Assembly (NCBI GenBank): GCA_013415565.1
Contig: JAAEET010000015.1
Location: forward strand, 1 to 36,874
Source: Methanomicrobiales archaeon
Lineage (GTDB): Archaea; Halobacteriota; Methanomicrobia; Methanomicrobiales; Methanospirillaceae
DNA: 36,874 nucleotides
Direction of reading: 5' to 3'
In this document: one piece after another, positions 1-36,874 of the stretch
Numbering within the stretch: the first letter of the stretch is position 1
Layout of the letters: every line of letters starts with the position of its first letter
Made by a program: the position numbers and the translations under genes
Notes under the pieces: model-generated
Database searches by the model: none
Seen by the model: only the letters and a program-made list of their open reading frames with translations
Told to the model about the DNA's origin: nothing

Positions 1-42
1 GAGAAGGTCGAGGTGGGCTGCGGGAATACGGGAAGACGTCAT
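1..42 (-). CDS. Partial CDS, N-terminus only (possibly PPOX/FMN-binding family)
   Basis: An ATG on the minus strand at 42-40 is preceded by a GGAG ribosome binding site 8 nt upstream (plus-strand positions 51-54) and opens a frame that runs off the window, reading MTSSRIPAAHLDLL. The pattern Ile-Pro-x-x-His-x-Asp-Leu-Leu right after the start is typical of small pyridoxamine 5'-phosphate oxidase-like flavin or F420 proteins, but 14 residues are too few for a firm assignment. The start and strand are visible; the family is a guess. Confidence 0.4.
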   Translation of the reverse strand, partial: MTSSRIPAAHLDLL

Positions 43-205
43 ACTGCATGCTCCGGGATAGTGGTACCATGATCTCTTCAGGCGATACTATGAACGTTGC
101 CTTCATCGCTCACCGGTTTCTCTGGTCCTGGAAAAGCCCGTGATGAGGGATTCGTGGACAGGGCAGAGCCGGGAAAAAAGAATTCCGGGATTTCACGAAG
201 GTCTG

Positions 206-709
206 CTACCCTTTTGCCAGCAGGGGCGGCAACCCCCTGGCCCACGCCGCGATGGCTTCCCAGTTGCGGAAATCGCCGGTCGGTGATTTGACCATGCCGA
301 TCATCTTTCGCTCGATGAACCCGAGCTTTTCAGGGTCCAGGTTCCCGGCAAACAGGGCTGAAGCCACCGGCTGGAGCGGAGAGATGGCATCTGAGAGCGC
401 TTTTTTGGCGGTACCAATCTCCTCCTCATCTTTCGATGCGGGTGAGAGCCCGACCACGAAGGCGGCGACCGGCATGGCGGCAAGCTTCTCCCTGTGCCGT
501 CCGACAAACTTTTTCACGTCAGCCATCACCTTGCCCATGTAGATCGGCCCGCCGATCACCACTGCATCGTATCCGGCCGGTGACTGGACATTTTTCAGTT
601 CCTTTACCTCGACTCCGAGCCCTGCTGCGGTCAGCTCCTTACCGATCGCCCCGGCTATTTCCGTGGTTGACCCGTGCTTTGTCGCGTATGCGACGAGGAT
701 TCGTGCCAT
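206..709 (-). CDS. Flavodoxin-domain protein (HemG/flavodoxin-like)
   Basis: A 167-residue protein with a flavodoxin fold. The N-terminus ILVAYATKHGSTTEIA is the FMN phosphate-binding loop (T/S-x-T/H-G-x-T type), and the segment YDAVVIGGPIYMGK at about residues 48-61 is the second flavin-contacting loop. The arrangement with a basic, Trp-containing C-terminus (NWEAIAAWA) resembles the flavodoxin-domain proteins annotated as protoporphyrinogen oxidase-like (HemG/PgdH) that are common in methanogens, where they probably carry electrons rather than make haem. It lies 75 nt after the small membrane-protein gene on the same strand. There is no clear Shine-Dalgarno sequence before the ATG. The substrate or partner is unknown. 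Confidence 0.85.
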   Translation of the reverse strand: MARILVAYATKHGSTTEIAGAIGKELTAAGLGVEVKELKNVQSPAGYDAVVIGGPIYMGKVMADVKKFVGRHREKLAAMPVAAFVVGLSPASKDEEEIGTAKKALSDAISPLQPVASALFAGNLDPEKLGFIERKMIGMVKSPTGDFRNWEAIAAWARGLPPLLAKG

Positions 710-784
710 GATGATCGGAAGAGTGTGGGTGGGGGAGGGGATGAAGATAGCGGCGGCGGGTTATTCGCTCCGCCGGTGTGAATC

Positions 785-1024
785 TTACTTCGATGCGAGT
801 CTGGAATAGATGTCGGCCACGGCGAGAAGGATCCCCACTCCAAGCAGCGTGTATCCGATGCGGCGATCCTCGCCAAAGACGATCCCTGCGATGATGAAGG
901 CAAACGAAAGAGCAGCAAGTTTTGATAATCCTTTTGGTTTTCCCCGGTTTGTAAAATAGAGAAGCAGAGCAATGATCGCGAAGACCAGGACGGAAATGAT
1001 GATGTATGCCTGGTAGGTATCCAT
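785..1024 (-). CDS. Small three-helix membrane protein, unknown function
   Basis: A 79-residue protein that begins MDTYQAYIIISVLVFAII. Hydrophobic segments at about residues 7-23, 33-49 and 57-72 suggest three membrane helices, with a short basic loop (NRGKPKG) after the first. A longer frame reaches to 1126, but I chose the ATG at 1024 because a TATA-like palindrome (1043-1056) sits about 25 nt upstream, GGAG precedes it, and the longer N-terminus would overlie the promoter. No family recognised. It may be cotranscribed with the flavodoxin gene downstream (75-nt gap). Confidence 0.65.
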   Translation of the reverse strand: MDTYQAYIIISVLVFAIIALLLYFTNRGKPKGLSKLAALSFAFIIAGIVFGEDRRIGYTLLGVGILLAVADIYSRLASK

Positions 1025-1042
1025 AGAACCCAGCTCCGTGCA

Positions 1043-1056
1043 GACATATTTATGTC
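1043..1056 (-). promoter_or_regulatory. TATA-box candidate for the 79-residue membrane protein
   Basis: The palindrome GACATATTTATGTC contains an A/T core centred about 25 nt upstream of the ATG at 1024, the usual archaeal distance from TATA box to transcription start. It would give a leaderless or near-leaderless message. Confidence 0.45.
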
Positions 1057-1163
1057 CTCCGGTGATCCCGGACTTCCGGAGCTGGGCAGTTCGCACTGAT
1101 TGGTTGGGCACCAGCACCATATCCACCGGTTTCCGATAACCGGACGGTTCATGTCAATCAAAC

Positions 1164-1170
1164 CTTATAT
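1164..1170 (+). promoter_or_regulatory. TATA-box candidate for the 82-residue protein
   Basis: CTTATAT is centred about 25 nt before the ATG at 1192, and no purine-rich ribosome binding site lies between. The spacing implies a leaderless transcript. Confidence 0.45.
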
Positions 1171-1191
1171 CGTGGGAAAAATAATGGAACA

Positions 1192-1440
1192 ATGATTGTT
1201 GTGTATCCGGAATGGGAGCACCTTGCCGATATCATTGATGAGAACGATATTTCCCGGTTTCTCGACGGCTTTTTCCGGAGCGCCCGGACCGAAGAAGAGT
1301 TCGGGAGGTGGTACTTGCAGGAACTTCGAATGAAATATCCGGAATATTCGAATCACATCAATGGTCTGATTATCATGCCCGGAATCGGAGCATATGTCAC
1401 GCACTGGTTCCTGGAACAAGGTGGAGCACTATGTCGTTAA
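1192..1440 (+). CDS. Small hypothetical protein (82 aa)
   Basis: An 82-residue acidic protein with no signal peptide or membrane segment. It has a helix-rich N-terminus (WEHLADIIDENDISRFLDGFF) and a C-terminus ending THWFLEQGGALCR. The C-terminal pattern Tyr-x-x-His-Trp-hydrophobic-hydrophobic-Glu-x-Gly resembles that of the small protein at 1587-1805, so the two may be distant paralogues. The start is supported by a TATA box 25 nt upstream and by the lack of alternatives. It lies just outside the degraded tRNA copy that may mark the end of an island. Function unknown. Confidence 0.6.
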   Translation: MIVVYPEWEHLADIIDENDISRFLDGFFRSARTEEEFGRWYLQELRMKYPEYSNHINGLIIMPGIGAYVTHWFLEQGGALCR

Positions 1441-1465
1441 ACGGAGATTTTTTCAATACCGGCAA

Positions 1466-1524
1466 TGCAAGTGATGGGAGACTGAACCCGGGAACTCCTG
1501 CGGGACCTGGCCCCGAAACCTGCG
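1466..1524 (-). pseudogene. Degraded 3' part of a tRNA-Leu (tRNA relic)
   Basis: Read on the minus strand this stretch aligns with the 3' two thirds of the intact tRNA-Leu at 4542-4626, from the anticodon arm through the variable arm and T arm to the acceptor 3' end. The best block is the variable-arm/T-arm core with GAACTCCTGCG and TGAACCC shared exactly (plus-strand reading). The T stem and acceptor no longer pair well, the anticodon loop reads TTCGGGG instead of TTCAGGG, and no 5' half is present, so it cannot be a working tRNA. It is in the same orientation as the intact gene and is the kind of 3' fragment left by integration of a mobile element at a tRNA. Confidence 0.6.
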
Positions 1525-1586
1525 TAATGTAATGGCGCACTGGAAAATTCCGTTAACCTTTTTCATTTCTTTTCTAAGAATCAATT

Positions 1587-1805
1587 ATGCAGTCGATAGA
1601 TGGGTATATCGATTATACACGCCGGGAATATTGTCATGATGTGAAATGCCCGATACAGTCGCTTTTGAACAAAGAAGTGGAGAAATCTCCGAAATACGAA
1701 GAGATTCGGGCGATTTGTGCATCCAATTGTATCCATAGTACTTATGAATTTCACCACTGGCTGATAGAGACGGGATACCTGGTCGTCAGACCGGAGCGAA
1801 AATAA
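1587..1805 (+). CDS. Small hypothetical protein, methanogen family (72 aa)
   Basis: A 72-residue soluble protein with four cysteines, in YCHDVKCPIQ near the N-terminus and ICASNCIHS in the middle, that is two Cys-x(3-4)-Cys pairs which could bind a metal ion. It ends HHWLIETGYLVVRPERK. The mix of paired cysteines and a C-terminal His-His-Trp segment matches a short family I associate with methanogens but that has no assigned role. No Shine-Dalgarno sequence is visible before the ATG, consistent with a leaderless message. It would be the first gene inside the putative island that begins at the tRNA relic. Confidence 0.65.
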   Translation: MQSIDGYIDYTRREYCHDVKCPIQSLLNKEVEKSPKYEEIRAICASNCIHSTYEFHHWLIETGYLVVRPERK

Positions 1806-1812
1806 TCCCAGC

Positions 1813-1820
1813 TTTTTATA
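1813..1820 (+). promoter_or_regulatory. TATA-box candidate for the LsrF-like aldolase
   Basis: TTTTTATA lies about 38 nt before the ATG at 1856, which predicts a transcription start near 1843 and a leader of roughly a dozen nucleotides. It overlaps the end of the preceding small gene's downstream spacer. Confidence 0.45.
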
Positions 1821-1855
1821 CATTTGTGCAGCATTATTTCTCGTGAAGTGTCCCC

Positions 1856-2680
1856 ATGGCGAATGCATATCTTGATATCGGAATTCAAAGCCGGATGAAC
1901 CGAATCATCAATCCGATAGATAACCGGGTCGTTATGCTTGCGGTTGATCATCCCTATTTCCAGGGGCCGACAACGGGCCTGCGGAACATGAGTGCCACGA
2001 TCAAAACGCTCCTTCCCTATTGCGATTGCCTGATGACGACACGCGGGGCAGTGCGGGCCAATATTGCGGTCGAAGACCTCGGATCAAAACCCATCATGTT
2101 ACGGGTTACCGGGGGAAACAGCGTTTTATTCGAAGAGTTGAGTGACGAAAAGCTCACGGTTACCATAAAAGAAGCCATCCGGATGGATGCGGCCGGGGTA
2201 GCGGTCAGTGTCTATATCGGCTCTGCCAACCAGCACCAGACGATTCTCAATCTCACCGACATGATCAACCAGGCCGACGAATACGGCATTCCCGTTCTTG
2301 CGGTAACCGCCGTGGGGAAAAACATGGCCCGGGATCTGCGCTATCTGGCTCTTGCATCCCGTATCTGCCAGGATGCCGGGGCCCGGATTATCAAGACCTA
2401 TTATTGCGATGAATTTTCCAGGCTGGTTGACGCTGTCGCCCCGACTCCGGTCGTGGTTGCAGGTGGCAAGTATTCACGTCCTCCTGATGCCATCCAGATG
2501 GCGTACAACGCTGTCCAGGCAGGTGCAGCGGGAGTTGATTTCGGACGAAATATCTTCCAGGACGATAATCCCGTCGGCATGATCAAAGCAATTGGTGCAA
2601 TTGTCCATGGAAATCATGAGGTAAAGGAAGCCCTGGATATATACACTGCATGTTTACCCGGGGCACGTAAGCTCGACTGA
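1856..2680 (+). CDS. LsrF-type class I aldolase/thiolase (DhnA family)
   Basis: A 274-residue TIM-barrel Schiff-base enzyme. Hallmarks are the N-terminal block DHPYFQGPTTGL (bacterial LsrF has DHGYFQGPTTGLE), the catalytic lysine K180 in ARIIKTYYCDEF, the phosphate-binding loop PVVVAGGK, and the late block GAAGVDFGRNIFQ. LsrF in enteric bacteria acts on phosphorylated autoinducer-2 (3-hydroxy-5-phosphonooxypentane-2,4-dione) with CoA. The related archaeal ADTH synthase of aromatic amino acid synthesis lacks the YFQGPTTG block, so LsrF-type is the better match. No lsrK, lsrG or transporter is present, so the substrate may be a different ketose or dione phosphate. A dehydrogenase gene follows after 38 nt and is probably cotranscribed. 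The region is A/T-richer than the rest and may be acquired. Confidence 0.8.
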   Translation: MANAYLDIGIQSRMNRIINPIDNRVVMLAVDHPYFQGPTTGLRNMSATIKTLLPYCDCLMTTRGAVRANIAVEDLGSKPIMLRVTGGNSVLFEELSDEKLTVTIKEAIRMDAAGVAVSVYIGSANQHQTILNLTDMINQADEYGIPVLAVTAVGKNMARDLRYLALASRICQDAGARIIKTYYCDEFSRLVDAVAPTPVVVAGGKYSRPPDAIQMAYNAVQAGAAGVDFGRNIFQDDNPVGMIKAIGAIVHGNHEVKEALDIYTACLPGARKLD

Positions 2681-2718
2681 ATTCCAAATTTTTATCCAGG
2701 TATCTCCAGGTGGATGCA

Positions 2719-3771
2719 ATGAAAGCGGCGGTCTATTATTCGAACCGTGACATTCGCATTGAAGATGTCGATGATCTCTCCGTTGAACCCGGTGAAATCA
2801 AGGTCAGAATCATGGCGTGCGGGGTGTGCGGGTCGGATGTCATGGAATGGTATCGCATCAAGCGTGCCGGAAGACCGGGGGGTATCGGTGCATTTGGACA
2901 CGAATGCACGGGAATCATTGCGGAAGTCGGATCCGACGTAGACCCGAAATGGAGCGTGGGGGATCGGGTCGTGATGACCCATCATGTACCCTGTAACACC
3001 TGCAATGCGTGTATCCGCGGGCATACGACCGCATGCGACACCCTGCACACGACAAAATTCAAACATGCGTACGGGGCATTTGCAGAATATGTCGTGCTGC
3101 CCGAGATCAACGTGGACCGGGGATGTTTGCGCCTTCCCGACCCGGTTTCTTTCGATGCAGGAACCTTTGTCGAACCTCTCGGATGTGTTGTGCGTGGGCA
3201 GCACATGGCTCCGACATCGGATGGCCGGTCGGTCCTGATCCTTGGCGCCGGGATTACCGGACTGCTGCACACCCAGATGGCCCGGCTGAACGGTGCGGGA
3301 TTTATCGCCGTCTCCAATCCGAGTCCTGAACGGCTGGAGATCGCCCGAAAATTCGGTGCCGATGCAACCATTTCCGCCAGGGAAGATGTTCCCGCAAAAT
3401 TTAAAGAATTAAACGGCGGGGTGGGTGCGGATACCGTTATTATGGCCGCACCGGTTCCCATATGTGTGAAACAGTCACTTGACGCGGTCGGACCCGGGGG
3501 TACGATCCTGTTTTTCGCCCCCACGAATCCTGAAATCCAGTCCGAAATCAATCTCTGGAACCTGTGGCAGAACGAGATCACGATTACCCATTCTTATGCT
3601 GCCGATTTCCACAACCTTTCAACTGCCCTGAAATTGATCCAGTATAAAAGAGTGAATGTGACCGATATGATAACCCACGTTTTTCCCTTACAAAAAACGG
3701 CTGAAGGTTTTCTCCTGACCGAAAGGCACCGGGATGGCAGTTTAAAGGTTATCATCCATCCCCAGGAATGA
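2719..3771 (+). CDS. Zinc-dependent MDR alcohol/polyol dehydrogenase
   Basis: A 350-residue medium-chain dehydrogenase. Visible are the catalytic zinc ligands C37 (GVCGSD), H61-E62 (GHECTG) and E152 (VEPLG), the four structural zinc cysteines C92, C95, C98 and C106, and a Rossmann nucleotide-binding loop LILGAGITG at about 173-181. The closest subfamily is sorbitol/threonine dehydrogenase-like. The specific alcohol cannot be told. The start is the ATG at 2719, preceded by GGTGG. An in-frame GTG at 2710 is less likely because it overlaps that site. It follows the LsrF-like aldolase by 38 nt, which suggests the two act on successive intermediates of one small pathway. A decayed second copy lies at 4323-4423. 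Confidence 0.85.
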   Translation: MKAAVYYSNRDIRIEDVDDLSVEPGEIKVRIMACGVCGSDVMEWYRIKRAGRPGGIGAFGHECTGIIAEVGSDVDPKWSVGDRVVMTHHVPCNTCNACIRGHTTACDTLHTTKFKHAYGAFAEYVVLPEINVDRGCLRLPDPVSFDAGTFVEPLGCVVRGQHMAPTSDGRSVLILGAGITGLLHTQMARLNGAGFIAVSNPSPERLEIARKFGADATISAREDVPAKFKELNGGVGADTVIMAAPVPICVKQSLDAVGPGGTILFFAPTNPEIQSEINLWNLWQNEITITHSYAADFHNLSTALKLIQYKRVNVTDMITHVFPLQKTAEGFLLTERHRDGSLKVIIHPQE

Positions 3772-3833
3772 CATGAGCGAGAAGACCGGGTTCCGACAGG
3801 TTCTTTTATCGATTTCATGAACTCAGGAAAGAA

Positions 3834-4289
3834 GTGAGGGTATTTCAGGTGAATCAGGTAGTTGCCCTTTTCAGCATTGTTACCGGGATACTGGTCCTTA
3901 CTGTTGGGTTTGGATTTCACTGGATCGGCCAGCTTATTTCCCTGACCAACAGGGAACTCGCAATCCGAATCGGGATCTGGGAGAAAGATCTGCGCCCGGA
4001 ATACGAGGTGTACGAAAATGCGATCATGGTGGCCGATGTCGCCATTGGATGGATATACGGAATAGCCGGTATTGGCTTAATCCTTGGAACAACCTGGGGT
4101 TTCAGGCTGGCATGGATCCCTGGGGTCGTGATGGTGTATCATAGTCTCGGTTTCTGGTTCTGGACCCGTAACCAGATGAAAGCGGGGGACCAGACCACGA
4201 CAACCAGGCAACCGATACGATCCGTCTGGTTTGCGGCGAACTTCACCACCGGAATATTTGCCATTATACTGGCATGGAGTATGGGTTGA
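3834..4289 (+). CDS. Small membrane protein with about four helices
   Basis: A 151-residue protein with hydrophobic segments at about residues 8-32, 66-86, 89-107 and 133-149, separated by polar stretches (for example REL..IGIWEKDLRPEYE and RNQMKAGDQTTTTRQ). The start is a GTG at 3834 preceded by AGGAAAG; a second GTG at 3849 is possible. No family recognised. It lies 62 nt after the dehydrogenase and may belong to the same unit, but nothing in its sequence says transporter or enzyme. Confidence 0.6.
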   Translation: MRVFQVNQVVALFSIVTGILVLTVGFGFHWIGQLISLTNRELAIRIGIWEKDLRPEYEVYENAIMVADVAIGWIYGIAGIGLILGTTWGFRLAWIPGVVMVYHSLGFWFWTRNQMKAGDQTTTTRQPIRSVWFAANFTTGIFAIILAWSMG

Positions 4290-4322
4290 ATAAAGCGGAA
4301 TTTTTTCGGCAGTTATGGGATA

Positions 4323-4423
4323 GGCTTGGTGCGTGATGTATCGCTGTCTCCAATCCGAGTCCTTCCTGACTTCCCGGGCCGGATGGCAGGTTAAAAGTTA
4401 TCATCCATCCACAGGAATGACAT
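4323..4423 (+). pseudogene. Relic of a second MDR dehydrogenase gene with internal deletion
   Basis: Two short blocks repeat the dehydrogenase gene at 2719-3771. Positions 4323-4363 match 3284-3327 and would still read IAVSNPSP, but the glycine codon GGA before it has become TGA. Positions 4379-4423 match 3729-3774, including the last codons (LKVIIHPQE) and the stop codon. About 400 nt that separate the blocks in the intact gene are missing. This is the residue of a tandem duplicate, or of an older copy replaced by the present one, and cannot code for protein. Between 4424 and 4541 I see no gene. Confidence 0.8.
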
Positions 4424-4541
4424 TTCTGCTTATTTCTCGAATGCGATAAACAGGACGCTGCAGCAGGTCTTTTAATAAAATATTCTTCGGGAAATTTATT
4501 CGAGAATAGAATATAGGCACATGAGACGAGAATTGCCTTTA

Positions 4542-4626
4542 TGCGAGGGATGGGATTTGAACCCAAGAACTCCTGCGAGACTGGACCCTGAATCCAGCGC
4601 CGTTGACCTGGCTTGGCTACCCTCGC
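4542..4626 (-). tRNA. tRNA-Leu (anticodon CAG)
   Basis: An 85-nt class II tRNA on the minus strand. The acceptor stem GCGAGGG/CCCTCGC pairs fully, the anticodon stem CTGGA/TCCAG encloses the loop TTCAGGG (anticodon CAG, codon CUG), a long variable arm with CTC/GAG stem follows, and the T loop is TTCAAAT. The discriminator base is A, as usual for leucine tRNAs; CCA is not encoded. One T-stem pair (U49-U65) is mismatched, unlike the C-G pair I would expect. The 3' end faces the accessory region 1525-4541, and a degraded copy of its 3' part lies at 1466-1524. Confidence 0.93.
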
Positions 4627-4701
4627 ACCTCTATCTCATAGGAAGTGCAGAGAAATAAAGATGTGTATTTTTTAACGGAGCAGGAATCCGTTCTGCCACG
4701 T

Positions 4702-6363
4702 TCATTCGTCTTTCCGGGTGTTCTTCCCTTCGCCGGAAAGTTCCCGCTCCCTGAGCACGTTCCGCTTGATCTTGCCCGAGATGGTTTTTGGCAAATCGTC
4801 GGTGAATTCGATGGCACGGGGATACTTGTAGGGGGCGGTATGTTTCTTGACGAACTTCTGGATGTCTTTGGCCAGCTGCTCCGACGGCTGGTAGCCATCC
4901 TTCAGCACGATGAAGGCCTTGACGATCATGCCCCGGATGACATCCGGCGAGCCGACGACGGCCGCCTCCCTGATCGCGGGGTGCTCGAGGAGGGCGCTCT
5001 CCACCTCGAAGGGGCCGATGCGGTAACCGGAGGACTTGATCACGTCGTCGTCCCGGCCCACGAACCAGAAGTAGCCGTCCTCGTCCATGTATGCCTTGTC
5101 GCCGGTGTAGTAGTAGTCGCCGGCAAAAACCTCCTCGTTGGCCTCCTTGTCGTAGAGGTAGCCGTCGAAGAGGCCGACCGGCCGGTCCGGTTTCACTTTA
5201 ATGGCGATCCGGCCCACCTCACCCCGGGGAACCGGTTTTCCGTCTTCGTCCTGGAGATCGATCTGCCACCCGGGAGAGGGCCTGCCCATCGAGCCGGCCT
5301 TCGCCTCCATGCAGGGGAAGGTGCCGATGACCAGCACGAGCTCGGTCTGGCCGTAACCCTCGTAGATGGTCAGGCCGGTCCCCTCCTTCCAGACCCGGAT
5401 CACCTCGGGGTTGAGGGGTTCCCCGGCGCTGACGCAGTGGCGGAGCTCTTTCAAGTCGAACTTTTCGAGATCGGCGAGTATCAGCATCCGGTAGACCGTC
5501 GGCGGGGCGCAGAAGACGGTGACCTCGTACTGCTCGAGCACCGGCAGGAGCTCGGTCGGCTTGAACCGGCCCCGGATATCGTAGACCAGGGTGCATGCGC
5601 CGCAGATCCAGGGGCCGAAGAACTTGCCCCACGAGGACTTGGCCCAGCCGGTATCGGCGAGCGTGAAGTGGAGATCGTTTTCCTTCAGGTCGAGCCAGAA
5701 GGCGCCGGTGGTGATGTGCCCGAGCGGCAGGGCGTGGTTGTGGAGCACCATCTTTGGCTCCCCGGTGGTGCCGGAGGTGAAGTAGATGACCATCGGGTCG
5801 GTGCCCTTCGTCTTTTCCATGCCGGCGACCTTCACCAGGCTTCGGGAGACCGGGGCAGGATAGGTCGTCTCTTCGATGTAGCTCACCCAGCCGGGGAGCT
5901 TTGCATCGGTGACCAGGCGTCCGGACAGCGTTGGGCATTCGTTGCAGATCTCCTCCACCTTGGGGGCGTTCTCCGCGTCAGTCACGATCATTTTGATCTT
6001 GGCCGCGTTGATCCGGTAGCGGAGGTCCTTCGTGGTGAGCATGGTCGGGCAGGGACAGAAGACCGCCCCGAGCTTGATGCAGGCGACGGCAAAAATCCAC
6101 CATTCCGGGACGCGGGGAAGCATGATGATAACCCGGTCGCCCTTCTTGACCCCGTACTTCAGGAGCATGTTTGCCGCCGAGTTGGAGAGGTTCATCAACT
6201 GGCGGAAGGTGAAAGTCTTCTCATTCCCCTCCTGGTTGACCCAGATCAAGGCCAGCCGGTTCCTGTCGGCAAGGCCCAGCCGGTCGATCACGTCGAAGCC
6301 GAAATTGTAGTATTCAGGGACCTCGATCCGGAAATCCCGGTAGGTCTCCTCGTAGTTGTCCAT
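4702..6363 (-). CDS. AMP-forming acyl-CoA synthetase 1 (acetyl/medium-chain type)
   Basis: A 553-residue member of the adenylate-forming superfamily, activating a carboxylic acid with ATP and CoA through an acyl-AMP intermediate. It shows the P-loop-like motif YFTSGTTGEPKMV at about residues 185-200, the motif YEGYGQTE in the middle, YYTGDKAYMDEDGYFWFVGRDDD with the hinge region, and the C-terminal catalytic lysine in TISGKIKR. The best match is the ACSM/medium-chain group that in Methanosarcina prefers branched or short acyl chains. The ATG at 6363 gives an N-terminus of the same length as the paralogue next door (both reach DFRIEVP within about 15 residues); an upstream ATG at 6384 would add seven residues. 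Its substrate is unknown. Confidence 0.88.
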   Translation of the reverse strand: MDNYEETYRDFRIEVPEYYNFGFDVIDRLGLADRNRLALIWVNQEGNEKTFTFRQLMNLSNSAANMLLKYGVKKGDRVIIMLPRVPEWWIFAVACIKLGAVFCPCPTMLTTKDLRYRINAAKIKMIVTDAENAPKVEEICNECPTLSGRLVTDAKLPGWVSYIEETTYPAPVSRSLVKVAGMEKTKGTDPMVIYFTSGTTGEPKMVLHNHALPLGHITTGAFWLDLKENDLHFTLADTGWAKSSWGKFFGPWICGACTLVYDIRGRFKPTELLPVLEQYEVTVFCAPPTVYRMLILADLEKFDLKELRHCVSAGEPLNPEVIRVWKEGTGLTIYEGYGQTELVLVIGTFPCMEAKAGSMGRPSPGWQIDLQDEDGKPVPRGEVGRIAIKVKPDRPVGLFDGYLYDKEANEEVFAGDYYYTGDKAYMDEDGYFWFVGRDDDVIKSSGYRIGPFEVESALLEHPAIREAAVVGSPDVIRGMIVKAFIVLKDGYQPSEQLAKDIQKFVKKHTAPYKYPRAIEFTDDLPKTISGKIKRNVLRERELSGEGKNTRKDE

Positions 6364-6390
6364 GGTAGAGCCGGAGCACGGCATATGAAC

Positions 6391-6434
6391 GGATATATTT
6401 CCCCGGAAGCGTCTTTAAGGTGTCTTTTTATATC
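6391..6434 (-). promoter_or_regulatory. Two TATA-box candidates for acyl-CoA synthetase 1
   Basis: On the minus strand GATATAAAAAG (6424-6434) and AAATATATCC (6391-6400) are both good archaeal TATA boxes. The first predicts a start of transcription near 6403 with a 40-nt leader, the second near 6370 with a very short leader. Which is used cannot be told. The remainder of the gap between the two synthetase genes (6435-6682) has no gene that I can support. Confidence 0.4.
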
Positions 6435-6682
6435 ACGGCGAAAAAAGGTGGTCTCGCAAGGATAAATGAAGAAAGGACAACGGGAACGATGAAATCCGGC
6501 GGGAGTCCGGTACGACCGTGTCCTGGCAGTTCATGCATCATCACGGTCTTCTTTCGACGGTCTGCACACTGCGCGTTCCCCCGCGGCGGCACCCTGCGAT
6601 ACGATCCCCTGGAAATTAAGGTTCATTCTTCCCCGACCGGGAAAAAGATGAGAATAAGCGGTTTTCCTTCTCCGGTCCGGAC

Positions 6683-8341
6683 TCATTCCTCGATCAGGGC
6701 CTTCTGCATCTCTATCTGCCGGAGCTCGTTCCGCTTGATCTTGCCGGAGAGCGTCTTCGGAAGCTCGTCCACGAACTCAACGGCCCGCGGGTACTTGTAG
6801 GGGGCGGTCGTCCGGCGGACGTGTGACTGGATGTCCTTGATAAGGGTCTCGGACGGCTCATACCCGGGCTTGAGCACGATGAAGGCTTTCACGATGACCC
6901 CCCGGATCAGGTCCGGTGAGCCCACAACGGCGGATTCCTGGACGGCGGGGTGCTCGAGAAGCGCACTCTCCACCTCGAAGGGACCGATCCGGTAACCGGA
7001 AGACTTGATGATATCATCGTCCCGGCCGACGAACCAGAAGTAGCCGTCCTTGTCCATGTACGCCTTGTCACCGGTATAGTAGAACCCGTTCACGAACGAG
7101 ACCGCGTTCGCCTCGGGGCTGTTGATGTACTCGACAAAGAGGCCCACCGGGCGCGGGTTGAGGGAGATGGCGATCCGTCCTTCCTCACCCATCTCGACCG
7201 GCTTTCCCTCATCATCATGGAGTTCGACATGCCATCCCGGCGCAGGTTTGCCCATCGAACCCGGCTTAGTCTCCATCCCCCGGAAGGTGCCGATGCAGCA
7301 GACGGTCTCGGTCTGGCCGTAACCCTCCGATATGGTCTGGCCGGTGCCTTCCATCCAGACCCTGACCACCTCGGGATTGAGCGGCTCCCCTGCACTGGTG
7401 CAGCGACGGAGCTCGCGGAGATCGAACTTTTCGAGGTCGGCAAGGATCAGCATCCGGTAGATGGTAGGCGGCACACAGAACGTGGAGATCTCGTATTTCT
7501 CGAGGAGGGGGAGCAACTCGGTCGCCTTGAACTTGCCCCGCACATCGTAGACAAAGATGCAGGCCCCGCAGATCCACTGGCCGAAGATCTTGCCCCAGGC
7601 GCACTTCGCCCAGCCGGTATCAGAGGACGTGAAATGGACATCATGGTCCGAGACATCCTGCCAGAGCCGGGCGGTGACGATATGCCCGAGGGGGTAACTC
7701 TGGTTATGGAGCACCATCTTCGGCTCACCCGTTGTCCCCGAAGTGAAGTAGATCAGCATCGGATCGGTGGAAAGCGTCTTTTTTCCGGACGGCAGGCTGA
7801 CAGACCGGAAGGAGACCGGTGCAGGATAGAGCAACTCGTTTGGAAAGTTCACCCACCCGGGAAGTTCACCGTCGACCAGGAACCGGCATGTCAGGGTGGA
7901 GCACTCTTCGGTGACCTCCTCCACCTTGGCCGAGTTCTCGAGATTGGTGATGATCATCTTGAACTTCCCGGCATTCAGCCGGTAGCGGATATCCTTCGGG
8001 GTGAGCATGGTCGGGCAAGGACAGAGCACCGCGCCGAGCTTGATCAGGGCGATGACAAAGATCCACCACTCCGGGATCCGGGGGAGCATCAGGAGTACCC
8101 GGTCGCCTTTCTGGATGCCGTACTTGATCAGGATATTTGCCGCCTGGTTTGAGAGATTTTTCAGGTCCCGGAACGAGTACTTCTTCTCCTCTCCCTTCTG
8201 GCTGACCCAGATCATGGCCAGCTTGTTCCGGTCCTTCTCGGCCCAGGCATCAATCACATCGAAGCCGAAGTTGTAGTATTTGGGGACCTCGATCCGGAAG
8301 TCACAGCAGAGGCCCTCGTAGTCTGGATACCTGTCAGTCAT
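6683..8341 (-). CDS. AMP-forming acyl-CoA synthetase 2 (paralogue)
   Basis: A 552-residue paralogue of the preceding synthetase, with collinear motifs: YFTSGTTGEPKMVLHN, the GYGQTE adenylation motif, YYTGDKAYMDKDGYFWFVGRDDD and the C-terminal TLSGKIKR. The two proteins share long identical runs, so they arose by tandem duplication, but differ in the putative acyl pocket (for instance AGCTLVYD.. versus AGACIFVYD.. and the segment after DRPVGLF). The start codon ATG at 8341 has no Shine-Dalgarno sequence. A TATA element at 8382-8388 lies about 45 nt upstream. Separate promoters for the two copies suggest different regulation, perhaps for acetate versus longer acids. Confidence 0.88.
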   Translation of the reverse strand: MTDRYPDYEGLCCDFRIEVPKYYNFGFDVIDAWAEKDRNKLAMIWVSQKGEEKKYSFRDLKNLSNQAANILIKYGIQKGDRVLLMLPRIPEWWIFVIALIKLGAVLCPCPTMLTPKDIRYRLNAGKFKMIITNLENSAKVEEVTEECSTLTCRFLVDGELPGWVNFPNELLYPAPVSFRSVSLPSGKKTLSTDPMLIYFTSGTTGEPKMVLHNQSYPLGHIVTARLWQDVSDHDVHFTSSDTGWAKCAWGKIFGQWICGACIFVYDVRGKFKATELLPLLEKYEISTFCVPPTIYRMLILADLEKFDLRELRRCTSAGEPLNPEVVRVWMEGTGQTISEGYGQTETVCCIGTFRGMETKPGSMGKPAPGWHVELHDDEGKPVEMGEEGRIAISLNPRPVGLFVEYINSPEANAVSFVNGFYYTGDKAYMDKDGYFWFVGRDDDIIKSSGYRIGPFEVESALLEHPAVQESAVVGSPDLIRGVIVKAFIVLKPGYEPSETLIKDIQSHVRRTTAPYKYPRAVEFVDELPKTLSGKIKRNELRQIEMQKALIEE

Positions 8342-8381
8342 GAACTAAAAAAATTGGCCGTGATCTCACATCAACCTGTCC

Positions 8382-8388
8382 TTTTAAA
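8382..8388. promoter_or_regulatory. TATA element possibly shared by divergent tbp and acyl-CoA synthetase 2
   Basis: TTTTAAA within CTTTTAAACGG is nearly self-complementary and is the only good TATA box I see in the 115-nt gap between the divergent starts at 8341 and 8457. Read rightward it predicts transcription of tbp from about 8412. Read leftward it predicts a start near 8360 for the synthetase. Confidence 0.4.
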
Positions 8389-8456
8389 CGGGCCGGAATC
8401 GGGAAGATTCGAAATTTCAACAGTATTATCGTGTACCCGGGTTCATGTAGGTAGAG

Positions 8457-9011
8457 ATGATCCCTGCGAAGTACGATTCGCTGAAGATCGAGAATATCGT
8501 GGCATCGGGGGCGATAGCCGATTCCATCAACCTCGCGGAGGTGGCGGAACGGGTGGACTCCTGCGAGCTCAATACAAAACGGTTCCCCGGGGCGGTCCTG
8601 AGGATAGAGGAACCGAAAATCGCCTCGCTCATCTTCTCCTCAGGAAAGGTGGTGCTGACCGGTATCCGGAATGAGGAGGCTCTCGCCGCAGGCCTCGCCC
8701 ACATCATCAAGGAGATGCGCAACGCCGGAGTGGATACCTATGATACGCCGAGAGTCGCCATCACCAACATCGTCTGTTCCTACGACATCGGGAAATATAT
8801 CAACCTGAATAAGCTGGTGATCACCCTGAACCTCGAGAATATCGAGTACGAGCCGGAGCAGTTTCCCGGCCTGGTCTACCGGCTCGGCGACCCGAAGATC
8901 GTCGCCCTTCTCTTCTCCTCGGGAAAGATCATCCTGACCGGGGGAAGGAATCTCGAAGATATCAGGAGAGGCCTCGACCTCCTTGAAACGAAACTCGGGA
9001 ACGTGATATGA
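8457..9011 (+). CDS. tbp: TATA-box binding protein
   Basis: A 184-residue protein made of two direct repeats of the TBP saddle fold (about residues 8-92 and 99-182). Each repeat has the FPG and (L)xFSSGK motifs, and the four phenylalanines that kink TATA DNA are kept (F43, F60, F136, F153). It recruits TFB and RNA polymerase to promoters. The first repeat is more divergent than usual (RFPGAVLRIEEPKIASLIF), and there is no acidic C-terminal tail, so it may be one of several TBPs in the genome. The ATG is preceded by GGTAGAG. It ends 1 nt from the convergent helicase gene. Confidence 0.95.
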   Translation: MIPAKYDSLKIENIVASGAIADSINLAEVAERVDSCELNTKRFPGAVLRIEEPKIASLIFSSGKVVLTGIRNEEALAAGLAHIIKEMRNAGVDTYDTPRVAITNIVCSYDIGKYINLNKLVITLNLENIEYEPEQFPGLVYRLGDPKIVALLFSSGKIILTGGRNLEDIRRGLDLLETKLGNVI

Positions 9012-9012
9012 T

Positions 9013-11703
9013 TCACCAGTACTTCCGGGTCCGGATGTAGTTCCGTTCCGCTTTCAGGATCTCGGCAAAGAAGGCATCGCCATCGGTGAGCGTGGCGAGG
9101 ATCCGGGAAGCGATCTCCGGCCCGACTCCTTTGGCCGCAAGCGTGAGGACCGCTTTTTTTCCGCCCGAGAGCACGATGTTTGCGTTCCGGAACAGGCGCG
9201 CCTCGACGGCCTTCTCCTCTCCGGACTTCTCCTTCTTCGCCGCTACGGCATACAGCGGCTCCTCCCAGGGCTTGAGTACGGCGATAAGCCGGGCGCCGCA
9301 CCTGGGGCAGACCGGATGCTCCTGGACCCTGCCGGCAACCGTACGGCTTTTCCATTTCCGGCAGTTCATGCAGGCGAGGATGATCTCCTGCCCCTCGATC
9401 CGGCGCCTCAGCGTGGAAAGGACGGCCTGGTCGGTCAGGGGAGGAGGCATCTGGTCCCGCGATGAAAAGAGACCGTCCGCCCCGAGAATGGAAAGCCGGC
9501 CGATCTCTACGGCGATGGACCCGTCCCGGACCTGGGCAAGCACCCGGGCCGCGGCAGGGACGTCCATGTAGACCGAAAAGAGCTCCCGGTAGGCTTCCTG
9601 CTGTACCACGGTGTTTTCAAAGAGCTCGATCAGTCTGTAGCTGCTCAGGCGCTCGTAATCTGCATCGGGATCAATCGCCCCGAATTTCTTGGCGATCTGG
9701 ACCAGTTTCCATTTGAAGAGCGCCGTCCGTTTCATGGCGATCTGGAGGATGCCTTCGACATGGGCCGGATCGAGCCCGACCAGGACATCCCTGACGTCGG
9801 CCGCCGCAACGTGGGAGGGGAGACGGAAGAGGATGCGGTATGCATCGATCTCGATTCCCACCGTGGTCCCGAACCGTGCTGAGAGGAGGACCGAGATCGC
9901 CCTCCCGAGCGCCTCGTTGGCCCGGTGCCCGGCACAGCAGTTGCAGACCACTCCTTCCTGCCCGCTCTCAAGCATGATCAGCCGGTCATCCGGAACCCTG
10001 CTCCGGTTCCGGTCCATCTCGGCAAGGAAGGCGGAAGCGAACCGGTCGGACGGCCCACCGGCATCATATGCCGGAAACGATCGGGTCCTCCGGAGCTCCC
10101 CGACTTCCCGGGCGACGGCGAAAGGAACCGGGATCTGCTCCCCTTCCCAGGAGGGGAGCTCCCCCTTGACCCTGCGGGCGGGCTCGACAATGATCCTGCC
10201 CTCTTCCAGGTCGAGCACCCGCCAGAGCTGCCCCTTGGTGATGAACACCGCCCCGGTATAGACCGATCCCACCACGAACGATTCATCGAGGGTTCCGACG
10301 GTCCTGCGGGAGACCATGTCGAAGACCTGCACCTTCCGTTCATCGTGGATCATGGAGAGGTTGGCAGCGAGGTAGCGGCGGGCCCGGAGCGTGGTGATCA
10401 CCTCGTCGCCATCCAGGCGGATCAGGCGGTGCTCGGCCATCTGGGTGCAGACCCGGTCGAGGAGATCGCCTGCCATAGAGAACGTGGAGCACCGGCCTAT
10501 GATGCGCCGGATCCGTTCGCGGGAGATCCGGCCGTACTCCACCGCCATCCCGGCAACCTGGTTGGCGAGAACATCGGCGGGATTGAGCGGCGGGTGGACA
10601 TCCTCGACCTCCCCTGCCTTTGCCCGACGGGCGATGACCAGCGATTCGAGGAGGTCGTCGAATCCGGTGGCGAGGATGGTCCCCCGGGAGGTCTCGTACA
10701 GGCTGTGGCCCGCCCGGCCGACCCGCTGTACCAGCCGGGAGACCTCGCGGGGAGAGCCGAACTGGATCACGTGCTCGATGTGCCCGATATCGATCCCGAG
10801 CTCCATGGACGAGGTGCAGATCAGTCCCCTGAGCTGGCCTGCCTTGAACCGCTCTTCCGCATCGATCCTGACCTCCCGTGAGAGCGATCCGTGGTGCACA
10901 TCGACATCGCCGCGGGAGAAGAGCTGGTGGCCGAGCGCTTCGGCCGTCACCCGGGTGTTCACGAAGATCAGAGTGGAACCGTGCCGGTCCATCGCCTCTT
11001 CGATCCACCGGGCCTGTTTCTCGAAGGAGTCCCCGGCGAACTCAACGGAGATATCGAGGTGCTTGGACACATCAACCTCGACGACTGAAAAATCCCGCTC
11101 CCCGCAGAGGAAGCGTCCCATCTCCCCGGGATTCCCGACCGTTGCCGAGAGGCCGATCCGCTGGAACTCCCCGCAGTACTCCGCGAGCCGCTCCAGGGCA
11201 ACCGTGAGCTGTGCTCCCCGTTTGCCCCCGGCAAGCTCATGGATCTCGTCAACGATCACATACCGGATGTTCCGGAGGTGCTTCCTGAGCACCTTGCCCA
11301 TGAAGAGTGCCTGGAGCGTCTCGGGCGTGGTGATGAGGAGTTCGGGAGGGGAGAGGGCCTGTTTGCGCCGCTCCGTGGCGGTTGTGTCGCCGTGCCTGAC
11401 CCCCACGGTTATTCCGAGCTCAGTGCACCACCAGGATAAGCGCTGGAGCATATCCCGGTTCAGGGACCGGAGCGGGGTGATATAGAGGGCGGAGAAGCCG
11501 GCCGACCGCCCCTTCAGCAGGGCATCGAGGACCGGTATCATCGCACTCTCGGTCTTTCCCGTCCCGGTCGGCGCGATCAGGATCAGGTGCTTTCCCGCCT
11601 GCACCTGGGGAAGGGCGAGGCTCTGGATCTCGGAGAGCTCCGCAAATCCCCGTTTCCGGATACATTCCCGGACCTTCGGGTCAAGGTTCCTGGTCTGCTC
11701 CAT
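9013..11703 (-). CDS. Lhr-family superfamily 2 helicase (Lhr2-like)
   Basis: An 896-residue ATP-dependent nucleic acid helicase. Motif I APTGTGKTESA is at about residues 42-52, motif II is DEIH (about 151-154) followed by the Lhr signature GGKRGAQL, motif III is SATVGNP, and motif VI is QRVGRAGH. After the Lhr winged-helix core there is a zinc ribbon with two CxxC pairs (about 778-806) and a C-terminal helix-hairpin-helix (AAKGVGPEIASRIL), a layout typical of archaeal Lhr2 proteins involved in DNA repair or RNA-DNA hybrid unwinding. The ATG at 11703 has GGAGGAG upstream. A frame open to 11997 on the same strand only reflects overlap with the neighbour. Its start overlaps the end of the phosphoesterase gene by 23 nt. 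Confidence 0.9.
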   Translation of the reverse strand: MEQTRNLDPKVRECIRKRGFAELSEIQSLALPQVQAGKHLILIAPTGTGKTESAMIPVLDALLKGRSAGFSALYITPLRSLNRDMLQRLSWWCTELGITVGVRHGDTTATERRKQALSPPELLITTPETLQALFMGKVLRKHLRNIRYVIVDEIHELAGGKRGAQLTVALERLAEYCGEFQRIGLSATVGNPGEMGRFLCGERDFSVVEVDVSKHLDISVEFAGDSFEKQARWIEEAMDRHGSTLIFVNTRVTAEALGHQLFSRGDVDVHHGSLSREVRIDAEERFKAGQLRGLICTSSMELGIDIGHIEHVIQFGSPREVSRLVQRVGRAGHSLYETSRGTILATGFDDLLESLVIARRAKAGEVEDVHPPLNPADVLANQVAGMAVEYGRISRERIRRIIGRCSTFSMAGDLLDRVCTQMAEHRLIRLDGDEVITTLRARRYLAANLSMIHDERKVQVFDMVSRRTVGTLDESFVVGSVYTGAVFITKGQLWRVLDLEEGRIIVEPARRVKGELPSWEGEQIPVPFAVAREVGELRRTRSFPAYDAGGPSDRFASAFLAEMDRNRSRVPDDRLIMLESGQEGVVCNCCAGHRANEALGRAISVLLSARFGTTVGIEIDAYRILFRLPSHVAAADVRDVLVGLDPAHVEGILQIAMKRTALFKWKLVQIAKKFGAIDPDADYERLSSYRLIELFENTVVQQEAYRELFSVYMDVPAAARVLAQVRDGSIAVEIGRLSILGADGLFSSRDQMPPPLTDQAVLSTLRRRIEGQEIILACMNCRKWKSRTVAGRVQEHPVCPRCGARLIAVLKPWEEPLYAVAAKKEKSGEEKAVEARLFRNANIVLSGGKKAVLTLAAKGVGPEIASRILATLTDGDAFFAEILKAERNYIRTRKYW

Positions 11704-12439
11704 ACTCCTCCAGCGATGAAACCGGCCCGATGAAGGTGCCGTCGGGAAGGAAGACCTCGGCCGCGTCCCACCTGATACAGCGGGAGAGGGGCGAGAACGG
11801 ATCCCGGACCGTGCGTACCAGGTCATACCCCGACAGTTCGTTGAAGGCAGGCATGAACAATACCCGGGTTGACTCACGGTCGCCGGGCGGAAATCCCAGG
11901 CACTGCTCGTTTGCAGGCGAAAAGAGGTAGACGGGGGATCGCATGGCACATCCCACCTCGTCCCTGAGGCTCGCAAGCGGGTGGTGGTGGCCGGCAATGA
12001 TCAGGTGGCCGGCAAGCGAGGGGTCGGGGTACATGTGGCCGTGGACATAGCCGGTTCCGTCCACGACGGCCCCCTCTTTGGGCAGGATCTCTTCGGGTTC
12101 AAAGAACCGTTCGATACCGGTATCATGGTTGCCGGGAACGATACGGACCGGCACGAGCGACCGGAGGCGTTCGACTATCCCCGGGATCTCCCGGAACTCC
12201 TGCCGGGACGTGTAAGGTACCCCGTGTTTCAGGTCGCCGAGGATGATGAGGAGATCCGGGGCGGCATCATTGATACAGGCTTCGAGCCGTTCCAGCCGAT
12301 CCCTGCTTCGGCTCCGGAAATGAAGCCCGTGGCGGGCCAGGTCGGACTCGATTCCCAGGTGGAGGTCGGCAACCGAGAGCACCCGCATGGTATTGCTGAC
12401 CAGCAGCGCCGGTCCCCCTCCGAAAAATCCGAGGGTCAT
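11681..12439 (-). CDS. RPA-associated metallophosphoesterase (Rpe/COG1407-like)
   Basis: A 252-residue calcineurin-fold phosphoesterase. The metal-binding motifs are in order: VADLHLG, ILGDLKHG, PGNHD, HGH and AGHHHP. The GGPALLV segment ahead of VADLHLG is found in the archaeal family seen next to RPA genes in haloarchaea (rpe), where it is thought to be a nuclease or phosphatase in DNA repair. The ATG at 12439 overlaps the stop of the upstream gene as ATGA, which points to coupled translation; an ATG at 12388 would cut off the conserved N-terminus. No biochemical substrate can be inferred. Confidence 0.85.
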   Translation of the reverse strand: MTLGFFGGGPALLVSNTMRVLSVADLHLGIESDLARHGLHFRSRSRDRLERLEACINDAAPDLLIILGDLKHGVPYTSRQEFREIPGIVERLRSLVPVRIVPGNHDTGIERFFEPEEILPKEGAVVDGTGYVHGHMYPDPSLAGHLIIAGHHHPLASLRDEVGCAMRSPVYLFSPANEQCLGFPPGDRESTRVLFMPAFNELSGYDLVRTVRDPFSPLSRCIRWDAAEVFLPDGTFIGPVSSLEEYGADQEP

Positions 12440-13182
12440 AGCGGCTTGAAGACCTCTCGTGCCGGCTGGTAGCATTCATCTTCCTCCAGGAGGACGCGGA
12501 CCGCCTCCCGGAGCTCCCGGGCCCCGATACCGGACTTCCCGGCAATGACGGCGAGATCATCGTAGGAAATCCCCTTCTTCCCGGCAGACTCCCTGATAAT
12601 GGCGAGCACGGTTGCCGTGATCTCTTCCTTTGAGCGGCCTGCTCCGGGCGACGACACTCCCTCGAGCGCATGAGAGACCATCCCGGCGAGGTCCCTGATC
12701 CCCTCAACACCAATAGTGTACTGGCGGAGTGCCGTGATAACGGGCACCGGACCGGTTCCGGAACTGAGGGTTTCGGCAAGAAGGGCCAGCCGGTCACAGG
12801 TGATCTCTGCTGTCCTCACGATCCAGCGGTCCCGCATTTCCCGGTCTGATTCCTGGATATGGAGGAGCGAGACACCCGGGCCCTTATCCCCCGTGAAGAA
12901 GACCGCCTCGCCGACCACTGTCACGAACGAGGGTGCGGCGAGGTCCCGGAGCACCTCCTGCTGCTCCCGGTCAGGCCGTTCCGCCCTGATCTCGAACACT
13001 CCCGTGGGATCCGCCACCCTTCCGTACCAGAGGCCGGGACCCCGCTGTTCCGCCGCGGTGAGCGCCCCGGCTAAAAAGATCTGACGGCAGCATGCGCCGG
13101 TGGGCGTGAGTACCCGGTCCTGGCAGAGGGGTAATCGTGCCCGTGCATATTCGCCTGCAAATACCCGCGTCGTTCCTTCCAA
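12436..13182 (-). CDS. RPA-associated OB-fold protein (RPAP/COG3390-like)
   Basis: A 248-residue protein with an N-terminal OB-fold-like part (about residues 1-110, with ILAGAL.. and WYGRVADPTGVFEIRA) and a C-terminal winged-helix-like part (about 165-245, KEEITATVLAIIRE...). This is the pattern of archaeal RPA-associated proteins, which partner single-strand binding protein RPA3 or RPA1. In haloarchaea the gene order rpa-rpap-rpe is conserved; here the rpa gene is not adjacent and must lie elsewhere. The start is a TTG at 13182 with GGAG about 12 nt upstream; this gives the family's early VFAGEY block. Confidence in the family is good, in the start moderate. Confidence 0.75.
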   Translation of the reverse strand: MEGTTRVFAGEYARARLPLCQDRVLTPTGACCRQIFLAGALTAAEQRGPGLWYGRVADPTGVFEIRAERPDREQQEVLRDLAAPSFVTVVGEAVFFTGDKGPGVSLLHIQESDREMRDRWIVRTAEITCDRLALLAETLSSGTGPVPVITALRQYTIGVEGIRDLAGMVSHALEGVSSPGAGRSKEEITATVLAIIRESAGKKGISYDDLAVIAGKSGIGARELREAVRVLLEEDECYQPAREVFKPL

Positions 13183-13442
13183 AAACGATCAGCTCCGGAG
13201 GTGGCCGGCGGCCCCATAACGGACGGCTGCCCTCTCCTTTTCATGTACTACGTTTGCGGCGAGAGAAAATATCCATTATGTTCGGGGACATACCGTACAG
13301 GTGGTACGCAAAACAGGAGAGCACATGCCGACCAATCTAGGTCTGGTTAAAACGCTTCATGCGTAAAAAGAGGGAAAAAACAGGCGAATCACCAGATATA
13401 TTTATATAGGATGACTTCACCATCTGACTTAAAGGGCTCTTT
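13183..13442. other. Divergent intergenic region
   Basis: This 260-nt gap separates the RPA-associated operon (minus) from the giant surface protein (plus). The right end carries an excellent TATA box (13396-13408). For the minus-strand operon I see only weak A/T stretches (around 13265-13285). No gene or clear RNA structure is visible. Confidence 0.5.
13396..13408 (+). promoter_or_regulatory. TATA box of the giant surface protein gene
   Basis: ATATATTTATATA lies 35-47 nt before the ATG at 13443. A start of transcription near 13430 and a leader of about 13 nt are expected. GGG at 13435-13437 is only a weak ribosome binding site. Confidence 0.55.
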
Positions 13443-16400
13443 ATGAAAACCAATCGCATCTTGCTGTTATTATTACTCTTGGTGCCCTTAGCGGGGATCC
13501 TCTGCCTGAGCGCTGCAGGGGATGTACCTGGCGCCACGGCACCAGTTCTCCCTGACACTGCTCCTTCCGGAGGGGGGGAGTATGGGGACACATTGTTTGG
13601 ACCAGCTGAACAGGACGGAATGCCTGCTTCACTCCCCCTTGTTTTTATCAGGAATGCCGGGCAGTTCCGTGACGACATACTCTTCATGGTCATATCCGAT
13701 GCCGGCCCGGTCTCATTCAGTACAGACGGCTCCGCATTCAGGGTGATCTCTCCCGAGAATGGACAGTCGGCGCTCCTCACCTACCGGTTTGAGGGGGCTT
13801 CGGGAGCGGCAGCCGTGGAAGGAGTGGACCGGCTCGACTGCGAGGCCAACTTCCTGTCGGGGGCCGACCCGTCAGCATGGATAACCGGCGTGGAGACCTA
13901 CCGTGCGCTCCGGTACGTCGACCTCTACCCCGGGATCGATCTCCTGTATGAAGGAGTACCCGACGGTCTCAAGAGCACCTATATCGTCCGGCCAGGTGCA
14001 GACCCCGGTGCCATCAATATTGAATACTCTGGCCAGGACGAACTCTCGATTGGCCCGGACGGAACCCTGCTCCTCGTCACCCCGGCAGGATCGATCACCC
14101 ACAGCGCTCCCTACTGTTATCAGGTGATCGATGGCTCGATAGTCGAGGTACGCTCAGCCTATACCGTATGCGGCCAGCATGTCGGTTTTGCAATCGGCTC
14201 CTATGACCCGGACTACGACCTGGTCATCGATCCGGTGATGAAGTATGGCCTGTACCTCAAGGGGACGGGGATGGCCGACGCGTTCGGAGTTGCCCTGGAT
14301 TCGAAGAGAAACGCCTATGTGACCGGCAGATCATTCCCCACCCCCTACGATGTCCCCGCGGACAGCAGCGGAAACAATGCTGGCGGGACCGATGTTGTCG
14401 TTGTCAAGATCAATCCCGACGGGACCGCACCGGTCTACATCACGTATCTCGGTGGTAATGGGGACGAGACCGGGTACGGTATCAGGGTCGATGGAGACGG
14501 GAGTGCGTATATTGCCGGAACCACCAACTCTACCGATTTCCCGGTGGCAAATCCCCTGCAGGCCGCACTGGCCGGACAGACTGATGCCTTCATCGCCCGG
14601 CTGGCACCGAACGGCACCTCCCTCATCTACTCGACGTATATCGGCGGAACCGGGCAGGACTACGGGTATGCCATCGACATCGACACGGCCGGGAATGCGT
14701 ATATCACCGGCAGCACCGATTCGAAGATCTTCCCGGTAACGAGCGTCCTCCACCATACCACCCTGGCGGGGATCAATGATGCCTACATCGTCAAGGTCAG
14801 CGCCGACGGGGAGGATCTGGTCTACTCCGAGTACATCGGCGGCATCATCATGGATACGGGATACGGGATCGCGGTCGACGAATCCGGCAGCGCCTATATC
14901 ACCGGCGAGACCTATTCCTGGAACTTCCCGGTGCTCAACGCCTACCAGCCTGCCTTCGGCGGCTACAGTGATGTCTTCATCACCAAGGTGGCTCCGGCAG
15001 GATACCCGTTCGTCTATTCCACTTATCTCGGCGGCTCGGACATGGACGGCGGCAGGGCGATCGATGTGGACGCCGCCGGCTATGCTTACGTGACCGGCCT
15101 GACCCGTTCACGGAATTTCCCGACAGCGGATGCATTCAAACCGGTCCAGCCCGGACTGATCTCATCGTTCTACAGCCGTCTTGCCCCATCGGGCAGCGCA
15201 CTCGCCTATTCGACGTATCTCACCGGGCCCGGTTTTGACGAAGGGCGGGGCATCGCTGTAACGCCTTCCGGATACGTCTATATCACCGGCATCACCAAGG
15301 CGCCGAACCTGCAGCTGTATGATCCCTTCCAGCCCGTATTCGGCGGCGGGGTATCGGATGCTTTCGTGGCGAAGTTCGTGAACGGCGAAGTGTTTCCCGC
15401 CTACCTCACCTATCTCGGAGGAGACGGCAAGGATGAAGGACATGCGCTGACAGTCGATGGTATCTGCGGCGTATATGTCGCCGGTCTGACCAAGTCCACC
15501 AATTTCCCGAGCTCGGATCCCTACCCGGATACCTTCATCCCGAAGGGTGACGGCGGATTCATTGTCCTGTTCTGGGACGAAGAGATCTGCTGCACCCCGC
15601 CGGTGGCCGGATTCAGTGCCGATCCCGATGCAGGATACGCACCTCTCGACGTGCAGTTCACGGATCTCTCGAGCGGGGAACCGGACTCATGGTTCTGGGA
15701 GTTCGGGGACGGTGCAACCTCCACCGAGCAGAACCCGGCTCATACCTACACCGGGGTCGGGAACTACACCGTCAACCTCACCGTGGAGAATTTATGCGGG
15801 ACCGACGAAACATCCGGAGTGATCATTGTCATCTGCCTTGAACCGGTGGCAGGGTTCGTAGCCGATCCCGATTCAGGATACGCACCCCTCGACGTCCAGT
15901 TCACCGACACGTCCCAGAACAACGTGACCTCGTGGTCATGGGAGTTCGGGGACGGTGCAACCTCCACCGAGCAGAACCCGGCTCATACCTACACCGAAGT
16001 CGGGAACTATACCGTCAACCTCACCGTGGAGAATTCATGCGGGACCGACGAAACATCCCGGATCATCCGGGTGGTGCCCTGCATCCCCCCTGTCGCTGAT
16101 TTCACCGCAAATCAGACCACCGGCCACCCCCCAGTGACGGTCCAGTTCTATGACCTCTCAACCCAGGATCCGACGGCATGGTACTGGGAGTTCGGTACGG
16201 GAGCGACCTCCACCGAACAGAATCCGGTCTACACCTACACCCAGATCGGCACCTACACCGTGAACCTGACGGTCTGGAACGACTGCGGCAATGACACGGT
16301 ATCGAAGATAGCATTTATTGTGACCGTTCCCTGTACCACGCCGATGACCACGGTTCCGACGACGATACCAACAACCTGCCCGACCACGGAACCAACGACG

Positions 16401-17987
16401 ATACCAACAACCTGCCCGACTACGGAACCAACGACGATACCAACAACCTGCCCGACTACGGAACCAACGACGATACCAACAACCTGCCCGACCACGGAAC
16501 CAACAACCGAACCGACTACGGAGCCGACCACGATACCAACAACCTGCCCAACTTCCGTGCCGACGACAGCACCGCCCCAGCTTCCGCATTCGTTCTATGG
16601 TGCGGTCACCCTGATGGGTGAGCCTGCACCGAACGGGACCACGATCACCGGCGTGGCTGAAGACGGCGGCGGCTCGCTTATCACCGATACGGAAGGTTTC
16701 TATGGAGATGAAGGCGCCCAGGATGACAAGCTCCTGGTGTATGGATCCATCGAGAATGGAGCTCCCATCTCCTTCTATGTGAATGGATACCGTGCCGAGT
16801 GCTATGATGTGGAGGACGAAGGACCCTGGCAGTGGACCTATCCATTCACCTCGGGAGAGGTGACCGAGCTCGATCTCCGGGTCGCTGAAACCCCGCCGGA
16901 ACCTCCCGTCGCGATCTTCTCTGCCAACACAACCTCCGGGAACGTGCCGCTGGTCGTAGGGTTCACGGATGACTCCCTCAACACCCCGACATCGTGGTTC
17001 TGGGAGTTCGGGGACAACGAGACCTCGACCGAACAGGACCCGGTCCACACCTACACAGGAGAAGGCACCTACACCGTCAATCTCACGGTGAGCAACGATG
17101 CCGGGGACAACACGCTCTCCCTGTCGGACTACATCACGGTGATCGTGCCCGAGCCCCTGCCGCCGGTCGCTGAATTCACTGCCAACCGCACCTCGGGACC
17201 GGCTCCGCTTGCCGTCGGGTTCACCGATGATTCGCTCAACAGCCCGACCTCCTGGTTCTGGGAGTTCGGGGACGGTGCAACCTCCACCGAGCAAAACCCG
17301 GTTCATACCTACACCGGGATCGGCAACTTCACGGTGAATCTGACAGCGGCAAACGACTACGGTGACGACTCAGTCTCCAAACAGGACTATATCACCGTCA
17401 CCACAGCGGCCGAGATGTACTACATCAACGCCACAGCCGGCATCGGGGGGATGATCAATCCGAGCGGCCTCGTTGAAGTCCTGCCGGGTGCCAATGCCAC
17501 CTTCAACATTACCCCGCTCTCATACTATACCGTCCGGACCATTACGGTGGATGATGCGATCGTAACTGCATTCTACACGTACACTTTCGAAAACGTCTAT
17601 CAAAACCACACCATCGCCGCAACGTTCAGGGCGACGAGCAGTGGAGGTGGCGGAGGAGGAGGAGGTGGTGGCGGCCCTGTCGTTACCACAATCCCCACGA
17701 CCGTGCCAACCACCCCCCTCGATCTGACCGGAGGAGTCTCTGACAGCGATACCGACGGAGGTGTGGTCACGACCATCCCGACCACCGAGATCCCCACTGA
17801 AACGCCCGTCGAAACGGCTGTCACCACCCCGGTCCCCACAACCACCGTTCCACCTGCCCAGCCGTTCTGGTCCCAGTTCCCGCTGGCCTGGCTGATCCCC
17901 ATCATCCTGGTGATCATCATCCTCGCGGCACTGGCCTACTACTACTACCAGAAAGAGAAGGGCGAAGAGCTCTTTGAAGAAGAATAA
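13443..17987 (+). CDS. Giant surface protein: SBBP propeller, five PKD domains, Thr/Pro stalk
   Basis: A 1514-residue type I membrane protein. In order: signal peptide (residues 1-25, MKTNRILLLLLLLVPL), a DUF7948-type N-terminal domain (about 55-275, NAGQF... and LYPGIDLLYEG), seven SBBP repeats of about 60 residues forming a probable closed seven-bladed beta-propeller (280-690, blades ending YITG/YVTG), PKD domains 1-3 (716-964), a Thr/Pro/Cys stalk from 36-bp repeats (973-1040), a FYG module (about 1045-1150), PKD domains 4-5 (1150-1322), a beta-rich domain with NATAGIGG, a poly-Gly tract, a second Thr/Pro linker, a membrane helix (about 1480-1500) and a charged tail (KEKGEELFEEE). It is likely an adhesin or envelope component. 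Confidence 0.9.
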   Translation: MKTNRILLLLLLLVPLAGILCLSAAGDVPGATAPVLPDTAPSGGGEYGDTLFGPAEQDGMPASLPLVFIRNAGQFRDDILFMVISDAGPVSFSTDGSAFRVISPENGQSALLTYRFEGASGAAAVEGVDRLDCEANFLSGADPSAWITGVETYRALRYVDLYPGIDLLYEGVPDGLKSTYIVRPGADPGAINIEYSGQDELSIGPDGTLLLVTPAGSITHSAPYCYQVIDGSIVEVRSAYTVCGQHVGFAIGSYDPDYDLVIDPVMKYGLYLKGTGMADAFGVALDSKRNAYVTGRSFPTPYDVPADSSGNNAGGTDVVVVKINPDGTAPVYITYLGGNGDETGYGIRVDGDGSAYIAGTTNSTDFPVANPLQAALAGQTDAFIARLAPNGTSLIYSTYIGGTGQDYGYAIDIDTAGNAYITGSTDSKIFPVTSVLHHTTLAGINDAYIVKVSADGEDLVYSEYIGGIIMDTGYGIAVDESGSAYITGETYSWNFPVLNAYQPAFGGYSDVFITKVAPAGYPFVYSTYLGGSDMDGGRAIDVDAAGYAYVTGLTRSRNFPTADAFKPVQPGLISSFYSRLAPSGSALAYSTYLTGPGFDEGRGIAVTPSGYVYITGITKAPNLQLYDPFQPVFGGGVSDAFVAKFVNGEVFPAYLTYLGGDGKDEGHALTVDGICGVYVAGLTKSTNFPSSDPYPDTFIPKGDGGFIVLFWDEEICCTPPVAGFSADPDAGYAPLDVQFTDLSSGEPDSWFWEFGDGATSTEQNPAHTYTGVGNYTVNLTVENLCGTDETSGVIIVICLEPVAGFVADPDSGYAPLDVQFTDTSQNNVTSWSWEFGDGATSTEQNPAHTYTEVGNYTVNLTVENSCGTDETSRIIRVVPCIPPVADFTANQTTGHPPVTVQFYDLSTQDPTAWYWEFGTGATSTEQNPVYTYTQIGTYTVNLTVWNDCGNDTVSKIAFIVTVPCTTPMTTVPTTIPTTCPTTEPTTIPTTCPTTEPTTIPTTCPTTEPTTIPTTCPTTEPTTEPTTEPTTIPTTCPTSVPTTAPPQLPHSFYGAVTLMGEPAPNGTTITGVAEDGGGSLITDTEGFYGDEGAQDDKLLVYGSIENGAPISFYVNGYRAECYDVEDEGPWQWTYPFTSGEVTELDLRVAETPPEPPVAIFSANTTSGNVPLVVGFTDDSLNTPTSWFWEFGDNETSTEQDPVHTYTGEGTYTVNLTVSNDAGDNTLSLSDYITVIVPEPLPPVAEFTANRTSGPAPLAVGFTDDSLNSPTSWFWEFGDGATSTEQNPVHTYTGIGNFTVNLTAANDYGDDSVSKQDYITVTTAAEMYYINATAGIGGMINPSGLVEVLPGANATFNITPLSYYTVRTITVDDAIVTAFYTYTFENVYQNHTIAATFRATSSGGGGGGGGGGGPVVTTIPTTVPTTPLDLTGGVSDSDTDGGVVTTIPTTEIPTETPVETAVTTPVPTTTVPPAQPFWSQFPLAWLIPIILVIIILAALAYYYYQKEKGEELFEEE
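14250..15530 (+). repeat. Seven SBBP (beta-propeller) repeats within the surface protein
   Basis: Blades end in the pattern AYVTG/AYITG/AYIAG/VYITG/VYVAG followed by T/R-x-S and a FP or NF segment; the intervening strands read STYIGG, STYLGG or LTYLGG. Counting gives seven copies, the size of a typical closed propeller. Confidence 0.7.
15590..16078 (+). repeat. Near-identical PKD domain pair
   Basis: Two neighbouring PKD domains (15590-15833 and 15840-16078) are almost identical at the DNA level over about 125 nt, from the WEFGDGATSTEQNPAHTYT region through ENxCGTDETS. Scattered substitutions are few, which points to recent duplication or gene conversion. A block of the same sequence also recurs in the fifth PKD domain (17256-17320). 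Confidence 0.75.
16361..16560 (+). repeat. 36-bp tandem repeat encoding a Thr/Pro/Cys stalk
   Basis: Four complete 36-bp units (16361-16396, 16397-16432, 16433-16468, 16469-16504) differ only at one position (GACCAC versus GACTAC), followed by a degenerate tail to about 16560. Each unit encodes 12 residues of TTIPTTCPTTEP type, giving one cysteine per 12 residues. High identity suggests recent slippage or unequal crossover. It separates PKD domain 3 from the FYG module. Confidence 0.85.
16577..16886 (+). other. FYG module (surface-protein building block), copy 1
   Basis: A stretch of about 100 residues reading LPHSFYGAVTLMGEPAPNGT at its start and ELDLRV at its end, between the Cys-bearing stalk and PKD domain 4 of the giant surface protein. 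The same pattern recurs at 30997-31325 and 36588-36857. It probably folds as a small beta sandwich; no named family is certain. Confidence 0.7.
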
Positions 17988-17990
17988 CAC

Positions 17991-18000
17991 CTTTTTTTCT
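17991..18000 (+). terminator. T-run terminator after the surface protein
   Basis: A run of seven T starts 5 nt after the stop codon, a typical archaeal intrinsic terminator. The following 105 nt up to rfcS also hold a GGGGT-GCAT-ACCCC hairpin (18026-18039), which may be a termination or leader element. Confidence 0.5.
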
Positions 18001-18105
18001 TCTCCCCCCGGCCACGGACACCTTCGGGGTGCATACCCCCTGTTTTATCAGCAGGAACCCGATACGGATAATACCATAACCTCGTACATTGAAAGAGGAT
18101 AAGGG

Positions 18106-19074
18106 ATGGACGAGAGCCACACTATTTGGATTGAGAAGTACCGGCCGGCGAAGCTTGCCGATATCGTCGGCCAGGACGAGATCGTGGAACGCCTCCAGTC
18201 CTATGTGAAAGCAGGCAGCCTCCCGCACCTGCTCTTCACCGGTCCGGCCGGGGTGGGAAAGACCACGGCGGCAGTCGCCCTCGCAAAAGAGTTCTTCGGT
18301 GAAGCCTGGCATATGAACTTCCGGGAGCTCAATGCGTCCGATGAACGCGGTATCGATGTGGTGAGAAACCAGATCAAGCAGTTCGCCCGGACCTCGCCGC
18401 TTGGTGAAGCATCCTTCAAGATTCTCTTCCTCGATGAGGCCGACGCGCTCACCCCGGACGCCCAGGCTGCCCTCCGGAGGACGATGGAGAGCTACGCCCA
18501 GACCTGCCGGTTCATTCTCTCCTGCAACTACTCCTCAAAGATCATCGATCCCATCCAGAGCAGGTGCGCAATCTACCGGTTCCGGCCCCTTGAGCGGACC
18601 GCAATCGCGGAGGAGATACACCGCATCGCCCGGAGCGAGAACCTTACCGTCACCGATGATGCCCTCGAGGCCATCACCTACATCGCCCAGGGAGACATGA
18701 GGAAGGCCATCAACGCCCTCCAGGGCGCCGCTATCCTCTCACCCGAGATCACCAAGGCAGGGGTCTATGCCATCACGGCGACGGCAAAACCCGAGGAGAT
18801 CAACGAACTCCTCGACCTCTCCCTGTCCGGGGATTTTGAAGGAGCCGAGCAGGTCCTCGCACAGCTCCTCCGTGAGCGGGGGATCGCTCCGAACGAGCTG
18901 ATCAACCAGTGCTACCGGGCCATTATCAAGCGGCCGATGGACGAGAGGCTGCGGGTGGCCCTGGTCGACCAGCTCGGGACCACCGACTTCCGGCTTTCCG
19001 AAGGAGCGAACAGTGATATCCAGATGGATGCACTCATCGCCCAGTTCGTGATCAATGCCAGACGGTTCAGCTGA
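18106..19074 (+). CDS. rfcS: Replication factor C small subunit
   Basis: A 322-residue AAA+ ATPase of the clamp loader that opens and loads the PCNA ring at primer ends. It has the RFC box-like IEKYRPA (residues 9-15), Walker A GPAGVGKT (46-53), DEAD Walker B (110-113), the SRC arginine-finger motif (152-154) and sensor 2 MRKAINALQ. Length and motifs are those of a fully active small subunit. The ATG has GAGGATAAGG just upstream. It ends 9 nt before mcm, with which it probably forms an operon. A second, degenerate RFC-small-like protein is encoded at 27429-28427. Confidence 0.96.
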
Positions 19075-19083
19075 GGGTGAAGG

Positions 19084-21198
19084 ATGGAGAACGAGCCCCA
19101 GACCGAGATCATCGACCGGGATGCAGACTGGAGCAAGTTCCTGAGAAGCCGCTACAAGAAGCAGCTCTCTGAACTCTCGCGGGAATTCCCCTACCGCAGG
19201 TCGCTCTTCATCGATTACCGGGAACTCGAGAGTTTCGGGAAGACCGGTATCAAGATGGCCGACGAGCTGCTCGGAAACCCCGGCAAGGTGATCGGGGATG
19301 TTCGATCGGCCATCGGTGCCCACCAGCTCATCAAGACCCGGGACGGAAAGGCAGCAAAAGAGGTCAATATCCGGTTCATCAACCTGCCGCGGAAGATCGC
19401 CATACGGCAAATCCGATCGGACCATATCAACACTTTTATCAGCGTCGAGGGAATCCTCCGGAAAACCACGGAAGTCCGGCCCCGGGTAGTGGAGGCGCAC
19501 TTCCGGTGCCCTGCCGGGCACATCACCATCAGGAATCAGGGGTACGGGAAGTTCCGGGAGCCGGACGGGTGTGAAACTGACGGGTGCACGTTCAAGAAAC
19601 TGGAGCTTATCCCGAAACGCTCGCGCTTCGTCGATTCGCAGAAACTCCGGATCCAGGAATCGCCCGAGGGGCTCAGGGGGGGGGAGCAACCCCAGACCCT
19701 CGATGTCGATGCCACCGATGATACGACCGGGAAGGTGGCCCCGGGTGACCGGGTGATCATCAACGGTATTCTCCGGTCCATGCAGCGGGTCAGCCACGGT
19801 GAAAAGAGCACCATCTTTGACATTTACCTGGAATGCAACTCGATCGAGATCGCTGAAAAAGAGTTTGAAGAGGTCCAGATCGAGGAGAAGGACGAGGAGG
19901 AGATCCTTTCCCTCTCGCACCATCCGAACATCTATGGGAAGATCACCCACTCCATCGCGCCGACCATCTACGGGAATGAGGATGTCAAGGAAGCGATCGC
20001 CCTGCAGCTCTTCGGCGGCATCACCAAGGAGATGCCGGACGGGAGCCACCTCCGCGGGGACATCCACGTCCTCCTGATCGGGGACCCGGGGATAGCCAAG
20101 AGCCAGCTGCTCCGGTACGTGGTCAAGCTCTCCCCGCGGGCGATCTACACCAGCGGGCAGTCGTCCACATCCGCCGGGCTGACCGCGACCGCGGTGAAGG
20201 ATGAATTCGGTGACGGGAGGTGGACACTTGAGGCCGGTGCGCTCGTCCTCGCGGACATGGGGATTGCCGCCGTCGATGAGATGGACAAGATGCAGAAAGA
20301 AGACCGGAGCGCGCTCCACGAGGCGATGGAACAGCAGTCGATCAGCGTGGCCAAGGCCGGCATCACCGCCACCCTGAAATCCCGCTGCGCCCTGCTCGGT
20401 GCCGCCAATCCGAAATACGGCCGTTTCGATGAATTCACCCCCATCGGCGAGCAGATCAACATGCCGGCATCCCTCCTCTCCCGCTTCGACCTCATCTTCG
20501 TCATGGGGGACAAGCCCGATCCCCAGCGCGACGGTGCGATTGCCGAACATATCCTCAAAGCCCACAGTATCGGTGAGACCATCGCGCAGCACGCAAAGAG
20601 CCCTATCCCGGGGGTCGATGATGCGTATATCACGGAGCAGCTCAAACCGGTCACTCCGGACATCGAGCCCGTCATCTTCCGGAAATACGTCGCATATGCC
20701 AAGCGGACCTGCTTCCCCCGCCTCTCCGATGCCGCGCGGGAATCGCTGGTGGATTACTACATGCGCCTGAGGGGTCTCGCATCGGAGTCGACCAAACCGG
20801 TTCCCGTCACCGCCCGCCAGCTGGAAGCGCTGGTGCGGCTCGCGGAGGCAAGCGCCCGAATCCGCCTCTCGTCCGATATCGAGCTCGCCGATGCCGAACG
20901 GGTGATCGGTATCGTCGATACCTGCCTGCGGCAGGTTGCCTATGATCCCAAGACCGGGACTTTTGATATCGACAAGGTGGTAACCGGAATCTCGAAAGGG
21001 AAACGGGACCTCATCCGCACCATCAAGGAAGTCATCCGGCGGCTGGCCGATGAGAGCGGGCGGGCTCAGATTGACGAGGTGATCGATCAAATCTCCCGGG
21101 AGGGATACCAGCGGGACGAGATACGGAAACAGATCGATATGTTCCTTCGCCAGGGCGAGGCCATGGAACCAAAACCGGGCATCATCAAGCTCATCTGA
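19084..21198 (+). CDS. mcm: Replicative DNA helicase MCM
   Basis: A 704-residue hexameric 3'-5' helicase that unwinds DNA at the fork. The N-terminal domain carries a zinc-binding segment (about 141-168, CPAGH...DGCETDGC). The AAA+ core has Walker A GDPGIAKS (K339), Walker B with DEMDKM (about 398), and the SRFDLIF arginine-finger region. The C-terminus is a winged-helix domain (REVIRRLADE...). The length is normal and there is no intein. GGTGAAGG precedes the ATG. It follows rfcS by 9 nt, so clamp loader and helicase are probably made together. Confidence 0.97.
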   Translation: MENEPQTEIIDRDADWSKFLRSRYKKQLSELSREFPYRRSLFIDYRELESFGKTGIKMADELLGNPGKVIGDVRSAIGAHQLIKTRDGKAAKEVNIRFINLPRKIAIRQIRSDHINTFISVEGILRKTTEVRPRVVEAHFRCPAGHITIRNQGYGKFREPDGCETDGCTFKKLELIPKRSRFVDSQKLRIQESPEGLRGGEQPQTLDVDATDDTTGKVAPGDRVIINGILRSMQRVSHGEKSTIFDIYLECNSIEIAEKEFEEVQIEEKDEEEILSLSHHPNIYGKITHSIAPTIYGNEDVKEAIALQLFGGITKEMPDGSHLRGDIHVLLIGDPGIAKSQLLRYVVKLSPRAIYTSGQSSTSAGLTATAVKDEFGDGRWTLEAGALVLADMGIAAVDEMDKMQKEDRSALHEAMEQQSISVAKAGITATLKSRCALLGAANPKYGRFDEFTPIGEQINMPASLLSRFDLIFVMGDKPDPQRDGAIAEHILKAHSIGETIAQHAKSPIPGVDDAYITEQLKPVTPDIEPVIFRKYVAYAKRTCFPRLSDAARESLVDYYMRLRGLASESTKPVPVTARQLEALVRLAEASARIRLSSDIELADAERVIGIVDTCLRQVAYDPKTGTFDIDKVVTGISKGKRDLIRTIKEVIRRLADESGRAQIDEVIDQISREGYQRDEIRKQIDMFLRQGEAMEPKPGIIKLI

Positions 21199-21203
21199 AC
21201 ACC

Positions 21204-21211
21204 TTTTTTTT
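21204..21211 (+). terminator. T8 terminator after mcm
   Basis: Eight consecutive T residues begin 6 nt after the mcm stop codon, as expected for an archaeal terminator. The same A/T stretch lies about 25 nt before the mptD start, so it may also serve as a poor TATA element for a leaderless mptD message. Confidence 0.5.
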
Positions 21212-21234
21212 ACCGGACAAGCCCAGTACCTAGC

Positions 21235-21588
21235 ATGGCAGGAACGCGTGAACAGGCGATCTTTGAAGCGGGCATCAAGCTCGGGGCGCTCTACCACCAG
21301 TTCGTGGGAACTCCGGTCTCACCGCAAACCGCATCGTCGCTCGAGACGGCGATCCGGGAGAGCATCAGCCTCCAGCCGTTCGTCCGCGACGTGCGCATCA
21401 GCATCGACCGATCACAGATGGAAGAGAACGTGTTCGGTTACGCTGAACTGAAAGGGACCATGCTCACCGCGGATGTGGTGACCCGGGTGGAGAGCTCGTG
21501 CTGTCACGCCCGGCTCGAGCGGAAGGGCGACTACCCTTTGATGGAGATCATCCGCTGTTATGAAGAACCCGGACATCCCGATCACTGA
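21235..21588 (+). CDS. mptD: Dihydroneopterin aldolase MptD (methanopterin synthesis)
   Basis: A 117-residue protein of the archaeal dihydroneopterin aldolase family, which cleaves 7,8-dihydroneopterin to 6-hydroxymethyl-7,8-dihydropterin on the way to tetrahydromethanopterin. The N-terminal block FEAGIKLGALYHQFVGTPVS and the later GYAELKG are the family signatures as I recall them. There is no clear ribosome binding site, so a leaderless message is likely. The last 29 nt overlap the next gene. The pathway fits a methanogen that uses methanopterin as C1 carrier. Confidence 0.85.
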   Translation: MAGTREQAIFEAGIKLGALYHQFVGTPVSPQTASSLETAIRESISLQPFVRDVRISIDRSQMEENVFGYAELKGTMLTADVVTRVESSCCHARLERKGDYPLMEIIRCYEEPGHPDH

Positions 21589-22387
21589 CGATCATATCCA
21601 CATCGATCCCCGGAACGGCCGGGGTCTTGCCGCTGCACGGGACTTCCAGCGGGCCGGGGGGACCCATCTCTTCCTGGTCTCAAAGCCGTCCTCATCGTTC
21701 GGGATCGTCCCGGTGACCGGCGAGGAGTTCAGGGAGGTTTTCGATGAGACCATTGCCGTTGCCGGTGCCGTCAGGGAACTTGGTCTCACTGTCTTCGTGG
21801 TGCTCGGTGTCCACCCTGCCGAGGTGACCCGCCTCTCCGCGCATTCCTCGCTTGACGATGCGATAGTGGTGATGAAACGCGGGCTGGATATTGCGGGGGA
21901 GTATATCGCGGAGGGATCCGCTGTCGCCCTCAAGAGCGGACGGCCTCACTATGACGTTCCGCCCGCAATCCTCGACGCATCAAACGAGGTGCTATCCCAT
22001 GCCCTCTCGCGGGCGTCACGTCTCGGGTGTGCGGTCCAGATCCATGCAGAGAGCGGTCCCTGCACCGATGTGGTGGATCGTGCCCGCCGCGCCGGCCTCC
22101 CTGCGTACCGGGTGGTGAAGCACTATGCTACCCCCGACACTCCCCTCACCCCATCGATGATCGCGACTCATCCGGCAATTCCCGGACTGGCCGCATCCGG
22201 GAGGCAGTTCACCATGGAGAGTGACTACATGGACGAAAACAGCAGGCCGGGGGCGGTTATCGGACCGAAATCGGTGCCCCGGGCAACATTCAGGCTGATC
22301 TCCGAAGGGCTGATAACCGCTGATGATGCGCACCGCATCCATTCCGAGACCCCCGCTCTCGTCTATGGCGTCGAAATCTCACGGTGA
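21560..22387 (+). CDS. TatD-like metal-dependent hydrolase (archaeal COG1099 type)
   Basis: A 275-residue TIM-barrel hydrolase. Metal ligands appear as DDHIHID at the N-terminus, GVHPAE near residue 83, and a later His in IHAESG, with an Asp in MESDYMDENSRPGAVIGPKSV near the C-terminus. This matches the predicted TatD-related hydrolases restricted to archaea; their substrate is not established (TatD itself is a DNase). It overlaps mptD by 29 nt, so translation is probably coupled; GGAGATC lies before the ATG. The role beside mptD is unknown. Confidence 0.8.
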   Translation: MKNPDIPITDDHIHIDPRNGRGLAAARDFQRAGGTHLFLVSKPSSSFGIVPVTGEEFREVFDETIAVAGAVRELGLTVFVVLGVHPAEVTRLSAHSSLDDAIVVMKRGLDIAGEYIAEGSAVALKSGRPHYDVPPAILDASNEVLSHALSRASRLGCAVQIHAESGPCTDVVDRARRAGLPAYRVVKHYATPDTPLTPSMIATHPAIPGLAASGRQFTMESDYMDENSRPGAVIGPKSVPRATFRLISEGLITADDAHRIHSETPALVYGVEISR

Positions 22388-22405
22388 ACGTCCTTTTCCC
22401 CGTCG

Positions 22406-22415
22406 TATTATTTTA
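22406..22415 (+). promoter_or_regulatory. TATA-box candidate for the DUF424-nmd3 operon
   Basis: TATTATTTTA lies 27-36 nt before the ATG at 22442. There is no Shine-Dalgarno sequence, so the first gene of the long operon would be read from a nearly leaderless message. Confidence 0.5.
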
Positions 22416-22441
22416 TGTGGTCGCCCTGCCACGTATATCCA

Positions 22442-22735
22442 ATGTACCTGAAGATTCACCGCACGCCGGCCGGTGATGAAGTCGTCGCGGTCTGCGACAG
22501 GGAACTCCTCAACGTCCGGATTTCCCAGGGTGACCTCGAGATCCACATCTCTGAGGCCTTCTACGGAGGAGAACTTGCGACCCCCGATGAGGTACGAATC
22601 GCCCTCTCTCGTGCCGAGAACGCAAACCTGATGGGAGAGCGTTCGGTAGCCCTTGCCATCGAACTCGGCCTGATCGGGAAGGACGGATACCTGCGTATCG
22701 GGTCAGTGCCCCATGCCCAAATCATCAGAATTTAA
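22442..22735 (+). CDS. DUF424-family protein
   Basis: A 97-residue protein beginning MYLKIHRTPAGDEVVAVCDRELL and containing the family blocks ISEAFYGGE and NLMGERSVALAIELGLI. DUF424 proteins are small archaeal proteins, often encoded beside translation genes; no activity is established. A longer frame from 22415 exists, but the TATA box at 22406-22415 and the conserved MYLK start favour 22442. It overlaps nmd3 by 23 nt. Confidence 0.85.
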   Translation: MYLKIHRTPAGDEVVAVCDRELLNVRISQGDLEIHISEAFYGGELATPDEVRIALSRAENANLMGERSVALAIELGLIGKDGYLRIGSVPHAQIIRI

Positions 22736-23777
22736 GAGACGAATCAGGGAGAACATCTGCCCCCGGTGCGGGCGCCCTTCTGAGGACGGAGGACTCTGCG
22801 GAGCCTGCAGGGCCGCACAACTCCGCTGGTACTCATGCCCCGCCCGTGTTGTCAGCATCTGCTGCCCGGGCTGCGGCGCCCGCAAAGAGGCCGGCCTCTG
22901 GGTGGAAACAGAGGTCCCGAGGGAAGAACTGACCAACACTCTCGTGAAACAGGCGATAGTCATCATCCCGGAGATCCACGATCCCGACATCACCATCAGC
23001 ATCCATGATAAGAGCAGCAACCGATCGGTTGCTGACTGCCGGATGTCGGGAACCCTGTTTGGTGAGCCGGTGGAGGGATCCTGCCAGATCGAGATCGTCT
23101 GGCAGAAGGAGCAGTGTGACCGGTGCAGCCGGGTGTCCGGGAGCTACTATGAAGGGGTGGTTCAGGTACGGGCCACCGGGAGAAAACCTCTCCCCCGCGA
23201 GATCCGGAATGCCGAACGGATCGCCCGCGAGGTTGAAGAGGCGTTGATCTCTTCCGGTGAACGTCTCTCGTTCATTTCGGAGATCGAAGAAACCCGGGAC
23301 GGCCTCGATATCACTATCGGCTCGCAGCGGATCGGGCAGGAGATCGCTACGGCCATTGTCAGGGTCATGGGAGGACGCTACACCACCCATCCGAAACTGA
23401 TCGGCGAACGGGCAGGAAAGCGCCTCTACCGGATCACCTACTCGGTACGCCTCCCGAAATACACGAAAGGGGATATTGTCATGGTCCATGGCCGGTATGG
23501 CGAGGTGCAGAGCGCCGACGGCCGTGACATCAGGATAAGCGACATCCGGGACGGCCAGCAGCGCTCGGTCCCGGAACAGAAGGTCGGCGCCCTGGTCGGG
23601 AATGTCCGGGATGCGGCCGAATACCTGGTAACCTTCAGGGAAGGGGACACCATCGGCGTCCTCGATCCAGGCACCGGAGAGAGTACTGAATGCCGGATCC
23701 CGCCGGGAATGCGGGCAGAGCCCGGCGACAGGGTCCGGATCCTCCGGACGGCTGACGAACTCCTCCTGCTGGGGTGA
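22713..23777 (+). CDS. nmd3: NMD3-family ribosome maturation protein
   Basis: A 354-residue archaeal homologue of eukaryotic NMD3, which binds the large ribosomal subunit and helps in its export and final maturation. The N-terminus carries zinc-binding cysteine pairs (C16, C19, C29, C32, then ICCPGC near 50-54), and another pair CDRC lies near residue 135; the rest is the OB/SH3-like region with RYGEVQSADGRDIRISD. Archaea have no nucleus, so its role is presumably ribosome assembly or quality control. It overlaps DUF424, with which it probably acts in translation, and is followed after 2 nt by taw2. Confidence 0.9.
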   Translation: MPKSSEFKRRIRENICPRCGRPSEDGGLCGACRAAQLRWYSCPARVVSICCPGCGARKEAGLWVETEVPREELTNTLVKQAIVIIPEIHDPDITISIHDKSSNRSVADCRMSGTLFGEPVEGSCQIEIVWQKEQCDRCSRVSGSYYEGVVQVRATGRKPLPREIRNAERIAREVEEALISSGERLSFISEIEETRDGLDITIGSQRIGQEIATAIVRVMGGRYTTHPKLIGERAGKRLYRITYSVRLPKYTKGDIVMVHGRYGEVQSADGRDIRISDIRDGQQRSVPEQKVGALVGNVRDAAEYLVTFREGDTIGVLDPGTGESTECRIPPGMRAEPGDRVRILRTADELLLLG

Positions 23778-23779
23778 CA

Positions 23780-24643
23780 ATGCGAACCCGCCGGCTCCCT
23801 TCTGAAAAGCTCCGGTCGGTCCGGGATGCCGACTGGGTTGACCGGAGCAGGCGCCCCTACGTGTCCCAGGGGACGGCATATATACCGGTCAAGGAAGGCT
23901 ATTTCTGGGATACGGAGCTTTCTCCGAAAATTCTCTACCGGGGGCGGGGGTTCTTCATGGCCGGAACGATCGCGATCTTACAGGGGAGGAAGCCGACCGA
24001 TACCGAGATCGATCGGATTGAGGCCTGGAAGAAACCGGCGGCAATTCTCTGGGTCCGGTCCTGTCGGGGAGTGGAACGGATCCCTGATGTCCTGGTGCTC
24101 AGGGGAGAACCGTGCGAGGTTACCCACCGGGAGATGGGGATGACCTTCCGGTTTGACCCGCTGCGGGTGATGTTCTCGCAGGGGAACCGGACTGAGAAAG
24201 CGCGGATGATGCGGACCATCAGGAGCGGGGAGAGGGTCGCCGATATGTTTGCCGGGATCGGGTACTTCACTATCCCGGCCGCCCGTGCCGGGGCCCGGGT
24301 GCATGCCATGGAACTCAACCCGGTTGCCTACGGATTCCTTTGCCGGAACATCCGGGATAACCATGTGGCTTCGCGGGTGCTTCCCGAATGCGGTGACTGC
24401 CGCGATCTTTTGGACGGGTGGTACGATCGAATCATCATGGGTCACTTCGATGCCGCCGCATTCCTCGATACAGCTGCCGGGCATACTCTCCCCGGCGGCA
24501 CCATCCACCTCCATGCCACCGGATCGCACCCGCCGGATATTCCGGAATCCTGCCAGGGGTGGTTCGGTGGGACCGCCATCCGGAGAGTAAAAAAGGTTGC
24601 ACCGCACACATGGCACTATGTCCTTGACCTGAAGGTGGTCTGA
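23780..24643 (+). CDS. taw2: tRNA wyosine enzyme Taw2 (aminocarboxypropyl transferase)
   Basis: A 287-residue class I SAM enzyme of the Trm5/Tyw2 group. The N-terminus resembles the tRNA-binding part of that group. The motif RVMFSQGNRTEK (about 133-145) precedes the SAM site DMFAGIGYFTIPAA and MELNP. The late MGHFDAAAFLD block fits Taw2 rather than the methyltransferase Trm5. Taw2 transfers the aminocarboxypropyl group of SAM to 4-demethylwyosine at position 37 of tRNA-Phe. I place the start at the ATG 23780; a GTG at 23774 overlapping the nmd3 stop is possible. It overlaps coaBC by 1 nt. Confidence 0.85.
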   Translation: MRTRRLPSEKLRSVRDADWVDRSRRPYVSQGTAYIPVKEGYFWDTELSPKILYRGRGFFMAGTIAILQGRKPTDTEIDRIEAWKKPAAILWVRSCRGVERIPDVLVLRGEPCEVTHREMGMTFRFDPLRVMFSQGNRTEKARMMRTIRSGERVADMFAGIGYFTIPAARAGARVHAMELNPVAYGFLCRNIRDNHVASRVLPECGDCRDLLDGWYDRIIMGHFDAAAFLDTAAGHTLPGGTIHLHATGSHPPDIPESCQGWFGGTAIRRVKKVAPHTWHYVLDLKVV

Positions 24644-25794
24644 TGAGAGAGAGCCTGAAGGAGCAGCAGATCGTGCTCGGGGTAACCGGCAGTATTGCCG
24701 CAGTCGAAAGTGTGCGGCTTGTCCATGCCCTGCGGAGGAAAGGGGCGCGGGTATGCGCAGTCATGAGTGCTGCGGCAACCCGCATTATTCACCCCGATGC
24801 CCTGACCTACGCCACCGGGAATGAAACGGTCGTGGCGATTACCGGCAGGGTGGAGCATGTCGCCTGCTGCGGCGACGACGGGACTGCCGGTCTCCTCCTG
24901 ATCGCCCCCTGCACGGCAAACACCCTCTGCAAGATAGCGGGGGGGATCGATGACACCCCGGTCACCACGTTCGCCACCACCGCGCTCGGCAGGGGGATGC
25001 CGGTGGTCGTCGTGCCCGCCATGCACCACAGCATGTTCCGCCACCCGGGGGTCCGGGACTGCCTGGCGAGGCTGGAATCATGGGGGGTGGTGGTTGTGCC
25101 TCCCCGTATCGAGGAGGGAAAGGCAAAAATTGCCGGGATCGATGAGATCGTGCTGCACTGCGAACGTGCACTGCTCGGGAGACCGCTGGCTGGAAAAAAG
25201 ATCCTCATCTCAAGCGGGCCCTGCCGTGAACCAGTGGATGATGTCCGGGTGCTGACCACCCGGTCGAGCGGGCAGATGGGACAGGAGCTTGCCCTCCAGG
25301 CATTCCGCCTCGGAGCGGAGGTCACCCTCGTCCATAAGAACAGGCTTCCCTGTGTGCGCAACGTCCCGGTCACCAGCGCATTGGATATGCGGAACGAGAT
25401 CCTCCGGATCTGCCGGGAGGAGCCTCCGGACCTCTACATCAGTGCGGCAGCAGTCTCAGATTTTGCTCCTGTCCCGTTTGCAGGGAAGCTGCGGAGCGGT
25501 GCTCCGGTGACCCTGACCCTGCATCCCCTCCCCAAGCTTCTGGAAGAGGTGATGACCGGATGCGGGATTCCGGCCGTGGCGTTCAAACTGGGAACGGATG
25601 AGGAGGATGCGGCACGGGAGCTGCTCAAAAAGGGTGCACGCATGGTTGTGGTGAACGGTCCGGAGAGTATGGGTTCTTCGCGGGGATCTGCCGTTATCCT
25701 TGGAAATGATGCCCGGGTAGAGATCGAAGGGAGCAAGGAAGATATCGCGGCTGCGATATGGCAGGAGATCCTTGTGCGGGGGGTGACCCGGTAA
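24643..25794 (+). CDS. coaBC: Bifunctional phosphopantothenoylcysteine synthetase/decarboxylase
   Basis: A 383-residue fusion that makes 4'-phosphopantetheine from 4'-phosphopantothenate. The N-terminal flavoprotein (CoaC, about residues 1-180) has VTGSIAAVESVRL, the IAPCTANTLCKIAGGIDD block and PAMHHSM. The C-terminal CoaB part (about 185-383) has ISSGPCREPVDDVRVLTTRSSGQMG and AAAVSDF. The order and length are as in archaeal CoaBC. It starts 1 nt inside taw2 and is followed after 41 nt by pantoate kinase, so all three archaeal steps from pantoate are encoded in a row. Confidence 0.93.
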   Translation: MRESLKEQQIVLGVTGSIAAVESVRLVHALRRKGARVCAVMSAAATRIIHPDALTYATGNETVVAITGRVEHVACCGDDGTAGLLLIAPCTANTLCKIAGGIDDTPVTTFATTALGRGMPVVVVPAMHHSMFRHPGVRDCLARLESWGVVVVPPRIEEGKAKIAGIDEIVLHCERALLGRPLAGKKILISSGPCREPVDDVRVLTTRSSGQMGQELALQAFRLGAEVTLVHKNRLPCVRNVPVTSALDMRNEILRICREEPPDLYISAAAVSDFAPVPFAGKLRSGAPVTLTLHPLPKLLEEVMTGCGIPAVAFKLGTDEEDAARELLKKGARMVVVNGPESMGSSRGSAVILGNDARVEIEGSKEDIAAAIWQEILVRGVTR

Positions 25795-25835
25795 ATCCCG
25801 GGAACCTGCCCGGACCGGTCCTGATGGTGAAGAGC

Positions 25836-26714
25836 ATGAGTAAAGAGACGGGCATATCATCGGTTACCGCGTTCTGTCCGGGACACCTTTCCGGGTACTT
25901 CTACCCGGTTATCGGGTCCCATCCATCGACCACCGGCAGCATCGGTGCCGGAATCGTGATCCGTGAAGGCGTATCGGTCCGGGTATCCTTGTCCGATGAG
26001 CCATCGATCTGTGCACGGCGCATCAGCTTTGAGGAGGTTGTCCTCGAAGAGTTCACCGACGCACCCCCGCTCTCCTGGCTCGCCGGGCAGTTCCCCTGCA
26101 CCGTCAGGATCGAGACCAGCTGCACCCTTCCCATCGGCGCCGGTTTCGGGCTCTCTGCAGCGGCCCTGATGGCCGCGGCGTTTGCCATCAACATCCTCTG
26201 CGATGCCGGTCTCTCACCCCGGGAGTGTACATCGCTTGCCCATGAAGCAGAGATCCTGCACCATACCGGCCTCGGTGATGTTGCGGCATGCCAGGGTGGC
26301 GGGCGCGATTACCGGACCGGGGCAGGGACCGGGGCGGAGATCATCCGGTACTTCGATATCACCGATCCGGTCTATGCAGTGAATTTCGGACCCCTCCCCT
26401 CACCCGGCATCCTGGGATCCCCGGAAGCCCTGGGGCGGATCGCCGCCGCATACCCCGGCCAGCGTCCCGACACCCCCGCCATGTTCTTCCGCCTTTCCCG
26501 TCTTTTTGCGGAGGCCAGCGGGCTGCTGACCCCGTCCGTCAATGAGGTGCTGGCGGAGTGCGACCGGGAGGATGTGGCAGCCAGTATGACCATGCTCGGA
26601 AACGGTGTGTTTGCCCTCGGGAAACAGGCACCCGGGATCCTTTCGGCGTACGGGGAGGTCTTCGAACTCCACATGGCAGCGTCGGGGGTCAGGATTACAG
26701 GAGTGCAACAGTGA
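25836..26714 (+). CDS. Pantoate kinase (GHMP family)
   Basis: A 292-residue GHMP-fold kinase. The ATP-binding motif is PIGAGFGLSAAALMA, and the N-terminus AFCPGHLSGYFYPV with STTGSIGAG is the pattern of archaeal pantoate kinase, which phosphorylates pantoate before beta-alanine is added (the reverse order to bacteria). ATG 25836 has GGTGA 7 nt upstream, better than the ATG at 25824. It overlaps the next gene as GTGA. With the synthetase that follows it replaces bacterial PanC and pantothenate kinase. Confidence 0.9.
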   Translation: MSKETGISSVTAFCPGHLSGYFYPVIGSHPSTTGSIGAGIVIREGVSVRVSLSDEPSICARRISFEEVVLEEFTDAPPLSWLAGQFPCTVRIETSCTLPIGAGFGLSAAALMAAAFAINILCDAGLSPRECTSLAHEAEILHHTGLGDVAACQGGGRDYRTGAGTGAEIIRYFDITDPVYAVNFGPLPSPGILGSPEALGRIAAAYPGQRPDTPAMFFRLSRLFAEASGLLTPSVNEVLAECDREDVAASMTMLGNGVFALGKQAPGILSAYGEVFELHMAASGVRITGVQQ

Positions 26715-27442
26715 TCCCGGCAGACCATCCCCGGTACCGCTCGCTCGCCCTACGGGAACACCTTGCCCGGTGCGCACGGGAAGGTATCGTCGCACTGGAA
26801 GGCCTCACCGCCCACGGCCGGGGAGAAGCGTTCGATTATCTCTTCGGCGAGGAGACCAGCCCGGCTGCTCTCCGGGCGGAACGGATAGCCGCCGCACTCC
26901 TCCTCTCCGCAGAACATCCGGTCATCTCGGTGAACGGGAACACGGCGGCACTCGCCGCCGGGCTCCTTGGCGGCCTCCAGGAAGCTTCCGGGGCGGCGGT
27001 AGAGGTCAACCTCTTCCACCGCACGACTGAACGTATGGAAAAGATCACCCGGCTTCTCGAAGACCACGGAGTGCGGGTTCTCGGTGGGGAGCCCGAACGC
27101 CTCCTGCCCCTCTCCCACGACCGGGCACTCTGCCTTCAAGCAGGGATTGGATCGGCAGACGTCGTGCTCGTACCTCTGGAAGACGGGGACCGGTGCCAGG
27201 CGCTGTGCAGTATGGGCAAGACGGTGATTGCGATCGACCTGAACCCTCTCTCCCGGACAGCCCGGTCCGCCGACCTGACCATCGTGGACGAGCTGACCCG
27301 CGCCATTCCCGCCATTACACGATTCTGCCGTGAAATCGACCGCGATGAGATGCAGGCGCTCTCCAAGGGCTTCGATAACCGGGAACTGCTTGCGGAGGCC
27401 GTCCGGGATATCATACGGAGGCTCGAGCATGCTCTGGATTGA
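26711..27442 (+). CDS. 4-phosphopantoate-beta-alanine ligase (phosphopantothenate synthetase)
   Basis: A 243-residue member of the archaeal phosphopantothenate synthetase family that joins phosphopantoate with beta-alanine using ATP. Characteristic blocks are HPRYRSLALREHL at the N-terminus, VNGNTAALAAG, EVNLFHRT and GKTVIAIDLNPLSRTA. The GTG at 26711 overlaps the pantoate kinase stop codon (GTGA), with GGAGTG as ribosome binding site 6 nt upstream; a longer frame from 26558 lies inside the kinase and is spurious. Its end overlaps the RFC paralogue by 14 nt. Confidence 0.92.
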   Translation: MIPADHPRYRSLALREHLARCAREGIVALEGLTAHGRGEAFDYLFGEETSPAALRAERIAAALLLSAEHPVISVNGNTAALAAGLLGGLQEASGAAVEVNLFHRTTERMEKITRLLEDHGVRVLGGEPERLLPLSHDRALCLQAGIGSADVVLVPLEDGDRCQALCSMGKTVIAIDLNPLSRTARSADLTIVDELTRAIPAITRFCREIDRDEMQALSKGFDNRELLAEAVRDIIRRLEHALD

Positions 27443-28427
27443 ACAGTACCGGCCGGCATCATTCGATGAGATCCTCGGGCAGGATCCGGTGATCTCCCGG
27501 ATGCGGAGCGCGGCCCGGACCGGTTCCCTCCCCCACCTGCTCATCACCGGTCCTGCAGGAACCGGAAAGAGTGCAGCCGTGGAGTGTCTCGCCCGGGAAT
27601 TGTTCGGCGAACGGTCGGGCGAGAACACCACCACCATCCAGGTCTCGGATCTCTTTGAACAGGGAAAGAAGTATCTCGAAGGAAACGAACGGTATGCCCA
27701 CATCTTCAGGAAAGAAGAGAGCCTGCTCACCAATTTCAAAAATATCACCAGGTGGTATGCCTCCGTCCGTCCGCTTGATGCAGAGTTCCGCCTCCTGATC
27801 TTTGAGGGAGCATCCGCCCTCCCGCGGGAAGCACAGCAGGGGCTGCGCAGGATCATGGAACGGTACAGCCGGACCTGCCGGTTCATCTACGTGACCACCC
27901 GTTCGTCAGGGATCATCCCGGCCATAAGTTCCCGGTGCCTTCCCTTCTTCTTCTCGCCCCTCAGCCCCGCGGTGATTGAAGAACGGCTTCAGTCGATCCT
28001 CTCCCGCGAATGCCCGGAGGGGCTGGGCATCTCGACCGATGAGATCGAGCTGATCGTTCAGGCGGCGGGAGGCGACCTCCGGAAAGCAATCATGCTCCTG
28101 GAAGTGAGCATCGGCGTCGAAGGCGGCGCCGGTCTTATCCGTTGGTCACAGACCGAGACGGGCCAGATCGCCCAGGCGGCACTCGCCGCCATTGAAAAAG
28201 GCGACCTCCCGTCCGCCATCAGAAAATTCGAGACCCTGATGATAGAGTACGGCCTCACCTCACGGGAGCTCCTCTCCGAGTTCCGGATCGCGGTGCGTAA
28301 AGGGTACCACGATCCCCGTCTCGTAACCCTTCTTGCCGAAACAGATTATAGGCTGACGCGATGTAATAATGAATACATCCAGCTGAATTCCATGGCCGCA
28401 CGCATCGCGCAGGAGATCTTCGGATGA
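27429..28427 (+). CDS. RFC-small-like AAA+ protein with degenerate Walker B
   Basis: A 332-residue paralogue of RFC small subunit. It keeps IEQYRPASF, Walker A GPAGTGKS (41-48), and the SRC motif (168-170). At the expected Walker B position the sequence is LLIFEGAS (about 122-129) instead of LFLDEADA, so the catalytic acidic pair is missing. It is therefore likely a structural or regulatory clamp-loader subunit (several methanogens and haloarchaea have a second small subunit), or an unlinked AAA+ protein. It starts inside the preceding gene and ends overlapping the methyltransferase by 4 nt (ATGA). Confidence 0.85.
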   Translation: MLWIEQYRPASFDEILGQDPVISRMRSAARTGSLPHLLITGPAGTGKSAAVECLARELFGERSGENTTTIQVSDLFEQGKKYLEGNERYAHIFRKEESLLTNFKNITRWYASVRPLDAEFRLLIFEGASALPREAQQGLRRIMERYSRTCRFIYVTTRSSGIIPAISSRCLPFFFSPLSPAVIEERLQSILSRECPEGLGISTDEIELIVQAAGGDLRKAIMLLEVSIGVEGGAGLIRWSQTETGQIAQAALAAIEKGDLPSAIRKFETLMIEYGLTSRELLSEFRIAVRKGYHDPRLVTLLAETDYRLTRCNNEYIQLNSMAARIAQEIFG

Positions 28428-29155
28428 CTGAATCGCTCGAGAAAGTCCGGCAGCATTACGACGATGTCGCTGATATCTATGACAACCGGTACAACCGGAA
28501 CCGCGGACGATTCTACTACGCCCATATCGCCGGGCAGGTGATGGACTGTATTCCACCCTCCAGCCGGATCCTCGACCTGGGATGCGGGACGGGCCTCTTC
28601 CTGAATGCCTACGAGCGGCGTGGCGGAAGCGGCGTCGGGCTTGACCTCTCCCGGGGTATGGTGCTGCGGGCACAGTCACGGTGCCGGAAGAGCGAGGTCA
28701 CCATGGGAAATGCCGAAGTGCTGCCGTTCCGGGACGGGAGTTTTGATGCCGTCACCAGCCTGCTTGCGTTCAGCTATGTCCGGAGACCTGATCAGATGCT
28801 CTCCGAGGCCTGCAGGGTACTTCGCCCAGGAGGAGTCATCGCGATCTGTACTCTCGGGCGGAACCTTTTTACGTCCGGTCTTCCGGCGATCTACAGCATG
28901 GCCGAGGCCATGAAGGTCCGCAGGATCGGGATGGGATCGTTTGGTGAGCGGTACTATGACGACAGCGAGATGCAGGATCTTCTCGAAAGTGCCGGATTTG
29001 ACGAGGTGCAGGTCAGGAGATGCTCCTTTGCCCATCTCAACCTTGCCGATCCCTTCTTTGGCATCGCGCGAAAGATCGAACCATTCGTTGAAGAGAGAGT
29101 TCCCCGGCTGGCCTATAACCTCCTCGCCCGGGGAGTAAAACAGGACGGGATCTAG
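28424..29155 (+). CDS. Class I SAM-dependent methyltransferase (UbiE-like)
   Basis: A 243-residue methyltransferase. Motif I ILDLGCGTGLF is at about residues 49-59, the acidic loop VGLDLS follows, post-motif ALNAEVLPFRDGSFDAV marks motif II, and ACRVLRPGGV motif III. The fold matches UbiE/MenG-type enzymes, but the substrate cannot be read from sequence. It overlaps the RFC paralogue by 4 nt (ATGA) and ends the run of overlapping genes. Its stop codon shares CTAG with that of the convergent PurM-like gene. Confidence 0.85.
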   Translation: MTESLEKVRQHYDDVADIYDNRYNRNRGRFYYAHIAGQVMDCIPPSSRILDLGCGTGLFLNAYERRGGSGVGLDLSRGMVLRAQSRCRKSEVTMGNAEVLPFRDGSFDAVTSLLAFSYVRRPDQMLSEACRVLRPGGVIAICTLGRNLFTSGLPAIYSMAEAMKVRRIGMGSFGERYYDDSEMQDLLESAGFDEVQVRRCSFAHLNLADPFFGIARKIEPFVEERVPRLAYNLLARGVKQDGI

Positions 29156-30495
29156 GTCACCGACCGGAGACGGTCCACGACCCTCTGCTTCTTTGCCACC
29201 GCTGCATCTGCTGCGCGGAGCACGGCTTCCTGCATGGCCTCCTGATCCCGCGGCCGCCGGTCGGCGACTTTCTTCACCGGAGTATAGGCCGATTCGCGGA
29301 AGCGGGGGGTGAATGCCTGCTCCTCACCGTCCACCACCAGGAATGCCCCGGGTGATCCCGCCTCCACCCGTCCGATCTCCCGGATCTTCACGCCGGTTGT
29401 TCTGATAACGTCGGAGACCTCATCGACAGCATTCCGGGGAAGGGTAAGGAGGAGCGCATCGAGAGAGACGCCGAGATAATCGATCTCCAGTTCCTCGAGC
29501 ATCCGGCGGACGCCGGGATGGACAAGGCCGGCCACCCGCTCCTGTTCGACCACGATACGGCAGCCGGCCGTCCCCGCCATCTCATGGGCATCTCCCCGGA
29601 GACCCCCGTTGGTGACATCGGTCATCGAATGGATCTTGTCGATTGCCGGGCTTTTGATGAGAGCATCGGCTGCCCGGAGAAAATCGAGGTTGATGGTCTC
29701 TTCCACGATCTCGTGGAATCCTGAGTACAGCGCCGTGGTAGCGATGGTGCCGCCGCCTGCGCCTTCGGTCATGAGGACTACGTCCCCGGGACGCGTCTCC
29801 CGCCGTGCCGTCAGGTGGCGCGAGACCCCTACCGACCCGACACAGCCGGTAAGCCGGTCGCCAAGCACCATATCCCCTCCGATTCGCAGCGTGGAGCCCG
29901 CCACGAGGGGAATGTTCGTGAGCTCCCCTACCGTGCAGACCCCGGCCGTGTAATCGAAGATCTTTGCCACATCCCCGTCATCGGCAACATGGATGTCCGA
30001 AAAGAGCATGAGCGGCCGGGCTCCCATCACGTACACATCCCGGAGCGTGGCCCGGGTGACGTGAAAACCGGCGAGAAACGGGAAATCTGAGAGCCGTGAA
30101 TGCATACCGTCCACCGTGCATACCACGAACCGTGCACATTCACCCGCCGGTTCCAGTTCAACGGCCCCTGCATCATCGAGCTCATCCACCCCGACTGACG
30201 CCCCGGTCTTCCCGATGATCCGGGCGATCTGGCGGTGGGCAAAGAAATCACCCGAGCCCCGGGAACCGACCCCGAATTCCCCCATCTTCACCCGGGAAGG
30301 GGTATAGGAATATATATCGCCGACGAGCCCTTCGGTATTCCGTACCTCATCGATGACCGCCCGGGCAAAGGCCACGGCATACTCCGCCGGTTCATCGGGC
30401 TTGAACGACCGGACGATGCCCGCCAGCTCCCGCTCGATGGCATCATCCCCCTCCCCTGCACGGAGATGTCGGCGGACGTATTCCTCCACATCCAT
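29152..30495 (-). CDS. AIR synthase/HypE-superfamily protein (PurM-like)
   Basis: A 447-residue protein of the PurM/SelD/HypE/ThiL superfamily. The N-terminal ATP-binding half has GVDELDDAGAVEL..., DVYVMGARPLML and the C-terminal half MTEGAGGGTIATTAL, DVTNGGLRGDAHEMA and LLLTLPRN. The group includes archaeal relatives of hydrogenase-maturation factor HypE found in methanogens, but the exact reaction is unknown. A methanogen would need such a factor for its NiFe hydrogenases, though no hyp genes are near. The ATG 30495 (MDVEEYVRR) is chosen over a GTG at 30519; neither has a clean ribosome binding site. A TCTTTATC element (about 30522-30531) could be the TATA box. Confidence 0.75.
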   Translation of the reverse strand: MDVEEYVRRHLRAGEGDDAIERELAGIVRSFKPDEPAEYAVAFARAVIDEVRNTEGLVGDIYSYTPSRVKMGEFGVGSRGSGDFFAHRQIARIIGKTGASVGVDELDDAGAVELEPAGECARFVVCTVDGMHSRLSDFPFLAGFHVTRATLRDVYVMGARPLMLFSDIHVADDGDVAKIFDYTAGVCTVGELTNIPLVAGSTLRIGGDMVLGDRLTGCVGSVGVSRHLTARRETRPGDVVLMTEGAGGGTIATTALYSGFHEIVEETINLDFLRAADALIKSPAIDKIHSMTDVTNGGLRGDAHEMAGTAGCRIVVEQERVAGLVHPGVRRMLEELEIDYLGVSLDALLLTLPRNAVDEVSDVIRTTGVKIREIGRVEAGSPGAFLVVDGEEQAFTPRFRESAYTPVKKVADRRPRDQEAMQEAVLRAADAAVAKKQRVVDRLRSVT

Positions 30496-30519
30496 GCTGA
30501 GGGATGTTGTCTCCCGCAC

Positions 30520-30906
30520 CGATAAAGAGCTGGCATACGGTCACCGGGATTGGCCCGTCCCGGAACAGGCAATGACCTGGACCTCTCCCGGTTGCCCGGG
30601 AAGATCCCGGTTTGCGGAAGACCTCCCGGCAGGTTCACCAAATATCAATTTTTATGCCTTCAATGCTGAATATCGGGATTTTCAGGTCGATTTTAGCCAA
30701 AAGATTTAAATTGCACGTCGGATATATCCGTATTTATATCTTTGCCCGGCATCTGCAGAGAACAGAGGATACCAGTCTGTCCGGAAGAATACGCAGATTC
30801 AGGGCATATGAGGAGAGACAGTGAGAGGATCATGGCCAGCGCTGACCGATCAGCATGGATTCCAATCCCGGCCGGGTTCCCGGCCGGAAAACCAGGGGGT
30901 CTGACC
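30520..30906. other. Divergent intergenic region with two TATA candidates and a palindrome
   Basis: This gap holds no confident gene. It contains a perfect CCGGGA-AGA-TCCCGG hairpin (30596-30610), a TTTAAA-type TATA candidate (30703-30712), the exact palindrome CGGATATATCCG (30719-30730) and a second A/T element (TATTTATAT, 30731-30739). The surface-protein message starting from either element would have a leader of about 140-180 nt. Frames reading from upstream ATGs (30742, 30808, 30832) lack a signal-peptide-like beginning. Confidence 0.5.
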
Positions 30907-33057
30907 GTGCAAAAAAGGGCACGACCTGGAATCATCTGCATTCTCGGCCTCCTGATCATCATCTCCGCAGCCGGTGCGAACGGGGATATCCCCCCGCTTC
31001 CGCATCTGTTCTACGGCAATGTCACGATCCTGGGCGATCCTGCCCAGGCGGGTCTCCCGGTGACGGCGGTTGTGAGAGCCGGTGCTACAGAGGTCGGTGG
31101 AGGGGCGATCACGTCATCCGCCGGAACATATGGCGGACCGGGGCCGCAAGACCAGAAACTGATTGCATCCCTTGACGATCCGGATGCCGTCGGCCCATTC
31201 ACCGTTTCGTTCTTTGTGATGGGAATGCCGGCTGATTGCCGGGAACACGGTACCGGCACCTGGCTGGAGACTTTTCCCTTCAGCAGCGGCATGGTCACCA
31301 ACCTTGACCTGAATGTATCAGAGATCGTCCTGATGGCAGACTTCTCCGCATCGGAGACCCTCGGAGTTGCCCCCCTCAATGTCCAGTTCACCGACAGATC
31401 GATAGGTCCTCGTTCCAGCTGGGAATGGAGTTTCGGGGACGGGGGAACCTCGAACCAGCAGAACCCCGTCCACCAGTACGGATCACCGGGCACCTACACG
31501 GTATCGCTGACGGTCAGGGACCCTGCCACATCAGTTTCGGACACGGAGACAAAACCCGGATACATCACCGTGACCGAGCTTCCGCCCCCCCCGGTTGCAG
31601 CGTTCACCGCCAACGTGACCAGTGGTGATGCGCCCCTTGTTGTCCGCTTCACCGATCTCTCCACCGGCTCTCCCTTTGAATGGGGATGGAGTTTCGGGGA
31701 CGGCGGAACATCGGCTGTCCAGAACCCGGTGCATACCTATTCCATCCCGGGAGTCTACACCGTGAGCCTGTCCGTCCGGGGCATCAGCGGGATCGATTCC
31801 GAGACAAAACCCGGCTACATCACGGTCCGTACCCCGGTTCCCACGGCAAATTTCACCGCGAACCGGACTGAGGGGGTGGCACCGTTCGCGGTCGCATTCA
31901 CTGACCTCTCGACCGGGTACCCGCAGCAGTGGACCTGGAATTTCGGGGACGGTGAAACATCCGTGGCACAGAATCCGGTGCATACCTACCATTCCGCAGG
32001 GATCTTCACCGTTATTCTCACGGTGGAGAACAGTGCCGGGACCGACAGCCTTGAGCGGAGAGACTACATCAATGTCACTTCATCGCTCCTGCCCCGCGCC
32101 TCGTTCACGGCTGTCCCGGTATCGGGGTATGAACCGCTGACCGTCCGGTTCACCGACACCTCGACCGGAGATCCGGTCGCCTGGAACTGGTCGTTCGGTG
32201 ACGGAACATATTCAGAAGAGCAGAATCCCAATCACACCTACGTCATGGGTGTCTATTCGATAACCTTCACCGCAACGAATGACAAAGGATCGGACAGCAT
32301 CACCAAGAACAAATATATTACCGTCTCCCACCGGGCAGCCGGCGGCGGTGGCGGCGGCGGTGGCGGCGGTGGCGGGGGTGTCTTCTTCATCGGCGGCACG
32401 CCGAATGCAACGGCGACCCCCACACCATCTCCTACTCCCATTCCTCCGGGCGGCCTCGTGCTTGGCCCCGACAATACCACCATTCAGGAGGCCACCATTG
32501 TCTCTCCCGACGGCATGACCTCGCTGGTTATCGGGATCGGAGTACGGCCGGTAGGGCCTGACGGGCTTCCCCTCACCCAGGTCTCCGTTTTCCCGCTTGC
32601 CGGAGATGCTGTCCCGGGAGGGGCGCCCTGTATTGCGGTGGTCCATGCATATGCGGTGCTGCCTTCCGGTTCAACCTTCGACCCTGCGGTCAGGCTGGTC
32701 ATTACCTTCACCCCCGACCAGTGGCGGGAGATTGAGAACGACCGGCCGGTCATCATCTTCCATGATTCCGATACCGGAACCTGGACCGAGATTGCCACCA
32801 CCGCGGATGCCGAGGCGGGATCCCTCACCGGACTGATCAGCCGCGGCGGCACCTATGCGGTCTGCAGGAGGGCGCCCCTTACGACCATCCCGCCCACCGG
32901 CCCAACGCCCGTGCCGACAACCCCTGCACCGGGAGGTTTGCCCTTCCAGGTTGTCATCCCGGTGATCGTGCTCCTGGTGGTGGCGCTCGGTGCCCTGGCC
33001 TACTTTATAAGCACCAGAATGTGGAAACGAGGCCCGCCCCCGGAAGAAGGATCCTGA
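30907..33057 (+). CDS. Secreted surface protein with FYG module and four PKD domains
   Basis: A 716-residue type I membrane protein. I place the start at the GTG 30907, which directly begins a signal peptide (KRARPGIICILGLLIIISAAGA) with GGGGGT upstream. Longer starts at 30832 or 30808 would put about 25-33 polar residues before it. Then come a FYG module (about residues 30-140), four PKD domains (about 141-225, 226-309, 310-393, 394-475), a poly-Gly tract (about 479-493), a Thr/Pro linker, a beta-rich domain ending GLISRGGTYAV, a second Thr/Pro linker, a membrane helix (about 679-700) and a basic tail. It is likely an envelope or adhesion protein. A T-run terminator follows. Confidence 0.85.
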   Translation: MQKRARPGIICILGLLIIISAAGANGDIPPLPHLFYGNVTILGDPAQAGLPVTAVVRAGATEVGGGAITSSAGTYGGPGPQDQKLIASLDDPDAVGPFTVSFFVMGMPADCREHGTGTWLETFPFSSGMVTNLDLNVSEIVLMADFSASETLGVAPLNVQFTDRSIGPRSSWEWSFGDGGTSNQQNPVHQYGSPGTYTVSLTVRDPATSVSDTETKPGYITVTELPPPPVAAFTANVTSGDAPLVVRFTDLSTGSPFEWGWSFGDGGTSAVQNPVHTYSIPGVYTVSLSVRGISGIDSETKPGYITVRTPVPTANFTANRTEGVAPFAVAFTDLSTGYPQQWTWNFGDGETSVAQNPVHTYHSAGIFTVILTVENSAGTDSLERRDYINVTSSLLPRASFTAVPVSGYEPLTVRFTDTSTGDPVAWNWSFGDGTYSEEQNPNHTYVMGVYSITFTATNDKGSDSITKNKYITVSHRAAGGGGGGGGGGGGGVFFIGGTPNATATPTPSPTPIPPGGLVLGPDNTTIQEATIVSPDGMTSLVIGIGVRPVGPDGLPLTQVSVFPLAGDAVPGGAPCIAVVHAYAVLPSGSTFDPAVRLVITFTPDQWREIENDRPVIIFHDSDTGTWTEIATTADAEAGSLTGLISRGGTYAVCRRAPLTTIPPTGPTPVPTTPAPGGLPFQVVIPVIVLLVVALGALAYFISTRMWKRGPPPEEGS
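30997..31325 (+). other. FYG module, copy 2
   Basis: Begins LPHLFYGNVTILGDPAQAG right after the signal peptide and ends NLDLNV before the first PKD domain. It shares with copy 1 the segment that contains QDxKL in the middle and a V-x-FYVxG- or V-x-FFVxG-like strand, plus the TFPFSSG or YPFTSG block near the end. Confidence 0.7.
32341..32385 (+). repeat. Poly-glycine tract
   Basis: A run of GGN codons encodes about 14 consecutive glycines between the last PKD domain and the C-terminal domain. A similar tract occurs at 17640-17677 in the giant surface protein. Both probably act as flexible linkers. Confidence 0.8.
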
Positions 33058-33072
33058 TACCCCCAGCTGCTC

Positions 33073-33079
33073 TTTTTTT
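33073..33079 (+). terminator. T-run terminator
   Basis: Seven T residues about 15 nt after the stop codon of the PKD surface protein, followed by the promoter region of the next surface gene. Confidence 0.45.
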
Positions 33080-33210
33080 CATCCGCGGTTTTCGTATTCC
33101 TCGCGAATGCACGGGAATTTTGGATGAAGACCGAAGAATATCCGTGATCGGGGGTCGTTCCTCCGGCCCTCTTCTGTCCGACACCGGTCCACAGACGGCC
33201 GGGCGAGAGA

Positions 33211-33258
33211 AAAATATATAAGAACCTTATCCCAAATCACCACTATATAAAAGAGTGG
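33211..33258 (+). promoter_or_regulatory. Two TATA boxes; the second inside an inverted repeat
   Basis: AAAATATATA (33211-33220) and CTATATAAAAG (33243-33253) lie 30 nt apart upstream of the DUF3821-like gene. The second is framed by CCACT (33240-33244) and AGTGG (33254-33258), a perfect inverted repeat with 9 nt between, which could be an operator for a dimeric regulator that blocks TBP. Expected transcription starts are near 33241 and 33273. Confidence 0.45.
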
Positions 33259-33323
33259 ATCATCCCAAAGGTGGCACTTTGCGGAAACCAGTCTTTTTCC
33301 GCTCAATCAAGGTGGTGCGAAAG

Positions 33324-36300
33324 ATGAAGCTTCAACAGTACATACTGGCATGTTTTATGCTGGTCATCGCCTGTTCTGTGTGCGCGATGCCGGCAACTGC
33401 AGATTTGACGGATGTTCCCTATCAAGGGATTGTCCTGTATGGTGAGAAAGGACTCGATGTGACGGCCGCGGTTGGGGGGGCCCAGTATCTCGTATTCTTC
33501 AACGATGGAAACCCGGACCTTACGCCGGACAGGCTTATTCCGCTGGGGGGCCTCGACCTGACCAATTTCGAAATTGGTTCGGACTTCTCGGGGACGGAAG
33601 GAAAGGGATTCTGGTGGCGATATGACGGTGTCAGTGTTCCCACCCAGCAGGCATTCCAGGTGCTGGCTCCGCGGGCAAATGTCAGAGTCCTCGACCTCTT
33701 CTATGATACCGATATCACGAACGGGGCTGCACGTCATGGGAACAACCTTGACCTCAAATTCGAGGATTGCACGCTCCAGTATATCCTGCTGAGAGATACC
33801 GGGGAAACGTTCCACTGTAACCTGAAGGTCTACAACCCGAGCATGGTGGAATATTCAGAGCTCTGGACTCCCGATGATTACAAGAGATCGCTCCTGGAAC
33901 TGCCCGTCGAGACCAGTCCATATTACTGGTCCACTGATTCAAGTTCTGGTTCATACGAGGATGATTCCTGGGATACGGGAAGGAAGGATTCCCTGAACTA
34001 CAATGTCTACTCGTACGGGCAGTACACGGTAATGCTCTCCTGCACGGAGAACGGGCTGAACTTCACCAGCGCTCCGGTCACGGTCACCCTTTATGAGGAC
34101 AAACTGAACCTCAACATCCAGCCGAATCCGGTCATCCGGGGGAACAAGACCTATACGACCATCCAGGGTGTGCCGAACACACCGTACGTCATCTGGGTGA
34201 AGGACTGCTCGGGATCGCTGACCGGTGCACCGTGTCTCCAGCCGCCGATGATTGTTGACGGGCAGGATTTCGTCTACTTCGAGGAGTTCCAGGACTGTCC
34301 TATTGCAATGACCAAATTCGAATGTGACGGGTGCATCAAGACCATCTGGGACACCATCCCGCATGCTCCCCATGATGGAAAATACTACTACGCCGTGGTG
34401 GTGACGGACGAGAACGGGGAACGGACCATCGAGTGGTCGACCACCGTAGATACCAAGCCCGGTACCTTCATCTTCCGTGTCCAGCCCTGGGAGCCCTGGT
34501 TCTGCTGCTCGACCGGAGAGCCTGCCCCGTTCAATCCCTACCTGCCGTACGTGGAAAAGCCCCTCACCGTGAACAAGGGCGTGGTCACCTTCCAGACCTA
34601 TGTCTACGGTCAGCCCAATACCACCGCATACCTGGGAGAGACCGTCAGGATTTCAGGGACCAACACCGACAGCAGGACCACCTATCTGTTCATCAAGGGT
34701 CCCTGCCAGTCCTGCAACGGTACCGATATGATGGCGGAGGGTGAGGTTGTTACCGGGATCGCCGATACCTTCACGGTTGTCCCGGTGAAGCCTGACGGGA
34801 CCTGGGAGTACATCTGGTACACCAAGTACCTGCCGATCGACCTCGGAGAATACACCATCTATGCGGCCAGCAAGCCCGATGATGCGCAATCGCTCGAAGG
34901 GATTCCCTGCGATGAGTGCTTCAATATCAAGGCATCCTGTGCCGCATGGACGAAGCACCCGTTCATCTTCCTTGAGCCCACCATCATCGCCGATATCACT
35001 CCCAAGGTAGTCCGGATCGAGTGCTGCGAGGAGCCGCCGATCGTGGTCTCCGGCCGTGCAACCGGGATCATGAGCGATTCGTCGGATCCCTACTACGACA
35101 TTGACCAGGGCCGCTGGTATGAGTATTACCACCCGGTCCCGATCGCCTTCTGGGTGTTTGGTGAGAACAAGGTGGCCGGCCAGAAATACATCTTCGATAT
35201 CGTTGAGGTCGACTGTCCGGGAGGGACCTTCTCCTTCGATATCACCGACTATATGAACGCCCTGCTGCTCGAACCCGGCCAGTACAAGGTCATTGTCCAG
35301 CACCCGATGTACAACCACAAGCTGGATATCATCCCTGACAAGGGATCCGGGGACTGGCTCGACTGGTGGTGCTGGTTCTACGGCTACACCTGCAGCGGCG
35401 ATTATGACTGCCCCTGTGACCAGTGCGTGGAACTGGGATGGTGGCACGATGACTGCTGCGATGTCTGCTGTGACCAGGGACTCTGGACCTGCTGCGGCGT
35501 CTACACCTACGAGACCAACCGCGAGTTCGTGGTCACTGCCAGCCCGGTCCGGTGGAGCAAGCTCTTCCAGATCGACGGAACCGGCAGACTGGTCGGTACC
35601 CAGGCCTCCAATGCCCTGATTGCGGGATTCGGGGATCCGATCATCGATGACAAGATCCTGGTGCTGAACTTCAAGGTTGAGAGCAACACCGCGCTGACCG
35701 CTGACTTCTCCGGGACGCCGGTGACCGGGAATGCCCCGCTGACCGTCCAGTTCACGGATATATCGACCGGAACCCCGTCCTCATGGCTCTGGTACTTCGG
35801 TGACGGAAGCACCTCGACCGACCGGAACCCCTCCCACATCTACCTCGAAGAAGGAACCTACGATGTGACCCTTCAGGTTTCAAATGCAGGAGGCAGCTCG
35901 GCAACGACCAAGGCGAACTATATCACCGTGTATGGCGTGAGCCCCACGGTGACCCCGACAACGCCCCCGATTTCCGGTAGCACTATCAATCTCTTCACCG
36001 GGTGGAACTTCGTCTCGACCCCGAGGACCCTTGCCGACGGCCACAACACCATCGGCTCGGTATTCGTCGGGGTGACTGACCGGCCGGTGTACCTGTACGA
36101 TGCTGAGACCGGCATGTGGCAGATCCTCGGCAACACGAGCCTGTTCAGGCCGCTTGACGGCATCTGGATCTACTCCACCGGCACCAAGACTGCCCCGTTG
36201 ACCTTCAAGAACGACCCGCTCGCAACCCCGCCAACGAAGATGCTCTACGGCGGCTGGAACGCCATCGGGTTCTCGGATGTCACCCCGGCAGCGGCAAAGG

Positions 36301-36488
36301 ATACCCTCCAGTCTGTTTCCGATAAGTGGGTCTCTGCAATCGGATTCAATGCTGCATCCCAGAGCTACGAGGGTTCGATCATCAAGGGAGGATCAGGAAG
36401 CCACGCTGACACCAACCCGATGTACCCGACCAAGGGATACTGGCTGTTCATGAACGCCGACGGAACCCTGGCGGCCATCAGTGCCTGA
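33324..36488 (+). CDS. DUF3821-like S-layer/surface protein with Cys-rich insert
   Basis: A 1054-residue secreted protein. The signal peptide is MKLQQYILACFMLVIACSVCAMPATA. A large N-terminal region (about residues 27-680) resembles the DUF3821-type surface proteins of Methanomicrobiales. A Cys-rich segment (683-724) contains 11 cysteines in 42 residues with four CC pairs or near pairs. A PKD domain (about 791-870) and a C-terminal module starting INLFTGWNFVSTPRTL (about 885-1054) follow. There is no C-terminal membrane helix or charged tail, so it may be part of an S-layer lattice or held by another protein. The ATG 33324 has GGTGGTG 6 nt upstream. A partial gene starts 24 nt after it. Confidence 0.8.
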   Translation: MKLQQYILACFMLVIACSVCAMPATADLTDVPYQGIVLYGEKGLDVTAAVGGAQYLVFFNDGNPDLTPDRLIPLGGLDLTNFEIGSDFSGTEGKGFWWRYDGVSVPTQQAFQVLAPRANVRVLDLFYDTDITNGAARHGNNLDLKFEDCTLQYILLRDTGETFHCNLKVYNPSMVEYSELWTPDDYKRSLLELPVETSPYYWSTDSSSGSYEDDSWDTGRKDSLNYNVYSYGQYTVMLSCTENGLNFTSAPVTVTLYEDKLNLNIQPNPVIRGNKTYTTIQGVPNTPYVIWVKDCSGSLTGAPCLQPPMIVDGQDFVYFEEFQDCPIAMTKFECDGCIKTIWDTIPHAPHDGKYYYAVVVTDENGERTIEWSTTVDTKPGTFIFRVQPWEPWFCCSTGEPAPFNPYLPYVEKPLTVNKGVVTFQTYVYGQPNTTAYLGETVRISGTNTDSRTTYLFIKGPCQSCNGTDMMAEGEVVTGIADTFTVVPVKPDGTWEYIWYTKYLPIDLGEYTIYAASKPDDAQSLEGIPCDECFNIKASCAAWTKHPFIFLEPTIIADITPKVVRIECCEEPPIVVSGRATGIMSDSSDPYYDIDQGRWYEYYHPVPIAFWVFGENKVAGQKYIFDIVEVDCPGGTFSFDITDYMNALLLEPGQYKVIVQHPMYNHKLDIIPDKGSGDWLDWWCWFYGYTCSGDYDCPCDQCVELGWWHDDCCDVCCDQGLWTCCGVYTYETNREFVVTASPVRWSKLFQIDGTGRLVGTQASNALIAGFGDPIIDDKILVLNFKVESNTALTADFSGTPVTGNAPLTVQFTDISTGTPSSWLWYFGDGSTSTDRNPSHIYLEEGTYDVTLQVSNAGGSSATTKANYITVYGVSPTVTPTTPPISGSTINLFTGWNFVSTPRTLADGHNTIGSVFVGVTDRPVYLYDAETGMWQILGNTSLFRPLDGIWIYSTGTKTAPLTFKNDPLATPPTKMLYGGWNAIGFSDVTPAAAKDTLQSVSDKWVSAIGFNAASQSYEGSIIKGGSGSHADTNPMYPTKGYWLFMNADGTLAAISA

Positions 36489-36512
36489 TCCATTCCCGGA
36501 CAGCGAGGGAAC

Positions 36513-36874
36513 ATGACCAGCAAACCACTCATTTTTTTGGCCTTTCTCATCCTCATCGTGGGAGTCGTTGCAGCGGATGCCCCTCCCCCCCTTCCCTGCT
36601 ATTACCATGGAACCCTGACCATCAGCGGGGTCCCTGCTCCGGAGGGATCGATCGTCCAGACCAGGATTTACGGAACGGTCCGCGAAGAGGTGGCAACCAC
36701 GGAAACGGGCAGCTATATGGCGTTCGCCATGGTGACTGCAGATGAATTTGCCTGCGGATGTACGATTCCCGTTGAATTCTGGGTGAACGGCCACAAAACA
36801 GATCAGACATCGACGTTCGTTCAAGGGGGAAATATCAACCTCGATCTCACGGTAAGCGGGGTAGCCCCGCCGAC
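36513..36874 (+). CDS. Partial CDS: secreted protein with FYG module (cut by window edge)
   Basis: An ATG preceded by GAGGGA opens a frame that runs to the end of the window, beginning MTSKPLIFLAFLILIVGVVA, a signal peptide. The first 95 residues after it form a FYG-type module (CYYHGTLTISGVPAPEG... ending NLDLTV). The C-terminus, probably with PKD domains and a membrane anchor, lies outside. It follows the DUF3821-like gene by 24 nt and is probably cotranscribed. Confidence 0.85.
   Translation, partial: MTSKPLIFLAFLILIVGVVAADAPPPLPCYYHGTLTISGVPAPEGSIVQTRIYGTVREEVATTETGSYMAFAMVTADEFACGCTIPVEFWVNGHKTDQTSTFVQGGNINLDLTVSGVAPP

Follow-up and report, generated by a model that had tools for sequence, protein, structure and literature searches.

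What does a gene for an RPA-associated protein do beside a phosphoesterase and a helicase when no RPA gene adjoins it? This question is raised by a 36,874-nucleotide stretch of DNA from a Methanomicrobiales archaeon (the window; contig JAAEET010000015.1), in which a sequence-only reading had placed three overlapping minus-strand genes. All three open reading frames are present and overlap as proposed:

12,436 to 13,182, minus strand: gene 1, RPAP-L, predicted RPA2-like protein, 248 amino acids, TTG start
12,847 to 13,182, minus strand: gene 1, OB fold spanning roughly residues 1-112 (modeled strands run from E18 to E111 and align with the OB folds of RPA32 and Stn1)
12,760 to 12,843, minus strand: long helix of gene 1 after the OB fold, residues 114-141, in the place of the RPA2 trimerization helix
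12,439 to 12,636, minus strand: gene 1, winged helix at the C-terminus, residues 183-248, from structure matches
11,681 to 12,439, minus strand: gene 2, MPE-like calcineurin-type phosphoesterase, 252 amino acids
12,436 to 12,439, minus strand: ATGA overlap of 4 nt, in which gene 1 stops and gene 2 starts
9,013 to 11,703, minus strand: gene 3, Lhr-core helicase, 896 amino acids, ATG at 11,703
11,681 to 11,703, minus strand: overlap of 23 nt between the end of gene 2 and the start of gene 3
9,298 to 9,372, minus strand: C-terminal cysteine cluster of gene 3, CMNC ... CPRC, residues 778-802
8,457 to 9,011, plus strand: TATA-binding protein (TBP) gene, convergent flank (PF00352, E 5e-50)
18,106 to 21,198, plus strand: divergently oriented flanking genes for an RFC subunit and the MCM helicase (flank annotation)

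The start of gene 1 is supported by alignments in which homologues begin at the same position, MExxxRVFA. For gene 3, the start at 11,997 given in the open reading frame list proved too long, as homologues align from the ATG at 11,703. The direct neighbors of the string are the TBP gene on one side and, upstream of gene 1, a divergent surface-protein gene.

A phmmer search of solved structures with gene 1 returned nothing meaningful, and no NCBIfam model matched it. The top fold matches of its AF2 model (pLDDT 93.1) were Pyrococcus abyssi Rpa2 (8aas_B, Z 15.7, 152 residues) and Schizosaccharomyces pombe Stn1 (3kf6_A, Z 15.7), and its winged helix matched both that of P. abyssi Rpa2 (9f27, Z 11.1, 64 residues, 23% identity) and the C-terminus of Methanothermobacter thermautotrophicus MCM (2ma3, Z 11.2). 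A single OB fold, a following helix and a C-terminal winged helix characterize RPA2-like proteins and RPAPs; judged by its model, gene 1 has all three and is an RPA2-like protein of the RPAP-L type, which combines an OB fold with a winged helix, and this bears out its earlier assignment as an RPA-associated protein. The helix at residues 114-141 may be placed for trimerization. RPA2/RPA32 and Stn1 subunits share this domain order, but the partners encoded beside gene 1 are a nuclease and a helicase, not a large subunit, and gene 1 lacks the long acidic linker of haloarchaeal RPAPs. Nor does it stand beside an RPA large-subunit gene, a position that holds for the named haloarchaeal RPAPs and not for all RPA2-like proteins. 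A tree covering 53 OB domains set RPAP-L apart from the wing-less RPAP-S; this was a quick tree without bootstrap, built from rows hand-picked across lineages after dropping those with fewer than 60 filled columns, and it placed L117, labeled RPAP-L as MPE-linked, among RPAP-S on a very long branch. Another quick tree, also without bootstrap, kept 34 of 36 rows and lost two family f14 rows with RPAP-L. The lineage labels used (Halo, Msar, Mcell) are our own and rest partly on likeness to named loci.

Gene 2 scored 40.2 bits against PF00149 (cut-off 21.5), as befits a calcineurin-type phosphoesterase, and carries the metal-site motifs DLH, GD, GNHD, HGH and GHHH, most of whose residues are invariant across 22 rows. 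Its model (pLDDT 93.0) aligned with Pseudomonas putida MPE (6nvo) at Z 19.1 over 187 residues with 25% identity, the next non-MPE entry reaching 11.8. As its scores fall below the cut-offs of both TIGR00024 (72.2 versus 115.2 bits) and TIGR04123 (PdeM; 71.0 versus 150), we call it MPE-like and not an equivalog of either family. By modeled fold, it is an MPE-like nuclease of putative activity, in keeping with the proposed match to the phosphoesterase of rpap-rpe pairs. P. putida MPE is described as cutting single-stranded DNA in a manganese-dependent manner (PMC7437997).

Gene 3 exceeds the cut-offs of PF00270, PF00271, PF19306 and PF08494, which cover the RecA1 and RecA2 domains, the Lhr winged helix and domain 4, and it carries the motifs GKT, DEIH, SAT and QRVGR. 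Its best solved relative is 5v9x (E 9e-69), which we take to be Mycobacterium smegmatis Lhr, and the cysteines C778, C781, C799 and C802 are invariant in 14 Lhr rows. Against TIGR04121, the bacterial ligase-associated Lhr, it scored 375.8 bits, under the cut-off of 850. The earlier label "Lhr2-like" is doubtful: the genome encodes one Lhr, and aLhr2 is reported as missing from Methanomicrobiales (PMC8301817), a published distribution on which the helicase is probably aLhr1 and the label wrong. Among PADLOC defense models, gene 3 matched 64 helicase models, led by BrxHI, which an Lhr relative would be expected to do; an anti-phage defense system found no support, PADLOC assigning 0 families to gene 1 or gene 2.

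Of the 120 Methanomicrobiales genomes sampled, 108 kept the rpap-mpe-lhr gene order intact (80 in a first pass, 20 of 20 further stretches and 8 more), so the helicase accompanies the pair beyond this genome, as the sequence-only reading had needed it to. Phosphoesterase and helicase were adjacent on the same strand in 110 of the 120, with two further genomes showing a split phosphoesterase match (G087, G091). The exceptions comprised a helicase on another contig (G047), a gene 1 lying some 1.05 kb upstream of the phosphoesterase gene (G102), loci ending at a contig edge (G032, G114, G092) and genomes with neither a helicase nor a close phosphoesterase (G001, G050, G055, G056, G061, G110, G111). 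In G001 (one contig, 99% complete), RPAP-L is followed directly by TBP, both MPE and Lhr being missing from between, and G055 likewise keeps RPAP-L without the two. Because RPAP-L stands alone in these genomes, the three proteins need not form one complex, and the candidate role of RPAP-L as an obligate MPE-Lhr subunit is weakened. The best reading is that Lhr and MPE form a tight pair and that RPAP-L is an adaptor able to live without them.

Where, then, is RPA? As had been noted, no rpa gene is adjacent. This genome encodes its RPA elsewhere, on contig C48, where the gene adjoins that of a second RPAP without a wing (RPAP-S). Among the matches listed, no RPA lay within 10 kb of the phosphoesterase in the 108 order genomes with both placed; 28 of these comparisons could be made within a single contig, the rest across contigs. 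That Methanomicrobiales hide a second RPA of the kind linked to RPAP-L was discarded as a candidate: a profile built from the RPAP-L-linked RPA kind, which could miss weak extra matches, found 115 genomes, and every place among the matches listed was a known RPA. A PF21473 search of the window's own genome found nothing.

The haloarchaeal loci show what stands at the 5' end. The operon rpa1-rpap1-rpe of Haloferax volcanii (rfa2-rfa7-yhcR in Halobacterium salinarum) shares with our locus an RPAP of the L type followed by the same kind of phosphoesterase, but begins with an rpa gene that is not found here. Of 28 named haloarchaeal loci with sufficient DNA upstream, 15 had the order rpa-rpap-mpe-lhr, and in 11 Lhr lay apart from the rpa-rpap-mpe string (loci with less than 5.5 kb upstream were excluded, as were RPAP matches limited to the winged helix (MCM)). 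The four-gene string is present in Haloferax and Halobacterium (L168, L172, L178) and in two other lineages (G142, G232). Given this order, Lhr is the fourth gene, and Methanomicrobiales are without the first. The suggestion that the helicase takes the place of rpa does not hold, as Lhr still follows the phosphoesterase where rpa sits at the 5' end. The Methanomicrobiales string instead looks like a repair unit that lost the RPA gene still kept by haloarchaea.

We therefore read the locus, with a probability of roughly 55%, as the Methanomicrobiales form of an rpa-rpap-mpe-lhr repair string, that is, a helicase-nuclease module with an RPA2-like adaptor; the proposed role in single-strand DNA handling or repair is plausible. 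The three genes would be co-expressed as an operon. Studied Lhr relatives are 3'-to-5' translocases, and Lhr could open the duplex at a stalled fork or lesion, whereupon the MPE-like enzyme would cut the exposed strand. The RPA2-like protein may hold single strands with its OB fold and recruit partners with its winged helix, and the sole remaining RPA of its kind, encoded elsewhere with RPAP-S, would coat the remaining single strands. Crosslinks or mitomycin-type bulky adducts would be the likeliest lesions, which is the least certain step.

Published data point both ways. Deletion of yhcR in the Halobacterium rfa2-rfa7-yhcR operon lowered mitomycin C survival about 100-fold (PMC5924565), and P. 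abyssi Lhr-2 was placed in an RPA-linked cluster by co-purification (PMC3820547), which counts in favor. Against it, the yhcR phosphoesterase mutant is described as responding normally to UV and ionizing radiation; for rfa7, the RPAP gene, the results text gives no such drop in survival, although the heading and discussion name rfa7 as affected (PMC5924565). Also counting against, the Lhr core alone is reported to have failed to restore crosslink resistance (PMC11323726), and the 896-residue product of gene 3 is without the extra C-terminal domain of the Lhr described there. The haloarchaeal loci in which Lhr lies apart from rpa-rpap-mpe, 11 of 28, weigh against the reading as well.

Other known systems overlap with parts of the string. 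The bacterial Lhr-core/MPE cluster of the P. putida type, which contains ligase and exonuclease genes, shares the adjoining helicase and MPE-like nuclease genes; our locus, in contrast, has an RPA2-like gene and no directly adjoining ligase or exonuclease gene, and genes 2 and 3 fall under the cut-offs of the ligase-associated NCBIfam models. In Archaea, a TIGR00024/COG1407-like gene was described upstream of alhr1 in six of nine Methanomicrobiales and in most Halobacteriales and Haloferacales; neighbors were annotated there with TIGR models, and that description, as far as it is cited here, does not mention the RPAP gene (PMC8301817). MrfA-MrfB of Bacillus subtilis, a helicase and nuclease pair for mitomycin damage, is a functional analogy only; its nuclease belongs to a different family (DEDDh exonuclease), and no RPA-like partner is named in the account consulted (PMC11194089).

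The Lhr-MPE linkage and the haloarchaeal rpa-rpap-phosphoesterase operon have each been published before; new here are their union and the orphan state of RPAP-L, and a literature search of open-license papers returned no description of the four-gene string that we recognized. The two separately known linkages become halves of one string, and the phosphoesterase mutant of Halobacterium, whose sensitivity to mitomycin had no explanation, is tied to a helicase gene that adjoins the string in a Halobacterium genome (L178). The role of archaeal Lhr thereby becomes directly testable in genetically tractable haloarchaea, and Methanomicrobiales, which lost the RPA partner naturally but kept its small subunit, offer a ready experiment on lone RPA2-like subunits.

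An unlikely alternative, though one with several findings behind it, is that RPAP-L is an exchangeable second small subunit (a winged-helix RPA2) of the sole RPA, its proximity to MPE and Lhr being inherited and not functional. The lone RPAP-L of G001 and G055 would fit, as would family f8 (taken for Methanosarcinaceae), in which RPAP-L accompanies an RPA gene and not mpe-lhr at three of three loci. The post-OB helix, moreover, is the best conserved RPAP-L segment in Methanomicrobiales (mean pairwise identity 44.4% versus 34.8% for the OB barrel). However, no RPA gene is found within 10 kb of the phosphoesterase in the 108 order genomes compared, the tight overlaps with mpe-lhr are maintained throughout the order, and divergence of the OB fold far exceeds that of the linked genes; it is greater than in same-genome RPAP-S and much greater than in the haloarchaeal counterpart, in a comparison of 17 of 22 named Methanomicrobiales loci (L134, L136, L138, L148 and L150 being short or split) with 25 haloarchaeal loci, whose pairs are not independent. 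The orphaned RPAP-L has thus undergone fast divergence. Quite unlikely, in our estimate, is a stronger form of the repair reading, in which RPAP-L, after losing its RPA partner, became the dedicated single-strand-sensing subunit of an MPE-Lhr crosslink-repair machine; an RPA2/Stn1-type protein working without RPA would then couple an adaptor of eukaryotic type with a helicase and nuclease of bacterial type.

We consider it very unlikely that the string is an RNA or RNA:DNA module in which Lhr would act as an RNA/DNA helicase, the phosphoesterase would be a ribonuclease and the RPA2-like protein would handle displaced DNA. Archaeal aLhr2 is treated as a DNA/RNA helicase (PMC8301817) and M. smegmatis Lhr is reported to unwind RNA:DNA duplexes as well (PMC11323726), but the linked haloarchaeal partner is the single-strand DNA-binding RPA, and the mutant phenotypes described concern DNA damage (PMC11323726, PMC5924565). 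That the genes are mere neighbors in a replication-gene district without joint function is highly improbable: MCM and RFC do lie divergently beside RPAP-L (of 22 named Methanomicrobiales loci, a few of them or more truncated on the upstream side, 10 have MCM divergently upstream) and TBP follows the string, but the string recurs in haloarchaea, G142, G232, G137 and G128, MPE and Lhr are absent together in G001, and mpe-lhr linkage is described as reaching into bacteria (PMC8301817). A TATA-like stretch upstream of gene 1 is a better fit to the divergent gene.

The three genes and their neighbours are arranged as follows (features in order of position in the window; acyl-CoA synthetase-like genes and repeats named by eye):
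4702-8341, minus strand, two tandem, mutually similar acyl-CoA synthetase-like genes, beyond the TATA-binding protein (TBP) gene
8457-9011, plus strand, TBP gene
9013-13182, minus strand, operon of three overlapping genes
13443-17987, plus strand, large gene for a secreted-like protein, with long threonine-proline runs besides PKD-like repeats
18106-21198, plus strand, RFC subunit and MCM genes, divergent from the operon
27330-28427, plus strand, second, divergent RFC-like AAA gene (Rep_fac_C and DNA_pol3_delta2 matches)

Gene 1 (RPAP-L) had no Pfam match above cut-off, an MCM4 winged helix being matched below threshold only. Its AlphaFold2 model (pLDDT 93.1) revealed an OB fold followed by a long helix and then a winged helix. 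In a structure search, two solved structures came out jointly nearest at Z 15.7: Pyrococcus abyssi Rpa2 (8aas_B; 152 residues, rmsd 2.8) and Schizosaccharomyces pombe Stn1 (3kf6_A). The winged helix alone matched that of Rpa2 (9f27; Z 11.1) and an MCM C-terminus (2ma3; Z 11.2). By profile, the C-terminal winged helix of the MCM encoded in the window also resembles it (E 7e-14). Gene 2 encodes a phosphoesterase of the calcineurin type (PF00149) in which the metal-site motifs are present, and its model (pLDDT 93.0) matched the Pseudomonas putida MPE nuclease with Z 19.1, the next non-MPE entry scoring 11.8. As it falls below the TIGR00024 and TIGR04123 cut-offs, we call it MPE-like. Gene 3 carries all four Lhr-core domains above the Pfam cut-off. 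Its best named match is from Methanolinea sp. UBA277 (90%), and the source genome (1.69 Mb, 93% complete, 80 contigs, the window being one) belongs, by sequence, with Methanolinea and other Methanoregulaceae, in Methanomicrobiales.

Homologues of genes 1, 2 and 3 were found in 117, 114 (E <= 1e-8) and 113 (E <= 1e-90) of the 120 genomes sampled from this order, respectively, and 108 of the 120 showed the gene order of the window. The 12 exceptions comprise three contig ends, an unlinked helicase (G047), a gene 1 displaced by ~1 kb (G102) and seven genomes lacking the helicase, of which four are each at most 86% complete and in many contigs (G050, G056, G061, G110); the others are G111 (81%), G055 (94%) and G001 (99%). 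In G053, G011, G093 and G113, the phosphoesterase match spans one TGA each, probably merely the gene's own stop.

G001 consists of one contig, on which RPAP-L sits between MCM-RFC and TBP, as in the window. This locus (L291, C1:2660000-2676000) is syntenic except for the joint absence of MPE and Lhr, and homologue searches found neither gene there or in the rest of the genome; G031, of the same genus, has all three genes in order. Similarly, G055 retains RPAP-L without the MPE-Lhr pair. Because both genomes keep RPAP-L without the pair, MPE and Lhr act as one unit from which RPAP-L is separable, the chief result against a dedicated three-part complex.

The sequence-only reading had placed the helicase in the position of rpa; haloarchaea contradict this, as rpa and Lhr coexist there in the same-strand order RPA, RPAP-L, MPE, Lhr. 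Of the 28 named loci from haloarchaea that had 5.5 kb or more of upstream DNA, 15 showed this order, including Haloferax marisrubri, Haloferax marinum and Halobacterium sp. (L168, L172, L178), with the helicase starting at most 2.7 kb past the phosphoesterase in some loci. Eleven of the 28 had none of RPA, RPAP and MPE beside Lhr, one had RPAP and MPE, and one had MPE 5.7 kb off. Four genomes grouping with named haloarchaea in the OB-domain tree (G135, G155, G160, G242) all keep the RPA-RPAP-MPE string and encode Lhr elsewhere. The complete four-gene order also occurs in two non-haloarchaeal lineages (G142, G232). In family f8, taken as Methanosarcinaceae, mpe-lhr occurs at 8 of 10 loci, separate from RPA-RPAP-L (3/3). 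RPAP-L-MPE-Lhr without rpa recurs in f15 (2/2) and f16 (1/3 with enough upstream DNA), and the strongest RPA matches of G137, G128 and G159 lie outside this string.

The source genome carries a single RPA gene of this type; it lies on contig C48 and overlaps RPAP-S, a shorter gene 1 paralogue that terminates ahead of a winged helix. Across the order, the RPA query had matches in 115 of 120 genomes, and each of the 65 RPAP-S places among the matches listed adjoins RPA. RPA lay within 10 kb of the phosphoesterase in none of the 108 genomes where both were placed (28 comparisons on one contig, the others across different contigs). Outside the order there are two stable pairs, one RPA with RPAP-L and another with RPAP-S. 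In OB-domain trees, RPAP-S from all sampled lineages unite (SH-aLRT 94; long-branched row L117 included), and Methanomicrobiales RPA joins the RPAP-S-linked RPAs (support 96). These pairings and trees therefore identify the gene missing from Methanomicrobiales as the RPA partner of RPAP-L. A profile of the RPAP-L-linked RPA kind gave no further places among the matches listed for 115 genomes. The RPA and RPAP-S pair is tandemly duplicated on C1 of both G001 and G031.

At equal helicase divergence (65-70% identity; pairs not independent), the RPAP-L OB fold is 37% identical within Methanomicrobiales (71 pairs) versus 69% within haloarchaea (123 pairs), the phosphoesterase reaching 57% and 60%, respectively. 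A small set of Methanomicrobiales genomes compared for both proteins gave identities of 32-39% for RPAP-L (3 pairs) and 58-68% for RPAP-S (6 pairs). The best conserved part of RPAP-L is the helix after the OB fold in Methanomicrobiales (44%) and the OB barrel in haloarchaea (75%). This pattern fits an OB fold freed from its RPA partner, among other possible causes.

PMC8301817 reports that the phosphoesterase adjoins aLhr1 in haloarchaea as well as Methanomicrobiales, and bacterial Lhr in 276 of 319 genomes; PMC7437997 likewise states Lhr-core and MPE adjacency. The haloarchaeal rpa-rpap-phosphoesterase operon has also been described, with rfa2-rfa7-yhcR co-transcribed in Halobacterium (PMC5924565) and rpa-rpap pairs in Haloferax (PMC7776575, PMC8329085). 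Our search of open-licence papers found no report uniting these two linkages, nor the orphan RPAP-L, its fast divergence or the joint MPE-Lhr loss, which we regard as new here.

RPA2-like proteins that carry a winged helix can bring in partners, as in P. abyssi, where the Rpa2 winged helix binds primase and PolD (PMC11686378). Crosslinks are suggested by two independent mutant findings: the Halobacterium rfa2 operon phosphoesterase mutant, with ~100-fold loss under mitomycin C and normal responses to UV and ionising radiation (PMC5924565), and the mycobacterial lhr mutant (PMC11323726). These are different proteins in different organisms, joined by the gene string. Because crosslink resistance is not restored by the mycobacterial Lhr core on its own (PMC11323726) and the Halobacterium RPAP mutant is inconsistently described (PMC5924565), we give action of the module on crosslinks a chance of about one in three. 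A general role in DNA repair is likelier.

Among the flanking genes, TBP and the AMP-binding flank were found again in G001, and the latter in G055. The 4.5-kb surface-protein gene that parts the operon from RFC-MCM here does not lie between RPAP-L and RFC in G001 or G055. NMD3, TatD-type nuclease and Dfp-like genes are found upstream of the second RFC-like gene.
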